From Archangium primigenium (GTDB lineage Bacteria; Myxococcota; Myxococcia; Myxococcales; Myxococcaceae), in NCBI RefSeq assembly GCF_016904885.1, contig NZ_JADWYI010000001.1, forward strand, positions 8,923,224 through 8,987,223: DNA of 64,000 nt, read 5' to 3'. This document shows positions 1 through 64,000 of the stretch, in pieces. The notes beneath the pieces are model-generated. The model was not told the origin of the DNA. It searched no databases and saw nothing but the letters and a program-made list of their open reading frames with translations. A program made the translations under genes and the position numbers. Each line of letters opens with the position of its first letter. Position 1 is the stretch's first letter.

Positions 1-53
1 TCTACTTCGTGCGCAACTACATCGCCAAGGGCTTCGCCCTGGGAAGGGTGTGA
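1..53 (+). CDS. glpQ: ABC transporter permease, C-terminal end (glycerol-type importer)
   Basis: Only the last 16 codons and the stop are present, read from base 3. The tail (YFVRNYIAKGFALGRV) is the usual ending of an inner-membrane permease of the MalG type in carbohydrate/polyol ABC importers, with the conserved 'I.KG...G.V' close. The stop is followed after 6 bases by a DUF2160 gene and then a large binding lipoprotein, which is the order glpQ-glpU-glpV known from the rhizobial glycerol transporter operon glpSTPQUV. The assignment as glpQ rests mainly on this gene order, since too little protein is visible to judge substrate. Confidence 0.7.
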   Translation, partial: YFVRNYIAKGFALGRV

Positions 54-59
54 GCCGTC

Positions 60-338
60 ATGGACTTCGAATGGATGGCCTGGACGCTCCCCACCGCGGG
101 CTTCTTCGGCTTCATCGTCCTCACCCTGGCGGCCTACACGGTCTGGGGCATCCGCGCCCCGTCCCTGCCCCGCCGGGGCCTGTTGCCCATGCCCACCACC
201 CGGGGAGACCGGCTGTTCGTGGGCCTCTTGGGCAGTGCCTTCATCCACCTCGCCTGGGTGGGCCTGACGGATGCCTCCGTCTGGGTCGCCACGGGCCTGT
301 CGTTGTTGTTCCTCGTCTTCATTTCCCGCTGGGGGTAG
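60..338 (+). CDS. glpU: DUF2160-family small membrane protein of glycerol ABC transporter
   Basis: A 92-residue hydrophobic protein with about three predicted membrane segments (roughly 10-32, 52-70 and 74-90) and a short basic loop between the first two. Size, sequence character and position between permease and binding protein fit DUF2160, the family of GlpU in rhizobial glycerol transporters, where it is thought to be an accessory membrane subunit. The ATG lies 6 bases after the upstream permease stop, and its own stop is 4 bases before the next ATG, so the three genes are almost certainly one transcript. The molecular role of the family is not well defined; the membership call is firmer than the function. 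Confidence 0.72.
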   Translation: MDFEWMAWTLPTAGFFGFIVLTLAAYTVWGIRAPSLPRRGLLPMPTTRGDRLFVGLLGSAFIHLAWVGLTDASVWVATGLSLLFLVFISRWG

Positions 339-342
339 CACC

Positions 343-2124
<1,782 letters not shown>

Positions 2125-2148
2125 CGCTTCCCGCCGCTGCAAGTCCGA

Positions 2149-2191
2149 GCGCCCCGCTTCGACCCACCCAGGTCGGCGGGGCGCTTCTTTT
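2149..2191 (+). terminator. Rho-independent terminator after the ABC transporter operon
   Basis: A perfect 9-base stem, GCGCCCCGC (2149-2157) with GCGGGGCGC (2176-2184), an 18-base loop, then TTCTTTT. It lies 24 bases after the binding-protein stop and just before the next gene on the same strand, so it separates the transporter operon from the SMI1/KNR4-LRR gene. Confidence 0.8.
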
Positions 2192-2219
2192 CGCCCCCGG
2201 CGTGGACTACGGGGAAGGC

Positions 2220-3311
2220 ATGGCGAAGAAGACCCCCTCCCCCGCCCAGGCCTGGAAGCGCCTGGAGAAGCACGTCCTCCAGACCCTGGGCGAGGACGCG
2301 GCGGGCACGTACCCGGAAGCCCTCGAGCCGCGCGCGCTCGCCTTCCCACACGCGTTCGATGACACGCCCCTGCTCCCGCCGGACTACCTCGCCTTCGTGA
2401 AGGCGCTCGGCTACCGGTGGCTGTCCACCGGGGACGGGGCCCTGGCCTTCCCGCCGCCCCGCTGGAGGCTCCACCTCTCCCAACAGATGGGCGAGCCCGA
2501 GCGCGCCTGGACCGAGGTCCGCGCCGAGCGCGAGGCGGGAACCCATCCCTACCGCTTCGTGATGTTCGCCTCGCACGACATCAACGACACCAACGGCTAC
2601 GCCTTCGGCCCGAGCGCGGAGGGCGGCGCGCTCGTCGTCTGGACGGTCGAGGACAGCCTCCCCGTGGAGGAGTGCGGCGCCTTCCCGGAATGGCTCGAGC
2701 ACCAGCTGCGGGAACTGGAGGAGGCGCTCGCGCGACACGAAGCCGGAGAGGGCGAGGCGCCCGAGGGCGACCCCCTGGGCCTGGAGGGCGAGTCCCTGCC
2801 CCTCCGGAAGAAACGCCCCCAGGCCAAGGGGCCCGAGGCCGTGCTGGCCGCGTTCGACCGGACGGAGAAGGAACTCACCCTGAACGGGCGGAAGCTGGGC
2901 GAACTCCCGCCCCTGATCGGAGAGTTCTCCGCGCTGGAGCACTTGTGGCTGGGTTCCACCGGCCTCAAGCAACTGCCCCGGGAGCTGGGCCAGCTGCGGG
3001 CCCTGAAGCGGCTGGACCTGTCCTTCAACCGGGAGCTGAGCGCCCTGCCCCCGGAGGTGGGCCAGCTCCAGTGCCTCGAATCGCTGAACCTGCGCGCCAC
3101 CCGCCTCGCGTCACTCCCGGACGAGTTGGGGCAGCTCCCGCACCTGCGCTTCCTCAGCCTGGAGGCCTCGGCGATGACATCCGTGCCGCCGTGCCTCTTC
3201 CACCTGAAGAGCCTGCGCACGCTGGACTTCCACGCGCCCGCCATTCCCCGCGAGCAACTGGAGGCCCTGCGCCAGGCGCTGCCCGACTGCGCGGTCGGCA
3301 TCTACGCCTGA
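2220..3311 (+). CDS. SMI1/KNR4 (SUKH) domain protein with C-terminal leucine-rich repeats
   Basis: 363 residues, no signal peptide, presumably cytoplasmic. Residues about 15-165 look like an SMI1/KNR4 (SUKH) fold, with the typical 'LPPDYLAFVKALGY' helix near residue 50 and a closing 'FPEWLEHQL' segment. A charged linker (about 165-215) leads to four or five leucine-rich repeats (about 220-330) of the pattern LPxELGQLxxLxxLxL. SUKH domains are often immunity proteins against polymorphic toxins, and LRRs are protein-binding scaffolds, but no toxin gene is adjacent here, so it may be an orphan immunity or a general adaptor. The ATG at 2220 follows GGGGAAGGC. Its 3' end overlaps the convergent next gene by 10 bases. 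Confidence 0.65.
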   Translation: MAKKTPSPAQAWKRLEKHVLQTLGEDAAGTYPEALEPRALAFPHAFDDTPLLPPDYLAFVKALGYRWLSTGDGALAFPPPRWRLHLSQQMGEPERAWTEVRAEREAGTHPYRFVMFASHDINDTNGYAFGPSAEGGALVVWTVEDSLPVEECGAFPEWLEHQLRELEEALARHEAGEGEAPEGDPLGLEGESLPLRKKRPQAKGPEAVLAAFDRTEKELTLNGRKLGELPPLIGEFSALEHLWLGSTGLKQLPRELGQLRALKRLDLSFNRELSALPPEVGQLQCLESLNLRATRLASLPDELGQLPHLRFLSLEASAMTSVPPCLFHLKSLRTLDFHAPAIPREQLEALRQALPDCAVGIYA

Positions 3312-4621
3312 GCGTCGTCCTCCAGCTCGCGCAGGTTGCGCTCCGCGATGCGCGTGAGCAATACCACGCGCTTGTAGAGCCAGTCTCCGAAGGGGACGAT
3401 GCGCTCGGGCTTCACCCGGCGCGGCAGCTCGTCCAGGGTGTCGTCGAAGGGGATGATGGCGAACTCCCCGGTGGGCGACTTCACGCGCTGGTCGAAGGCC
3501 CACGAGCACCCGGTGTGCCAGCCCCCGTGGAACACGTGCAGCTGCTTCAGCGCCTCGTTCCCGGTGGCCTCCGCCTGCGCCGTGATGTCGTAGTCCCCCG
3601 CCTCGGGCAACTCCAGACAACTCCAGCCGCCGCCCGTCACGTTGCCGCAATAGAACATGTCCAGCCCCGCGTTGGCCTGGTCATCGAGGATCCACGTGAG
3701 GGTGCCGTACACCCGCACGAAGTAATCCCAGCTCGACTCGTTCGCCTCGGGCGCCCGCGGCCCGGCCGCCCTCCAGCGCCCCACCCGTCCGGCGTGCGTG
3801 TCGAGGAAGAAGTCGGGGTGTCGCTCGACGGACGCGACCCGCGCGCGCTCCGTCTCCAGGTCCAGGCACTCCGTCACGAAGTGACCCTGGGGAACACGGG
3901 TGTGCAAATCCTTCAGCAGGGCGACGGCCGCGTCCACGGCCTCGTGGGCGGTGGTGGGCTTCGCCTGGGGGGCCTTCTTCGCGGGCGCCTTGCGCTTGGG
4001 CGCGCCCTTGACGGGCTTCGGGTCCGGATTGGGGAAGCGGGCGGGCATGAGCTCGACGAGGTAGCTCCGGAAGCCCTCCCGTTCCTGGGCCTGGATGCGC
4101 TCCTCGGCGAGCGCGATGGCGGCCTCCCGGCTCGGCAGGGACACGGCCTCGCGCATGGACTCCATGACCGCCGAGCCATCCACGCGCACGGTCCACCCCT
4201 GGGAGGACGCGTCGCGGTACTCGCGCACCGTCACCTGCGTCTTGGTGGCGTTCCAGGGCGTGCCCTCGTTGAACCGGAGCGTCCGATAGCGCGCGAGCAG
4301 GGACTCGACCTCCGAGGCATCGGCGAGCGACTGGACGGAGCGCCCGTTCAACACGCCCCGGCGGACCACGGCCTTCTCGCCCCGGACCTCCACGTCGACG
4401 AAGAGCTGGTTGCGCACCTGGTAGAGCGTGAACCGCGCCGAGACGCTGGCCGGCCCGGGGTCCACGTGTGTGTCGTTCGTGAAGAGGACGCCATCGCTCC
4501 ACACGCGCAGCATGGCGTTCTCGTCGTAGAACCAGACCTCGCGCTCGGAGTCGATCGGTGGTTCGACGTAGTAGAGGCGTGCTCCCCCGTTGAGGCCCTC
4601 GATTCGCTTCCAGTCGGTCAT
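3302..4621 (-). CDS. Hypothetical protein with WGR-like segment
   Basis: 439 residues, no signal peptide, no confident family. Residues about 115-190 resemble a WGR domain, with beta-strands followed by the typical 'REAAIALAEERIQAQEREGF' helix; WGR domains occur in PARP-type and MolR-type regulators and bind nucleic acids in PARPs. A Lys/Ala/Pro linker at about 200-221 separates this from a C-terminal half containing aromatic and Gly-rich strands (FYCGNVTGGGWSCLELP near 330) and ending in 'IVPFGDWLYKRVVLL', which faintly resembles the last strand-helix of SUKH proteins. It converges on the SMI1/KNR4-LRR gene. WGR membership is moderate; the C-terminal resemblance is only a suggestion. Confidence 0.5.
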   Translation of the reverse strand: MTDWKRIEGLNGGARLYYVEPPIDSEREVWFYDENAMLRVWSDGVLFTNDTHVDPGPASVSARFTLYQVRNQLFVDVEVRGEKAVVRRGVLNGRSVQSLADASEVESLLARYRTLRFNEGTPWNATKTQVTVREYRDASSQGWTVRVDGSAVMESMREAVSLPSREAAIALAEERIQAQEREGFRSYLVELMPARFPNPDPKPVKGAPKRKAPAKKAPQAKPTTAHEAVDAAVALLKDLHTRVPQGHFVTECLDLETERARVASVERHPDFFLDTHAGRVGRWRAAGPRAPEANESSWDYFVRVYGTLTWILDDQANAGLDMFYCGNVTGGGWSCLELPEAGDYDITAQAEATGNEALKQLHVFHGGWHTGCSWAFDQRVKSPTGEFAIIPFDDTLDELPRRVKPERIVPFGDWLYKRVVLLTRIAERNLRELEDDAQA

Positions 4622-4679
4622 GGTGGCTTCTTCTCATAGGAGTTTGGAGAATGCGCGGGAACCCCGACAGGAACTTTTC

Positions 4680-5135
4680 ATGCGCGCATCTCCCCTGCTT
4701 CTCCTGCTGCTCGCCGCCCCCGCCGTGGGCGAGCCCACCGCGAGCAAGCCCACCCTCGCCAGCGTCGAGGCCCGCGTCTTCGATCGGCAGAAGGGCGCCA
4801 TCGTCACGATGGAGGAGTCCTCGGACGCCTACGGGATGAACTCGGATGCCGTCATCCTCGTGAAGCTGCAGGGCACCTACCAGAGCGAGAAGCCCCTGAC
4901 GCTCAAGCTCGTGGTCAGCGCGCCCAAGGAGTCCTCCGAGGCCACGGGGGACAGCCCCGGCTGGAAGGTCACCCAGACGAAGACCCTGGAGGTGCTGTCC
5001 GAGGATGGCAACACACAGGTGCCCTTCCTCGTGCCCTACCGGTGCGCGTCCGCCGTCAAGGTGACCGTCACCCTGACAGGCCCCGGGGTCAAGGGCAGCA
5101 AGACGCTCGACACGTCGTTTCCCTGCGCCGAGTAA
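4680..5135 (+). CDS. Small secreted hypothetical protein
   Basis: 151 residues. MRASPLLLLLLAAPAVGEP is a clean Sec signal peptide with likely cleavage after VGE or AVG, so the mature protein of about 130 residues is exported. The body is mostly beta-strand (alternating Val/Thr/Leu) with two cysteines near the C-terminus (YRCAS and FPCAE) that could form a disulfide. No family was recognised. The ATG at 4680 was preferred to an upstream in-frame start because it begins exactly at the signal peptide and has AGGAAC upstream. It is divergent from the WGR-like gene and followed by a short GC hairpin. Confidence 0.6.
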   Translation: MRASPLLLLLLAAPAVGEPTASKPTLASVEARVFDRQKGAIVTMEESSDAYGMNSDAVILVKLQGTYQSEKPLTLKLVVSAPKESSEATGDSPGWKVTQTKTLEVLSEDGNTQVPFLVPYRCASAVKVTVTLTGPGVKGSKTLDTSFPCAE

Positions 5136-5142
5136 TCGTGCG

Positions 5143-5165
5143 CCCCGCGCGGGCGGGGATTATTC
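5143..5165 (+). terminator. Short GC hairpin, weak terminator candidate
   Basis: CCCCGC (5143-5148), a 4-base loop, GCGGGG (5153-5158), then ATTATTC. It lies 8 bases after the small secreted protein's stop and 17 bases before the next ATG. The T-tract is poor, so it may only be a leader hairpin. Confidence 0.35.
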
Positions 5166-5174
5166 GGGAGCGCC

Positions 5175-6038
5175 ATGAACATCGCCATCGTGGGCCCCGG
5201 AGCCATCGGCAGCACCTTCGCCTACCACCTCGCCCGAGCGGGCCATGACGTCACCGTCGTCGCGCGGGGCCAACGCCTCGCGTACCTGGAGAAGACGCGC
5301 GCCATCGTCACCTCGGAGGGTGAGCGCGCGCCCGTGCTGGTGAGCGGCGCGCTCGACACCCAGACGCCGTGGGACCTCGTGCTCGTCAGCGTGCTCGATC
5401 ACCAGGTGGACGCGGTGCTGCCCACGCTGAGCCAGAGCGCCGCCAGGCAGGTGATGTTCATGTTCAACACCTTCGCGCCGTTCGACCGGCTGCGCGACGC
5501 GGTGGGCGCGGAGCGCTTCGTGTTCGGCTTTCCCGCCATCGCGGCCCAGCTCCAGGAGGGCAAGCTCAAGGCCCAGGTCATCCCGCGCGCGCTCTCGTTC
5601 CTGCAGATCACCATCGTGACGGACCCCCGCTGGGCGGAGATCTTCTCCAAGGCCGGCATCCCCACCGACACGCAGCCCGAGATGCACAGCTGGCTGCGCA
5701 CGCACGCCGCCCTGGTGGCGCCCGTCATGACCACGTGCCTGCGCGCCTACCAGCGGGGCCGTGGAATCACCTGGGAGGAGGCCCGCGAGATGGCCGCCGC
5801 CATGGCCGAGGGCTTCGACCTCGTGCGCTCCCTGGGACATCGGCTGACGCCCTCGAACCTGGAGACCTTCAGCAAGCTGCCCGCGCGGTCTCACGCCCTG
5901 CTGTTCTGGGCGATCAGCCGGAGCGCTGCCCCGGCCACATTCGCCAATCAGGGACCCGCCGAGGCGCGCGCGCTCATCGACGCCATGGCCACCGCCGCGC
6001 CGGGCCAGAGCGCGCGGCTCCAAGCCCTGCGGCCCTGA
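5175..6038 (+). CDS. Ketopantoate reductase-family (ApbA/PanE) NAD(P)-dependent oxidoreductase
   Basis: 287 residues. The N-terminus MNIAIVGPGAIGSTFAYHLA is a Rossmann fold with GPGAIG at 7-12 and the ApbA/PanE-type 'VTVVARG' strand. The C-terminal half is all-helical, as in the family, with the WLRTHAAL segment at about residue 174 where PanE has its catalytic Lys (Lys176 in E. coli); here the equivalent position appears to be Arg or Thr. It therefore belongs to the family by fold but may not be a true ketopantoate reductase acting in pantothenate synthesis. The start follows CGGGAGCGCC. The gene converges with the RhtA-like exporter, 4 bases apart. Confidence 0.72.
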   Translation: MNIAIVGPGAIGSTFAYHLARAGHDVTVVARGQRLAYLEKTRAIVTSEGERAPVLVSGALDTQTPWDLVLVSVLDHQVDAVLPTLSQSAARQVMFMFNTFAPFDRLRDAVGAERFVFGFPAIAAQLQEGKLKAQVIPRALSFLQITIVTDPRWAEIFSKAGIPTDTQPEMHSWLRTHAALVAPVMTTCLRAYQRGRGITWEEAREMAAAMAEGFDLVRSLGHRLTPSNLETFSKLPARSHALLFWAISRSAAPATFANQGPAEARALIDAMATAAPGQSARLQALRP

Positions 6039-6042
6039 GCCC

Positions 6043-6933
6043 TCACGCCTCCAGGGGCGGCGGCGGACGACGCGCCGCGGTGAGCGTGGAGCCCGCCGAG
6101 GCCCCGCTCACCAGCACCACCGCGAGCCATTGCAGGGACGTGAGCCGCTCGTGCAGCAGCAGGAAGCCCAGCACCGCCGCCACCGCGGGCTCCAGGCTCA
6201 TCAGGATGCCGAAGGTGCGGCTGGGCAGCACCCGCAGCGCCGCCATCTCCAGGGTGTAGGGCAGCGCGCTCGACAGCAGCGCCACGCCGAGACTCGCGCC
6301 CAACAATCCCGGCGTCAGCCTCGCCATCCCGCCCTCGGAGAGGGACACGGGCAGCACGACGAGCGACGCGAACACCATGCCCACCGCGACGCCCTGTCCG
6401 CTGGACATCACCCGCGACAGGCGGCCGCCCAGCACGATGTACCCCGCCCAGCAGGCGCCCGCGAAGAGCGCGAGCAGCACGCCCTTCATGTCCAGCGCGC
6501 CCGGCGCCCCGCTCCATGGCGTCAGCAACACGATGCCCACCGCCGCCACCAGCACCCAGAAGAAGTCCGCCAGGCGCCGCGAGCCCAACACCGCCACCAA
6601 CAGCGGCCCCACGAACTCCAGCGTGACGCCCAACCCCAGCGGGATGCGCGCGATGGCCATGTAATAGGTGAGGTTCATCAGGCCGAGCGTCAACCCATAG
6701 GGGATGACCGCGGCCCACTGCGCCCGGGTGAAGCGCAGCAGGGGCGGACGGAAGGCCGCGAGCAGCATGACCGCGGCCAGCACGATGCGCAGGCCCGCCA
6801 CGCCCGCCGCGCCGAGCGCCGGGAACAACCCCTTGGCCAGCGCCGCGCCTCCCTGCACACTGACGATGGCGAGCAGCACCGCTGGCAGGGGCGGCAGGGT
6901 CCAACGGGAGCGGCCCTCGGGGACCTCTTGCAT
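6043..6933 (-). CDS. EamA/DMT-family exporter, RhtA-like
   Basis: 296 residues with about ten membrane helices in two homologous halves, the EamA arrangement. The opening (AIVSVQGGAALAKGLFPALGAAGVAGLRI) closely follows E. coli RhtA, an inner-membrane exporter of threonine and homoserine, and the second half keeps the 'RTFGILMSLEPAVAAVLGFLLLHE' signature typical of the RhtA branch. It probably exports amino acids or related small molecules by proton exchange; the actual substrate cannot be read from sequence. No other transport gene accompanies it. Confidence 0.78.
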   Translation of the reverse strand: MQEVPEGRSRWTLPPLPAVLLAIVSVQGGAALAKGLFPALGAAGVAGLRIVLAAVMLLAAFRPPLLRFTRAQWAAVIPYGLTLGLMNLTYYMAIARIPLGLGVTLEFVGPLLVAVLGSRRLADFFWVLVAAVGIVLLTPWSGAPGALDMKGVLLALFAGACWAGYIVLGGRLSRVMSSGQGVAVGMVFASLVVLPVSLSEGGMARLTPGLLGASLGVALLSSALPYTLEMAALRVLPSRTFGILMSLEPAVAAVLGFLLLHERLTSLQWLAVVLVSGASAGSTLTAARRPPPPLEA

Positions 6934-6985
6934 GGCGGCGGACCCTAACCGCTCTCATGCGCCGCCCCAAGCGCCACGCGCCGGA

Positions 6986-7741
6986 TCAGGGCTCCAGGGA
7001 TTGCAGCGGAGAGGTTCGTTTCCCCACGGGCAGGTAGCACTTGCCCTGATGCACGGCTTGACTCTTCACGAGGCACGGCGGCTTGCGGTCGAGCGCCATC
7101 CAACAACCTCCGTTGATCTCCACCTCGTCCCGGTCGACATCACAAGGCGGTTTTGCTTGGTTCCGAAAAGGTTTTTCGGGCATCGGGTAGGCGATGGGGA
7201 GGGGCCCTGTCTCCGCAGCGTTGATCGTCTGCGCCGCGTCCGTGGGCCCCGCACTGACCATGCCAAGCCCGCTTCGCGGTTCCTCCGCGACACGGCTCGT
7301 GACGGAGAGACACGAAAGCAGGCTCCCAACACACAGCAACAGACCCACGAGGCCCGCCCTGCCCCAGACAACACTCAGTGCCGAACGCAACCGCCCTCGC
7401 GTCATATGGGCCCCGACCCGCGCGTTGTCCTCCACCCGAGTGAGCGCGGCGAAGACCAGGGCAATGAGGTCCACCAACTTCGTCAACCGCCCTGACGGGG
7501 GTGAGCGCTCTACTTCAATTCTCACGAAGCCCCGTGAGCGCTCGCTGGAGATGCGCACCTGCCAACCCTCCTCGAGGTCCCAATCCACGCGCGTCTCGGG
7601 CCGTAGTACCAGGGCGGAGTTTCCGTTGCGCTCGTTGCGCGCCTCGTGGAGGCGGCCCAGTTCAGGGCCCACCTCTTCGCATTCGCGCCCGAGCAGGTAT
7701 TCCCCCACCCGATCACCCTGCCCCTTCGTCTCGTCCTCCAC
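6986..7741 (-). CDS. Myxobacterial kinase-tail-like membrane protein with Cys-rich ending
   Basis: 251 residues from a GTG start at 7741, chosen because GAGGAGG lies 6 bases upstream; a longer frame begins at 7789 without such a site. Residues about 1-110 (YLLGRECEEVGPELGRLHEA..., then beta-strand text) resemble a shrunken kinase N-lobe but lack a Gly loop, catalytic HRD and DFG. One membrane segment lies near 126-144 (GLVGLLLCVGSLLSC). The outer part ends with a Cys-rich motif (PPC..., EINGGCWMAL, PPC, GKCYLPV) like the tails of many myxobacterial Ser/Thr kinases. Likely a pseudokinase-like or sensor protein of a lineage-specific family; its partner is unknown. Confidence 0.55.
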   Translation of the reverse strand: MEDETKGQGDRVGEYLLGRECEEVGPELGRLHEARNERNGNSALVLRPETRVDWDLEEGWQVRISSERSRGFVRIEVERSPPSGRLTKLVDLIALVFAALTRVEDNARVGAHMTRGRLRSALSVVWGRAGLVGLLLCVGSLLSCLSVTSRVAEEPRSGLGMVSAGPTDAAQTINAAETGPLPIAYPMPEKPFRNQAKPPCDVDRDEVEINGGCWMALDRKPPCLVKSQAVHQGKCYLPVGKRTSPLQSLEP

Positions 7742-7794
7742 GTGCCCCTCCTCGCGCTCCCACGACAGGCCCACGCTTGATGTGAGCAACGTCG

Positions 7795-7832
7795 ACCTCT
7801 CAAGTCAAGTCGCGTAACGTGCCTTGAGAGGT
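7795..7832. promoter_or_regulatory. 10-base perfect inverted repeat, possible operator
   Basis: ACCTCTCAAG (7795-7804) and CTTGAGAGGT (7823-7832) with an 18-base spacer, placed 54-91 bases upstream of the kinase-tail-like gene's start. Arm length and spacing suit either a dimeric regulator or a hairpin. The left arm is followed by a TCAAG tandem repeat. Confidence 0.45.
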
Positions 7833-7854
7833 TCAATGGAGACAGCGGCGAGGA

Positions 7855-7866
7855 GGGGACGTCCCC
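7855..7866. promoter_or_regulatory. 12-base perfect palindrome GGGGACGTCCCC
   Basis: A spacerless palindrome 10 bases downstream of the 5'-nucleotidase stop and about 115 bases upstream of the kinase-tail-like start. It has no T-tract, so it reads better as a protein-binding site than a terminator, although a GC-rich region makes chance palindromes more likely. Confidence 0.3.
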
Positions 7867-7876
7867 GCATCCACCC

Positions 7877-9583
7877 TCAGGGCAGCAGGGTGATGCGGCC
7901 CAGGGCGGGCAGAGACAGGGGGTTGTTGGCGCGCAGGTAGGCCTCCACCGCGTCGACGTCGATCGCCCCCGTGAGCGGCGCCTTGCCCTCGAGCAGCACT
8001 GTGTAGCCGTCACCGCCGGAGGCCATGAAGTTGTTCACCGTGACCCGGTAGCTCGCCGCGGGGTCGAGCGTCACGCCGTCCAGCTTGATGGAGGCGGGAT
8101 CCACCTTGCTGCCCGCGGGCGCCGAGGCGCTCCACGCGAAGGCGAAGCCCCGCGACGGCTGGAGGATGGAGGTGCCGCTCGGCTGGAACTGCGCCTCCAG
8201 CAGCGTGTCGATCTGCGCGCCGGTGAGCGTCAGCGTCACCAGGTTGTTGGCGAACGGCTGCACGGCGAACGCCTCGCCGAAGGTGATGTCACCCGCGTTG
8301 ATGTCCGCGCGCACACCGCCCGAGTTCTGCAGGGCGATGACGGCGCCCCCCGTGGCCGGCTCCCGCGTGGCCGCGAGCATGGCGTCCGAGACGACATTGC
8401 CCAGCACGGACTCGCCCGAGGCGCCCGCCGGAATGGGCCGCACGGGGCCCTTCAACTCGCTCGGCGTGTTCCCGATGACCTTGTCACGCTGGGGCGCCGC
8501 CTTGGCGACGATGCCCTGCACGAACGCCTCCACCGCCGCATCCGGCGTCTCCCGCGTGACGACGACGTTGCGCGCGTCCGCCTCCACGACATCGCCCGTG
8601 CGGGGATCCAACGTCAGGTCGATGTCGGTGATGAGGCGCCCGTAGCTGGCCGCGCTGGTGACGCGCTTGCCATTGATGACGCAGTTGTAGGCCTGGTGCG
8701 TATGGCCCGAGGCCACCACGTCCACCTCCGCATCCAGCCGCTCGACGATGTCCTTGATGGCGCCGGAGATGCCCGGGCACTCGTCGTAGAGGCCCGTGGG
8801 CAGGCCGCCCTCGTGGATGACCACCACGATGGCCTTCACGCCCTGAGCCTGGAGCTCCGGAACCAGCGCGTTGACCGTGTCGGCCTCGTCCTGGAAGGAG
8901 AGCCCCTTCGTGCCGGACGGCGCGACGATCTGCGGCGTGCCCTCGAGCGTCATGCCGATGAAGGCGACCTTGACGCCCTGGAACTCGCGGATGCCATAGG
9001 CGGGGAAGAACGTCTTCCGGGCGGCCAGGTCGGTGAACACGTTGGCCGAGAGGAACTGGAACGTCGCGCCGGGGAAGTTCGTGCTCGCCTGACAGCCGTC
9101 CACCGGGTGGCAGCCGCCGGACTGCATGCGCAGCAGCTCCTGGGTGCCGTCGTCGAACTCGTGGTTGCCCACGGAGTTGTAGTCCAGGCCCATCATGTTC
9201 ATCGCCTGGATGGTGGGCTCATCGTGGAAGATGCCGGAGACGAGCGGCGAGGCGCCGATCAGATCCCCCGCGGACACCACCACGGTGTTCTCCGGGTTCT
9301 GGGCCCTCAGGGCCTGGAGGTGATGGGCGAGGAACGCCGCGCCGCCCGCGTTCACGTCGGCCGTGCCGCCGTTCTCGGTACGCACCTTGATGCGACCATT
9401 GCTGCCCGAGGGGGCTTCCAGGTTGCCGTGGAAGTCATTGAAGGCCAGCACCTGGACACGAACGGGCTCGGGCGTGGGCTCGGGGACGGGGGCCGGGGGA
9501 TCGTCGTGGCAGCTGGACGCGGCGACGAGCAGGGAGCCCAGGGACAGGGCACCGAACAGCTTGCGGGAACCAGAAGGGAACAT
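7877..9583 (-). CDS. 5'-nucleotidase/UshA-type metallophosphatase lipoprotein
   Basis: 568 residues. The start at 9583 gives a lipoprotein signal (MFPSGSRKLFG... LLVAASSC, Cys25) and a Pro-rich linker. The metallophosphatase domain shows all two-metal motifs: NDFHGN (Asp50, His52), GDLIGASP, GNHEFDDG, VIHEGG and GHTHQAYN. The C-terminal 5_nucleotid_C domain carries NSGGVR and the GEAFAVQPFANNLV substrate segment. It should hydrolyse extracellular nucleotides, and perhaps nucleotide sugars, to release phosphate and nucleosides, at the periplasm or cell surface. Cys-containing inserts (GGCHPVDGC, DECPG) suggest disulfides. It is monocistronic as far as can be seen. Confidence 0.85.
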   Translation of the reverse strand: MFPSGSRKLFGALSLGSLLVAASSCHDDPPAPVPEPTPEPVRVQVLAFNDFHGNLEAPSGSNGRIKVRTENGGTADVNAGGAAFLAHHLQALRAQNPENTVVVSAGDLIGASPLVSGIFHDEPTIQAMNMMGLDYNSVGNHEFDDGTQELLRMQSGGCHPVDGCQASTNFPGATFQFLSANVFTDLAARKTFFPAYGIREFQGVKVAFIGMTLEGTPQIVAPSGTKGLSFQDEADTVNALVPELQAQGVKAIVVVIHEGGLPTGLYDECPGISGAIKDIVERLDAEVDVVASGHTHQAYNCVINGKRVTSAASYGRLITDIDLTLDPRTGDVVEADARNVVVTRETPDAAVEAFVQGIVAKAAPQRDKVIGNTPSELKGPVRPIPAGASGESVLGNVVSDAMLAATREPATGGAVIALQNSGGVRADINAGDITFGEAFAVQPFANNLVTLTLTGAQIDTLLEAQFQPSGTSILQPSRGFAFAWSASAPAGSKVDPASIKLDGVTLDPAASYRVTVNNFMASGGDGYTVLLEGKAPLTGAIDVDAVEAYLRANNPLSLPALGRITLLP

Positions 9584-9631
9584 GGGCCGGAGAGAATCAC
9601 GGTCGGCCAAAGCCCGTCCACCCGGCCACGC

Positions 9632-10447
9632 CTACGGTGAAGCCTCCTCCGCCAGGAGTTCGATGTACCGAGCGGCGGACTGTTGGACGGCGGCCGAGCC
9701 CTCCCGCGTCACCTCGCGGCCCGGGAAGGCGCCGTAGACGCGCTCGAAGCGCCAGGGCTGGAGCGTGTCGGCGATGCGCCGCACCGTGCGCGCGGACAAC
9801 GGCATCATGTTGGGATAGCTCCACAGGAAGGACACCCGGCGGGTATCGGCCGCCACCTGGACGATGTCCCCACTGAGCAGCGCCCCCCGCCCGTCCGCGC
9901 CCTCGCGCCAGTGCAGCACCGTGCCTCCGGCGAAATGGCCGCCCAGCCGCAGCAGCGTCACGCCCTCCTCGAGGGTCAGGGTCTCGCCCTCCCAGAACCG
10001 GAGCGAGGCGTCCGGACGCATCACCCACGCCCGGTCGGCGGCATGCAGGTGGACGGGCACCTGGAACGCGCGCGCCCAGTCCTGCATGCGGGTGTAGTAG
10101 TGCGGGTGCGAGATGGCGATGGCCGTGAGGCCGCCCAGCGCGCGGAGGAGCGTCTCGGTCGCCGCGTCGAGCAGTGCCAGGCAGTCCCAGAGGATGTTGC
10201 CCCGAGGGGTACGAATGAGGAGCGCGCGCTGGCCGATGGCGAAGTCGGGCCGCGTGTGGAGCTCGAACAGGCCCGGCTCGAGCTGGCGCCAGGCATTCAC
10301 ATGCCCGGCCGCGAGCGCCTCGGGGGTCGTCCACGCCTGACCACTCCGCGGCACGTACTGCCGCTCGTCCACGCAGATGGGACAGTGCTCGGGCGCCTGG
10401 GGCGCGTCATAGGAAGTTCCACACGCGCGGCACAGGTGGATGGGCAT
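9632..10447 (-). CDS. Metallo-beta-lactamase-fold protein with N-terminal zinc ribbon
   Basis: 271 residues. The first 25 carry a rubredoxin-like knuckle pair (CRAC at 6-9, CPIC at 22-25). A metallo-beta-lactamase fold follows: RTPRGNILWDCLALLD, then SHPHYYTRMQDW near residue 107, which is the first metal motif but reads HPHYYT rather than HxHxDH; later GGHFAGGTVLHW and LLSGDIVQV provide the second His and the bridging Asp. The missing Asp/His suggests altered or single metal binding. The start at 10447 has GGGGAGG 5 bases upstream. Substrate unknown; hydrolase or thiolesterase activity is plausible but unproven. Confidence 0.68.
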   Translation of the reverse strand: MPIHLCRACGTSYDAPQAPEHCPICVDERQYVPRSGQAWTTPEALAAGHVNAWRQLEPGLFELHTRPDFAIGQRALLIRTPRGNILWDCLALLDAATETLLRALGGLTAIAISHPHYYTRMQDWARAFQVPVHLHAADRAWVMRPDASLRFWEGETLTLEEGVTLLRLGGHFAGGTVLHWREGADGRGALLSGDIVQVAADTRRVSFLWSYPNMMPLSARTVRRIADTLQPWRFERVYGAFPGREVTREGSAAVQQSAARYIELLAEEASP

Positions 10448-10599
10448 GAGGTCCTCCCCTCGGACAGAACAGACGTCCCCTCAAGATGGGGTCCGTGCCC
10501 GGCCCGCGCTGGGAGACGCGCCGAGCCAGGCTGGATGCCTCGACCCCAGGCGAGCGGGCACCTCACGCGCAGCTCACGCAGGTCAGGGGATGGCGCCAA

Positions 10600-10611
10600 G
10601 GCCATATGGCC
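10600..10611. promoter_or_regulatory. 12-base perfect palindrome GGCCATATGGCC
   Basis: It lies in the 240-base spacer between the divergent metallo-beta-lactamase-fold gene and the Sit toxin gene, 77-88 bases upstream of the toxin ATG. With no spacer and an AT core it is a credible regulator site for the toxin-immunity operon. A weaker stem (CCGTTG/CAACGG, 10654-10672) sits closer to the start. Confidence 0.4.
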
Positions 10612-10620
10612 AGAGGGCAT

Positions 10621-10636
10621 TGGGACATGACAGGCT
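10621..10636 (+). promoter_or_regulatory. Weak sigma-54-type -24/-12 candidate upstream of sitA
   Basis: TGGGACATGACAGGCT has the GG-N10-GC spacing of sigma-54 promoters and a good -24 half (TGGGAC against TGGCAC), but the -12 half is AGGCT rather than TTGCW. It would place transcription about 40 bases before the toxin start. Sigma-54 promoters are common in myxobacteria, but this match is marginal. Confidence 0.22.
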
Positions 10637-10687
10637 CACGACGGAGATGAGGTCCGTTGTCGGGAGCAACGGGAGAGGACACGGCAC

Positions 10688-11923
10688 ATGTGGAGACTGC
10701 TCTCGTTGTTGGCGCTCCTCGGAGCCGCTTCGTTGGGCTGCACGGCCTCGAACTCCACCCGTCGCGGGTCGCGCGTCCCACCCCAACGCCCCGTAGAGGT
10801 GACGCCCCAGGAGTTCGCCCGCGCCATGGCGGGATTGGTCTTGGACCTCCCGCTTCAGCCCATCGCTCGGGTTCACCAGCGCCCCGCATCCACCCCACCC
10901 CGGCGCCTGGCGCACATCACCCTGGCCGCATGGCCCACCGCACCCGCGCCTGCCTTGACGCGCGACTACCTCCGATGGTGCGCACACACGCGCGCGACGG
11001 GCGATTGCCTCTCGCTTCTCGGCGACGAGCCTGTGCTGGACGCGCATGACCGCCAGCAGGTGGCCCTCGCGTTGGCCTTCGGCTCCGTATGGGAGGAAAC
11101 CCGGGGAGCGTTCGGCGCGCTCGCGGACCCAGCGACCATCCGCAACACGCTGCTCTCGGCGATGACGTTCTACCTGCTCGTCCTGGTCGCGCCTGAACCC
11201 GTGACGAAGCCCGTGGCCGTGGCGCTCACGGCTTTCCTTCTGAGCTATCTGGGTTGGGACACGTTCTGGGGCCTGGTCTCCGGATGGGTTGAGCTGAGGG
11301 ACTCCGCCTCCCGGGCCACGACCTTCGTCGAACTCCGAGCCGCGGGAGACCAGTACGCGAAGGCCATCGGTGTTCGAGCCGCGAGGCTGTTCGTCATGCT
11401 GGCCACAGCGGCCTTTGGCGCCACCACGGGGCTGTCCGTGACCGGACCCACGCTCCCGGGCTTCGCGCAAGCGTCACTCGCCGCGCGGACCCACCATGGA
11501 CTCCACCTGACCGCCGTCTCCGAAGTGCAAGCGGTCAGCGTGACAGCGGCGGGTGCCAGTCTCACCCTGGCGTCGGCCCCCCTGGCCATGGCGACCTCCA
11601 CGACCGGCCCGTCGATGCGCCCCGACATGGAGCCTGAATGCACGGGCCAGACCCACCATGTCATCTCGAGACCCATCGCCAAGGAACTCGAACGACACCT
11701 GACGCTCGGCGGCCACTACACGCCCAGGGACTCGCGATTCGTCGTCCAAGCCAGGGACCAAGCGTCACACTGGGGCTACCAGGATTGGCACCGCAAGCTC
11801 GACGACACCATCATTCGCTGGCTCCGTGAGAACCCCACGGCCTCGGTGGAGCACTTCGAGGCCTTCCTCCGCCAGTTGTACCTTCGGCCAGATCTGCGCC
11901 ATCGCTTTCCCCATGGTTTCTGA
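10688..11923 (+). CDS. sitA: SitA-family polymorphic toxin lipoprotein with HH-type nuclease-like C-terminus
   Basis: 411 residues. The lipobox LLALLGAASLGC (Cys18) and the long middle region (DYLRWC near 98, then hydrophobic helices at about 155-185 and 240-260) match the conserved delivery part of SitA5/SitA6 toxins of Myxococcus. These are outer-membrane lipoproteins handed to neighbouring cells by TraA/TraB outer-membrane exchange and kill non-kin. The last 95 residues are the variable warhead: CTGQTHHVISRPIAKEL, then ASHWGYQDWHRKLDD, giving a His-His and Trp-His pattern like the AHH/SHH nuclease groups. The next gene overlaps it by 11 bases and is a double-CXXCG immunity protein, which fits SitA6/SitI6. 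Nuclease activity is inferred from the His motifs. Confidence 0.82.
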   Translation: MWRLLSLLALLGAASLGCTASNSTRRGSRVPPQRPVEVTPQEFARAMAGLVLDLPLQPIARVHQRPASTPPRRLAHITLAAWPTAPAPALTRDYLRWCAHTRATGDCLSLLGDEPVLDAHDRQQVALALAFGSVWEETRGAFGALADPATIRNTLLSAMTFYLLVLVAPEPVTKPVAVALTAFLLSYLGWDTFWGLVSGWVELRDSASRATTFVELRAAGDQYAKAIGVRAARLFVMLATAAFGATTGLSVTGPTLPGFAQASLAARTHHGLHLTAVSEVQAVSVTAAGASLTLASAPLAMATSTTGPSMRPDMEPECTGQTHHVISRPIAKELERHLTLGGHYTPRDSRFVVQARDQASHWGYQDWHRKLDDTIIRWLRENPTASVEHFEAFLRQLYLRPDLRHRFPHGF

Positions 11924-12581
11924 GACCTCACCCACGCAACGCTTCTTCGTGCTCCAGGATGACGCCTTCGGGTCCCACGACACCCGCTTCAGCCCCGTGA
12001 ATCCCCACCTGGGGGACGCCCCTCGCTGTCCTCGGTGCGGCCAGGGTCGTGGAGCACGGATCTGGCTTCCTCCCTTTCAGGTGGAATTGGAGCCGTACGG
12101 CACGAACTGGGGGGATGTCGCCACGGGTCCGGGAGGAGACCTGCTTGTCTCCAGACGCTTCCGCGACGCGTACCACGACGAAGGGCTCGTGGGACTCGGG
12201 AGCTTCCACCCCGTCGAAGTGACGCGCGTGCTCCGAAAACGCCGAGGGCCCACGCTCGCCTCTCCACTCTATTTTCTCGCCACTCCCGACTTCTCCGAAA
12301 CGGCCGTGGATGAGACACGAAGTCGGCTCCACCGCCCACGGCCCTTCACCTGTGATGGGTGCAGGTTGTCCGGCCTGGATGCCATCCATGGCTTCTGCCT
12401 GGAACAGCCGCCTCAGGTGAAAGAAGACATTTTTCGCCCGAGGGCCCTGGCGGGAACACTCGTGGCCTCCGAGCGTTTCGCTCGATTCGCCGCGCGGCAC
12501 GCACTGACGAACATGCGGCTCACGCCCACCGAGCGGTTCGTGTGGGATCCCTTGGGACGAGAGCCCGACCGCCTGGAATGA
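11913..12581 (+). CDS. sitI: SitI6-type double-CXXCG immunity protein
   Basis: 222 residues, no signal peptide, so cytoplasmic, where it would neutralise the imported SitA warhead. It carries the two Cys pairs of the myxobacterial double-CXXCG family: CPRCGQ near residue 40 and CDGCRLSG near 149, the second with Arg in place of Gly. The opening TQRFFVLQDD matches the usual RFF-type start of the family. The ATG at 11913 lies 11 bases inside the toxin gene, in another frame, with no strong ribosome site, so translation is probably coupled to the toxin's. This ensures that a cell making toxin also makes immunity. Specificity should be for the adjacent toxin only. Confidence 0.82.
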   Translation: MVSETSPTQRFFVLQDDAFGSHDTRFSPVNPHLGDAPRCPRCGQGRGARIWLPPFQVELEPYGTNWGDVATGPGGDLLVSRRFRDAYHDEGLVGLGSFHPVEVTRVLRKRRGPTLASPLYFLATPDFSETAVDETRSRLHRPRPFTCDGCRLSGLDAIHGFCLEQPPQVKEDIFRPRALAGTLVASERFARFAARHALTNMRLTPTERFVWDPLGREPDRLE

Positions 12582-12584
12582 AGC

Positions 12585-15500
12585 TCAGCTCGCCTGGGCC
12601 ACCTCGGCCGAGTCGTCCTCGTCCTCCGCCTCGTCACCCTGGTCGTCGACGCCCTGGGGCACGCCGTCCACGTAGAGCACGACGTTGCCCACCGTGGCGG
12701 GCACGCGTGGGCCCGGCGTCACCACGCCCGTGAGGTTGAGCGGATCCACCGCGGAGATCTGCACCCGCACCCCCGAGGGCTCCTGCCGCCGCACCGCCCG
12801 CGCCACGTCCACCGCGTCCGGCAGCGCGAACTGCTCGCCCACGAAGCCCGCCACGAAGCGGCCCCCGCGAATCTCGCCCCGCGCCTCCATCCTCCGGTAC
12901 ACGTACAAGAGCTCGCGCCAGGAGGGTGCCAGGGCCTCGCGCATCACCAGGTCTCGCCAGACGATGCCGTAGCGCTGCAGGAACAGCCGCGCGAGCGACT
13001 CGCGCACCTCGTCCTCGCCCTTGGGCTCGGAGGGCGCCAGCAGGCTCCAGCGTCCCGGACCGCCGCGCTGCAACAGCTTCTGCCGCTTGCGCTGCGCCGG
13101 GCTCTGGAGCACCCGCAGGTTCTGCACCGCGTCCGCCGTGACGAGCCCCCGGGCCACCAATTCCCACAGCGCGTCCTCCACCTCCGAGGGCAGCCGCCGC
13201 GCGCGCGAGCACAGGTCCGTGAAGAAGCACGCGCCGCGCTGCTCCAGCACCGTCACCACGTCCCGGGCGGGCGCGGACAGGTCCTCCGGCACCCGCACGC
13301 CGCCATCCGCGAGCACCATGCCGGGCCGCGCCGCCGACAGCATCCAGTCCAGATCCTCGCGCTTCACGAAGGACAGGCTCGCGTTGCGGTTGGGCGAGGC
13401 CGCCCGCGAGCGCACGGGCTCGGGCGCGGGGGGCGGCACGGGCGCGCCCCGGCGGGGACTCGCCACTGGTTTGGCTTCCTTCTGCGTGAGCCGCCCCCAG
13501 GCCACCTCGCCCGAGTAGCACGCGCGCTCCAGCAGGTCGCCCAGGTAGCCCTTCATCCGCGCGGGCAACAGGAAGCGCTCCCACGCGGACGCGGGCGCCT
13601 CGTAGCCCTGCAACAGGCCGATGGCCTTGGACAGGCCCGTGGAGCCCCGGAGCGCGTCCACCTCCTCCAGGTGGTGCCACCGGAAGAGGAAGCGCATGAA
13701 GTCGCGCGCGCTCAGGGGCTCGATCTCCTTGCGCAGCCGGCCCACCGTCAGCCGGTGGATGCGCTGGAGCAGGCGCCGGTCGCACCACTCCACTCCGCCC
13801 GGCACGGCGTCCGGACGGAAGCGTCCCCGGAGGATGCCGCCCGAGGCCTCCAGCGCGTGCAGCGCGATGTCCACGTCCGTGGCGTCCAGGGACGTGAGGG
13901 CCGCCAGTTCCGCCACGGTCGTGGGGCCCAGCAGCTCCATCCACCCGCGCACCACCTGCGCCACCGCCGCGTCGCGCTCCACGGGCTTGTCCCCGGGCAG
14001 CGGCTGGAGGGCGGGCTGGAGCTCGGCCTCGGGGAAGAGCGCGCGGACGGCCTGGATCCGCTCGGCGGGGACGAGGTAGCGCTGGCCCGCCACCTCCAGC
14101 CAGGCCACGCGCCGCTGCGCCGCGAGGCCCGCCACGAAACGCCCCACCACCCGCGCCTCGGGCAGCAGCACCAGTTGCAGGAGCGCGTCGTGCAGCTCGT
14201 CCTCGTCGCGCAGGGGCGGCGCCGCGTCGCGCACCACCTGCTCGATGGCGCTCGCGTCCAGCGCGCCGAAGGCCGCCGAGTCCTCCGCCGGCAGCGTGCG
14301 GCGCAGCACCACGTTGCGCACCCGGCGCTCCTCGGCGGGCGCGTCGTCCAGGAAGGTGTAGGGCTGGCTGTTCACCATCTGGTGGGCGAACACGCTCGGC
14401 TCGGGCACGTCCCGCGCCACCAGTTGGATGCGGCCTTCCTTCATGCCGCGCAACACCTGGCGCAGGCCGTCCACGTCCATGGCCTCGCGCAGACAGTCCT
14501 GCATCGTCTGCCGCACCAGCGGGTGGTCCGGCACCTCCACGTCCGCGCCATGGTGGTTGTCCTGGCAGCCCACCTGGGCGGGGAACACCGCGGCGAGCAG
14601 GTCCTCGCTGCGCGCGCGCTGGAGGTTGGGCGCCACGCGCTTGCCCGAGGAGAAGCGCGACAGGGACAGGGCCCGCGTCGCGTTCCACCGGAAGCGCGTG
14701 CCGAACAGCGGCGACTGCAGCACCGCCTGCACCAGCACCTCCTCGGTGTTCTCCGGGTTGAGGAAGCCGAAGATGTCCTCCAGCGGGAAGGAGTGCTGCT
14801 CGCCCAGGGACAAGAGCAGCCCGTCCTCGGTGGCCGCCGCCTGGAGCTCGAAGTCGAAGGTGCGGCAGAAGCGCTTGCGCAGCGCCATGCCCCAGGCGCG
14901 CATGACGCGGCTGCCAAAGGGCGCGTGGAGGATGAGCTGCATGCCGCCCGCCTCGTCGAAGAAGCGCTCGGCCACGAGCGTGGTCTGGCTCGGCACCACC
15001 CCGAGCACCTGCTGGCCCGCGCGCAGGTACGCGAGCAGCGCGTCCACCGCCGGGGGCGGCACCTGGAGCTGCTTCTCCAGGAAGAGCGGCGCGTCGGCGC
15101 GCTGGAGCAGCTCCGCGCGCAGCCGGCCCACGTGCACGCTCAGCTCGTCCGTGCGGCCCGGGGCCTCGCCACGCCAGAAGGGCACCGTGGGCGGCTGGCC
15201 GTGGGCGTTCTCCACCATCACCGACGCCCCCATCACCCGCTGGATGCGCCAGGCCGTCGTGCCCAGCAGGAAGATGTCCCCGGGTGAGGACTCCACCGCG
15301 AAGTCCTCGTCCAGCGTGCCCACCACCTTGCCCTCGGGCTCGGCCACCACGTTGAAGGTGAAGGTGTCCGGGATGGCGCCGCCGTTGGTGAGCGCGGTGA
15401 TGCGCACGCCCCGGCGCGCCTTGAGCCGCTGGTTCACCCGGTCGCGGTGCAGGTGCACCCCCGCCCGCCCGCGCCGCAGGGACACGCCCTCGGACAGCGT

Positions 15501-16898
15501 CTCCAACACCTTCTCGTACTCCTCGTAGGAGAGGTCACGGTAGGGCCAGGCGCGGCGCAAGAGGCTGTAGAGCGCGCGCTCGTCCCACTCCTCGCACGCG
15601 CACGCGGCCACGATCTGCTGCGCGAGCACGTCCAGGGGCTTCTCCGGGATGCGCACCGCGTCCAGGTCGCCCTCGCGCACGGCGTTGAGCAGGGCCACGC
15701 ACTCCATCAGCTCGTCGCGCGTCATGGCGAAGAGCACGCCCTTGGACACGCCGCCCTTGTAGTGGCCCGCGCGGCCCACCCGCTGCAGCAGCACGGCGAT
15801 GGAGCGCGTGCTGCCCAGCTGCACCACCAGGTCCACGTTGCCCACGTCGATGCCCAGCTCCAGCGACGCCGTGGCCACCATCACCGACAGCTGTCCCGCC
15901 TTGAGCCGCTCCTCGGCCGACAGCCGCAGCTCGCGCGACATGCTGCCGTGGTGCGCCGCCACCTTGTCCGGCGACAGGCGCTCGCCCAGGTCGTGCGCCA
16001 CGCGCTCGGCCAGCTTGCGCGTGTTCACGAAGACGAGCGTCGTGCGGTGCTCGCTGGCCAGTTGCAGGAGCCGGTCATACACCTGCCCCCACATCTCGTG
16101 CGTGGCGAGCGAGCCCAGCTCCGCGTCCGGAATCTCCACCCGCAAATCCCACGGCCGCTGGTGCCCCACCTGGACCAGTTGGCAGGGCTCGTCGCGCTCG
16201 CCGGTGAGGAAGGCGGCGATCGCCTCCAGGGGCTTCTGCGTGGCCGACAGGCCGATGAGCTGGGGCCGCACCTCGGTGATGGCCTTGAGCCGCTCCAGCG
16301 ACAGGGCGAAGTGGCTGCCGCGCTTGTCACGCGCCAGGGCGTGGATTTCGTCCACGATGACGGTGCGCACCCCCCGGAGCGTGGCCCGGGCCCGCTCCGC
16401 CGTCAGGTAGAGGTAGAGCGACTCCGGCGTGGTGATGAGGATGTGCGGGGGCCGGCGCACCATCTGCGCGCGCTCGGAGGCGGAGGTGTCGCCCGTGCGC
16501 ACCTGGACCCGCAGCTCCTGGGGCGAAAAGCCCGCGGCGCGCGCCCGCTGGAGCAGCTCCTCCAGCGGCTGCAGCAGGTTCTTGCGCACGTCGTTGCCCA
16601 GCGCCTTGAGCGGCGACACGTAGAGCACCTGGGTGCGATCCTCCAGGACGCCCTCCAGCGCGAGCCGGAAGAGCCGATCCAGGGCGGCGAGGAAGGCGGT
16701 GAGCGTCTTGCCGCTGCCCGTGGGCGCGGCGATGAGCACGTCCCGCCAGTCCTGGATGAGCGGCCAGCCCTCCACCTGCGGACGCGAGGGCTCGCCCAGT
16801 CGCTCGCTGAACCACGCCTGGACCACGGGGTGGAAGGGCGCGAGCGCCGGGTGGACGAGGGAGGGGGTGGCGAAGTCGAGGGCGATCTGCGGGGCCAT
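12585..16898 (-). CDS. lhr: Lhr-family DEAD/DEAH-box ATP-dependent helicase
   Basis: 1437 residues, the usual length of bacterial Lhr (about 1400-1550). Superfamily 2 core: Walker A APTGSGKT at about 58-65, Walker B/DEIH near 182 (VDEIHALARDKRGSHF, the Lhr signature), motif III SATQKP, and the second RecA domain with the 'ELGIDVGNVDLVVQLG' and 'QRVGRAGH' motifs. The remaining two-thirds hold the winged-helix and Lhr-C domains, with an Ala/Pro linker near residues 1140-1165. Lhr is a 3'-5' DNA translocase acting in DNA repair, and in mycobacteria it is induced by DNA damage. It converges with sitI, 3 bases apart. No partner nuclease is adjacent. Confidence 0.9.
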   Translation of the reverse strand: MAPQIALDFATPSLVHPALAPFHPVVQAWFSERLGEPSRPQVEGWPLIQDWRDVLIAAPTGSGKTLTAFLAALDRLFRLALEGVLEDRTQVLYVSPLKALGNDVRKNLLQPLEELLQRARAAGFSPQELRVQVRTGDTSASERAQMVRRPPHILITTPESLYLYLTAERARATLRGVRTVIVDEIHALARDKRGSHFALSLERLKAITEVRPQLIGLSATQKPLEAIAAFLTGERDEPCQLVQVGHQRPWDLRVEIPDAELGSLATHEMWGQVYDRLLQLASEHRTTLVFVNTRKLAERVAHDLGERLSPDKVAAHHGSMSRELRLSAEERLKAGQLSVMVATASLELGIDVGNVDLVVQLGSTRSIAVLLQRVGRAGHYKGGVSKGVLFAMTRDELMECVALLNAVREGDLDAVRIPEKPLDVLAQQIVAACACEEWDERALYSLLRRAWPYRDLSYEEYEKVLETLSEGVSLRRGRAGVHLHRDRVNQRLKARRGVRITALTNGGAIPDTFTFNVVAEPEGKVVGTLDEDFAVESSPGDIFLLGTTAWRIQRVMGASVMVENAHGQPPTVPFWRGEAPGRTDELSVHVGRLRAELLQRADAPLFLEKQLQVPPPAVDALLAYLRAGQQVLGVVPSQTTLVAERFFDEAGGMQLILHAPFGSRVMRAWGMALRKRFCRTFDFELQAAATEDGLLLSLGEQHSFPLEDIFGFLNPENTEEVLVQAVLQSPLFGTRFRWNATRALSLSRFSSGKRVAPNLQRARSEDLLAAVFPAQVGCQDNHHGADVEVPDHPLVRQTMQDCLREAMDVDGLRQVLRGMKEGRIQLVARDVPEPSVFAHQMVNSQPYTFLDDAPAEERRVRNVVLRRTLPAEDSAAFGALDASAIEQVVRDAAPPLRDEDELHDALLQLVLLPEARVVGRFVAGLAAQRRVAWLEVAGQRYLVPAERIQAVRALFPEAELQPALQPLPGDKPVERDAAVAQVVRGWMELLGPTTVAELAALTSLDATDVDIALHALEASGGILRGRFRPDAVPGGVEWCDRRLLQRIHRLTVGRLRKEIEPLSARDFMRFLFRWHHLEEVDALRGSTGLSKAIGLLQGYEAPASAWERFLLPARMKGYLGDLLERACYSGEVAWGRLTQKEAKPVASPRRGAPVPPPAPEPVRSRAASPNRNASLSFVKREDLDWMLSAARPGMVLADGGVRVPEDLSAPARDVVTVLEQRGACFFTDLCSRARRLPSEVEDALWELVARGLVTADAVQNLRVLQSPAQRKRQKLLQRGGPGRWSLLAPSEPKGEDEVRESLARLFLQRYGIVWRDLVMREALAPSWRELLYVYRRMEARGEIRGGRFVAGFVGEQFALPDAVDVARAVRRQEPSGVRVQISAVDPLNLTGVVTPGPRVPATVGNVVLYVDGVPQGVDDQGDEAEDEDDSAEVAQAS

Positions 16899-17130
16899 GG
16901 CGCACGCTCAGCCTGAACACGGGTTTAGGGGAAGGTCAACGCGCGGCGCCCGGCCCGCCGGGCCCTCCACCGTCCCGGCACAGCCCCTGGGCAAACATTG
17001 AACGCCGTGTGCGGCACTTCACGCCTCCTGCGAGGGAGTGTCGTCACGCCGCCATTCACCTGCCGCGAAGACGCCCCGCGTCAACGGCGGCGGAGGGGGT
17101 GTGCTTTCGTGGCCTCGGAGGCCTCATCCC

Positions 17131-17946
17131 ATGTCCCCGCCGCGCCATGCCTACGCCCTCGAGCAGCTCAATCCGGAGGCGTTCCTCGCGCTTCGTCTGG
17201 AGGCAACAGGGCCTCACGCCGGAGACTTCCTGTGCGAGTACGCCAACCCGGCGGCCCAGGCCCTGTTGGAGGAGGACCCGGTGGGCCTGCGGCTGCTCGG
17301 GGCCCGGCCGGAGCTGGCGGGAGGCCGGAGCGACTGGCGGCAGGTGCTGCTCACGGGCGTGCCCCTCACGCGGGTGCTGCCCCTGCGCCGGGTCGCGGGG
17401 ACGCGCCGGGTGCTCACGCGCGCCGCCCGGGTGGAGGAGGCCCTGCTCGCGGTGTGGCTCGTGGACGTGACGGACACCGAGCGCTTCATGAGCGAGACGG
17501 CCGCCTTCGAGGAGCGGATGCTCTCCTTCGTGGAGGCCATGCCGGCGCCCTTCCTCGCGCTCGATCCCCACCTGCGCTTCAGCTACGTGAACGCGGCGGC
17601 GGAGTCGTGGCTGGGCAAGGGGCGGCAAGCCCTCATCGGCCGGCCCCTGGAGCAGGAGTACGCCGGGGCACCGGGCTCCACCCTGAGCCCCCAGGCCCGG
17701 CGGGTGCTCGCCACGGGCCAGGCCACGCGCTTCGCCGAGCGCTCCCCCTCGCGCTGCTGGGAGGTGACGGTGTCACCCGGGGACCCCGGGGTGCTCATCT
17801 ACCTGCACGACATCACCGTGCACCGCCCGACGGCCCTGGCGCGGCCCCTGCCGCGCGCGCACCCGGGCCCCCTGGCCCATGGCGGCTGCGGCGGACGGCA
17901 CGGCGACTCCCGGCTGACGTCCCGGAGGCGCCGGGGCCGGGACTGA
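17131..17946 (+). CDS. PAS-domain protein without output domain
   Basis: 271 residues; ATG at 17131 with CGGAGGCC about 8 bases upstream. Two PAS-like units are visible: residues about 10-115 (FLCEYANPAAQALL..., ending VWLVDVTDTERF) and about 130-230 (MPAPFLALDPHLRFSYVNAAAESWLGK, ending LIYLHDITVHR). The C-terminus is a short basic, Arg/Gly/Pro-rich tail with no kinase, cyclase, GGDEF or DNA-binding domain. It could be a sensory adaptor for a kinase encoded elsewhere. No membrane segment. Converges with the DUF2378 gene, 10 bases apart. Confidence 0.62.
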   Translation: MSPPRHAYALEQLNPEAFLALRLEATGPHAGDFLCEYANPAAQALLEEDPVGLRLLGARPELAGGRSDWRQVLLTGVPLTRVLPLRRVAGTRRVLTRAARVEEALLAVWLVDVTDTERFMSETAAFEERMLSFVEAMPAPFLALDPHLRFSYVNAAAESWLGKGRQALIGRPLEQEYAGAPGSTLSPQARRVLATGQATRFAERSPSRCWEVTVSPGDPGVLIYLHDITVHRPTALARPLPRAHPGPLAHGGCGGRHGDSRLTSRRRRGRD

Positions 17947-17956
17947 CGGCCCGCGC

Positions 17957-18556
17957 TCAGCGCGACAGGCCGCTGGCCACCGGTCGGCGGGTGGCGTTCA
18001 TCCAGGTGAGGCGGAAGGTGGCGGACGTGCCCTCGCGCGCCACGGGCTCCACCTGGATGTCCTCGGCGCCCGCCGCGCGCAGCGTCTCGGCGAGCAAGCC
18101 ACAGGCGAAGTACGGGTTGTCCGCGGCGATGTCCCGCATCCACAGCCGGGCGCCGTGGGTGCCCAGCTCCTCCACCCGCACCTCGTTGAAGTTGTTGCCC
18201 GCGCGCAGGTTGTGCGGCACGCGCTCCAGCGTCGGGCGCGGCCCCAGCCGGGTGACGAGCGACATGCTCGCGCGCCCCTGGGCCGTCAGCCGGAAGCCCT
18301 GCAGGTAGCGCTCGCCCAGGCGCGACCAGGCCTCGCGCTCGGGCAGCCCGGGGAACACGTCCTCCACGGCCACCCGCAGGCACGCCTTCCACTGCTCCAG
18401 CGCGTAGGACGGCCGCAGGGGCTCGTTCAAGTCCAGGCCCACGTCCTTGAGCCGCCGACGGCCCTCGCGCGACAGGTGCGGCCCCAGGGCCCGGACGAAC
18501 AAGGCATCCACGGACTGCGCGTAGACTCGCTTCTCGGTGGGCAGTGACACAGGCAT
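17957..18556 (-). CDS. DUF2378-family protein (myxobacterial)
   Basis: 199 residues from the ATG at 18556, preferred over an upstream in-frame start at 18592. It shows the family features: the 'VYAQSVDALFVRAL' opening, 'LKDVGLDLNEPLRPSY...W' in the first third, 'YLQGFRLT..G' in the middle, and the 'NNFNEVRVEELG...GARLWMRDI...NPYFACGLL' core near 110-150. DUF2378 occurs in many copies in Myxococcus, Stigmatella and relatives and has no established function. There is no signal peptide or membrane segment. It is a lineage marker more than a functional clue. Confidence 0.78.
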   Translation of the reverse strand: MPVSLPTEKRVYAQSVDALFVRALGPHLSREGRRRLKDVGLDLNEPLRPSYALEQWKACLRVAVEDVFPGLPEREAWSRLGERYLQGFRLTAQGRASMSLVTRLGPRPTLERVPHNLRAGNNFNEVRVEELGTHGARLWMRDIAADNPYFACGLLAETLRAAGAEDIQVEPVAREGTSATFRLTWMNATRRPVASGLSR

Positions 18557-18665
18557 GTCGCGAAGGTGACCCTTCCCCTCCCCGGCGGCCACCCCCCCCG
18601 CCCCGACTCTGTGTGCTGGTGAAAAGTCGGAAAGCCCCGCGAGTCCGTGGGTGTGGGTGCCCGCG

Positions 18666-19748
18666 CTACACCTGCATCTTGAGGCGCGTCTCGTGCACCT
18701 CGGTGGGCAGCGTGGCGCGGTCCCGGTCCGCCTGGCGCATGAGCCGGAGGATGGAGGGGCCGAGCACGTCCACCTCGGTGGAGGCGAAGGCCTCCGTGCC
18801 GAAGCGGCGGATGGTCTCCGTCTGCTGCTCGAGGATGCGGGCGTCCTGCTGGAAGATGTGCAGGGCCACGGGGGTGATGAAGGGCTTGATGAGCCAGTGC
18901 GGCAGGGGCAGCCGGAAGGTCACCACGGCGTAGACGAGCGTGTCCCAGTCCTCCACGGGCGTCATGGCCGAGGTCACCATCATGTGGCTGTCCGCGCCGA
19001 GCTGGTACTCCACCTGGGCGATGGAGGGCATGAGGAAGCGGTCGAAGTGCTTGAGCACGCCGCCGCCCGGGGCCAGCAGTCGGCCCACGAGCCCCTCTGG
19101 CCGGGGCTCGCCCACGTACTCGGCCTCCACGGAGTCCGCGCCCCGGCGCACCACCACGTCGATCTCCCCGCGCTTCTTCTCCGTGCGGAACAGGCCGCCG
19201 TGGAGGAACGAGGTGTGGGGCACGTCGAGCGTGTTCTCCAGGAGCGCGTGCAGCGAGCCCTTCGCGCGCAGCACGCGGCGCACGGTGCTGTAGCCCGGCG
19301 TGTCGAGCAGCGGGAAGCGGTAGGGCTCGTGCGTGGGCTCGACGCCGGGCGTGGAGTACACCCAGACGAAGCCCTCCTGCTCGCGCGTGGCGTAGCTCAG
19401 GGCGCAGCGGCTCTTGGCCTCGGGCTCGCCGGTGAAGCCGGGCACGGCGCGGCACTGGCCCTGGGTGTCGAAGCGCCACCCGTGGTAGCCGCACTGCAAC
19501 TGCCCGCCCACCACCCGGCCGAGCGACAGGGGCACGTTGCGGTGGGGGCAGCGGTCCGCCAGGGCGCCGGGCTTGCCTTGCGCGTCGCGGAAGAGCACGA
19601 GCGGCGCGCCCTGCAGCATGCGGGCGAGCGGCTTGCGGCCCAGCTCGCGCGAGGTGCAGAGGATGAACCAGCTGTTGGGCAGGCGCACCACCGAGACCAG
19701 ACCGGACGGTGCCACCGCGCCGCGCGCTTCCTCACGAGAAGAACCCAT
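18666..19748 (-). CDS. Rieske [2Fe-2S] non-heme iron oxygenase
   Basis: 360 residues. Rieske cluster ligands are CPH (Cys67, His69) and CGYH (Cys86, His89). The catalytic mononuclear iron site is ENTLDVPHTSFLH at 171-183, with His178 and His183 as ligands and Asp175 as the electron-transfer bridge. The architecture (Rieske followed by the DVPHT.FLH motif and a long C-terminus) is that of the alpha-subunit-only oxygenases related to pheophorbide a oxygenase and vanillate demethylase. It needs an external reductase, which is not adjacent. Substrate unknown; hydroxylation or demethylation of an aromatic, sterol or other lipophilic compound would fit. It is separated by only 16 bases from the upstream His/Met-rich gene. 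Confidence 0.85.
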   Translation of the reverse strand: MGSSREEARGAVAPSGLVSVVRLPNSWFILCTSRELGRKPLARMLQGAPLVLFRDAQGKPGALADRCPHRNVPLSLGRVVGGQLQCGYHGWRFDTQGQCRAVPGFTGEPEAKSRCALSYATREQEGFVWVYSTPGVEPTHEPYRFPLLDTPGYSTVRRVLRAKGSLHALLENTLDVPHTSFLHGGLFRTEKKRGEIDVVVRRGADSVEAEYVGEPRPEGLVGRLLAPGGGVLKHFDRFLMPSIAQVEYQLGADSHMMVTSAMTPVEDWDTLVYAVVTFRLPLPHWLIKPFITPVALHIFQQDARILEQQTETIRRFGTEAFASTEVDVLGPSILRLMRQADRDRATLPTEVHETRLKMQV

Positions 19749-19764
19749 ACGGCCCCATTTAATG

Positions 19765-21099
19765 TCAGGGACGCAGGAGGGGCGCCAGTCGCACGTACAC
19801 CATGCCGCCCACCGGCGTGCGGCCGCCGTAGAAGGGCACCAGGGACTCGGGCACGAGGTTCACCGCGCCCCGCGCGCCCAGCCCCGCCTTCACGGGTCCC
19901 CAGGGGCCAAACTGGTAGACGTAGCCGAGCGCCAGGGCGCCCACGTCGAAGGTCTGGTGCGCCAGGGCCTCGGGCAGCACCAGGTCATGCCCCGTCTTGC
20001 GCACGTACTCCACCCGGCCGAAGACGGCGTGGTGGCCATCCAGGTCCACGCTGCTCTCCAGGAGCGCGGAGCTCGTGGGCGGCTCGCCGGACTCCAGGTT
20101 GCGTCCGAAGACGGCGGTGGTGGCCCAGAAGCCCTGGGTGCCCACGGGCGCGTGGTACGTGGCCGAGGCGGTGAAGCGGTTCACGGACACCTCCGGCTCC
20201 AGCGCCTCGGGGCTCGGCAGGTAGCCGTAGGACACCTGGGCGCTCACGCGCGGGGTGGGGTTGGCGGACAGGCGCACGGAGAAGGCGTCCGGGGCGCGCA
20301 GGTCCAGGTCATAGCGGTTCTCGTCGGGCTCGCGGCCGTTGAACGCGGAGACCTCCAGCTTGGCGAGCGGCGTGACGACGCCCACGGTCACCACTCCAAA
20401 GGAGATGTGGGTCGAGTCCTGCCAGTGGTGGCCCAGCACGGCGAGGGGGTCGAACCGGGCGGAGACGCGGTGGGGGAAGGCCACGGGGCCCAGGGCGGGC
20501 TCGCCCGCGGGGGCCACGTAGAGCATCAGGCCCCAGGTGTCGGAGAAATAGTGCGTGTAGCTGGCGGCCAGCTCCATGAACAGGTCATGCGGGTGCTGGC
20601 GGTCGCGCAGGGGCTCGCCCCGGTAGGACTCCCCCGTCTGGAGCAGCAGCGGGTAGCCCCCGTTGGCGCCCGCGGTGAGGGGATCCGGGCTGAGCATGAG
20701 GCTGAGCACGAGCTGTCCCGAGGACCCCTCCCGCTCGGCCATGAGCATCGCCCAGCCCAGGGCCTCGAGCGCCCGCGCGCCCCGGGGCCCGCCCTGGACG
20801 TCGTAGCCGCCGAAGAGCAGACCCTGGAACATGAGGCCCCAATCGCCCACCTGGCCGTGGATCATGGCGGGAGGAAAGAGGTCCGGCTGCCAGGAGGTGC
20901 CCGAGCCCCGGCGCATCAGGGGAATGTCGCGCAGGGAGCGCACCTCGGTCTCCGCGTGGCCCATGTGCGCCGCGTGGTCCATGTCCGCCATGGACTCGCC
21001 CTGCGCCATGTGCCCGGCGTGCTCCGAGTCCGATGCGGGGGATTGAGCCTGGGCGGACAGCCCCAGGCACAGACCAAGGACCACGGGAGGAAGGCGCAT
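19765..21099 (-). CDS. Exported His/Met-rich protein, putative metal-resistance partner of the P-type ATPase
   Basis: 444 residues. The ATG at 21099 opens a Sec signal (MRLPPVVLGLCLGLSAQAQS). The first 40 mature residues are packed with His and Met (HAGHM, ADMDHAAHMGHAE), a metal-binding composition seen in periplasmic copper and silver proteins. The rest is beta-rich with aromatic strand ends (SYTHYFSDTWGLMLYVA, YGYLPSPEAL) and closes with VYVRLAPLLRP, so an outer-membrane beta-barrel is likely. It starts 74 bases downstream of the heavy-metal ATPase on the same strand, suggesting a shared operon for copper or silver handling. No named family was recognised; the metal role is inferred from composition and neighbour. 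Confidence 0.6.
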   Translation of the reverse strand: MRLPPVVLGLCLGLSAQAQSPASDSEHAGHMAQGESMADMDHAAHMGHAETEVRSLRDIPLMRRGSGTSWQPDLFPPAMIHGQVGDWGLMFQGLLFGGYDVQGGPRGARALEALGWAMLMAEREGSSGQLVLSLMLSPDPLTAGANGGYPLLLQTGESYRGEPLRDRQHPHDLFMELAASYTHYFSDTWGLMLYVAPAGEPALGPVAFPHRVSARFDPLAVLGHHWQDSTHISFGVVTVGVVTPLAKLEVSAFNGREPDENRYDLDLRAPDAFSVRLSANPTPRVSAQVSYGYLPSPEALEPEVSVNRFTASATYHAPVGTQGFWATTAVFGRNLESGEPPTSSALLESSVDLDGHHAVFGRVEYVRKTGHDLVLPEALAHQTFDVGALALGYVYQFGPWGPVKAGLGARGAVNLVPESLVPFYGGRTPVGGMVYVRLAPLLRP

Positions 21100-21173
21100 G
21101 GTCCACCCACTGTCCCGGGGCCGGGCCCGCACCTCAAGCGAGGCGCGTCCGCCCTGCTCTGCGCAAAACAGAC

Positions 21174-23534
<2,361 letters not shown>

Positions 23535-23633
23535 GCGGGACCTATAACGTCGAAGGGCTCGCGTTCCCAGGCGTCGGGTGGCATACCCCGGCGCGGGAGG
23601 GTGTGCCGCATCCGCCCCCCAAAAGGCGCCGTC

Positions 23634-25109
23634 ATGACAACGAAGTTCGGGACTGATTTGACGACCGGGAGCATCCCCCGGCACATCGTGACGTTCTCCC
23701 TGCCGATGCTCCTGGGCAGCCTGGTCCAGACGGCCTCCAGCTTCGTCAACGCCATCTGGGTGGGCCGGTTCCTCGGCACGAGCGCGCTGGCCGCCGTCAC
23801 GGTGAGCTTCCCCTTCATCTTCATCCTCTTCGGCATTGGCATGGGGATGACGCTGGCGACCAACATCCTCGTGTCCCAGAACTATGGCGCCCGGCGCTTC
23901 GAGGAATTGCGGCGCGTGGTGGACAGCACCACGGTGCTCGTGATCGGGCTGGGGCTCGTGCTCACGGTACTCGGCGAGGTCCTCGCGCCCTCCATCCTGC
24001 GCGCCATGGACACGCCGGCCGAGGTCTTCCCCGCCGCGACGAGCTACCTGCGCATCTTCCTGCTCTCCATGCCGTTCAGCTTCGCCATGCTCGCGCTGCG
24101 CAGCCTGTACCAGGGCGTGGGGGACTCGAAGACGCCCCTGTACTTCCAGTTCGCGGGCGTGGCGCTCATCACCGTGCTGGATCCGGTGCTCATCTTCGGC
24201 TGGCTGGGGCTGCCCCGGCTGGGACTCGATGGCACGGCCTGGGCCACGCTCATCTCCCAGGCGTTGGTGTTCCTGGCCGCCATGGTCTACGTGCACAAGG
24301 CCAAGGCGCCCATCGCCCCGGGCTGGCCGGTCCTGCGGGGGCTCCGGCCCATGCTCCAGAAGACCGTGCGCATCGGCGCGCCCGCATCCGTCCAACAGAG
24401 CCTCGTGTCCATTGGCATGCTGCTGGTGACGGGCGTGGTGAATGGCTTTGGCGAGGTGGCCACGGCGGCGTATGGCGCGGCCTCGCGCATCGATCAGATC
24501 GCCTTCTTGCCCGCCATCAACTTCGGCATGGCCATCTCCACGCTCGCCGGACAGAACATCGGGGCGGGCCACGAGTCGCGGGTCCGGCAGATCTTCAAGA
24601 CGGGGTGTCTGTTCAGCGGCGCCATCACGATCGTCATCTCCGCGGTGGCCGTGCTGTTTCCGGAGGCCCTGCTGCGCATCTTCGTCACGGACCCGGTCGT
24701 CATCGAGCTGGGCACGTCGTACCTGCACATCGTCGGGGCCTGTTATGTCGTCTTCGGGCTCATGTTCGTGAGCAACGGCATCATCAACGGCGCGGGCGAC
24801 ACGATCGTCACCACGGTCATGTCGCTCGTGTCCCTGTGGATGGTGCGCGTGCCGGTGGCCTATCTGCTGTCGCGCCAGATGCACAGCGTCAAGGGCATCT
24901 GGTACGCCATCGCCCTGAGCTTCTTCGTCTCGCTGACGGCCAGCATGGCCTATTACTTCTCCGGGCGATGGAAGCGGGCGTTGAACAAGAAGAAGGGCGA
25001 GCCCGAGGTGGCGCCCGCCGAGCCCCAGATCTCTCCGGCGGATCCCCTGGCGGCCCCAGTCGAGCCCGAGGTCGCCAAGGTCAGCCCCCCGAGGGCCGAG
25101 AAGGACTAG
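23634..25109 (+). CDS. MATE-family multidrug efflux transporter
   Basis: 491 residues with about twelve membrane helices in two MatE repeats; the family opening '[36 protein letters not shown]' is clear, and the second repeat starts near 245 ([18 protein letters not shown]). MATE proteins export cationic drugs or metabolites by Na+ or H+ antiport at the inner membrane. The C-terminal 45 residues are a hydrophilic Glu/Pro/Ala tail, presumably cytoplasmic and unusual for the family. AAAAGG precedes the ATG. It is divergent from the metal ATPase, and its stop codon TAG shares a CTAG with the convergent vWA gene. Confidence 0.88.
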
Positions 25110-26548
25110 GTCTCCGAGGGCTTGAGCAGCGCCGTCAGCTTGCGCGCCAGCTCCGCCTCGGCGCGCAGGGGCGCGTCGTCCAGCTGCTCCGCCGCCTTGG
25201 CCAGGGATTGCGCCGTTCGCTCCGCCAGGGCGTGCGCCCCCACCTTGTCGCCCCCGTGCCACTTCTCGCACGCCACCTGCGCGCCGAGGATGAAGTTGGT
25301 CAGGGCGACCGTCTTGCGCACCGGCTCCTGCGAGTACCAGGACGCCTCGGCCGTGAGCGGCTCGCTCCCCTCGTAGCGCGCCGTCAACAGGGTGGCGGAC
25401 GGCTCGCCCGCCGTGGACTGGAACGACAGCGCGCTGGCGGCCAGGGATTGACCGGGCGGCACCGCCTCGCCCACGCGGGACAGCCGCGCGAGGACGGCGC
25501 CCCGGTTGCGGGACAGGAACACCGAGGACACGGTCATGCCCGCCCGGGCATCACCCGGCTTCACCCCGGGCAGGCCATACACCGCCTCGATCCGGTAGCC
25601 CTCGGCGGGGGTGAGCTCCATCTTCAAGTCATACGCGATGGGCGTCACCAGGTAGTCGAAGTCCTGATCGAAGACGGAGCGCGTGCGCTCGGCATCGCTC
25701 AAATAGAAGGAGTTGGCGCCCCGCACGGAGGAGATCTGGGCCACGAACTCCTGGTTGAAGGCGATGTTCACGCCGAAGACGGTCAGATCCTGGCCCCGCT
25801 GGGACTGCTCGCGAACCAGGCGCATGAACTCGCCCTCCCCCGTCGGTCCCACGTTGGGCATGGCATCGGTGAACAGGAACAGGCGGCGGGCCCGCGCGGC
25901 GTCTGGCGGACGCGAGGACAGCTGGGCATAGCCCTTCTGGAGCCCACACTCGATGCAGGTCGAGCCCCGGACCTCGAGGGTGTCGATGGCGCGCAGCAAG
26001 GCGGCGCGGTCCGACAGGGCGGTCTGCGGGACGAGCGTCTCGGCCACATCGTCGAAGGTGATCAGGGAAAAGGTGTCGCGCTCGTCCAGCTTGCCCACCA
26101 GGCGGCGCGCGGCCTCCTTCACCGCAGTCATGGGCTCGCCCATCATGGAGCCCGAGCGGTCGATGACGAGCGCCACGTCGAGCGGCTTGCGCCGGAAGGT
26201 GGCGGGGTCCACATTGGAGGAGAAACCCACCTGCACGAACACCTCCTGGCGGTCCGTGTCGAGGGCGGTGGCGATCCCCGTGGCCGTGCGCAGACACAAC
26301 ACCTGCTCACAGGGCGGCCCCTCCAGGGGCAGGTCATGCTCGGAGAACAGCCCCTCGGCGAGGAAGTCGTCGGGGTGGGGCACCTGGCCCTCGGCGATCT
26401 TCCGCCGCGCCAGCGCCATGTCCTGAGCCCCGCCGGGCGTGGCGCCAAACCCGCCTCCGATGTCCGAGGGGAACCCTTCCGGACTCGGGCCGCTACAACC
26501 CACCCACAGCAAGGCCAGACAACCCACGGCCAGGAATCGTCGCATCAT
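25106..26548 (-). CDS. vWA-domain lipoprotein
   Basis: 480 residues from ATG-ATG at 26548, with GGGAGC just upstream and an immediate lipoprotein signal ([18 protein letters not shown], Cys18). Residues about 122-300 are a von Willebrand A domain with an intact MIDAS: DRSGSM near 129, the Thr/Asp sites in 'LITFDDVA' and 'FLFTDAMPN'. The tail is a beta-rich C-terminal region typical of YfbK-type vWA proteins. Such proteins bind metal-dependent ligands; function here is unknown. A Cys pair (CIECG) sits in the vWA domain. A sigma-54-like element lies upstream. Confidence 0.75.
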
Positions 26549-26584
26549 GTCGTTGCTCCCGAGGAGAGGGGGACTCCCCGCCAG

Positions 26585-26600
26585 AGCAAGATGTGTTCCC
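26585..26600 (-). promoter_or_regulatory. Sigma-54-type promoter candidate for the vWA lipoprotein gene
   Basis: On the minus strand GGGAACACATCTTGCT gives GG-N10-GC with a perfect TTGCT -12 half; the -24 half is GGGAAC against TGGCAC. It would start transcription about 25 bases before the ATG at 26548, a normal leader length. No enhancer site was identified. Confidence 0.38.
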
Positions 26601-26704
26601 AACCGGGAGGGCCCGGGACGCTCCGAGGAGAGACGCCCGGTGAATGCCCCCGCGCCTCCGCCAATCCCTGACAGGAATGTCGTGGAGGGCGGGACGCCCG
26701 GGGC

Positions 26705-28102
26705 TCAGAACAGCCGGTTGAGGCCGTTGAGCGCCGCCACGCGATAGGCCTCGGCCATGGTGGGGTAGTTGAAGGTGGTGTTGATGAAGTAGTCGATGCT
26801 GTTGCCCGGGCCCTCCTGCGACATGATGGCCTGGCCGATGTGGATGATCTCCGAGGCGTTGTCCCCGAAGCAGTGCAGCCCGAGGATCTCCCGCGTGTCC
26901 CGGTGGAAGAGCATCTTGAGCATGCCCACCGTGCGGCCGGTGATCTGCGCGCGCGCCAGGCTCTTGAAGAAGGCGTGGCCGACTTCATACGGCACGCCCT
27001 GGCGCGTCAATTCCTGCTCGGTGCGGCCCAGGCTGCTGATCTCCGGGCTCGTGTAGATGCCGCTGGGGATGTCCTTGACGAGCTTGTGCTCCAGCCGGCC
27101 CTCGACGATGTGCGTGGCGGCGAAGCGGCCCTGGTCATAGGACGCGCTCGCGAGCGAGGGATTGCCCACCACGTCGCCCACCGCGTAGATGTGGGGCACC
27201 ACCGTCTGGTAGGCGTCGTTCACCTGGATGTTGCCGCGCGAGTCCGTCTGGATGCCCAGCGCCTGCAGGCCGATGTCCTGGGTGTTGCCCGTGCGCCCGT
27301 TGGCCCACAGGAAGATGTCCGCGCGCAGGCGCTTGCCGCTCTTGAGGTGCAGCACCACCCCGTCGTCGCTCGTCTCCACGCGCTCCATCTGCTCCTGGTG
27401 GCGGATGAGCACGCCCTGCTCGCGCAGGTGGTAGCTGAGCGCGTCGGAGATCTCATCGTCCAGGAAGGACAGGAGCCGCTCGCGCGTGTTCACCAGGTCC
27501 ACCTTCACGCCCAGCATGCGGAACATGGAGGCGTACTCGCAGCCGATGACGCCCGCGCCGTAGATGATCATCGTCATCGGCGTGTCGCGCAGGTTGAAGA
27601 TGGTGTCCGAGTCGAAGATGCGCGGGTGCTGGAAGTCCAGGTCCGGCGGGTGGTAGGGCCGCGAGCCCGTGGCCAGCACGACGGACTTGGCGGACAGCTG
27701 CTCGCTGGCGCCCCGCGGCTCGCTCACCTCCAGGGTGTTGGCGTCCAGGAAGCGCGCCCGGCCCACCACCAGCTCCACCCGGTTGCGCTCATAGAAGGTG
27801 GTGCGCAGCTGCACCTGGCGCGACACCACCGAGGTGGCGCTGCGCATCATGTCCTTGAACTTCCAGCGGTGGGCCAGCTCGACCCGCAGGTCCGGGTGAT
27901 CGATCTGCACGTCCACCAGCCGCTGGATGGCGTGGCGCAGCGCCTTGGACGGAATGGTGGCGGTGTGGGTGCAGGCGCCGCCCACCAGGGGCTGTTGCTC
28001 CACCACGCAGACCCGCTTGCCGGACTTGGCCGCCTTCATGGCCGCCCCCTCGCCGCCCGGACCGGAACCAATCACCACGATGTCGAAATGCCGCACGCTC
28101 AT
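26705..28102 (-). CDS. sthA: Soluble pyridine nucleotide transhydrogenase
   Basis: 465 residues, one fewer than E. coli SthA, with the same end ([11 protein letters not shown]). FAD-binding [13 protein letters not shown] is at the N-terminus; [17 protein letters not shown] has the single-Cys version of the flavoprotein motif, so the redox disulfide of lipoamide dehydrogenase is absent, as in SthA. NAD(P) binding is at '[15 protein letters not shown]' and the second FAD motif at 'IYAVGDVVG'. It equilibrates NADPH and NADH, usually draining excess NADPH, in the cytoplasm as a soluble oligomer. The ATG at 28102 was preferred to one six codons upstream on homology and because GGAG precedes it. 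Confidence 0.92.
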
Positions 28103-28121
28103 GGGCCGATACTTCTCCACC

Positions 28122-28135
28122 CCCGAGAACTCGGG
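28122..28135. promoter_or_regulatory. Inverted repeat CCCGAG-AA-CTCGGG in the sthA divergent promoter region
   Basis: A perfect 6-base dyad with a 2-base centre, 20 bases upstream of sthA's start and about 52 bases upstream of the divergent metallo-hydrolase gene. Its position between two divergent starts makes it a candidate operator for both. Confidence 0.4.
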
Positions 28136-28187
28136 AAGAAATCATTTCTCGCCTGCTAGCGTAGGCAACCCAACCGAGAGGTCCCTC

Positions 28188-29123
28188 ATGCCGCCGCGCT
28201 TCAAGAACCTGGATGGCACCGGTCCCCATCCCCTGAGCAACGTCTTCAAATGGGCCGTGGGCGACAAGCTGGCGGGCAAGCGTCGCCAGAGTCCGGCCAC
28301 CTGCGTCATGCGTCGGGTGGAGCCCGACCTGGCCGTCCTGGCGGTGCCACCCGCGCCGGGAGAGGGCGCCCGCCTCACGTGGCTCGGCCACGCGAGCTGG
28401 CTCGTGCAGCTCGACGGCGTGTCCCTGCTCATCGACCCGGTGCTCGGCGACACGATTCCCGGCTTCATCCGGCGCAACACCCCGCCCGGGGTTCCGGTGA
28501 GCGGGCTGCCGCGCATCACCGCCAGCCTGGTGTCCCACAACCACTTCGACCACCTGGACCTGCCCACGCTGCGCCAGGTGGGGGCCCCCATCGTGGGGGG
28601 CCTGGGCCTCGCGCGCTACTTCCAGCGCGCGCGGCTGCCCGTCACCGAGCTGGACTGGTGGGGCTCCACCCGGGTGGGGCCCGTGACGGTGCATTTCGTG
28701 CCCGCGCAGCACTGGAGCCGCCGCGGCGTGAACGACGCCAACGAGACGCTCTGGGGCGGCTTCGTGGTGGAGGGCACGAGCGCCCGCGTCTACCACTCGG
28801 GGGACACCGCCTACTTCGAGGGCTTCCAGGAGATCGGTCGGCGCTTTCCGGCGCTGGACGCGGCGCTGCTGCCCATCGGGGCGTATGACCCGGAGTGGTT
28901 CATGTCCCGGCAGCACATGAACCCCGAGGAGGCGGTGAGGGCCTTCGTGGACCTGGGAGCGCGGCGCTTCCTCGCCATGCACTGGGGCACCTTCAAGCTC
29001 ACCGACGAGCCCCTGGACGAGCCGCCCCAGCGGCTGGACGCGGAGTGGAAGCGCCGGGCCCTGCCCTCCGAGCCCCTGCACGTGCTCGCCGTGGGCGAGA
29101 GTCTGGGCGTGCGCCAGGGTTGA
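28188..29123 (+). CDS. Metallo-beta-lactamase-fold hydrolase (UlaG/NAPE-PLD-like)
   Basis: 311 residues; ATG at 28188 with GAGAGG upstream. The family pattern is clear: 'TWLGHASWLVQLDGVSLLIDPVL' (residues about 65-85), the canonical metal motif SHNHFDHLD near 117-125, 'PAQHWSRRG' (second His), 'YHSGDTAYFEGF' (bridging Asp) and a final 'MHWGTFKL' His. The long N-terminal extension and 'HWSRRGVNDANETLWGGFVV' are typical of NAPE-phospholipase-D-like members that act on N-acyl phosphatidylethanolamine, though related bacterial proteins have other lipid or phosphoester substrates. It diverges from sthA. Confidence 0.8.
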   Translation: MPPRFKNLDGTGPHPLSNVFKWAVGDKLAGKRRQSPATCVMRRVEPDLAVLAVPPAPGEGARLTWLGHASWLVQLDGVSLLIDPVLGDTIPGFIRRNTPPGVPVSGLPRITASLVSHNHFDHLDLPTLRQVGAPIVGGLGLARYFQRARLPVTELDWWGSTRVGPVTVHFVPAQHWSRRGVNDANETLWGGFVVEGTSARVYHSGDTAYFEGFQEIGRRFPALDAALLPIGAYDPEWFMSRQHMNPEEAVRAFVDLGARRFLAMHWGTFKLTDEPLDEPPQRLDAEWKRRALPSEPLHVLAVGESLGVRQG

Positions 29124-29173
29124 GCCGGACGGCCGGGTGTGGTCAACAGACGGCCTTGACCCCAGGCCCGCCC

Positions 29174-30934
29174 ATGCTCCTGCCCACCCTGCTCGCCCTG
29201 ACCCTGCACCAGGCCCCCCTCACCACCGCCTCCGAGACGAGCGGCTGGACGCGCACCGGCCGCTACGCCGAGGTGGAGGCCCTGTGCCGGGCCTTCCCCA
29301 AGCGCTACCCGGGCAAGGTGCGCTGTGACACCTTCGGCACCACGCCCGAGGGTCGGCCCCTGCTCGCGCTCGTGGCGAGCGCGGACGGCACCCTCACCCC
29401 CGCCGCCGCGGCGAAGAAGCAGCGCCCCGTGGTGTTCTTCCAGGGCGGCATCCACGCCGGGGAGATCGACGGCAAGGACGCGGGCTTCTGGCTCTTGCGC
29501 GACCTGCTCGACGGCAAGGCCCTGCCGGGCACGCTCCAGGCGGTGACCACGGTCTTCGTGCCGGTGTTCAACGTGGACGGGCACGAGCGCTTCGGCCCCA
29601 ACAACCGCCCCAACCAGGTGGGCCCCGAGCAGATGGGCTGGCGCACCACCGGACAGAACTACAACCTCAACCGCGACTACGTGAAGGCGGACGCCCCGGA
29701 GATGGTGTCCATGCTCACGCTCCTGCACACGTGGGATCCGCTCGTCCTCATCGACCTGCACGTCACCGACGGGGCCCAGTTCGAGCACGACGTGAGCGTG
29801 CAGATGGAGCCCCAGAAGACGGGCCCCGAGCCGCTGCGACGCGCCGGGGAGAAGATGGTCGCGGAGCTGCTCCAGGGGCTCGAGGCCCGGGGGCACCTGC
29901 CCCTGCCCTTCTACCCCGCGTTCGAGGAGTGGGACGACCCGACCTCCGGGGTGAGCTACGGCGTGTCCCCGCCGCGCTTCAGCCACCCGTACTGGCTGGT
30001 GAACCGGCGCTACGGCGTGCTGGTGGAGACGCACTCCTGGAAGCCCTACGCCCACCGCGTGGCCACCACGCGCCACGTGCTCGAGGGCCTGCTCACCCTG
30101 TTCGCCCGGGACGGCCAGGCCCTGATGAAGGCGCGCGCCCAGGTGGACGCCGAGGCCGAATCCGGCCAGGTGCGCGAAGTGGTGCTCGCCTGGGAAAACA
30201 CGAAGGCCAGTCACCCCATCGCCTTCCGGGGTTATGCCTACGAGCGCTCCAAGTCCGACCTCACCCAATTGCCGTGGATTCGCTACGACCCGTCCAAACC
30301 CCAGGTCTGGACCATTCCCTACTTCGAGGAGATCCGCCCCGCGCGCACCGCCACCCTGCCCCGGGGCGGCTACCTGGTGCCCCCGGCGCATGCCGCCTGG
30401 GTGGCCCCCAAGCTCGCCGCGCATGGCCTCGCCTTCCAGCGGCTCGGCCAGGCCCGGCCGCCCACGGACGTGGAGGTGTTCCGCGCCACCGCCACCGCGC
30501 TGCGGCAGGACTCCGTCGAGGGCCACCAGGGCCTCACCGTCCAGGGCGGGTGGACGCACGAGACCTGGCCCCTGCCCGAGGGCACGCTCTACGTGCCCGC
30601 CGCCCAGAAGAGCGCGCCCCTCGTGGCCCACCTGCTGGAGCCCCAAGGACCGGACTCGCTCGTGTCCTGGGGCTTCTTCAACAACCACTTCGAGACCAAG
30701 GAGTACATCGAGGAGTACGTGGTGGAGCCCTTCGCCCGGGAAGTGCTGGCGCGCGACCCCGCCGTGAAGGCCGCCTGGGAGGAGCGCCTGAAGGACCCCA
30801 CCTTCGCCGGGGACCCCAAGGCCCGCCTGCGCTTCTTCGCCGAGCGGCACCCGGCCCGGGACACCCACTTCAACCTCTACCCCGTGTTCCGCGTGGACAC
30901 GGCGCCGCCGGGCCTGAAACCGGTACGCCGATGA
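29174..30934 (+). CDS. Secreted M14-family metallocarboxypeptidase-like protein
   Basis: 586 residues with a short Sec signal (MLLPTLLALTLHQAPL). The zinc site of M14 peptidases is intact: HAGE (His94, Glu97) in 'GGIHAGEIDG', His196 in 'IDLHVTDG', and the catalytic Glu285 in 'VETHSWKPYAHR'. NYNLNRDY near 160 is the substrate-binding segment. A long C-terminal region after about 400 is not typical of classical carboxypeptidases but matches the large bacterial M14 group. It would cleave peptides or peptidoglycan stem peptides outside the cytoplasm, which suits a predatory lifestyle. It lies 50 bases after the metallo-hydrolase on the same strand. Confidence 0.82.
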   Translation: MLLPTLLALTLHQAPLTTASETSGWTRTGRYAEVEALCRAFPKRYPGKVRCDTFGTTPEGRPLLALVASADGTLTPAAAAKKQRPVVFFQGGIHAGEIDGKDAGFWLLRDLLDGKALPGTLQAVTTVFVPVFNVDGHERFGPNNRPNQVGPEQMGWRTTGQNYNLNRDYVKADAPEMVSMLTLLHTWDPLVLIDLHVTDGAQFEHDVSVQMEPQKTGPEPLRRAGEKMVAELLQGLEARGHLPLPFYPAFEEWDDPTSGVSYGVSPPRFSHPYWLVNRRYGVLVETHSWKPYAHRVATTRHVLEGLLTLFARDGQALMKARAQVDAEAESGQVREVVLAWENTKASHPIAFRGYAYERSKSDLTQLPWIRYDPSKPQVWTIPYFEEIRPARTATLPRGGYLVPPAHAAWVAPKLAAHGLAFQRLGQARPPTDVEVFRATATALRQDSVEGHQGLTVQGGWTHETWPLPEGTLYVPAAQKSAPLVAHLLEPQGPDSLVSWGFFNNHFETKEYIEEYVVEPFAREVLARDPAVKAAWEERLKDPTFAGDPKARLRFFAERHPARDTHFNLYPVFRVDTAPPGLKPVRR

Positions 30935-31022
30935 AGCTCCGGACTTCCGGGCTCCCCTCGACGGTTCGCGCTCCGACTGGGAGAATGGACTTGTCGAGCA
31001 GGTGGGCCGCCCCCGGAGGATG

Positions 31023-34000
31023 ATGAACAACGAACGTGACCTGCTCGAGCAGGCCCTGGCGGTGCTGGAGGGCCAACGCGCGGTGCTCGGCGCCGAGGCC
31101 ACCGAGGCCGCGTTGGCCGCCTTGCGCGCGCGGCTCACCGCCCTGGCGGCCCACATGCCGCTGGAGCGCCGTCACGTCACGGTGTTGTTCGGGGACCTGT
31201 GCGGCTTCACCGCCCTGAGCGAGCGGATGGATCCGGAGGACGTGGGCGAGCTGATGAACCGGCTGTGGGAGCGCGTGGACGCGGCCATCTTCCGGCACGG
31301 CGGCCGCATCGACAAACACATCGGGGATGCCGTCATGGCGCTCTGGGGCGCGGATGGCTCGAGCGAGGACGACGCCGAGCGGGCCATCCACGCGGCCCTG
31401 GACATCCAGTCGCGCCTGGCGGCGTTTCCCGGCGCGCCGCCCGAGGGCATGCACATGCGCATCGGCATCCACACGGGGCCGGTGCTGCTCGGCGTGGTGG
31501 GCACGCTCGGCGAGCTCACGGTGATGGGCGACACCGTCAACACCGCCAGCCGCCTGGAGCAGGCCGCGCCGCCCGACGGCATCCTCGTGTCCCACGTGAC
31601 GTGGCGCCAGGTGAGCGAGGCCTTCGTGGCCGAGCCCCAGCCCGCCCTGCGGCTCAAGGGCAAACAGGAGGCGCTCCAGGTGTACCAGGTGCTGTCCGCC
31701 CGGCCCCGCGCCTTCCAGCGGCGCCGCGGCCTGGAGGGCATCTGGGCCCGGCTGGTGGGGCGCGAGCGGGAGCTGGGCACGCTGCGCGAGCAATTGCTCG
31801 AGGTCATCGCCGGCGGCGAGGCGCGCGCGGTCACCATCACCGGCGAGGCGGGCATCGGCAAGTCGCGGCTGCTCGGCGAGTTCGAGACGTGGCTGGAGGC
31901 GCTGGAGGTGACGCCCCTGTGCCTCCGGGGCCGCGCCAGCCCGGAGATGCGCCGCCACCCCAACGCCCTGCTGCGCGACCTGTTCTCCTTCCACCTCCAG
32001 GTGCAGGAGAGCGACTCGGCCGGCGTCATCCGCGCGCGCATGGAGGAAAGCTTCCAGGCGGCGCTGGGCCCCGGCGAGGGCAGTCAGATCCGCGCCCACC
32101 TGGCCGGCGCCCTCATCGGCTTCGACTTCAGCGCGAGCCCCCACCTCAAGGGCACGCACATGGACGAGCAGAGCCTGCGCGCGCGCGGCCTCGCCGCCCT
32201 GGGCGACTACTTCCACGCCCTCTTGCGGCGCGAGCCCATGGTGCTCTTCCTGGAGGACGTGCACTGGGCGGACGACAGCGCGTTGGATCTGCTCGAGCGC
32301 CTGTTCCAGACGCTGTCCGCCGAGCGCCTGCTGGTGGTGTGCACCGCGCGGCCCGAGTTCTTCGAGCGCCGCACGCGGTGGATCCACGCCGGCGCGCACC
32401 GGCGCCTGGAGCTCGCGCCGCTCGTGCCCGAGGACAGCCACCGACTGCTCTCGGAGCTCCTGCGCAAGGTGGAGGACATCCCCCCGGCGCTCGAGGCGCT
32501 CGTCGTCACCCGGGCCGAGGGCAACCCCTTCTACCTGGAGGAGCTCATCCAGATGCTGCTGGAGGAGGGCGTCATCCTCGTCTCCGGCGAGCGCTGGCGC
32601 GTGGAGGCCCGGCGGCTCACCACGCTCAAGGTGCCCCCCACCCTCAGCGGGGTGCTCCAGTCCCGCCTGGACAGCCTGCCGCCGCGCGAGCGGGAGATCC
32701 TCCAGCGCGCCTCCGTGGTGGGCCGCATCTTCTGGGACGAGTCGCTCCTGAGCATGGACGCCGAGGGCGCCACGTCCACCGCGCTGCACGACATCCTCGC
32801 CGCCCTCCAGGAGCGCGAGCTCATCTTCGAGCAGTCCAACTCCTCGTTCTCCGGCGCGCGCGAGTACATCTTCAAGCACGCCATCGTGCGCGAGGTGGCC
32901 TACGAAACGGTGCTCAAGCGCGAGCGGCGCACCATCCATGGCAGCATCGCGGAGTGGCTGCTGGCGCGCGGGGGCGGACGCTCGCGCGAGCACCTCGGGC
33001 TGCTCGCGGACCACCTGGAGGCCTCCGGCCAGGGCGAGCGCGCGGCCACGTCCCTGCGGCGCGCGGCGGAGGAGGCCCTGGGCCTGTTCGCCCACACCGA
33101 GGCCCGGGCCTTCCTGGAGCGCGCGCTGGCCCTGTGCGCCGAGGACAACCACCCCGAGCGCTACGCCATCGTGGCCGCGCGCGAGCGCGTGCACTCCATC
33201 CTCGGCAACCGGCCCGAGCAGCGCCTGGACCTGGACGCCATGGAGTCCCTGGCGGTGCGGCTGGGGGACGAGCGACGGCAGACGGAGGCGGCCCTGCGCC
33301 GCGCGCTCTACGCCCTGGAGGTGGGGGAGCTGGAGACGGGCGAGGAGGCGGTGCACAAGGCCATCCGGCTCGCCCAGGAGTTGGGCGACGTGCCCAGCGA
33401 GGCCATCGCCCACCTGCGCTGGGGCAGGATGCTGCGCCACCACCTGGGCGACTTCGTCCAGGCCCGCGTCCACTTCGAGCGCAGCCTCACGCTCGCCGAG
33501 TCGGCGCGGCTCGTCCAGGTGGAGGTGGAGAGCATGCTCAACCTGAGCGCCACCCTGCACGAGGGAGGAGACCTGGCCGCGGGCCTGGCCCACATCCAGC
33601 GGGTCCTCCCCTTCTGCCAGTCCCTCGGGGACCGGTGGCTGGAGATCTCCGCCCTGCGCTACCTGGCCTACATGCACAAGGACCTGGGTGACTTCGCCCG
33701 GGCCCGGGCCGACTTCGAGCAGACGCTCCAGTTCAGCCGCGTCATCGGCTACCGCTTCTGGGAGACCATGGACTGCTGCAACCTGGCGCGCATCCACCAC
33801 CACCTGGGCGACTCCGAGGGCGCGCTGGACTGGGCCGACCAGGCGCTGCGGCTGGCCGAGGAGACGGGCAGTCCGCGCTACCAGGGCTACATCTGGATGA
33901 GCCGGGGGCTCGCGCTGATGGCGCTCGAGCGCCTGAGCGAGGCGCGCGACGCCTTCCTCCACTCGCGGCGCATCCGCGTGGAGACGCGCATGCCCCACCT

Positions 34001-34358
34001 GGAGTTGGAGGCCGTGACGGGGCTGGCCGCCGTGGAGCTCGCCAGTGGGCACCCCCTGCTGGCGCTCGGGTATATCGAGCAGCTATTGCCCGCGCTCCAG
34101 GCCGAGGGCCTCCACGGCGTGGAGGAGCCCTTCTGGATGTGGCTCACCTGCTTCCGGGTGCTGCGCGCCCAGGGAGACCGGCGCGCCCTGCTCGTGCTGG
34201 AGCAGGCCCACCAGCGGATGCAGACGCTGGTGGGGAAGATCCAGGACGAGTCGCTCCAGCGCTCGTTCCTGGGCATTCCCACCCACCGCACGCTGCGCGA
34301 GGAGTGGCTGCGCCTCTTCGGCGACACCCACGCGCCGTTCGCCCGGCCCCTGCAGTAG
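31023..34358 (+). CDS. Class III adenylate/guanylate cyclase-AAA ATPase-TPR regulator
   Basis: 1111 residues. After a coiled N-terminus, the cyclase domain (about 50-225) keeps both metal Asp residues (Asp58 in LFGDLCGF, Asp102 in HIGDAVMA), Lys98 for purine recognition, and the MGDTVNTASRLE transition-state segment, so it should be active; the Asp in VMGDT favours ATP. An AAA-type ATPase follows, with Walker A GEAGIGKS near 275 and Walker B 'LFLEDVHWADDSALD' near 412. About ten TPR-like repeats fill 640-1080. Soluble. GGAGG immediately precedes ATG-ATG, so either could be used; 31023 gives a little more spacing. It probably senses a protein partner via TPRs and makes cAMP. Confidence 0.85.
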   Translation: MNNERDLLEQALAVLEGQRAVLGAEATEAALAALRARLTALAAHMPLERRHVTVLFGDLCGFTALSERMDPEDVGELMNRLWERVDAAIFRHGGRIDKHIGDAVMALWGADGSSEDDAERAIHAALDIQSRLAAFPGAPPEGMHMRIGIHTGPVLLGVVGTLGELTVMGDTVNTASRLEQAAPPDGILVSHVTWRQVSEAFVAEPQPALRLKGKQEALQVYQVLSARPRAFQRRRGLEGIWARLVGRERELGTLREQLLEVIAGGEARAVTITGEAGIGKSRLLGEFETWLEALEVTPLCLRGRASPEMRRHPNALLRDLFSFHLQVQESDSAGVIRARMEESFQAALGPGEGSQIRAHLAGALIGFDFSASPHLKGTHMDEQSLRARGLAALGDYFHALLRREPMVLFLEDVHWADDSALDLLERLFQTLSAERLLVVCTARPEFFERRTRWIHAGAHRRLELAPLVPEDSHRLLSELLRKVEDIPPALEALVVTRAEGNPFYLEELIQMLLEEGVILVSGERWRVEARRLTTLKVPPTLSGVLQSRLDSLPPREREILQRASVVGRIFWDESLLSMDAEGATSTALHDILAALQERELIFEQSNSSFSGAREYIFKHAIVREVAYETVLKRERRTIHGSIAEWLLARGGGRSREHLGLLADHLEASGQGERAATSLRRAAEEALGLFAHTEARAFLERALALCAEDNHPERYAIVAARERVHSILGNRPEQRLDLDAMESLAVRLGDERRQTEAALRRALYALEVGELETGEEAVHKAIRLAQELGDVPSEAIAHLRWGRMLRHHLGDFVQARVHFERSLTLAESARLVQVEVESMLNLSATLHEGGDLAAGLAHIQRVLPFCQSLGDRWLEISALRYLAYMHKDLGDFARARADFEQTLQFSRVIGYRFWETMDCCNLARIHHHLGDSEGALDWADQALRLAEETGSPRYQGYIWMSRGLALMALERLSEARDAFLHSRRIRVETRMPHLELEAVTGLAAVELASGHPLLALGYIEQLLPALQAEGLHGVEEPFWMWLTCFRVLRAQGDRRALLVLEQAHQRMQTLVGKIQDESLQRSFLGIPTHRTLREEWLRLFGDTHAPFARPLQ

Positions 34359-34365
34359 CCGCGCG

Positions 34366-34944
34366 CTAGAAGCGCAGACCCACCGTGGCCACGACGTCGA
34401 AGAAGCCGCCGCTCGGATCCTCCACCTGGTTGGACAGGTCCTCGCTGAGCAGCAGCCGGTACGTCGCACGGGCGCCCGCGGTGAGCTTGCCCACGTTGAA
34501 CTCGACGCCCGCGGCCAGGGGCAGCTCGCCCACCAGGCCGGACCGGTAGCCGCCCAGCAGCGTGCCCTCGGCGAAGACGTACGAGCCGCCCACGCCCACG
34601 CCCACGAAGGGACGCACCACCTCGATGAAGGGCAGGGACAGCTTGGCCAGCGCGCTGCCACCGTGGCGCGTCAGGGCCAGGTCGAACACGCCCGCGCTGC
34701 TGATGGGGTTGTACGCCCCCTCGTAGCCGATCTCGAAGCCGAGGAAGCGCAAGGGTTGCAGATTCAACGTCGCACCCCAGGACGGGCCCACCTGGACGAA
34801 GTTGCCTCGGGTGCCCGTGTAGTTGCCCACGCCACCCTTGAGGAAGACCTTCACCTTGCCCGTGGGATCCTCCTGGGCCGCCGCCGTTCCCGCCGTGCCC
34901 AGTGCCGCCACCAGTCCCAACACCGCCATTGCTTGACGCGACAT
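34366..34944 (-). CDS. Small outer-membrane beta-barrel protein, copy 1
   Basis: 192 residues; ATG at 34944 with AGGAG 7 bases upstream. The signal peptide ends near AAAQ (23/24). The mature protein has regular alternating strands (VKVFLKGGVGNYTG, LRFLGFEIGYEGAY, VRPFVGVGVGGSYVF, FNVGKLTAGARATYRLLL) and ends in an aromatic residue after GLRF, the outer-membrane insertion signal; about eight strands fit the length. It is clearly homologous to the copy at 36102, sharing 'FVGVGVGGS', 'LGEVPVSAG/LVGELPLAAG' and the 'VATVGLRF/LATAGLRF' end. No specific function can be assigned. Confidence 0.75.
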   Translation of the reverse strand: MSRQAMAVLGLVAALGTAGTAAAQEDPTGKVKVFLKGGVGNYTGTRGNFVQVGPSWGATLNLQPLRFLGFEIGYEGAYNPISSAGVFDLALTRHGGSALAKLSLPFIEVVRPFVGVGVGGSYVFAEGTLLGGYRSGLVGELPLAAGVEFNVGKLTAGARATYRLLLSEDLSNQVEDPSGGFFDVVATVGLRF

Positions 34945-35054
34945 GTCCACTCTCCTGTTCGCCGATGCGTGGGCGCAGGCTAGGCATCCACCGCGTGGGT
35001 GTGCATCCCCCCGCGGTGGAATTGTTGGACAGTGGTGTCGCGCCGCCCGGGACC

Positions 35055-36023
35055 TCAGGGCTGGGTGGCGGGCTTCTGGATGTCGATCTGGAAGCGGTAG
35101 CCGTCCTCACGCACGTAGACACTGTTGCCCTGGGCCGCGTCGAGCGGGGAGATCTCCCCCTCGGCGTCGAGCGTGCCCACGCGCATGACGCGCGAGTCCT
35201 GGTTCACCCGGCGCGCCAGCCGTCCGAGCCAATCCGCCGCGGGGCTCTCCGCGCCGTCCAGCCGCACCTGGTGCCGCTCCACGTCATGGCCCTCGGCATC
35301 GAACACGCGGAAGGTCACCGTGCTGCCCGCGGGCAGCGCCTCGCGCGCGAGCACCGGCTCCACCTCGCGCCACGCCAGGCCGCCGAGCGTCTTGGCCGCG
35401 CCGAGCTCCACGTCCACGCACGCGTAGAAGGCCTCCGGGCTGTCCGAGCGCTGCCAGATATTGTAGATGACGTGCTTGCCCGTCCTGCCCTGCGGGAAGG
35501 GGCAGTTGAGCGTGTAGCGGCTGTTGATGAGCGGCGCGCTCGGCACCGTGCAGAAGGGCGTCGACTCCAGGTCCGACCACTTGAGCGGCCTGGTCGGGTC
35601 ATACCCCTGCCGGGTGATGAAGAACTGGAAGTCGCGCGCCGCGTGCGGCGCGGTGGCGTGGTAGACGAAGTCGAAGCGGCCCTGCCCATTGGGCGCGATG
35701 CGCTTGCTCGGCCAGTCCGAGCGCGCCAGGTCCAGGCCCTTGTGGACCTCGCTGTTGGCGCTGCACAGCTTGCCGTCCGGGATGAGCGCGCGGTGATTGC
35801 CGTTGGCGTCGCCCTGCCGCACGCCGTTCCAGTCGTAGAACGCCTGCGTCCCGCCCGCCGCGATGGCGGCCTTGCACGCGGCCGACTTGGGCGTCTCCGG
35901 CCCCTCCTTGTAACAGCCGTACACGCGGCTCAGGGGGACCTCGATGGAACCGTGGGCGAAGGACGTGCCCGCGCTCATCAGGGACAGCAGGGCCACGGGC
36001 GACGCGACGAGAAAGTTCCGCAT
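35055..36023 (-). CDS. AA10 lytic polysaccharide monooxygenase with GbpA2-like C-terminal domain
   Basis: 322 residues. The signal peptide (MRNFLVASPVALLSLMSAGTSFA) cuts before His24, leaving HGSIEVP as the mature start; this His and His127 in 'ATAPHAARDFQFFIT' form the copper 'histidine brace' of AA10 enzymes. The catalytic module ends near 205 (TLNCPFPQGRTGKHVIYNIWQRSD...). The last ~100 residues (ALPAGSTVTFRVFD, VRLDG, SPLDAAQGNSVYV) match the second domain of Vibrio GbpA. It should oxidatively cleave chitin or cellulose outside the cell. A hairpin abuts its start codon. The two flanking genes encode homologous beta-barrels on the same strand. Confidence 0.88.
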   Translation of the reverse strand: MRNFLVASPVALLSLMSAGTSFAHGSIEVPLSRVYGCYKEGPETPKSAACKAAIAAGGTQAFYDWNGVRQGDANGNHRALIPDGKLCSANSEVHKGLDLARSDWPSKRIAPNGQGRFDFVYHATAPHAARDFQFFITRQGYDPTRPLKWSDLESTPFCTVPSAPLINSRYTLNCPFPQGRTGKHVIYNIWQRSDSPEAFYACVDVELGAAKTLGGLAWREVEPVLAREALPAGSTVTFRVFDAEGHDVERHQVRLDGAESPAADWLGRLARRVNQDSRVMRVGTLDAEGEISPLDAAQGNSVYVREDGYRFQIDIQKPATQP

Positions 36024-36024
36024 G

Positions 36025-36053
36025 GGGGAAAACTCCGATTCCGGGATTTCCCC
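36025..36053 (-). promoter_or_regulatory. Leader hairpin at the LPMO start codon
   Basis: GGGGAAA (36025-36031) pairs with TTTCCCC (36047-36053). The stem ends one base before the LPMO ATG and its 15-base loop contains the CGGAG ribosome site, so folding could expose or hide the site. A weaker CCCGA/TCGGG stem lies just upstream, after the preceding gene's stop. Confidence 0.35.
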
Positions 36054-36101
36054 TAATGGAGGAAACCCGACGGATTTTCGGGTCATCCCCCGGCGAACGA
36101 A

Positions 36102-36683
36102 TCAGAAGCGCAGGCCCGCGGTGGCGAGCAGGTCGAGGTAGTCCCACAGCGCGTGGTCCTTCGCCTCCGAGCCCACCAGCAGCCGCCACGCCGTGCGCGC
36201 GCCCACCCGGAGGCGGCCCGAGCCGAACTCGATGCCCGCGGACACGGGCACCTCGCCCAGCAACGTCGTGCGTCCGAACAGCTCGTCACCGCGCGGCTCC
36301 AGGGCGAACGAGCCGCCCACGCCCACGCCCACGAAGGGCCGCACGAACCGGGACACCGGCAGCGAGAGCCGGGCCAGCACGGAGACGCCGTTGCGCAGCA
36401 GGTGGTGGTCATAGCGCTCACCGTCATAGAAGAAGTTCCTCGAGCCCTCGTAGCTCAGCTCGACGGCGAAGAAGCGTGAGGGCTCGAACGCCACGCCCAC
36501 GCCCCAGCTCGGGCCCAGATGCGAGACGACGCCCAGGCCCGTCGGGAAGACGCCCCCGCCGCCCCGCAGGAAGACCGTCTTGCCGCTCTGGAACGCCTCC
36601 TCTTCCTCGGCCGCCGCCGCCCGCGTTGCCCAGCCCAGCGCCGCGACCAGTCCCAGTGCCACCACGCCTGCATGACGCGACAT
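36102..36683 (-). CDS. Small outer-membrane beta-barrel protein, copy 2
   Basis: 193 residues from ATG at 36683, with a Sec signal cut near RAAAA. A Glu-rich mature start is followed by the same strand series as the copy at 34366 (TVFLRGGGGVF, SRFFAVELSYEGSRNFF, VRPFVGVGVGGSF, RLRVGARTAWRLLVG) and the same GLRF end. Both copies have two-residue-different lengths and share signal peptides (MSRxAxxVLGLVAALG), so they derive from duplication. The pair brackets the LPMO gene. Ligand unknown; a structural or small-pore role is possible. Confidence 0.74.
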   Translation of the reverse strand: MSRHAGVVALGLVAALGWATRAAAAEEEEAFQSGKTVFLRGGGGVFPTGLGVVSHLGPSWGVGVAFEPSRFFAVELSYEGSRNFFYDGERYDHHLLRNGVSVLARLSLPVSRFVRPFVGVGVGGSFALEPRGDELFGRTTLLGEVPVSAGIEFGSGRLRVGARTAWRLLVGSEAKDHALWDYLDLLATAGLRF

Positions 36684-36772
36684 CCCAGCCCCCATGTGCT
36701 CTGTCAGGAGCGCGCAGGCTAGCCAGCCCTGGCGTCGCCGCCCAACGACTTTCCCGGCATCCGTCCGCCAGG

Positions 36773-36822
36773 GAAAAAACAGCGGGGCCGGCGACCCTCC
36801 GGTGAGGAGGACCACCGGCCCC
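36773..36822 (-). terminator. Rho-independent terminator after cglD
   Basis: On the minus strand GGGGCCGG (36822-36815) pairs with CCGGCCCC (36791-36784), followed after GCTG by T6 (36779-36774). It lies 22 bases beyond the cglD stop, between it and the beta-barrel gene on the same strand. This is one of the two clear intrinsic terminators in the window. Confidence 0.82.
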
Positions 36823-36843
36823 GGGACGACCCGACGCGCGGCC

Positions 36844-39800
36844 TCAGTTGAGCTTCGGCTCGCAGCGGCAGGAGCTCATGTTGCACTGCGTGTCGCCGCC
36901 GCAGGTGCCCCCGCAGTTGTCCCGGCAGATGCAGGCGCAGGAGTTGGCATCCGCCTGGTAGGACGGGCCGCAGTTGAGCGCCGCCGTGTCACAGACACAG
37001 GCACAGGCGGTGGCGTCGAAGCGGAAGCCCGGCGAGCAGCTCGCGGACGCGGCGCACTGGCAGGTGCAGGTGCTGGTGTTGCAGGCCTGGAAGCTGCCGC
37101 ACATGCCGCCGCACTCCGAGCCGCAGGCGAAGTCACACACGTTCTTGTTCGTGTTGCACACCGTGCCGGGAGCGCCCCCACCGCCACAGTCCGACGGGCA
37201 GTCGCACCGGTTCGTCTGCCGGTTGCACACGAGGTTGCCCTTGCAGAAGTCCGGGTCCGCGGGATCGTAGTAGCCCGCGTCCGTCGCGCACGGCGGCGGG
37301 CTGCCCTCGGCGTTGCGCGACAGGTCGCTCCAGTAGCGGTAGGAGATGGCCGCCCGGGTGGCGCCCGCGTTGGCCGGACGGCACGCGCCGTAGAAGGCCA
37401 GGGCCTGGCTGATGCCGTCCACGTCGAAGCCGTTGACGCGGCTGCGCGGCAGGTCGTTCTTGTTGCACAGGGACTCGTTCTGCACCGCCTCCACGGCCAC
37501 GCGCACCGAGGCGCCGATGGGCGGCTTGAGCGTGCGGTAGCCCGTGGAGGCGATCACGCTGTCCATGATGCTGCCGATGGTGTTCTGGATGGAGCTGGTG
37601 CTGCGGATGCTGCCCACGATGCCGCCGGTGGCCTGGATGACGTCCTTGTGGCGCAGGTCGTGGATGGGTTCGCCCGGGTAGCACTCCCCGCCGTCCGCGG
37701 AGTCGCAGATGATGCCGTGCATCTGGATGGGCGTCCCGGTGGGGTTGGCGCCCTTGAAGTAGTCGATGTACGAGCTGACGGGCGTGGTGTCGTTCGTGTC
37801 GCGCACGTCGGTCAGGATGATGACCACCAGGCGCGCCCCGGCGCGGTACTTCTTGTCCGCGGCCGTGCTGGAGCTGGACATGTAGTCCACCGCGGCCCGC
37901 GCGCTCGCCAGGGTCATCTCCTCGCTGGAGCCGGACACGTCGATCCAGCAGCGCTGGGTGGTATCCGGGCACGCGGCGTCACGCTGGAGCCACGCCTTGA
38001 ACTGGTTGATGTCCCGGGTGAAGCCGCGGAACACGCCGCCGTTGGGCAGGCCATAGCCCATCTGGGTATACGACGAGGTCACCATGGAGATGCGCCAGTC
38101 GAGCTGCGAGTTGCCCAGCCGGTTGGCCACCGCCGCGGCGGCGTTGCCCAGCGCGCTCTGGGACGTGGCCATGGAGCCGCTGTCATCCACCACGAAGAGG
38201 AAGTCCGCCATGCCGTTGCCAGTGGTGAAGGGCTCGCACTGCACCGCGTCCGAGTCACCGAACTGGGCCAGCGCCGTGCCGCCCGCCGTGTCGCCCATCA
38301 CGAAGAGACCCGGCTCGGTGAAGCGCGCCGCGGGGGTGATGGCCACCACCACGAGCACGCTCGCGTTGGAGCGGTGCACGTACTGCGCCTGGATCTTGAA
38401 CGGTCCGGGCGTGGACGCGCCCCCGGCGAGCGAGCCCGCGCCCGAGCCCACCAGCCCATTGGCCACCGTGTTGGCGTAGTCGCGCAGGGACACCGCCGAG
38501 CCCTGGTCATAGAAGGCCTGCACCGCGGGGTAGCCGTCCCACGAGGTGAACGTCTGCGTGGTGCCCGGCTTCACCGCCGGGGAGAACTGGCCACGCACGT
38601 ACAGCTCGTCGCCCACCACCGTGGTGGACGAGCCCGCCTGGGTGCGCTTGTAGGCGACGAAGGCCACCTGGTTCGTGTCGTCGTACCCCACGAAGCCCCG
38701 CGTCTTGCCGCCCACGACGATCTGCTTCACTTCCTTGAAGGAGGGCCGGAGCGCCAACCGGATGTCTCCGCCGTTGTCCTCCTGGAAGCTCACCTGGCGC
38801 AGGTTCTGCGCCGCGCAGGCGTGGCCCGCGGGGCCGCTGCCATCCCGGCCATTGAGCGGATCCAATTCGCCTGGGTCCACCCGGCCATTCTGGTTGGAGT
38901 CCTCGGCGCCATCCGCGATGCCGTCCCCGTCCGAGTCGGCCTTGAGCGGATCCGTCTGGGTGGAGGGGTCCGCGTCGCCCACGTAGCCGCACGTGGTGAC
39001 GGGCGCGCCGCTCGTCGGCACCCCGCGCTCCACGCCATCCAGCAGGCCGTCATGGTCCGTGTCGCGATCCGTGGGATCCGTCTCGCCGGGGTCGCGCTTG
39101 CCATTGGCGTTCAGATCCTCGCCCAGGAAGGTGCCCTGGTTGGGACCATCCAGGAGCCCGTCACAGTCCGAGTCCTTGGAGAGGGGATCCGTCTCGCCCC
39201 GGTCCACTTGGCCGTTGTGGTTGCGGTCCTCCACGCCGTCCTTGAGGCCGTCCCCGTCCGTGTCGGGGTTGCGCCAGTTCGTCTCACCGGGATCGTGCAC
39301 GCCGTTGTGGTTGGCGTCCTCGATGTGGTCCGGAATGCCGTCACCGTCGGAGTCCTGGAGGGGACCGCCGCCGCAATCCGTCCCATCCTTGGGGTCGGTC
39401 TCGCCCGGATCCTTGAGGCCATTGCCGTTGAGATCCTCGGCGCCATCCAGGCACGAGTCCCCGTCCGTGTCGGCGTTGAGCGGGTCGGTGCCGGTGACGT
39501 TGCGCTCGGTGGCGTCCGACAGCTTGTCACCATCCGTGTCGCGCTTGCGGGGATCCGTCTCGCCTGGATCCAGCTTGCCGTTGCGGTTGGTGTCCTCCTC
39601 GCCGTCCGAGAGCCCGTCTCCGTCCGAGTCCCGGTTGGCGGGATCCGTCTCGCCCGGATCCAGGCGGCCGTTGTGGTTGCGGTCCTCGAGGCCATCCAGG
39701 ATGCCGTCCCCGTCCGTGTCTGGGTTGGTGGGGTTGGTGCGGCTGCTGGGGTCCAGGTCCGACTGGAAGCTCTTGAGACACTGCGGCAGGGTATTGAGCG

Positions 39801-40203
39801 AGGCCGTGCGACCGACCTCCAGACCGTCGCGCAGGCCGTCCCCATCCGAGTCCCAATTGCCCGGATCCGTGCGCGCGTCCACCGCGTAGATGTTGCCCCA
39901 CTCCTCGGCGTCGGACAGGCCGTCACAGTCGGAGTCGATCTTCGTGTTGTTGGAGGAGCGCGGCCCCGGGGGCGGTCCATAGGGGGGCGCGGGAGGAACG
40001 GGCTCGGGCGGCTCGGTGGGAGGACATCTCGGGTTGTTGGGGTCCGGGCAGCCCGTGGGCGTCGTCACCACACACGCGGGATCATTGGGATCCGTGCAGT
40101 TCGCGTTGGGATCCAAGGGCCCGGGTTTGGCGCCACCACCATCGTCACAACCAAAGACAAACGCGGCCAGGGCGGCCGCGAGCATACGGGGAGGGGCTCT
40201 CAT
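36844..40203 (-). CDS. cglD: Adventurous-gliding-motility lipoprotein CglD
   Basis: 1119 residues, close to M. xanthus CglD (about 1200). Lipobox FVFGC gives Cys19. A Pro-rich linker (about 30-84) leads to some 13 thrombospondin type-3-like calcium repeats of the form DSDGDGLxDGxED (about 85-447). A vWA domain follows (about 660-900) with MIDAS 'VVDDSGSMATS' near 670. The last 120 residues are Cys-rich, EGF-like (CDFACGSECGGMCGS). CglD is an outer-membrane component of the focal-adhesion gliding machinery, transferable between cells. The vWA and Ca2+ repeats suggest a surface adhesin role. It ends with a strong terminator. Best match to CglD, but related vWA/TSP3 lipoproteins exist. Confidence 0.85.
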   Translation of the reverse strand: MRAPPRMLAAALAAFVFGCDDGGGAKPGPLDPNANCTDPNDPACVVTTPTGCPDPNNPRCPPTEPPEPVPPAPPYGPPPGPRSSNNTKIDSDCDGLSDAEEWGNIYAVDARTDPGNWDSDGDGLRDGLEVGRTASLNTLPQCLKSFQSDLDPSSRTNPTNPDTDGDGILDGLEDRNHNGRLDPGETDPANRDSDGDGLSDGEEDTNRNGKLDPGETDPRKRDTDGDKLSDATERNVTGTDPLNADTDGDSCLDGAEDLNGNGLKDPGETDPKDGTDCGGGPLQDSDGDGIPDHIEDANHNGVHDPGETNWRNPDTDGDGLKDGVEDRNHNGQVDRGETDPLSKDSDCDGLLDGPNQGTFLGEDLNANGKRDPGETDPTDRDTDHDGLLDGVERGVPTSGAPVTTCGYVGDADPSTQTDPLKADSDGDGIADGAEDSNQNGRVDPGELDPLNGRDGSGPAGHACAAQNLRQVSFQEDNGGDIRLALRPSFKEVKQIVVGGKTRGFVGYDDTNQVAFVAYKRTQAGSSTTVVGDELYVRGQFSPAVKPGTTQTFTSWDGYPAVQAFYDQGSAVSLRDYANTVANGLVGSGAGSLAGGASTPGPFKIQAQYVHRSNASVLVVVAITPAARFTEPGLFVMGDTAGGTALAQFGDSDAVQCEPFTTGNGMADFLFVVDDSGSMATSQSALGNAAAAVANRLGNSQLDWRISMVTSSYTQMGYGLPNGGVFRGFTRDINQFKAWLQRDAACPDTTQRCWIDVSGSSEEMTLASARAAVDYMSSSSTAADKKYRAGARLVVIILTDVRDTNDTTPVSSYIDYFKGANPTGTPIQMHGIICDSADGGECYPGEPIHDLRHKDVIQATGGIVGSIRSTSSIQNTIGSIMDSVIASTGYRTLKPPIGASVRVAVEAVQNESLCNKNDLPRSRVNGFDVDGISQALAFYGACRPANAGATRAAISYRYWSDLSRNAEGSPPPCATDAGYYDPADPDFCKGNLVCNRQTNRCDCPSDCGGGGAPGTVCNTNKNVCDFACGSECGGMCGSFQACNTSTCTCQCAASASCSPGFRFDATACACVCDTAALNCGPSYQADANSCACICRDNCGGTCGGDTQCNMSSCRCEPKLN
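38861..39948 (-). repeat. Tandem thrombospondin type-3-like calcium repeats inside cglD
   Basis: About 13 imperfect units of roughly 75-85 bases, each coding D-x-D-x-D-G-L-x-D-G-x-E-D/N then 'RNHNGRLDPGETDP'-like text. The DNA shows repeated GTCTCGCC and CCGTCCCCGTC blocks. Some units are shortened or interrupted (for example SDCDGLLDGPNQGTFLGED). Such arrays often change in copy number by recombination. Confidence 0.8.
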
Positions 40204-40465
40204 ACACAGCCTCGCGGGGTACAGGGGACCGCGAATCTGGGGATCCGCTTTTTTGTCGCCTAGTGGGTTTCACGGTGCCCTGCCCTCGCGTCCAGGGCCG
40301 CTGCCCGCGCGCGTACAGAGCCCCGCGGAAATCCGCTGGCTGGTGGGCAGACGCGCACGCACCCGTTCACTGCCGGAGAGTGCATGGGTGTCGAAGAATT
40401 CCACGAGGCCCGAACACCGGAGCCAGTCCCCGTGGACCGGTCCGGTGTGGGTGTTGGACAGCGCG

Positions 40466-43400
40466 CTAGGCCACCGACGCGGAGGGCCGACGGGTGGCGG
40501 GCAGCTCACTGAAGGCGCCGCCGTCGCCCACTACCTTGAGCAGACTGCGACCCGCGCCCTGCTTCACCACGCGCACCTGCGCGCCAATGCGCTCGGCCAA
40601 TCCGGACACGTGGGAAATGATGCCCACCTGACGGCCCGTGGCCTGGAGCGCGTCGAGCGTGGCCAGCGCCATCTCCAGGGTCTGGGGATCCAACGTCCCG
40701 AAGCCCTCGTCGATGAAGAGCGTGTCCACCTGGGTCGTCTCGGAGGAGAGCGAGGCGAGGCCCAGCGCCAGCGCCAGGGACACGAGGAAACTCTCACCGC
40801 CCGAGAGACTGGAGACGGCCCGCACCTCGTCGCCCATGTCCCGGTCCACCACCTGGAGGTCCAGGTCATGCCCCGGCACCCGCATGAGGCCGTAGCGCGG
40901 CGCCAGCTCCCGCAGGTGCGCGTTGGCGTAGTGCAGCAGGGCGTCCAGGGTGAGGCTCTGGGCGAACACCTTGAACTTCTTGCCATCGTGCGAGCCGATG
41001 AGCTCGCTGAGCGTGCGCCACACCTCGCTGTCGCGCTCGCGCTGGGCGCGCAGCCGGGCCTGCTCGCCCTGCTTCGCGCGCGCCTGGTCATCCAGCGTGA
41101 GCCGGGCCCGCGAGCCCTCCGCCGCGCGCAGTCGCGCGTCCGCCTCTTGCCGGGCGCGCTCCAGCGCCGCCGAGGCCTCGTCCCGCGCCAGGGCGGGCAC
41201 GTCGGTGCCCTCGTGCCGCTCGCGCCGGGCGCGGCGCTCGTCCCACACGGAGCCGCACCGGGCGAGCTCCTGGGTGAGCGCGTTGAGGGCCCGCTCCTCG
41301 GACTGACACCACGCGGCGTCGCGCGCGAGCAGGCCGCGGACGGCCGCCAGCGACAACCCCCGCTCGGCGAGCAGTGCGCCGAGCTGCGACTCGGCGCGCT
41401 CGTGGGCCTGGGTCGCGGTCACCACGGCCGTGGAGGCCGACTCGGTGCGGGTGCTCGCCACGGCCAGCACCTGGGCCGCCTTCGCGGCGTCGTCCTTGCG
41501 CGCCTCCGCCTCTCGCGTCGCCACGCCCAGCGTCCGCTCCAGCTCCGCGCGCACCTCGGCCGTGGGCCGCCCGTTGCACAGCGCCGCGCGCTCGGCCCGC
41601 GTCTTGTCCCGCTCCGCCTCCACCCGCGTCCGCTCCCGCGCGCACGCCTCCGTCTGACCCTGGCGCAGCTCCACCGTGGCCGCGGCCGGAGCGCGCTTCT
41701 CCGCCAGTTCGCGGACGGTGCCCTCCTCCTGACGCAGGAGCTTTTCCTTGTCGTTCCAGTTCGTCACCGCCTTCTTGCAGCGCGTGTGGAAGGCCCCCGC
41801 GTTCGTGGACAGGTCCGACTCCCACTGGGGCCAGTCCTTGAAGGCCACCGCCAGGGCCGTCTGGAGTTCGCGCCGGCTCAGGGACAGGCGCTCCACCTCT
41901 TCCTGGCCCCGCGTCTCCTCCTCGGCGTTGCGCCGCGAGGCCTCGTCCGCCTGACGCCAGGCCCCCTCCGCCGCGTCCGCCGCCACGCGCGCCTCGTCCC
42001 GCGCCTTGCGCGCGGCCCGGGCCTTGACGGCCCGCTGCTCGGCGGCTTCCTCTTCCACCCGCAGCGCCTCGTCCCGCGTTCGCGCCGCCTCGAGCGCATC
42101 CACGAGCCAGCGCTCCGCGTCGGGTGCCTCGACGGACTCGGGCGGGCGCGGCTCCGTGAGACGGGCACGTGACTGGCTCCAGGCCTCGCGCTGGACCCCG
42201 CCCCGCTTCGTGGCGGCGTCGCGTCGCGCCTCGGCCCGCGACAGGGACTGCCCCGCGCTCTCGGCCTGGGCACTCGCGGCGGACTCCGCGCGCGTCGCCT
42301 CCTGGAGCCCGGCCTCCAGCTCGGCCACTCGCGCGCGGCCCTCCTCGACCAGACCCTCCAGGGCCGCACCGGCCCGGCGGTAGGGGTGCTCGGTCGCGCC
42401 GCACAACGGACACGGCTCGCCGTCACACAGATCCGCCCGGCGCGCGGTGAGGCCCTGCGCGTCCCGCGCCCGCTCGAACGCGCGCCGCGCCTCCTTCAAG
42501 AACAGCTCGCCCTCGGTGCACCGGGCCCGAGCGGCCACCGCCTCGGCCTCGGCCGTGGCGCGGGCCGTCCGGGCCTCCTCCACGTCGCGCGTGGCCTGGG
42601 CCGCCTCGTCCAGGGCCTCCCGCGCCGCCCGCCGCGCCACGTCCAGCTCCTTCAACACTTCCCGCCGCGTCCGCAATGCCTCGCGCTGCCGTCGACGCTC
42701 GGGGCCCAGGTCCTGGCCCTGCTCGGACTCGGTCTGGACGACGCGCGCCTCCGCCTCACGCCACCGCGCGGCCGCCTCGCGGTGCGCCACCTCGTGGCGG
42801 TGGGCCTCCAGGCGCAAGGGCTCGGCGCGCGAGCGGCGGTCCTCGAGCGACGGGCGGACCGCGGCCTCCCGCTCGACCACCGCCTGGTAGCGCTTGAGCT
42901 CCTCTTCCCAGCGCGGCCACTCCCGGGCCACCGCCTCCACGGGTTTGCACTTGTCGCGCCAGAGCTGGATCTCCTCGACGCGTTTGAGCGCGGCGGTTTC
43001 CTGCTCGGCCAGCGCCGTGAGCACGCCCTGGGCCGCCGCCTCCAGCTTCCGGGCCTCCTCCCACTTGCGAGTCGCCTCGCGCGCCTGCTCCTGGACGTGC
43101 TGGAGCGCCGTGTCCAGCGTCTCCGCCGCCACCAGGGTCGGACGGGCCTCGGCGTCCGCGCGCACCGCGGCCTCGCGCCGGGCCTCCGCCGCCTCGCGCG
43201 CCGCCTCCCGCTCGTGCACCCCCGTGCGCGCCGACTCCTCCTCCGCGCGCCGGGACGTCGCCTCCGCTTCCGTGCGCGCCCGCTCGTGCGCCGCCGCGTC
43301 CACGCCCGACACCGGCGCGCGCAGGGCCTCGGCCGCGCGGACCCGCTCCCATTCCTGACGTCGGGGCTCCGCGGCCCGCAGGGCCTCCTCGGCGCGCGTG

Positions 43401-44257
43401 CGCGCCTGCTCCGCGTCCTGCTCCTCGGCCAGGTGCTTCGCGCGCGCCTCGTGCCAGCGCACCGCGCCCTCCGCCCGCGTCCGTGACGCCTGGGCCTCCG
43501 CCAGCGCCCGCTCCTCGCCCACGAGCCCGTCCGTCAACGCCTGACGCTCGCCCTCGGACAGCAACTGGATGGCGGCCACGCCCTGGTCCAACTTCGCCAA
43601 TTCCTCCTGCGCCTGGCGGTGGCGCTGGTGCGCGGCGATGGACATGCGGCTGTACACCTCCGTGCCCGTCATGCGCTCGAGCAATTCCGCGCGCTCCTCG
43701 TCCTTGGCGCGCAGGAAGGCGGCGAACTCGCCCTGGGCGAGCAACGCCGAGCGCCGGAACTGATCGAAGGACAGGCCCAGCCGCTCCTCGATGGCCTTGA
43801 GCACCTCGCCCTTCTTGCGCCCGATGGGCGGCCCGACGCCCTCCGAGGTGAGCTCGGTGAGCTGCATCTCCTGGTCCTGCAATCGGCCCTCGGCGCGGTT
43901 GCGCGCGCGCCGCACGGACCAGCGCGCCCGGTACTTGCGGCCATCCCGGCCGAGGAAGTCCACCTCGGCGAAGCCCTCCGCCGTGCCGCGCCGCAACAGG
44001 CCCCGGACGTCATGCGAGCGCAGTCGCGCGTCCTCGTCCTCCTCGGCGCGGCCCACGGGCACGCCCCGACCCTCGCCCAGGCGCGGCGTGCGATCGAAGA
44101 GGGCCAGGCACATGGCGTCCAGCACGGTGCTCTTGCCCGCGCCCGTGGCGCCGGTGATGGCGAACAGGCCCATGGCGCTGAGCGGCGGCTGATCCAACTC
44201 CAGCTTGAACGCCGTGAGGCTGGTGAGGTTGGCGCCCCGGATGGCGAGGATCTTCAT
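40466..44257 (-). CDS. sbcC: Nuclease SbcCD subunit C (Rad50-like SMC ATPase)
   Basis: 1263 residues. Walker A GATGAGKS at 36-43; two long Glu/Arg/Ala coiled coils on either side of a zinc hook (CPLCG near 616); ABC signature LSGGESF and Walker B 'DTLFIDEGFGTLD' near 1155-1190. SbcC uses ATP to open and position the SbcD nuclease, which trims hairpins and protein-capped DNA ends in replication and repair. The ATG at 44257 overlaps the sbcD stop in ATGA, so the pair is translationally coupled. The coiled coils are Ala/Arg rich, as expected at this GC. Confidence 0.92.
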   Translation of the reverse strand: MKILAIRGANLTSLTAFKLELDQPPLSAMGLFAITGATGAGKSTVLDAMCLALFDRTPRLGEGRGVPVGRAEEDEDARLRSHDVRGLLRRGTAEGFAEVDFLGRDGRKYRARWSVRRARNRAEGRLQDQEMQLTELTSEGVGPPIGRKKGEVLKAIEERLGLSFDQFRRSALLAQGEFAAFLRAKDEERAELLERMTGTEVYSRMSIAAHQRHRQAQEELAKLDQGVAAIQLLSEGERQALTDGLVGEERALAEAQASRTRAEGAVRWHEARAKHLAEEQDAEQARTRAEEALRAAEPRRQEWERVRAAEALRAPVSGVDAAAHERARTEAEATSRRAEEESARTGVHEREAAREAAEARREAAVRADAEARPTLVAAETLDTALQHVQEQAREATRKWEEARKLEAAAQGVLTALAEQETAALKRVEEIQLWRDKCKPVEAVAREWPRWEEELKRYQAVVEREAAVRPSLEDRRSRAEPLRLEAHRHEVAHREAAARWREAEARVVQTESEQGQDLGPERRRQREALRTRREVLKELDVARRAAREALDEAAQATRDVEEARTARATAEAEAVAARARCTEGELFLKEARRAFERARDAQGLTARRADLCDGEPCPLCGATEHPYRRAGAALEGLVEEGRARVAELEAGLQEATRAESAASAQAESAGQSLSRAEARRDAATKRGGVQREAWSQSRARLTEPRPPESVEAPDAERWLVDALEAARTRDEALRVEEEAAEQRAVKARAARKARDEARVAADAAEGAWRQADEASRRNAEEETRGQEEVERLSLSRRELQTALAVAFKDWPQWESDLSTNAGAFHTRCKKAVTNWNDKEKLLRQEEGTVRELAEKRAPAAATVELRQGQTEACARERTRVEAERDKTRAERAALCNGRPTAEVRAELERTLGVATREAEARKDDAAKAAQVLAVASTRTESASTAVVTATQAHERAESQLGALLAERGLSLAAVRGLLARDAAWCQSEERALNALTQELARCGSVWDERRARRERHEGTDVPALARDEASAALERARQEADARLRAAEGSRARLTLDDQARAKQGEQARLRAQRERDSEVWRTLSELIGSHDGKKFKVFAQSLTLDALLHYANAHLRELAPRYGLMRVPGHDLDLQVVDRDMGDEVRAVSSLSGGESFLVSLALALGLASLSSETTQVDTLFIDEGFGTLDPQTLEMALATLDALQATGRQVGIISHVSGLAERIGAQVRVVKQGAGRSLLKVVGDGGAFSELPATRRPSASVA

Positions 44258-45498
44258 GACGCGTCCTCCTGCACCTGGGTGAGCAGCAGGTGGAAGGCCT
44301 CGAGCAGTTGGGGGGACAGCGGCTCGGTGTAGTCGCGGGCATACCGCGCGCGGAAGACGTCCTCGGGGGTGCGATCCTTGAGCGAGGCGCCCGGCGCGGC
44401 CTCGGACAGGGCGTGGCCCGAGCCCGTGTAGCGCGGGGTGAGCTTCACCAACCGCGCGTGCTTGCCCTCCAGCGCGGCCTCCACCTGACGGCGCAGGGAC
44501 GGCTCGGGGCGGGACAGCTCCACGCCCACCTCCAGGTACGGGCGCCGCCAGTCCGGCAGCGCCGCATCGGCCGGAGGCAGCGCCTGGAGCGCCTTCACCA
44601 CGGCGTCCAGGGGCGACTCGCCCCGCTCGGGCACGCGGAGGATCTCCGCGGTGCGCGGCACGGGCAGCGACTCCACGCGCCCCAGGCGCTCGCCCTCCAT
44701 TTCCACGAGCAGCACCTGGTGGGCGTAGTTCCGCTCGGACAGGGACAGGGGCAGGGGCGAGCCGCTGTAGCGCACGCCCTCGCGGCCTCCCACGCGCTGC
44801 GCCTTGTGCAGGTGCCCGAGCGCCGCGTACGCCACGTCCTCGGGGAACAGGTCCACGGGCAGCGCGTGCTGGTTGCCGCCGAGGATCCGCCGCTCGCTCA
44901 GCTCGGACAGCTCCGTGCCCACCATGTAGCAGTGGCCCATGGCCACGAGCGCCTGTCCCGGAGCCCGCCGCGCCCGCGCCGCGTCCAGCACCTCGGTGTA
45001 GACGGCGCGCACGCCCTCGATGAGCCGGTCCCCCACCTCCTCGGGAAACAGGGGCAGGTCCGCGGGCCGCAGGTAGGGCACCGCCGCCACCCACGCGCCC
45101 ACCGCGCCCCGCGCGTCATGCAGCGGCACCACCAGCCGCTCCAGGTCCACCGGCTCGCCGGGCCGCGACAGGCCGCCCACCACCCGCACGCCCATCGCCG
45201 TCAGCAGGGGATGAGGCGCGTCCAGCCGCGCCGCCGAGTCGTGGTTGCCGCCGATGACGACGACGTCCATCTCGGGCCGCCGCCGCCGCGCCTGGGCGAC
45301 GAAGCGGTACCAGGCCGCCTGGGCCTCGGCACTGGGGTTCGAGGTGTCGAAGATGTCACCGGCCACCAGCAGCGCGTCCACCTCGCGCGCCTCCAGGGTG
45401 TCGAGCAGCCACTCGAGGAAGGCCGCGTGCTCGGCCTCGCGCGTGGTGTCGTACAACGTGTGCCCCAGGTGCCAATCCGACGTGTGCAGCAGCCGCAT
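44254..45498 (-). CDS. sbcD: Nuclease SbcCD subunit D (Mre11-like)
   Basis: 414 residues. All Mre11 metal motifs are visible: SDWHLGH (Asp8, His10), AGDIFDTSNP, GGNHDS, GHCYM and GHLHKAQ. Capping-domain text follows to the C-terminus. It is a Mn2+-dependent double-strand exonuclease and hairpin endonuclease, working with SbcC. First gene of a two-gene operon; the stop overlaps the sbcC start by four bases. The upstream region, shared with a divergent acyltransferase, holds a 7-base inverted repeat. Confidence 0.93.
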   Translation of the reverse strand: MRLLHTSDWHLGHTLYDTTREAEHAAFLEWLLDTLEAREVDALLVAGDIFDTSNPSAEAQAAWYRFVAQARRRRPEMDVVVIGGNHDSAARLDAPHPLLTAMGVRVVGGLSRPGEPVDLERLVVPLHDARGAVGAWVAAVPYLRPADLPLFPEEVGDRLIEGVRAVYTEVLDAARARRAPGQALVAMGHCYMVGTELSELSERRILGGNQHALPVDLFPEDVAYAALGHLHKAQRVGGREGVRYSGSPLPLSLSERNYAHQVLLVEMEGERLGRVESLPVPRTAEILRVPERGESPLDAVVKALQALPPADAALPDWRRPYLEVGVELSRPEPSLRRQVEAALEGKHARLVKLTPRYTGSGHALSEAAPGASLKDRTPEDVFRARYARDYTEPLSPQLLEAFHLLLTQVQEDAS

Positions 45499-45508
45499 CC
45501 GTGCGATC

Positions 45509-45533
45509 CCCTCCGAGCGTCGCGAGCGGAGGG
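45509..45533. promoter_or_regulatory. Inverted repeat CCCTCCG...CGGAGGG upstream of sbcD
   Basis: 7-base perfect arms (45509-45515, 45527-45533) with an 11-base centre, starting 11 bases upstream of the sbcD ATG on the divergent side. The 236-base spacer to the acyltransferase shows no other clear signal. Could be an operator or a hairpin in the sbcD leader. Confidence 0.3.
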
Positions 45534-45734
45534 AGGGCTCCCCTGCCTGCTCGCACGTTCAGGCACGGGGCAGTGTGCCGGGGTGGGGCGCGATTGCCAA
45601 CCCCCGAGCGAGGCCTGTCCTCTTCCCTGGAGGGCGGGCGGCGGGGAGGCGGGTGGATGGACGGTGCGCGGACGAGGCCAGGCGGGCATCATGGCGGCGC
45701 CGTCCGTCCCCCCCTTTTCCACGAGCCCCACGAG

Positions 45735-46493
45735 ATGAAGGTCCTGGCCACCCTCTGGTTCTGGGTCGTCTTCCTGACGACCGCGCCGATCTGCACGACG
45801 GTGGGCGGCTTGCTGTGGCTCGTCACCTGGCCCTTCGACCGCAACCACGCCGCGCTGCACGCCTTCGTGAGCCGCTGGTGCCACGTGCTCTACCTGTCCT
45901 GGCCGGGCTGGAAGGTGCGCATCGAGGGTCGGGAGCACCTGCCCGAGGGGCCGGCGATCATCGTCGCCAACCACCAGTCCGCCTCGGACATCCTCGTGGC
46001 CATGGGCCTGGGCCACCCGTACAAGTTCGTCGCCAAGGCGTCGCTCTTCCGCACGCCCATGGTGGGCTGGTTGATGACGTGGATGGGGTACGTGGCGGTG
46101 CGGCGCGGCACGGCCCAGGCCATGGAGCGCATGCTGGCGGACTGCACCGGGTGGCTGCGGCGCGGCGTGCCGGTGCTCATCTACCCCGAGGGCACCTACT
46201 CCTCCACGCCCGTGCCCCTGGCCTTCAAGCGCGGCGCCTTCCAGCTCGCCATCGCGGAGCAGGTGCCCGTGGTGCCCGTGGTCATCGAGGGGACGACGCG
46301 CATCCTCGGCTGGGATGGCTTGTGGCTGGGCCCGAGCGCCCGGGTGCGCATGCGCGTGCTGCCGCCGGTGCCCGTGGCCTCGTTCGGCGAGGATCCCGTG
46401 GCGCTCGCCGATCGGGTGCGCGGCCTGTACCTCGAGGCGCTCGGCCTGCCCGCCGAGGCCCAGGCCCCGGTGCGCGAGCGCAAGAGCGCCTGA
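45735..46493 (+). CDS. 1-acyl-sn-glycerol-3-phosphate acyltransferase (PlsC-like)
   Basis: 252 residues. One N-terminal membrane segment (8-32), then the acyltransferase motif NHQSASD (catalytic His80, Asp85), 'FRTPMVGWLM' for acceptor binding, and PEGTYSS near 151, the phosphate-binding motif. It should acylate lysophosphatidic acid, or a similar lipid, on the inner leaflet of the inner membrane. The ATG at 45735 was chosen from a longer open frame because the membrane segment starts there. It stands alone and converges with the GNAT gene, 6 bases apart. Confidence 0.85.
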   Translation: MKVLATLWFWVVFLTTAPICTTVGGLLWLVTWPFDRNHAALHAFVSRWCHVLYLSWPGWKVRIEGREHLPEGPAIIVANHQSASDILVAMGLGHPYKFVAKASLFRTPMVGWLMTWMGYVAVRRGTAQAMERMLADCTGWLRRGVPVLIYPEGTYSSTPVPLAFKRGAFQLAIAEQVPVVPVVIEGTTRILGWDGLWLGPSARVRMRVLPPVPVASFGEDPVALADRVRGLYLEALGLPAEAQAPVRERKSA

Positions 46494-46499
46494 GGCGCG

Positions 46500-47120
46500 T
46501 CACCCCTCGGCGCCGGACACCGCCGTGGAGCGCCAGAAGTACGTGGCGCCCTCGACCCCCGCCACGGACAGCCGCTGGAACCCCATGCGCTCGTAGAAGC
46601 GCACCGCGCGGAGGTTGCCGCTGCCCGTGCCCAGGTGCAGCGAGGGTGCTCCGGCCCGCGCCACGGCCGTGAGGAAGGTCTCCACCAGGCGTCGGCCAAA
46701 TCCCGCGCCCTGGGCCTCGGGCAGCAGGTCGACGTGCAGGTGCGCGGGATGGGGCGCCAGTTCGGGGAAGAGCTGGGCCTCGGGGCGATGGAGCAGGGCG
46801 ATGAGTCGCTCCTCGGCGGTGCGCGGCGATGCGACGGGCGGGGGATGACTTCCCGCCACGCGTGGCAGCCACCGCTCGCGCCACGCGGTCACGAACGCCG
46901 GCGTGTCCGCGGTGCCGAGCACATAGCCCACCACCCGCTCACCCGCGTCCAGCACGAACGCCCGCTCCGGCTCGAGCGCGAGGTAGGGGCCCGCGAAGAG
47001 GTCCGGCAGCAGCGCGTCGCGCGGGTAGTGTCCCCGGGCGTCCTCTCCATTGGCGCCCGTGCGCACACAGATGTCATACACCGCATCCCAATCGCCTGGC
47101 TGGTAGGGGCGAAGCCGCAT
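46500..47120 (-). CDS. GNAT-family N-acetyltransferase
   Basis: 206 residues. Opening MRLRPYQPGDWDAVYDICVRTG is a standard GNAT beta1-alpha1. The acetyl-CoA site is 'HLHVDLLPEAQGAGFGRRLVETF' near 128-150 (Q/R-x-x-G-x-G/A), followed by 'LHLGTGSGNLRAVRFYERMGFQRL', the usual closing strand-helix. The long middle segment (about 85-125) resembles the acetyltransferase-like domain seen in OGA-type proteins. Substrate unknown. A TATATA lies 12 bases upstream of the start, suggesting a very short leader. Confidence 0.82.
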   Translation of the reverse strand: MRLRPYQPGDWDAVYDICVRTGANGEDARGHYPRDALLPDLFAGPYLALEPERAFVLDAGERVVGYVLGTADTPAFVTAWRERWLPRVAGSHPPPVASPRTAEERLIALLHRPEAQLFPELAPHPAHLHVDLLPEAQGAGFGRRLVETFLTAVARAGAPSLHLGTGSGNLRAVRFYERMGFQRLSVAGVEGATYFWRSTAVSGAEG

Positions 47121-47160
47121 GGGACGCGCCTATATACCCGAGCCGCTGCGGGTGGGGACG

Positions 47161-47197
47161 CCAGCATTGACATCCCGCTTTTACGGGTTTTTGCTGG
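47161..47197 (+). promoter_or_regulatory. Nested inverted repeats over a TTGACA box
   Basis: Outer arms CCAGCA (47161-47166) and TGCTGG (47192-47197) enclose an inner CCCG/CGGG dyad and a consensus -35 TTGACA at 47167-47172. No convincing -10 follows at 17 bases. It lies about 45-80 bases before the propeller-like gene, so it may be an operator that blocks the promoter, or a hairpin with a T5 tail. Confidence 0.4.
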
Positions 47198-47241
47198 ACT
47201 TCCGGTCCACGTGGGACCGCGCTCGCCGACAGGTGCTCCCG

Positions 47242-48222
47242 ATGAAGCGACACAGGATGGTGGTGGCCATGGCCCTCGCGGGCGTGCTGGGTGGAAGCAC
47301 GGAGGCGCTCGCCGCGCCCCCCTCGGACGGGCCACGCGCCGAGCTGCATGGCCTCATCGAGAACGTCACCCAGGCCAATGCGCGCCGCTATGGCAGCCGG
47401 GACAGCATGGGCCGGACCATGGACACCGCCAAGCTCATCCAGGATCCCGCGGGTGGCTACCTGGCCGTCTACCACACGTATCTCAATGGAACGCCCCGCG
47501 TCAGCGTGGCCACCTCCGCGGACCTGCTCAACTGGACCTTCCAGCGGGAGCTCGGCACGCTCGCCTCCCAACCCCACATCATGGCGTTGCCCAACGGCGC
47601 CTATCTGCTGGCCTGGGAGCAGGAGCCCAACAACCACCTGGCGTTCCGCTACTACGCCACCCGGAACGATCTGCTCAGCGGCGTGGCCTCGCGCTCCTTC
47701 GACGCGCCACGCACCCTGTCCTCCTGCGCCGAGGGCACGCCCAACCTCTACTCGGTGACGCTGTCGCCGGACATCGACCACTCGGTCATCGAGGTGGGCG
47801 GCCACTACTACTGGAACTGTGACCGGGACCGGCAGCAGCGCGGACGGCTCACCAACTTCCGCGCCTGGAGCACGAGCGCCCAGGGCACCTTCGACAACGC
47901 CCTGCTGCACTGGGGCGTGGGCGGCAACATCGGGGACCGCGATGCCTTCGCCTACAAGTCGTTCACCTATGGCGTCATGGAGGGGCAGTACACGAAGAAC
48001 GACTTCGGCTCCTGGCGCGCGTTCATCTTCGACTATCAGACGGGCAACGCCGAGCCGCTCGCCATGCGCACCGACGCGGGCAGCACGGCGTTCGCCAATC
48101 CCTCGCTCACCGTGCTGACCGCGCCCAACGGACAGCGGGCCATCGCCGTCAGCATGTTCCTGCCCAGCGAGGGCGCCAAGGGTGGCGAGGCCGGCCAGCT
48201 CATCTACTATCGGACCTATTGA
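47242..48222 (+). CDS. Secreted protein with GH43/GH32-like beta-propeller features
   Basis: 326 residues; ATG at 47242 opens a signal peptide (MKRHRMVVAMALAGVLGGSTEALA). The text is regular beta-strand with repeated 'GGYLAVYHTYLNGTPRVSVATSADLLNWTF'-type blades; the S-x-D-L-x-N-W phrase is typical of five-bladed glycosidase propellers, where it recurs around the sugar site. No full catalytic triad was identified, so a carbohydrate-binding or inactive propeller is also possible. One Cys pair (SSCAEG and WNCDRD) might be a disulfide. It is followed by a stem-loop and a Tat oxidoreductase gene. Confidence 0.55.
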   Translation: MKRHRMVVAMALAGVLGGSTEALAAPPSDGPRAELHGLIENVTQANARRYGSRDSMGRTMDTAKLIQDPAGGYLAVYHTYLNGTPRVSVATSADLLNWTFQRELGTLASQPHIMALPNGAYLLAWEQEPNNHLAFRYYATRNDLLSGVASRSFDAPRTLSSCAEGTPNLYSVTLSPDIDHSVIEVGGHYYWNCDRDRQQRGRLTNFRAWSTSAQGTFDNALLHWGVGGNIGDRDAFAYKSFTYGVMEGQYTKNDFGSWRAFIFDYQTGNAEPLAMRTDAGSTAFANPSLTVLTAPNGQRAIAVSMFLPSEGAKGGEAGQLIYYRTY

Positions 48223-48227
48223 GCACG

Positions 48228-48250
48228 CCCGCGCGCACGCGGCGCGCGGG
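48228..48250 (+). terminator. Strong GC stem-loop after the propeller gene, no T-tract
   Basis: CCCGCGCGC (48228-48236), loop ACGCG, GCGCGCGGG (48242-48250), beginning 5 bases after the stop. The 9-base stem is very stable but has no U-run, so it may act as an mRNA 3' protector or a Rho-aided stop. 67 bases remain to the next GTG. Confidence 0.4.
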
Positions 48251-48316
48251 GTGGATTGCCGGAGCCGTCGAGGGCTGTTGGGGTGGACCCTTCCGCCCTC
48301 TCCCCCAGGAGCCCCC

Positions 48317-49528
48317 GTGTCCGACGAACCCCGCCCCGTCCCCTCCCGCCGTCTGTTCATGACTGGCTCGGTCCTCGGACTGGGCAGCCTGGTGGTGGCG
48401 GGCCGCGCCGACGCGAAGGACATCCCCACCGGGCCCACCGGCCGGCCCCAGCCCCAGCTCGAGCAGGAGCCGCCCCTGCCCGCGGACAAGCAGCTCGGCT
48501 GGGCCGTGGTCGGCCTCGGTCACTACGCCCAGCAGTACGTGCTGCCGGCGCTCGGCCGGGCGCGCCGCTCGAAGCTGACGGCGCTGGTGTCGGGCAACGC
48601 GGACAAGGCGCGCACCGTCGCCGCGCGCCATGGCATCAAGACGGCGAACCTCTACGGTTATGACACCCTGGGCCGGCTCGCCCAGAACCGCGAGGTGGAC
48701 GTGGTCTACATCGTCACGCCCAACTCCTCGCATGCCGAGCTGACGGTGAAGGCGTTCGAGGCGGGCAAGCACGTGCTGTGCGAGAAGCCCATGGCCAACT
48801 CCTCCGCCGAGTGCCAGCGGATGATCGACGCGGCCAAGGCGGCGGGCCGCAAGTTGATGATCGCCTACCGCGCGCACTGGGAGCCCCACAACGTGCGCGC
48901 CAAGGAGATGCGGGACGCGGGCGAGCTGGGCAAGGTCTGGTTCGCGTCGTCGGATCACCACCGGCCGCTCGACCCCTCGCGCCCGCGCGACCAGTGGCGC
49001 GTGAAGAAGGCCATCGCCGGGGGCGGCTCGCTGGTGGACATCGGCATCTACTCGCTCAACGGCCTGCAGTGGCTGCTCGGCGAGAGCCCGAACGCGGTGT
49101 CCGCGTCGATGTTCTCCCCGCCGGACGATGCGCGCTTCACCGAGGTCGAGAACGTCTTCACCGCCGAGCTCGTCTTTCCCTCGGGCGTGCGCGCCACCAT
49201 CTCCTCCGGATACACGGCGGACAAGAAGCGCATCGACCTGTGGGGGGACAAGCTCGTCGCGACGCTCGATCCGGCGACCGCCTACGACGGCAACCGGCTG
49301 ACGGTGAGCAACGCCCAGAAGGCGGAGGAGGTGCTGACCGAGAGCAGCGCCGAGCAGTTCACCGGGGAGCTCGACCACTTCTCCCAGGTCATCGCGGAGA
49401 AGGGCGAGGTGCGGACCCCCGGGGAGATGGGCCTGCGCGACATCCGCCTCATCGAGGCGCTCTACCGCGCGGCCTCCACGCGCACATGGGTGGAGCTCAA
49501 CGCCGACATGACGATGAAGAACGGCTAG
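48317..49528 (+). CDS. Tat-exported Gfo/Idh/MocA-family oxidoreductase
   Basis: 403 residues from a GTG at 48317, chosen because AGGAG lies 5 bases upstream and the protein then opens with a twin-arginine signal, SRRLFM at 10-15, and a hydrophobic stretch ending near GRADA. The mature part is a Gfo/Idh/MocA protein: Rossmann 'AVVGLGHYAQQYVLPAL', 'VYIVTPNSSHAELTVKAFEAGKHVLCEKPMAN' (the EKP motif), and the second-domain strand block with 'GGGSLVDIGIYSLNGLQWLLG'. Export of folded, cofactor-loaded protein resembles Zymomonas glucose-fructose oxidoreductase, so a periplasmic sugar redox role is likely. Its stop shares a CTAG with the convergent kinase gene. Confidence 0.85.
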   Translation: MSDEPRPVPSRRLFMTGSVLGLGSLVVAGRADAKDIPTGPTGRPQPQLEQEPPLPADKQLGWAVVGLGHYAQQYVLPALGRARRSKLTALVSGNADKARTVAARHGIKTANLYGYDTLGRLAQNREVDVVYIVTPNSSHAELTVKAFEAGKHVLCEKPMANSSAECQRMIDAAKAAGRKLMIAYRAHWEPHNVRAKEMRDAGELGKVWFASSDHHRPLDPSRPRDQWRVKKAIAGGGSLVDIGIYSLNGLQWLLGESPNAVSASMFSPPDDARFTEVENVFTAELVFPSGVRATISSGYTADKKRIDLWGDKLVATLDPATAYDGNRLTVSNAQKAEEVLTESSAEQFTGELDHFSQVIAEKGEVRTPGEMGLRDIRLIEALYRAASTRTWVELNADMTMKNG

Positions 49529-52437
49529 TCCGGGCTCAGGATGGCGCGCAGCCGCTCCGCCAGCACCTCGATGGCGAAGGGCTTGGTGATCATCTCCATG
49601 CCCTCGGCCAGGAAGCCGCCGCGCACCGCCGCGCCCTCGGCGTACCCCGTGATGAAGAGGACCTTGAGACCCGGTCGCTTCTGGCGCGCCACCTCCGCGA
49701 GCTGCCGGCCGTTCATCCCCGGCAGGCCCACGTCCGTGACGAGCAGATCGATGCGCGCGGGGCCCTCCAGGTGGGGCATCGCCTCCGGGGCGTTGCCCGC
49801 CTCCAGGGCCCGGTAGCCCAGGTCCGACAGCACGTCCATCACCACCATGCGCACGGACGGCTCGTCCTCCACCACCAGGACGGTCTCTCCCGCCAGCGCG
49901 CGGGGGGCCTCGCCCGTCGTCGTGCCCGCCAGCGCGGGCGCGAGCTCGGCCGCGTGCCGGGGCAGCAGCAGCGTGACGGCGGTGCCCTGGCCCACCTCGC
50001 TCTCGATGGACACGTGGCCGCCGGACTGGCGCGCGAACCCGTGGATCATCGGCAGACCCAGCCCCGTGCCCTGGCCCATGGGCTTGGTGGTGAAGAACGG
50101 CTCGAACGCCCGGGCCACCACGTGCGGTGGCATGCCCTGGCCCGTGTCCCGGACGCACACCCGCACGTAGTTGCCCGGCGCGAGCCCCTCGAAGGCCTGG
50201 GCGGCGGCCGCGTCCAGGTGCGTCTGGGACGTCTCGATCGTGAGCACCCCGCCGGTGGGCATGGCGTCGCGCGCGTTGATGACCAGGTTGAGCACCGCGC
50301 TCTCGAACTGACTGCTGTCGGTGAGCGCGGGGCCCAGCCCGGACTCGAGCGCCAGGCGCAGCGCGACCTTCTCACCCAGCGTGCGCTGGAGCAGATCCTC
50401 CAGGGCCGCCACCCGGGCATTGATGTCCGTGGGCTTCACGTCCAGCGATTGCCGACGCGCGAAGGCGAGCAGCCGGTGGGTGAGCGCGGCGGCGCGGTTG
50501 GCCGAGGTGACGGCCGCGTCGATGTAGCGCTGCGTGTTGTCCAGCTTGCCGTTGCGGATCCGCAGCCCGAGCAGTTGCAGTGCCCCGATGATGCCGGCCA
50601 GCAGGTTGTTGAAGTCGTGGGCGATGCCCCCGGTGAGCTGGCCCACGGCCTCCATCTTCTGGGACTGGCGCAGCTGCTCCTGGGTCCGCTCCAGTTCCTC
50701 CTGGTGCGCGTGCTCCTGGGTCACGTCACGCGCCATGCAATAGAACAGACCGTCCGCCGGCACGGCCAGCCACGAGAACCACCGGTAGGACCCATCCTGG
50801 TGGCGCAGGCGGTTGACCAGGCGGAGGTTGCCGCCCTGCGCGGACAACGTCTCGAGCTCCCCAGGCGTCTGGACCCGGTCCTCGGGGTGCACCAGCCACG
50901 ACACGTCCCGGCCGAGCAGCTCCTTCTCGGACCAGCCGAGCAGCTCCGTCCAGGCGGGACTGATGCTCAGCCAGCGCCCTTCCCGGTCGGTGATGAGGAA
51001 GGGCGCCTGGGAGAGCGCCCACAGGCGGTTGCGCTCCTGGGTCTGGAACGCGACGCGCTGCTCCAGGGTGGCGTTGAGCGCGCGCGATTCCGCCTCCACG
51101 CGGGCCCGGTCCACGGCCTCGGTCGTCCGCGAGGCCACGTCCTCGGCGAGCGCGATGTCCTCTGGAGGCCAGGGCCTCGCCCGGGGGTGGTGCAGACAGA
51201 GCACCGCGCGCAACCGCCGCGCCCGCAGGAGCGGCACCATCAGCACCGCGCGTCCCGCCGGGCACTGACCGTCGCGCGCCACCGTCCGCCCCCGGGCCAG
51301 CTCGGCGATGGACGCGGCGTCCATCGCCTCCAGCAAGGCCGACCCCTCGCCCCACTCCGCGAGCGGGGTCGCCGTGGCCGCCTCGGCGTCCACCTCGGCG
51401 TAGGCCACGCGGTGCAAGCTCAACTCCTGACCCAGCATCTCGGTCGCCACGGCCAGGATGTCCCGCGGACGCGAGAGCGTGCGCAACCGGTCCGAGAACG
51501 CCAGCAGGAAGGCCCGGCGCTGCTCGCCCTTGCGGCGCGCGTCGATGTCGAGCACCACGCCCGGAAAGCGCACGGCCCGGCCCTGGGCATCCCGCTCCAC
51601 GTGGCCATTGGCCTCGATCCACAACCAGGAGCCATCCGGCTGCCGGACGCGGAACTCGGCCCGGCTGGTGCCTCCCCGCTCGAGCGCCTGGGAGAGGTTC
51701 GCCTCGGCCCTGGCGAGATCCTCCGGATGGATGGACTGCACCACCTTCGCCATCGGGACGCCCACGGCGAGCTCCTCCGCCGAGAGCGTGGAGCGGCGCG
51801 CGAAGCGGGTGTCGGCGGTGAAGCGCTCGTGGACCACGTCCCAGGCCCAGAGGCCAATCACCGCGCCGGCCCCCAGCGCCAACTGGATGCGCTCGTTGGC
51901 CTCGCGCAGTTCCACCTCGGCGCGCTGGCGGCGCCGCTCCTCCAGCACGCTCGAGGTGTTCTCCGTCAGCACGGCCAGCACGCCCACGGGCCCCCCCTGG
52001 GCGTCGAGCAGGGGCGTGTAGAACAGATCCATCCACGCCTCCTCCCGCGTCCCGTTGCGGGAGAGGACGAGGGGCTGTTGCCTGAAGGACAGCGACTCGC
52101 CACGCAGCCCCGCGTCGAGGCCGCAGCGGTTGAAGTCCGCCGCCTCGGGCCACATCTCCAGGACCGAGCGCCCCAGGCTCCCGGGATGCCGAGTCCCCGA
52201 GAGGAGGGCATAGCCCTGGTTGTAGACGAGGTGCCCCTCGGCCCCCCACAGCAGGGCCATGGGCAGGGGCGAGCGCAGCAGGCTGTGGACCGTCGTCGCC
52301 AGGTAGGGGGGCCAGCCCTCCCGGGGGCCCAGGGGCGTGGTCGACCAGTCGAACTCCCGGACGCGCGTGGCCATTTCACCACCCGCGAGGACATCGAGAC
52401 GGCCAGAGTGAGCGGACATGGGGGGCGGAGGCGTCAT
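49525..52437 (-). CDS. PAS/GAF hybrid sensor histidine kinase with receiver domain
   Basis: 970 residues, soluble. Domains in order: PAS (about 25-165), PAS/PAC (about 175-300), GAF (about 315-455), PAS/PAC (about 475-600), HisKA with [11 protein letters not shown] near 602-612 (phospho-His about 606), HATPase with NLVINARDA and GTGLGLPMI, and a C-terminal receiver with the phospho-Asp in [13 protein letters not shown] near 901. The H-D-F-N-N box is typical of orphan hybrid kinases that signal by an internal phosphorelay. No cognate regulator is adjacent. The first ATG has no clear ribosome site; one six codons later is an alternative. Confidence 0.9.
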
Positions 52438-52553
52438 GGGGGCGCGAGGGACAGGCGGGGACCCCTCTTATCCATCCCCCCACCCGGGCACAATCAAGCG
52501 TCCTGAAGCCCGTCCAACGAACTCATGGCGATGTCGGACACTCGGGCGGGGGC

Positions 52554-52982
52554 TCACAGCCGCTCATCGGTCGCCGCGTCCGCCTGCCCGCCGAAGAACA
52601 CGTCGAGCACCCGCTGGAACAGGGCCTGGGAGGGCTCGGCGCGCAGGAACAGCGTCATCGAGGAGCGGAGCTTCTGCGCGTCGATGTCCCCGAGCAGGGC
52701 ATCCGCGGAGGGGGCGGACGACTCCGCCACGGCGCGCGCGCAATCGAGCAGCCTGGGCCCGAGCACCGGGTGGGCGAGATAGGCCCGCGCCTCCTCCAGC
52801 GAGCCGATCGCGAAGCGCTGGGCCATGGCGCTGCGGCCGAGCCCCGCCACCTGGGGGAAGACGAACCACATCCAGTGGGACGTCTTCCGCCCGCGGCGCA
52901 GCTCGGCGAGGGCCCGCGCGTAGGTGCCACCATCCTCTTGCGCCTGGACGAACCGGGCGAGGTCGTGAGGGTCGTTGCTCAT
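52554..52982 (-). CDS. DUF1810-family protein
   Basis: 142 residues from ATG at 52982, preferred to a start twelve codons upstream. The family pattern is clear: 'DLARFVQAQEDGGTYARALAELRRGRKTSHWMWFVFPQ' at the start, 'GLGRSAMAQRFAIGSLEEARAYLAHPVLGPRL' in the middle and 'SSMTLFLRA...FQRVLDVFFGG' at the end. DUF1810 proteins are small cytoplasmic alpha-helical proteins of unknown function. It is divergent from the GHKL ATPase across a 265-base spacer. Confidence 0.82.
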   Translation of the reverse strand: MSNDPHDLARFVQAQEDGGTYARALAELRRGRKTSHWMWFVFPQVAGLGRSAMAQRFAIGSLEEARAYLAHPVLGPRLLDCARAVAESSAPSADALLGDIDAQKLRSSMTLFLRAEPSQALFQRVLDVFFGGQADAATDERL

Positions 52983-53110
52983 CCCCGGGAGGCTATGCGC
53001 GGCCCCGGAGAAAATCACCCCACCGCACGGAGTACCCGACGCATGACCCGCCCTCGCTTCCGCCAGGGATTGGACCGACAGACGCGACAGGCACGGGGGT
53101 CAGGGCAACT

Positions 53111-53126
53111 ACCCCTCTTGGGGTAT
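53111..53126. promoter_or_regulatory. Inverted repeat TACCCC-TCTT-GGGGTA between DUF1810 and the GHKL gene
   Basis: A perfect 6-base dyad, 122-137 bases upstream of the GHKL ATPase start. The rest of the 265-base spacer holds a GGATGGAC direct repeat near 53211-53225 and a strong GGGAGGGG ribosome site before the ATG, but no clear -10 box. Confidence 0.35.
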
Positions 53127-53247
53127 GGGGCGCCGTTCAAACCAGTCGCTCCACTAAACAGGCGCGCAGGGGTGAGCCGCGCCCCACCCGCACGCCATTT
53201 CAGGCCCGTCGGGATGGACGTAGGATGGACGCCTCGGGAGGGGACTG

Positions 53248-55149
53248 ATGGCGTTCAAGCCAGTGCAATACAAAGAGGTCCAGAACTTCATCAATCGCGC
53301 GTACAACGAATGCCAGCCATTCCAGTGGGCACGTGAGACGTTGAAGAATGCCCTCGAAGCCGGCGCCACCCAGGTCCATTTCGGAGTCGAGTATCAGGCC
53401 GTCACGAACCTGGGCGTGTACCGTCGGCTCATCGCCGACAATGGCAAGGGGATGACGAGCAAGCAGTTGTACGACTACTTCTCGTACGCGGGCAGCGGGG
53501 AGAAGCGCATCGGCGGTGAACACGACAACTTCGGCATTGGCGCGAAGATTTCGCTGATGCCCTGGAACACCTACGGTCTTGTCATCGTGTCCTGGGTCGA
53601 GGGCTCGGCCTCGATGATCTGGATCCAGAAGGACCCGCGGACCGGTGAGTATGGACTTCGCGACTTCGAGGAGTTCGACGATGAGAACGTCGTAGAGCCC
53701 TTTGATGACCGCGAGCACGGATGTGATTGGCGCAAGGTCAAACCCGATATCATCGACCAGCACGGAACCGTCATCGTCCTGTTGGGCAACAGGCCCGAGG
53801 ACGACACCGTGCTCGGCGACCCGTCCAGGATCACCGAGAAGAGCGCCTCGAAGAACCTCATCCACTACTTGAATCACCGCTTCTGGACACTCCCCGACGG
53901 CGCCGAGGTCACGGTCAACCGGTTCCTGAACGACACCCATAAGCCCCACTGGCCCAAGACCATCCACGAGGGCCGCAGCTCCATCGAGGGGCTCATGCGC
54001 AAGGGCGCGTACATCGGTCTGTACGGGGGTCGGACGCACATCACCCAGGAGCGCAAGCGGGACAAGGCGGACGTGCGCACGGGCACCGTCGCGCTGAGCA
54101 ACAGCACACGCGCACACTGGTTCCTCCTCCGGAGCGGCGATCTCCCGGATGCCGCCCAGGGGCCCGCTCACAGCTTCATCGGGGTGCTCTACAAGGACGA
54201 GTTGTACAACGTGACCTCGCACCACTCCGCCTACCGCACGATGGGGGTCACACCGCAAATCGTCCGATCCCGGCTCTGGGTCATCATCGAGCCCCCCTTG
54301 GACAACCCCCCGGACGTGCGCGGTGTCTACCCGGAGAGCGCCCGAAGCGCGCTCAAGTGCTCGCTCACGCCAGATCTCTCGTTGCCCGTGAATGACTGGC
54401 TCGCGGAGTTCGCCAGGCACATGCCCGAGGAGATCCGCCAGGCGCTGGCGGCGGCCTTCGGCGAGCAGCGCGAGGAGTCCGGCCTGACCTCCAAGCTGAT
54501 GGAGCGCCTGTCGCAGTACCTTCAGCTCTGGGGCAAGAAGTTCAAGCAGCGCAAGTTGATGGTCGTCGAGGGTGGGGGCGCCGAGTCCATGGATCCCCAC
54601 ACGCCCCTGCCTGGGGGTCCAGGCGTCTCGGGCGACCCGGTTGACCCCCTCCTCCCGGACAGGCAGGGCGAGCGCCGGACACACACCCTCTCCGCGAGGA
54701 CGCCGAACGACACGCACGCGGAGGGCGGTGACCAGAAGAACGCGAGGCGCATCGAGCACCCACGTCAGCCTCCTCACATCCTCTGGCGGGAGAAGACGGA
54801 CTTCGAGGATCCCGAGAACCACTTCGCGCAGTGGATCGACGCGCAGAACGTCATTCAGCTCAACGAGCACCACCGCATCATCACCGAGCAGATCGAGCGG
54901 TGGCAGGCGCGCTACCCGGACCACCTCGCCGAAGAGGTGTCCATCAAGGTCCGCGAGGTCTACCAGGCCGCAGTGTTGAGCGTGTTCCTGGCCACGGAGG
55001 CCCTGAGCCTGGGCAAGTTCGATCGAGACAAGCGCTTCCGTTCTCCCGATGCGCTGACCGTCGCCCTGTTGGGCTACTTCCGCGAGGACGAGATCCTCCG
55101 GCAGCAACTGTCCTATTTGGGAAAAGCAAAGGGCGAGTCCGTGGCGTGA
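53248..55149 (+). CDS. Stand-alone GHKL (Hsp90/MORC-like) ATPase of unknown function
   Basis: 633 residues. The GHKL ATP site is complete: N-box ETLKNALEAGA (Glu30, Asn34), G1 box DNGKGM (64-69), and G2 GIGAK (96-100), preceded by 'YFSYAGSGEKRIGGEHDNFG', a lid segment like that of MORC/paraMORC ATPases rather than histidine kinases. No HisKA, receiver or transducer is present. Residues about 200-420 likely form an S5-type transducer fold, then a Pro/Gly-rich linker (about 445-510) and an acidic helical C-terminal domain. Bacterial paraMORC-type ATPases occur in restriction-like conflict systems, but no nuclease is adjacent. GGGAGGGG precedes the start. Confidence 0.65.
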   Translation: MAFKPVQYKEVQNFINRAYNECQPFQWARETLKNALEAGATQVHFGVEYQAVTNLGVYRRLIADNGKGMTSKQLYDYFSYAGSGEKRIGGEHDNFGIGAKISLMPWNTYGLVIVSWVEGSASMIWIQKDPRTGEYGLRDFEEFDDENVVEPFDDREHGCDWRKVKPDIIDQHGTVIVLLGNRPEDDTVLGDPSRITEKSASKNLIHYLNHRFWTLPDGAEVTVNRFLNDTHKPHWPKTIHEGRSSIEGLMRKGAYIGLYGGRTHITQERKRDKADVRTGTVALSNSTRAHWFLLRSGDLPDAAQGPAHSFIGVLYKDELYNVTSHHSAYRTMGVTPQIVRSRLWVIIEPPLDNPPDVRGVYPESARSALKCSLTPDLSLPVNDWLAEFARHMPEEIRQALAAAFGEQREESGLTSKLMERLSQYLQLWGKKFKQRKLMVVEGGGAESMDPHTPLPGGPGVSGDPVDPLLPDRQGERRTHTLSARTPNDTHAEGGDQKNARRIEHPRQPPHILWREKTDFEDPENHFAQWIDAQNVIQLNEHHRIITEQIERWQARYPDHLAEEVSIKVREVYQAAVLSVFLATEALSLGKFDRDKRFRSPDALTVALLGYFREDEILRQQLSYLGKAKGESVA

Positions 55150-55217
55150 GCGCCTCCAGACCCGCCCCGCCTCGGCTGCCCCAGGCAGCCGAGGGACGCG
55201 TCATCCCCTCGGGGGAC

Positions 55218-56117
55218 TTACTGCCACTGGAAGACGCGCACCCAGTCGACTTCCATGGACTGGGGCGTCTTGCGGATGAGGTCCAGCGTGGACTGCGGCA
55301 CGCCCGGGTACGGCGAGGAGGCGCCGTTCACGCCCTGCGGGTAGGAGCCACCCACCGCCAGGTTGAGGATGATGAAGAACTGCTTGTCATACACCCAGTT
55401 GCCGTAGCGGGTGACGTCGGCCTTGTTGACCTGCTTGACCTGCACGCCGTCGATGAACCACTTGATGTCCGAGGGCGAGTACTCCGTGCGGTACACGTGG
55501 AAGTTGCTCACCGACGAGTTCGGGTAGAAGCGCGAGTTGATGGGGGTGTTGCCCGAGTAGCCGGGGCCGTGCAGGGCGCCGGAGATCCAGTCGCCGTAGC
55601 CCACGTTCTCCATGATGTCGAGCTCACCGCACTGGGGCCAGCCAACCTGGTTGATGTCGCTGCCGAGCAGCCAGAAGGCCGGCCACAGGCCCGGGCCCAC
55701 CGGCATCTTGATGCGCGCCTCGATGCGGGTGTGGCCGAACTGGCGCTTGCCCGCGCTCTCCAGACGGCCCGAGGTGAACGGATAGCCGTTCTTGGACTCC
55801 GCGCGGGCGGTGAGCTTGAGCGTGCCGTTGCTCACCGACACGTTCGACGACGAGGTGGTGTACTGCTGCTGCTCGTTGTTGACGTGGATGTCGGTGATGT
55901 ACGACCAGTTGGACTGGTCCACGCTGGTGCCGTTGAACTCGTCGCTCCAGATCTGCACCCAGCCCGCGAGCTTCTGCTCCTGCTGCCCGGCCTGCTCCGG
56001 CGCGCCCTGCTCCAACTCGCCGCCACAGCCGGCGGCGAGCAGCATCGTGCCGCCAAGGCCCAACGCCAGGAAACGCTTCCAACCGCCTGAACGCTTCGAA
56101 TGGGTGATCGTGGTCAT
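55218..56117 (-). CDS. Glycoside hydrolase family 16 lipoprotein (beta-glucanase)
   Basis: 299 residues; ATG at 56117 with AGGCGCGCC upstream, preferred to one four codons earlier. A lipobox (LLAAGC, Cys31) and an acidic Gln-rich linker lead to the GH16 domain: WSDEFNG near 57-63, 'GRLESAGKRQFGHTRIEARIKMP', and the catalytic ELDIME (Glu165 nucleophile, Asp167, Glu170 acid/base) after 'PAFWLLGSDINQVGWPQCG'. It should cleave beta-1,3 or mixed-linkage glucans (laminarin, yeast wall) at the cell surface. An AT-rich promoter with repeated TGATTT lies upstream. Confidence 0.9.
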   Translation of the reverse strand: MTTITHSKRSGGWKRFLALGLGGTMLLAAGCGGELEQGAPEQAGQQEQKLAGWVQIWSDEFNGTSVDQSNWSYITDIHVNNEQQQYTTSSSNVSVSNGTLKLTARAESKNGYPFTSGRLESAGKRQFGHTRIEARIKMPVGPGLWPAFWLLGSDINQVGWPQCGELDIMENVGYGDWISGALHGPGYSGNTPINSRFYPNSSVSNFHVYRTEYSPSDIKWFIDGVQVKQVNKADVTRYGNWVYDKQFFIILNLAVGGSYPQGVNGASSPYPGVPQSTLDLIRKTPQSMEVDWVRVFQWQ

Positions 56118-56144
56118 GGCGCGCCTCATACCACGATTTCCCGC

Positions 56145-56175
56145 AAATCACGACTAAATGATTTATCCCTGATTT
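56145..56175 (-). promoter_or_regulatory. AAATCA/TGATTT repeats upstream of the GH16 gene
   Basis: TGATTT occurs at 56159-56164 and 56170-56175, 11 bases apart (one helical turn), with an inverted AAATCA at 56145-56150. They lie 28-58 bases upstream of the GH16 start, within a locally AT-rich patch that stands out in this GC-rich window. Spacing and repetition suggest regulator half-sites overlapping the promoter. Confidence 0.45.
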
Positions 56176-56229
56176 AACGCAATCCGTCACCTTGCGACAT
56201 CAAAGCTTTCCCCTCCGGCGGCACGGGGC

Positions 56230-57021
56230 TCACAGGCTGATGTAGCCCTCCAGGAAGAGCACGGCCTGGCCGGCGATGCCCACGCGCTCGCCGCGGTCCT
56301 CGCACTGGAGCACGCCGCCGCGCGCGGACACCTGGTGCGCGAGCAGCTTGGACTTGCCGAGCTCCCGGGCCCAGTACGGCACTAGCGAGCAGTGCGCCGA
56401 GCCCGTCACCGGATCCTCCGGCACGCCCACGCGCGGCGCGAAGAAGCGCGAGACGAAGTCCGCCTGGGCGCCCCGGGCGGTGGCCACCACCGCGAACACG
56501 TCCAGCGCGGCGAGCCTGCCCATGTCTGGATTGAGCGCCCGCACTTCCTCCTCGCTGTCGAAGACGGCCAGCAGGTCACGCGACAGCCACGTCTCCCGGG
56601 GCGTGGCGCCCAGGGCCTCGGCGAGCCCGTCTGGCGGCGCGCACGGCTCGGGCGGCCGCGAGGGGAAGTCCATCTCCATCCAACCGTCCTCGCCCTGCGT
56701 CACCACCAGGGGGCCCGAGCGCGAGTTGAACTGGGCCCGCTCCAGACCCGGCGCCAGCCGCGTGAAGAGGATATAGGCCGAGGCGAGCGTGGCATGGCCA
56801 CACAGGTCCACTTCCTGAAGGGGGGTGAACCAGCGGATCTGCCAGCCCCTCACCTCGTCGCGCAGCACGAAGGCCGTCTCGGACAGGTTGTTCTCCAGGG
56901 CGATGGCCTGGAGCACGTCATCCGGCAACCACGTGTCCAGCGGACACACCGCGGCGGGATTGCCTCCGAAGACCTGGGAGGTGAAGGCATCGACCTGGTA
57001 CAGGCGCAGACGGATGGACAT
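56230..57021 (-). CDS. PhzF-family isomerase-like protein
   Basis: 263 residues from ATG at 57021. The family signature is clear: 'YQVDAFTSQVFGGNPAAVCPLD' opening, 'ALENNLSETAFVL' with catalytic-position Glu48, 'WFTPLQEVDLCGHATLASAY', and the C-terminal 'APRVGVPEDPVTGSAHCSLVPYWA'. PhzF itself isomerises a phenazine precursor, but most family members have unknown small-molecule substrates; no phenazine genes are adjacent. The SDR gene lies 20 bases upstream on the same strand, so the two are probably co-transcribed. Confidence 0.86.
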   Translation of the reverse strand: MSIRLRLYQVDAFTSQVFGGNPAAVCPLDTWLPDDVLQAIALENNLSETAFVLRDEVRGWQIRWFTPLQEVDLCGHATLASAYILFTRLAPGLERAQFNSRSGPLVVTQGEDGWMEMDFPSRPPEPCAPPDGLAEALGATPRETWLSRDLLAVFDSEEEVRALNPDMGRLAALDVFAVVATARGAQADFVSRFFAPRVGVPEDPVTGSAHCSLVPYWARELGKSKLLAHQVSARGGVLQCEDRGERVGIAGQAVLFLEGYISL

Positions 57022-57041
57022 GGGTCGGTTCGGGGCCGGGG

Positions 57042-58561
<1,520 letters not shown>

Positions 58562-58573
58562 CCAGACAGACCT

Positions 58574-58595
58574 GGAAACATTTCCAAAGGGGAAA
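58574..58595 (+). promoter_or_regulatory. GGAAA/TTTCC dyads upstream of the phosphatase lipoprotein gene
   Basis: GGAAA (58574-58578), CA, TTTCC (58581-58585), then GGAAA again (58591-58595), giving two overlapping inverted pairs 34-55 bases before the ATG. Could bind a dimeric regulator or form a short hairpin after the preceding stop. Confidence 0.35.
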
Positions 58596-58628
58596 TGGGG
58601 GGGTTGCGCACCCGTTGCAGGCCCCACG

Positions 58629-60596
58629 ATGCACAAACCCAACCGATTGTTGTCCGTGTCCCGCCTGCTGGGTGTCTTGCTCGTCGCGGGCTGTGGTGAT
58701 TCCCCCGAGACCGACTCCGCGCTCCCGCCCGTCCCCTCCGCGTCCGAGCCCACGCCCATTGGAGGGGAGACGGACAAGGCCCCCTCCCAGCCCACCGAGC
58801 AGCCCGCCGAGGAGTCCTCCGGCGAGGAGGTGGGCAAGCCCAACGAGTCCGCCATCGTCGTGAGCAACTGCAACGTGTTGCCCACGCAGACCCCGTCCGC
58901 CAGCGGCGATGACGGCGATGGCAACGTGGCCAGCCACACCCAGGATGACAACCTGAGCACGCGCTGGAGCGCGCTGGGCAAGGGCGTGTGGCTCACGCTC
59001 GACCTGGGCAGCGCCCAATCCCTCTCCGGGGTCGCCGTCGCCTGGCATCAGGGCGACAAGCGCCAGAACCAGTACGTCCTGTCCACCTCCACCGACGGCG
59101 CCACCTTCACCCAGGCGGGCTCGGGCACGAGCGCCCTGACGACGGCCGCCCAGACGTATGCATTCTCCGCGGCGCGCACGGCGCGCTACGTGCGCGTCAC
59201 CGTCAATGGCAACACCGCCAACGACTGGGGCTCCATCACCGAGGCGCGTGCCTGTGGCGCGGGCGGGTCGTCGACTCCGACCCCGACCCCGCCGTCCTCG
59301 GCGGACTCCGGCCCCGCGCTGCCCCGCCAGCCCTACCTGCAGAGCGTGACCACCACGAGCGCCATCGTGGCGTTCCGCACCAGCGCCTCCTGCTCGCCCC
59401 TGGTGCGCTACGGCGAGGGCGCGGACGTGTCGCGCACGGCCACCGCCACCGCCACCGGCTGGCAGCACGCGATCAAGCTCACGGGCCTGTCCCCCGGCCG
59501 CACCTACAGCTACGTGGTGCAGGCGTGCGGCTCCACCACCGGCGTGCGCAGCTTCCAGAGCGCCACCGGCCCGGACACCCGCAAGGTGCGCTTCACCGCC
59601 ATGGGGGACTTCGGCACGGGTGGCTCGCTCCAGTCCAAGGTGCTCGCCCTGCTCGGCCAGTCCTCGCGCGCGGGTGAATTCCTGCTCACGCTCGGCGACA
59701 ACGCCTACTCCTCCGGCACCGAGGCGGAGTTCCAGAGCAACATGTTCAAGCCCATGGCGGCGCTGCTCCGGAGCACGCCCCTGTTCACCACGCCGGGCAA
59801 CCACGAGTACATCACCAAGAACGCCCAGCCCTACCTGGACAACTTCTACCTGCCCAGCAACAACCCCGCGGGCAGCGAGCGCTACTACTCCTTCGATTGG
59901 GGTCCGGTGCACTTCGTGTCGCTCGACTCCAACTGCTCCAGCTTCCCGACGGCCGAGTGCACCAAGGCGCTGCAGCAGGCGTGGGTGAAGCAGGACCTGG
60001 CGGCCACCCGCCAGCCCTGGAAGATCGTCTTCTTCCACCACCCCGTGTGGTCCAGCGGCGAGCACGGCTCGAGCACGAGCACGCGCAACGCCTTCGCCTC
60101 CCTCTTCGAGCAGTACGGGGTGGACCTGGTGCTCACCGGGCATGATCACAACTACGAGCGCTCCAAGCCGATGAAGGGCAGCGAGGTGGCGGCCTCGGGC
60201 ACGCGCGGCATTCCCTACCTGGTGGTGGGCAGCGGGGGCGCCACCCTGCGCCCCTTCGGCACCTCGCAGCCGAGCTGGTCCGCGTTCCGCGACAACACCA
60301 ACGTGGGCTACCTGGACGTGGCGGTGGACGGGGGCACGCTGACGGCGAAGTTCATCAGCTCCAGCAACGTCGTGCGCGACAGCCTCACGCTCACCAAGAC
60401 GGTGGCCAGCGGCGCGGACATCCCCCAGGCGCTCGCGGCCCAGCCCGCGGACAGCGCGCCCGTCCAGGGCCCCTGGTACGACCCCCACCGCCTGCCCGAC
60501 TTCCTCACGCCCGGGGTGGTGCCGCCCGCGGACACGCTGGAGTCGGTGGCGGACGCGCCCGAGCCCGCGCAGGGCTTCGTCCACGACCTGCCCTGA
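58629..60596 (+). CDS. Purple-acid-phosphatase-like lipoprotein with discoidin (F5/8) domain
   Basis: 655 residues. Lipobox LLVAGC (Cys22) and an acidic/Pro linker (about 25-75). Residues about 80-215 look like an F5/8 type C carbohydrate-binding domain (LSTRWSALGKGVWLTLDLGSAQSLSGV, YVRVTV). A fibronectin-III-like purple acid phosphatase N-domain (PRQPYLQSVTTTSAIV, RTYSYVV) is followed by the metallophosphatase with all motifs: GDFGTGG, GDNAYSSG, GNHEY, HHPVWSSGEHG and GHDHNYER. An extracellular phosphatase bound to polysaccharide is likely. The ATG at 58629 opens the signal peptide; a longer open frame upstream was not used. Confidence 0.88.
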   Translation: MHKPNRLLSVSRLLGVLLVAGCGDSPETDSALPPVPSASEPTPIGGETDKAPSQPTEQPAEESSGEEVGKPNESAIVVSNCNVLPTQTPSASGDDGDGNVASHTQDDNLSTRWSALGKGVWLTLDLGSAQSLSGVAVAWHQGDKRQNQYVLSTSTDGATFTQAGSGTSALTTAAQTYAFSAARTARYVRVTVNGNTANDWGSITEARACGAGGSSTPTPTPPSSADSGPALPRQPYLQSVTTTSAIVAFRTSASCSPLVRYGEGADVSRTATATATGWQHAIKLTGLSPGRTYSYVVQACGSTTGVRSFQSATGPDTRKVRFTAMGDFGTGGSLQSKVLALLGQSSRAGEFLLTLGDNAYSSGTEAEFQSNMFKPMAALLRSTPLFTTPGNHEYITKNAQPYLDNFYLPSNNPAGSERYYSFDWGPVHFVSLDSNCSSFPTAECTKALQQAWVKQDLAATRQPWKIVFFHHPVWSSGEHGSSTSTRNAFASLFEQYGVDLVLTGHDHNYERSKPMKGSEVAASGTRGIPYLVVGSGGATLRPFGTSQPSWSAFRDNTNVGYLDVAVDGGTLTAKFISSSNVVRDSLTLTKTVASGADIPQALAAQPADSAPVQGPWYDPHRLPDFLTPGVVPPADTLESVADAPEPAQGFVHDLP

Positions 60597-60618
60597 AGCG
60601 GCGTATAGGATGCGGTCC

Positions 60619-61647
60619 ATGAACCGCATGCACTGGCTGGACGCGCTCGCCGCGAGACTCGTGGCGGCGCGCCGGCCCCGCTTCTTCGAGGAGGGCTGGG
60701 GCTCGAGCGCGCTCCTGGAGAAGCTCATCCGGGCGCCCCAGGGCTTCGCCTTCCCGGAGCTGCACGAGGTGACCCTGGGCCCCGCGCGGCGCGAGGGCGC
60801 CCTGGTCGTCCAGGAAGGCCACTTCCCCAGCCCCGCGGCGGTGGGCTCCCTGCCCGAGGCGTGCGCGCGGGCCCGCTTCCAGTTCCTCTTGCCCCATGGG
60901 GCGGGGCCCCTGCCCCCGGTGTGCGTCTTCCTGGCGTCCTCGGGGGACGAGGGCTTCGGCCTGCGGCGCTTCCTCGCCCGGAGGCTCGCGCGCGAGGGCG
61001 TGGGCGCGCTGCTGCTGGAGAACCCCTACTACGGCGCGCGCCGCCCGCCCGGCCAGGTGGGCCCCGCGGTGCGCACGGTGACGGACCTGCTGCTCATGTT
61101 CCGCGCCACGGCGGTGGAGGCGACGGCGCTGCTCGGGTGGCTGCTGGCGCGGGGACACCCCAAGGTGGGCATCTCCGGCTACAGCATGGGCGGCAGCATC
61201 GCCGCCTACGCCGCGGCCATGTTTCCCCTGCCCGTGGCCGTCATCCCCCTGGCCGTGGCCGACTCCGCGGCCCCGGTCTTCACCGAGGGCGTGCTGTCCG
61301 CCGTGCCAGATTGGGACGCGTTGGGAAGCGCGCTCGGCGGCCCCGAGGCGGCGCGCGCGCGGCTGGCGGAGGTGCTCGCCGCCGTGTCCACCACCGCCCT
61401 GCCGCCCCTGAGCCAGCCGCGCCGCGCCATCCTCATGGCCGCGCGCAAGGACGGCTTCGTCCCCGCCGCCTCCACGCTGCGCCTCTTGCGGCACTGGCGG
61501 GGCGCGGAGCTGCGCTACCTGCCCGGCGGACACCTGAGCGCCTTCGTCACCGGCCGGGGCGCCATCGTGCGCACCGTGCTCGAGGCCTTCTCCCGGGTGG
61601 AGCCCCTCCAGGTGCCCCCCGAGGAGTCGCCCCCCGCGACGGCCTAG
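60619..61647 (+). CDS. ABHD18-family alpha/beta hydrolase-like protein
   Basis: 342 residues; the ATG at 60619 is preferred because AGGA lies about 8 bases upstream. The nucleophile elbow GYSMGGSIAAYAAAMFP near 190 and 'ENPYYGARRPPGQ', 'ILMAARKDGFVP' and 'YLPGGHLSAF' (Ser, Asp and His of a triad) fit the ABHD18 family, whose human member has been described only recently and whose bacterial relatives are uncharacterised. No signal peptide. It follows the phosphatase gene by 22 bases and may be co-transcribed. Its TAG shares a CTAG with the convergent coiled-coil gene. Confidence 0.7.
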   Translation: MNRMHWLDALAARLVAARRPRFFEEGWGSSALLEKLIRAPQGFAFPELHEVTLGPARREGALVVQEGHFPSPAAVGSLPEACARARFQFLLPHGAGPLPPVCVFLASSGDEGFGLRRFLARRLAREGVGALLLENPYYGARRPPGQVGPAVRTVTDLLLMFRATAVEATALLGWLLARGHPKVGISGYSMGGSIAAYAAAMFPLPVAVIPLAVADSAAPVFTEGVLSAVPDWDALGSALGGPEAARARLAEVLAAVSTTALPPLSQPRRAILMAARKDGFVPAASTLRLLRHWRGAELRYLPGGHLSAFVTGRGAIVRTVLEAFSRVEPLQVPPEESPPATA

Positions 61648-62447
61648 CGCTGCCGGTCCCCGGCGACCCGACCCTGGCCCTGGCCCTGCCGCGAGCCCTG
61701 CTGCCAGTCGCGGGGACGGCCGCGCTGCCACTCCTCGCGCCGCATGTCATCGTACTGGGCGCGCTGCGACTCGTCGAGCAGGGCCTTCACCTCGGTGTCC
61801 GTCTTCTCGCGCAGCTCGCGCATCTCCTGCCGCACGTCCCGGAACTCCTTGCCGCCCGAGCGCATGGTGTCGAAGAGGGCCTGGCGCTGGGCGTTCTCCG
61901 CGTCCAGGCGGCGCGTGACGTCGCGCTCCTGGGAGGAGCTCAGCCGCGCGTCGGAGGCGAAGCGGCGCAGGCGCTCGGTGCGCTGGGCCTGGACCTGCGC
62001 CTGGTCCTGCTCCACGCGCTGCTGGCGCGCCTGGAGCTGCTCGGTGCGCATCTCGTTCTGCACCGACACCATCATCTCCTTGAAGTACTGCCGTCCGCCC
62101 TCGGACTGGAGCGTCTGGCCCGTGCCCAGCCCCCGCACCTCCGCGCGCAGCTGCTCCACCTCCGCGGCCAGGGACGCCGGAGCACCCGCGCCCCCCGCGC
62201 CGCCCGGGCGCTGCTCGAGCAGCATCAGGCGCTTGGACAGGCTCAGCGCGTTGTCCTCGAGCAGCTTGATGCGCACCTCCAGGTCCTCCACCGACTCCTC
62301 CAGCTCGGGCGACGGGGCGGACCGGGCCGGCGGGGCGACGGCGACGGGCGGGGGCGCATCGACGGGCTCCGCTCGCGGCCCCCAGAGGGCCACGCCGAGC
62401 GCCAGGAGGGACACACCGAGGGAAGCAGGGCCAAGCAAGCGGTTCAT
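61644..62447 (-). CDS. Membrane-anchored coiled-coil hypothetical protein
   Basis: 267 residues. A hydrophobic N-terminus (GPASLGVSLLALGVALWG, about 6-23) is a signal anchor; a Pro/Ala linker leads to long heptad-patterned helices (about 48-80, 92-110 and 118-235), then a Gln/Arg/Gly-rich tail. The last helix, 'VKALLDESQRAQYDDM', resembles the end of Spy/CpxP-type periplasmic proteins, but other family features are not visible. No function assigned. GGAG lies 6 bases before the ATG. Divergent from the carboxylesterase gene. Confidence 0.6.
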   Translation of the reverse strand: MNRLLGPASLGVSLLALGVALWGPRAEPVDAPPPVAVAPPARSAPSPELEESVEDLEVRIKLLEDNALSLSKRLMLLEQRPGGAGGAGAPASLAAEVEQLRAEVRGLGTGQTLQSEGGRQYFKEMMVSVQNEMRTEQLQARQQRVEQDQAQVQAQRTERLRRFASDARLSSSQERDVTRRLDAENAQRQALFDTMRSGGKEFRDVRQEMRELREKTDTEVKALLDESQRAQYDDMRREEWQRGRPRDWQQGSRQGQGQGRVAGDRQR

Positions 62448-62460
62448 GGTTCTCCAGACG

Positions 62461-62476
62461 AAGGGAGGCGTCCCTT
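62461..62476. promoter_or_regulatory. Inverted repeat AAGGGA-GGCG-TCCCTT between divergent genes
   Basis: A perfect 6-base dyad, 14 bases upstream of the coiled-coil gene's start and 60 bases upstream of the carboxylesterase. The 89-base spacer has no other clear motif apart from an AT-rich TTATTC just beyond the repeat. Confidence 0.3.
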
Positions 62477-62536
62477 ATTCGACGCCGTCCCCATACCCGC
62501 CCCAACAAGCGAGCGTCCAATAGGTTAAAGGGCCGC

Positions 62537-64000
62537 ATGCGACTGACCGCCTCCGCGAAGTGGTTCGCGACGCTCGCCCTCCCCCTGCTGCTCACCCATT
62601 GCGCCCACTCGGGCCCCCGCCCCGCCCCGGGCCCCGCTCCGGTGGTCCCCACCGCCGCGGGCCCCGTGCAGGGCATCGCCTATGAGGATGGCAGCGCCGC
62701 CTTCCTCGGCATCCCCTTCGCCGAGCCCCCCGTGGGGGAGCGCCGCTGGCGGGCCCCGGCGCCCGCCTCCCCCTGGACGAGCCCGCGGGACGCCTCCCAC
62801 TTCGGCCCCATGTGCCCCCAGGTGGACTTCCAGAAGGGCGAGCCGGTGAAGGGCACGAGCGAGGACTGCCTGTCCCTCAACGTGTGGACGCCCGCGCTCC
62901 AGCCCCCGGCGCCCCTGCCCGTCATGGTCTACATCCACGGCGGCGGCTTCACCATGGGCGCCTCCAGCCAGGAGCTGTACGACGGCTACTCCCTGGCCCA
63001 GGCGGGCGTGGTGGTCGTGAGCATGAACTACCGGCTCGGCGCGCTGGGCTTCCTCGGCCACCCCGCGCTGAGCGCCGAGACGGACACCCGGAGCTCGGGC
63101 AACTACGGGCTCATGGATCAGCGGCTCGCGCTGGAGTGGGTGCGGGACAACGCCGCGCGCTTCGGGGGAGATCCCACCCGCGTCACCCTGTTCGGCGAGT
63201 CCGCGGGCGCCATCTCCGCGTGCCTGCAGCTCTTGTCGCCCGCCGCCCAGGGCCTGTTCCACCGGCTCATCGCCCAGAGCGGCACCTGCTACCTGGGCAG
63301 CACGCCCCTGCGCGACCCGGGCACGCCCGGCATCGAGGACAGCGCCGAGGAGCGCGGCGAGCGCCTCGCCCGGGACCTGGGCTGCACCGAGGGGGACCTC
63401 GCCGCGTGCCTGCGCGCGCGCAGCCCCGAGCAGGTGCTCGGCGCCAGCGGCGTGGCGTTGGATCTGCTCCAGCCCCACGTGAGCTTCGCGCCGGTGGTGG
63501 ATGGGGCGGTGCTTCCCCAGGCCCCCGCCGAGCTCCTGTCCGCGGGGAAGGTCCCCGAGCTGCCCGTGCTGATCGGCAGCAACAAGGACGAGGGCACCCT
63601 CTTCACGATGAAGGCGGAGATCAAGACGCCGGAGCAGTACGCCCAGGCGGTGCGCACGCGCTCGCCCGCGCACGCCGAGGCACTGCTCAAGCTCTACCCC
63701 GCGAGCGACTACGACTCGCCCAAGGCGGCGTTCAGCCAGATGCTGGGCGATGCCATCTTCGGCTGCCCCACCCACCAGTTCGCCCAGGTGGTGAGCGCGC
63801 GCGGCGCGCCGGTGCACGTCTACGCCTTCACCTATGCACCCAAGCGGGCCTTCGGCAGCTTCTTCGGCCGCTTCCTGAAGCTCGGGTCCTACCACTCCGC
63901 GGAGCTGCCCTTCGTCTTCGGCCTCCAGAAGGGCCGCTATGCCCTGGACTCGGACGCGGAGCGCGCCCTGTCCTCGACCATCATCGGCTACTGGACGCGC
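62537..64000 (+). CDS. Type-B carboxylesterase lipoprotein, truncated by the window edge
   Basis: 488 codons are present and the frame is open at the last base. A lipoprotein-like signal ends at LLTHC (Cys22; His before the Cys is unusual). The type-B esterase pattern is clear: 'VMVYIHGGGFTMG' oxyanion loop, 'EDCLSLNVWTP', the nucleophile elbow FGESAGA near 219-225, Glu of the triad in 'SNKDEGTLF', and a probable catalytic His in 'SYHSAELPF' near the right edge. About 50-80 residues are probably missing. It would hydrolyse extracellular esters. The ATG at 62537 opens the signal peptide. Confidence 0.85.
   Translation, partial: MRLTASAKWFATLALPLLLTHCAHSGPRPAPGPAPVVPTAAGPVQGIAYEDGSAAFLGIPFAEPPVGERRWRAPAPASPWTSPRDASHFGPMCPQVDFQKGEPVKGTSEDCLSLNVWTPALQPPAPLPVMVYIHGGGFTMGASSQELYDGYSLAQAGVVVVSMNYRLGALGFLGHPALSAETDTRSSGNYGLMDQRLALEWVRDNAARFGGDPTRVTLFGESAGAISACLQLLSPAAQGLFHRLIAQSGTCYLGSTPLRDPGTPGIEDSAEERGERLARDLGCTEGDLAACLRARSPEQVLGASGVALDLLQPHVSFAPVVDGAVLPQAPAELLSAGKVPELPVLIGSNKDEGTLFTMKAEIKTPEQYAQAVRTRSPAHAEALLKLYPASDYDSPKAAFSQMLGDAIFGCPTHQFAQVVSARGAPVHVYAFTYAPKRAFGSFFGRFLKLGSYHSAELPFVFGLQKGRYALDSDAERALSSTIIGYWTR

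What the first reader, a model, noticed from the sequence alone, without database searches (positions are those of the whole stretch)
53111..55149. Orphan GHKL ATPase with a MORC-like lid and no partner
A complete Hsp90-type ATP site (ETLKNALEAGA, DNGKGM, GIGAK) sits in a 633-residue protein with no kinase, receiver or topoisomerase features. Lid and length recall MORC/paraMORC ATPases that appear in bacterial conflict systems, yet its only neighbour is a small DUF1810 protein. The gene reads slightly less GC-rich than its surroundings. This is the best candidate here for an undescribed single-gene or two-gene system.
Basis: partly seen in the sequence, partly recalled or inferred. Interest (0 to 1): 0.6.

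Follow-up and report, generated by a model that had tools for sequence, protein, structure and literature searches.

The report
Solo ATPase shared with uncultured phages
A myxobacterial gene encodes an ATP-driven protein built like the MORC, MutL and Hsp90 machines, with a tail domain that matched no known family here; relatives lie among DNA-copying and DNA-packaging genes of uncultured phages and as lone genes in scattered bacteria, so it looks like an undescribed phage-bacteria gene family whose function is unproven.

Summary
The gene is real: window 53248-55149 (+), 633 aa (not from 53111). It has a complete GHKL ATP site, is the lowest-GC of 38 window genes measured, and has no conserved partner. 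It belongs to a full-length family (GHKL + transducer + a ~140-residue C-terminal domain) with no above-cut-off name in the libraries searched beyond the generic HATPase_c_3. Residues 6-405 fold like MORC3/4 (Z 19), barely above Hsp90 (18), then MutL and GyrB (15). It lacks the published MORC S5 motif and shares only the ATPase core with T4 rIIA, MutL and HtpG. DNA similarity to its two nearest relatives begins at the start codon and stops at the gene's end, so the conserved unit is one gene. Copies are patchy (8 of 195 genomes), their tree conflicts with taxonomy, and a same-genus genome keeps only a broken fragment. Best reading: an ATP-gated clamp of phage DNA metabolism, acquired by bacteria as a single-gene accessory, perhaps anti-phage. 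Family identity is well supported; function is inferred.

The parts
53248..55149 (+). Coding sequence of the GHKL ATPase, 633 aa
   Evidence: ORF list; Pfam PF13589; full-length homologues; DNA similarity to L014 and L023 starts exactly at 53248
53236..53243 (+). Likely ribosome-binding site GGGAGGGG
   Evidence: Read from the sequence
53248..54462 (+). Residues 1-405: GHKL ATPase domain plus transducer (S5-like) domain
   Evidence: AlphaFold2 model aligned over residues 6-405 to MORC3, Hsp90, MutL, GyrB
53332..53349 (+). N-box R29-E30 to N34 (RETLKN)
   Evidence: E30 and R29 in 56 of 56 rows with a residue there, N34 in 56 of 57
53437..53454 (+). Motif II D64-N-G-K-G-M69
   Evidence: D64 in 46 of 58, G66 in 56 of 58, G68 in 51 of 58
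53527..53547 (+). Glycine motif N94-F-G-I-G-A-K100
   Evidence: N94, G96, G98 in 58 of 58; K100 in 56 of 58
54343..54345 (+). R366 of the transducer domain, candidate nucleotide-sensing residue
   Evidence: 58 of 58; the role is inferred
54736..55146 (+). Residues 497-633: C-terminal domain of unassigned fold, conserved in bacterial and phage members
   Evidence: Model of residues 494-633 with pLDDT 89.7; no Foldseek PDB match at E up to 0.001; conserved in the family
55170..55194 (.). Perfect 11-bp inverted repeat with a 3-base loop after the stop codon, no T-run
   Evidence: Read from the sequence

Best explanation
The gene encodes a member of an undescribed GHKL-transducer ATPase family with its own C-terminal domain, shared by tailed phages and scattered bacteria. 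It most likely works as a homodimeric ATP-gated clamp: ATP closes the two N-terminal heads, the invariant R366 of the transducer domain senses the nucleotide, and the C-terminal domain holds the dimer or a partner, so that DNA or a DNA-protein complex is gripped and released. In phages it would serve replication, recombination or handover of the genome to the packaging motor. In this myxobacterium and other bacteria it is a horizontally acquired single-gene accessory, more likely than not acting against, or in competition with, phage DNA. Shown here: the family, the conserved ATP site, the predicted fold, the phage gene contexts and the single-gene conserved unit. Inferred: dimerisation, DNA as substrate, the role of R366 and the anti-phage role.
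For: Full-length homology of bacterial and phage copies (profile against profile E 2.9e-42 over 525 columns with the phage group that holds the gp32/UvsX loci). Conserved ATP site and R366. Fold like MORC3/4, Hsp90, MutL and GyrB over residues 6-405. Phage copies directly beside a TerS, SSB, gp32, UvsX, Thy1, dCMP deaminase or DNA methylase gene in 22 of 31 anchored viral loci, 7 of 14 lineages at 40% identity, against 59 of 342 other genes of the same loci. DNA similarity confined to the coding sequence. Patchy occurrence, tree in conflict with taxonomy, decayed fragment in a same-genus genome, lower GC than its flanks in 20 of 22 loci. Published precedent of a single-gene GHKL defence with a clamp-like model: VcSduA (PMC12137116, passages).
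Against: No DNA-binding motif was found and the window protein's three regions are net negative (-5, -2, -2). No nuclease or other effector domain is recognisable, so an anti-phage action has no visible weapon. Few mobile or defence families recur in 140 bacterial neighbours. The best PADLOC match is E 0.027. Seven of 14 phage lineages show none of the ten markers within six genes, and the markers were chosen because they recur there, so the comparison is partly circular. Hsp90 is nearly as similar in fold, and Hsp90s are the best PDB sequence matches of the family profile (core only).
Confidence: 0.42

Rival explanations
1. Bacterial copies are phage-derived or mobile genes kept for a cellular job (chromosome handling, repair) or for no selected job, without anti-phage action.
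For: Mostly ordinary chromosomal neighbours; the ATP site stays intact in bacterial copies over wide divergence, which fits some selected job; one fragmentary copy shows that loss is tolerated.
Against: Patchy occurrence in the order does not fit a core cellular job; an intact ATP site does not fit lack of function.
Confidence: 0.24
2. It is a MORC/paraMORC component of a restriction-modification system that loops DNA for nuclease partners, as proposed by Iyer et al. 2008.
For: GHKL plus S5-like architecture; a DNA methylase gene directly upstream in L035 and L046 (C5) and L028 (N4/N6), 3 of 26 bacterial loci; Dam-type methylase beside phage copies L074 and L083 and near L054.
Against: MORC S5 motif absent from the S5 region in 58 of 58. 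DEAD-helicase model matched by only 2 of 140 neighbours; families matched by two or more neighbours include no nuclease. No methylase, helicase or nuclease beside the window gene.
Confidence: 0.13
3. It is a relative of phage rIIA, a GHKL protein linked to exclusion or counter-defence, stranded in bacteria.
For: rIIA proteins are GHKL ATPases with variable C-termini in many phages (PMC7824862, passages); several RIIA-labelled proteins and phage topoisomerases are among the best viral structural matches.
Against: Profile comparison with seven rIIA proteins aligns 97 columns of the ATPase core only (E 2.7e-7), no better than E. coli MutL (1.1e-7) or HtpG (8.7e-9). T4 rIIA finds 2845 of 50,697 phage records, four members of this family find none.
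Confidence: 0.1
4. It is an Hsp90-like chaperone for protein clients, in phages for the replication or packaging machinery.
For: Hsp90 Z 18.1 against MORC3 19.2; Hsp90s are the best PDB sequence matches of the family profile (TRAP1 2.7e-5, core only).
Against: hhalign with E. coli HtpG aligns 85 core columns only; no HSP90 Pfam hit; the C-terminal domain has no good structural match, its best HtpG C-terminal match being Z 3.5.
Confidence: 0.11

Closest known systems
Eukaryotic MORC ATPases (MORC2, MORC3, MORC4)
   Same: GHKL head followed by a transducer/S5 domain; best structural matches (MORC3 Z 19.2, rmsd 3.9, 302 aligned; MORC4 Z 19.1, rmsd 3.9, 296 aligned; MORC2 Z 17.4, rmsd 4.0, 310 aligned)
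   Different: No CW zinc-finger hit in Pfam and no MORC S5 motif; sequence identity 9-14% in the listed MORC alignments
paraMORC families of prokaryotes (Iyer et al. 2008), including paraMORC3-type VcSduA
   Same: GHKL plus S5 proteins with family-specific C-terminal extensions, sporadic and mobile; VcSduA is a single-gene anti-phage ATPase (PMC2292703 and PMC12137116)
   Different: No DUF4263, TIR or other nuclease domain detected at the C-terminus; no R-M operon at the window; also occurs on phage contigs
T4 rIIA family
   Same: Phage-encoded GHKL ATPase with a different C-terminal part
   Different: Similarity limited to 97 columns of the ATPase core
MutL and Hsp90/HtpG
   Same: Same ATPase core and two-domain N-terminal architecture (Z 15.3 and 18.1)
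   Different: Detected sequence similarity ends within the ATPase core
phrog_6203, phrog_24466, phrog_23723 (unknown function)
   Same: Weak matches to the ATPase core of some phage members (best E 2.3e-4)
   Different: Only 49-68 residues of 597-932-position profiles match; the window protein matches none at E up to 0.01

Membership tests
GHKL ATPase superfamily | N-box glutamate/asparagine, DxGxG and glycine motifs of the nucleotide site | tested here: met
   PF13589 above cut-off; motif columns conserved
GHKL branch with S5/transducer domain (GyrB, MutL, Hsp90, MORC) | Second S5-like domain with a conserved basic residue | tested here: met
   Model aligns over residues 6-405 to MORC, Hsp90, MutL and GyrB; R366 in 58 of 58; contact with ATP not shown
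MORC | S5-domain motif GhXhhpXXRhl of Iyer et al. 2008 | tested here: not met
   Pattern scan of 58 members: no hit in the S5 region; two hits (L060, L065) at position 46, in the GHKL domain
MORC | Morc6_S5 Pfam domain (PF17942) | tested here: inconclusive
   Not among Pfam hits at E up to 1; the genome search rang nowhere, controls included
MORC / paraMORC | Neighbouring superfamily II helicase, nuclease and methylase genes | tested here: not met
   DEAD helicase model in 2 of 140 neighbours of 26 loci, no nuclease family in two or more (25 of 161 families shown); methylase directly upstream in 3 of 26 loci; none beside the window gene
paraMORC3 / Shedu (VcSduA) | C-terminal PD-(D/E)xK nuclease (DUF4263) | tested here: not met
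   No such Pfam match in the protein at E up to 1 nor in 30 C-terminal domains at E up to 0.1
paraMORC1, 2, 4, 5 | Family-specific sequences and C-terminal extensions | not tested
   Reference sequences were not fetched; only their descriptions were read in PMC2292703
T4 rIIA | Homology along the protein beyond the ATPase core | tested here: not met
   97 columns of core only against a profile of seven rIIA proteins, three of them partial
Hsp90/HtpG | HSP90 middle and C-terminal sequence homology | tested here: not met
   85 core columns only; no HSP90 Pfam hit
MutL | MutL equivalog model | tested here: not met
   TIGR00585 12.7 bits against a cut-off of 180
Known anti-phage defence system | Match to a PADLOC model | tested here: not met
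   Only HEC-02B at E 0.027, 12.3 bits; PADLOC-DB is of 2023

The most novel reading that the evidence does not exclude
An undescribed MORC/MutL-like ATP-gated DNA clamp is a working part of the replication-recombination-packaging module of several groups of uncultured tailed phages (TerS-clamp-TerL; gp32-clamp-UvsX), and bacteria of many phyla have captured it as a stand-alone gene that turns the phage's own genome-handling device against invading phages.
Probability: 0.25. Interest if true: 0.78.

Novelty: new variant of a known kind. Interest (0 to 1): 0.52.

Why it matters
GHKL machines drive mismatch repair, topoisomerases and MORC chromatin silencing, and one published single-gene phage defence. 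A family of them that occurs both beside SSB, UvsX and terminase genes of uncultured phages and as a lone bacterial gene would be an unrecognised DNA-handling factor of phages, bears on where prokaryotic MORC-like proteins come from, and is one gene that can be tested for anti-phage action directly.

Tried and rejected
Partner gene: all-against-all comparison of neighbours in the window and 11 loci and in 72 sources gave no bacterial family that follows the ATPase. Broad gene families recur at varying positions: a cluster that includes the histidine kinase at window 49525-52437 (six loci) and another of seven loci; neither keeps its place. L035 and L046 share an upstream C5 methylase. DUF1810 as partner: rejected. 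Empty-site test: failed, because in none of the three other same-genus genomes do the flanks match as one block. No tRNA in window 45000-62000.

Prophage residence of the bacterial copies: not supported. PHROGs families matched by two or more of 140 neighbours include integrases, methylases and helicases but no virion genes; of 106 families only 25 are shown, so single matches are partly unseen. The same cap holds for Pfam (25 of 161) and PADLOC (25 of 176).

C-terminal domain: no Foldseek PDB match with E up to 0.001. Ten of the 50 rows shown (best E 0.65) are a M. tuberculosis regulator (6cyj, 6d2s, 6cyy, 6cz6), abylysin, selecase and IrrE/PprI, which I recall as gluzincin-fold proteins; VIA gives those of them that it lists Z under 3, and HExxH is absent from 58 of 58 members. 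Kept only as a lead. PDB sequence search with its profile: best E 0.19.

HtpG control: the first comparison used a cut CDS lacking the ATPase domain and was discarded; repeated whole. The first genome-contig scan with the single protein found nothing; the alignment scan found 31 loci. Two more viral scans returned mostly the same contigs and were not analysed further. The plasmid search gave two records, one covering only 35% of the query.

Rows left out: from the tree, L021 and L022 (other GHKL proteins), L029, L030, L057 and L075 (truncated) and six duplicates (58 of 64 kept). L085 and L049 had no called ATPase ORF and are not in the neighbour counts (31 of 32 viral loci). For A2 and A3 I chose 33 and 30 of the 64 sequences available from the window; in A5 56 of 67 listed neighbours were used. 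Tree warning: several phage rows have long branches and the program says such joins may be false.

Marker control: beside the ATPase 22 of 31, beside other non-marker genes of the same loci 59 of 342. The markers were picked because they recur in these loci, and virus contigs are themselves called virus partly by such genes (my knowledge), so this is no independent test.

Literature: 10 searches listed no paper whose title or shown abstract describes this family; only open-licence PMC papers are covered and most listed papers were not opened. Of the four papers holding GHKL, phage and terminase, passages of three were seen: PMC7824862 (rIIA and phage topoisomerases), PMC5336643 (a reference only), PMC3901668 (a phage AgrC-like kinase); the fourth was not opened.

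Full report
Observation. The ORF is real: 53248-55149 on the + strand, 633 residues, ATG start with GGGAGGGG just upstream. The finding's start, 53111, lies in the intergenic region. A perfect 11-bp inverted repeat follows the stop. Pfam sees HATPase_c_3 above its cut-off and DUF5810 below; NCBIfam and PADLOC give nothing near a cut-off or a significant E-value, and no PDB sequence matches the single protein at E up to 1. The gene is single-copy in its 9.49-Mb genome; nine other places there match HATPase_c_3 and were not examined. It is the lowest-GC gene of 38 window genes of 150 aa or more (0.637, z -2.6), while GC3 (z -1.0) and codon usage (z -1.5) are only mildly off. In 20 of 22 relatives' loci measured the gene is lower in GC than its flanks, in five of them by 0.013 or less.

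Family. The protein found 9 of 145 genomes of the order, 7 with matches better than 1e-60, the own one included. A profile of ten homologues matched 65 of 195 genomes of the phylum at E up to 1e-3, but only 8 with E below 1e-100, and the next best is 1e-11; I take the weak ones for other GHKL proteins, apart from a fragment in G073, and did not examine them singly. The profile reached 31 loci in bacterial genomes of many phyla and 32 virus contigs; tblastn found two plasmids. A profile of bacterial members alone matches phage proteins along most of their length (L054 2.5e-162, L065 2.1e-79, L059 2.4e-67, L078 3.1e-23). Profile-profile comparison with the phage group that holds the gp32/UvsX loci gives E 2.9e-42 over 525 columns, C-terminal domain included. 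Across 58 aligned members N94, G96, G98, E318, R366 and P393 are invariant and E30 is present wherever there is a residue. D64 is N in nine and G in three: N in the seven rows of that phage group, in phage L077 and plasmid L013, G in three Methylococcaceae copies.

Structure. AlphaFold2 with 33 sequences gives mean pLDDT 78.8; parts of the lid (83-93) and of 406-503 are low. Residues 6-405 match MORC3 (Z 19.2, rmsd 3.9, 302 aligned), MORC4 (19.1, 3.9, 296), yeast Hsp90 (18.1, 4.3, 274), SMCHD1 (17.8, 4.7, 318), MORC2 (17.4, 4.0, 310), MutL (15.3, 4.2, 290) and GyrB (15.2, 5.9, 308). The lead of MORC over Hsp90 is about one Z unit, so the fold does not assign a family. Among PDB sequences the family profile matches Hsp90 best (2.7e-5, ATPase core only). 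Viral structure matches include topoisomerases and several RIIA proteins, with query TM-scores of 0.40 or less in the rows shown. The C-terminal domain alone is well modelled (pLDDT 89.7; three strands, five helices) but has no good PDB match (best Foldseek E 0.65, best Z 3.9) and only sub-threshold Pfam matches.

Conserved unit. Against the two nearest relatives (73-74% DNA identity) similarity starts exactly at the ATG and ends at 55124 or 55137, with no other match in the 5.9 kb compared. Myxobacterial copies fall in separate parts of the tree: two with the window, three others in a well supported group (100/99) with Planctomycetota and Rickettsiales MAGs, further single copies elsewhere. 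Archangium violaceum Cb vi76 holds two deeply different copies (L023 and L032). A same-genus genome (G073) holds a frame-broken fragment, 92% and 68% identical in its two pieces to the second kind. DUF1810 relatives occur in two, GH16 relatives in three of the three other same-genus genomes, away from any intact ATPase.

Phage context. In 22 of 31 anchored viral loci a marker gene (TerS, TerL, SSB, gp32, UvsX, Thy1, dCMP deaminase or a DNA methylase) lies directly beside the ATPase in called gene order. Many contigs are near-duplicates: at 40% identity there are 14 lineages, 7 with a marker. Two arrangements dominate. One has a terminase small-subunit gene before and a terminase large-subunit-like gene after the ATPase, often with SSB and Thy1. 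The other has a gp32-like SSB before and UvsX after it. L054, on a 362-kb contig, has dCMP deaminase and a D12-class adenine methylase directly downstream. Among 56 neighbours on five further-examined contigs PHROGs names helicases, an exonuclease, thymidine kinase, Erf and replication initiators, without telling the contig. Other non-marker genes in the viral loci adjoin a marker in 59 of 342 cases, but the markers were chosen because they recur, so this is not an independent test. No record of 50,697 deposited phages matches four family members by tblastn, whereas T4 rIIA finds 2845.

Bacterial context. Among 140 neighbours (within three genes, 85 to under 1000 aa) of 26 bacterial loci, 4 match phage integrase, 2 C5 methylase and 2 DEAD helicase, and most families occur once. 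A methylase gene is directly upstream in L035 and L046 (C5) and L028 (N4/N6). This weakly recalls the R-M link of MORCs and paraMORCs (PMC2292703, parts 1-3 of 4 read), but without a recurrent helicase or nuclease, and nothing of the kind is at the window.

Interpretation. The anatomy (ATP site, transducer with an invariant basic residue, separate C-terminal domain) is that of ATP-gated dimeric GHKL clamps. The phage context makes DNA the likeliest substrate. MORC2 shows how such a protein clamps and compacts DNA (PMC12216690, passages), and VcSduA shows that a lone GHKL protein can defend a cell (PMC12137116, passages), there with a nuclease that is not found here. I therefore favour an ATP-gated DNA clamp of phage DNA metabolism taken up by bacteria as a one-gene accessory, with an anti-phage role likelier than housekeeping but unproven. 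The net negative charge, the lack of a recognisable DNA-binding or effector motif and the near tie with Hsp90 speak against certainty.

Known or new. The superfamily is known and the architecture is of the loose paraMORC grade, but the MORC motif is absent, rIIA, MutL and HtpG share only the ATPase core, and the libraries searched hold no specific model for it. The literature searches named under Tried and rejected listed no description of it. Hence a new variant of a known kind.

Noticed in passing
L128 (G073 contig 41), about 8326-8792 of the locus: A same-genus genome carries a frame-broken fragment of the sister subfamily (two pieces, 92% and 68% identical to the Archangium L020 copy), a decaying copy.
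   Followed up: partly
Phage loci L074, L076, L078, L081, L082, L083, L084 and L077; plasmid locus L013; L050, L052, L053: The motif-II aspartate (D64) is N in the phage and plasmid rows and G in three Methylococcaceae copies; most also change G68 or T174, while E30, N94, G96, G98 and R366 stay where a residue is present. They may bind ATP differently or not hydrolyse it.
   Followed up: no
window 54736-55146: The C-terminal domain shows a weak, repeated Foldseek resemblance to proteins I recall as gluzincin-fold (IrrE/PprI, abylysin, selecase, a M. tuberculosis regulator) without any HExxH motif.
   Followed up: partly
L054 10001-13449; also L074 and L083: On a 362-kb virus contig the ATPase gene is followed by dCMP deaminase and a D12-class adenine methylase; a relative of that methylase directly follows the ATPase in L074 and L083 too.
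   Followed up: no
window 55170-55194: Perfect 11-bp inverted repeat between the convergent ATPase and GH16 genes, without a T-run.
   Followed up: no
L013 8002-12072: A distant plasmid copy in Antarctic Acidisoma lies downstream of transposase genes and is followed by a tetratricopeptide-repeat gene.
   Followed up: no
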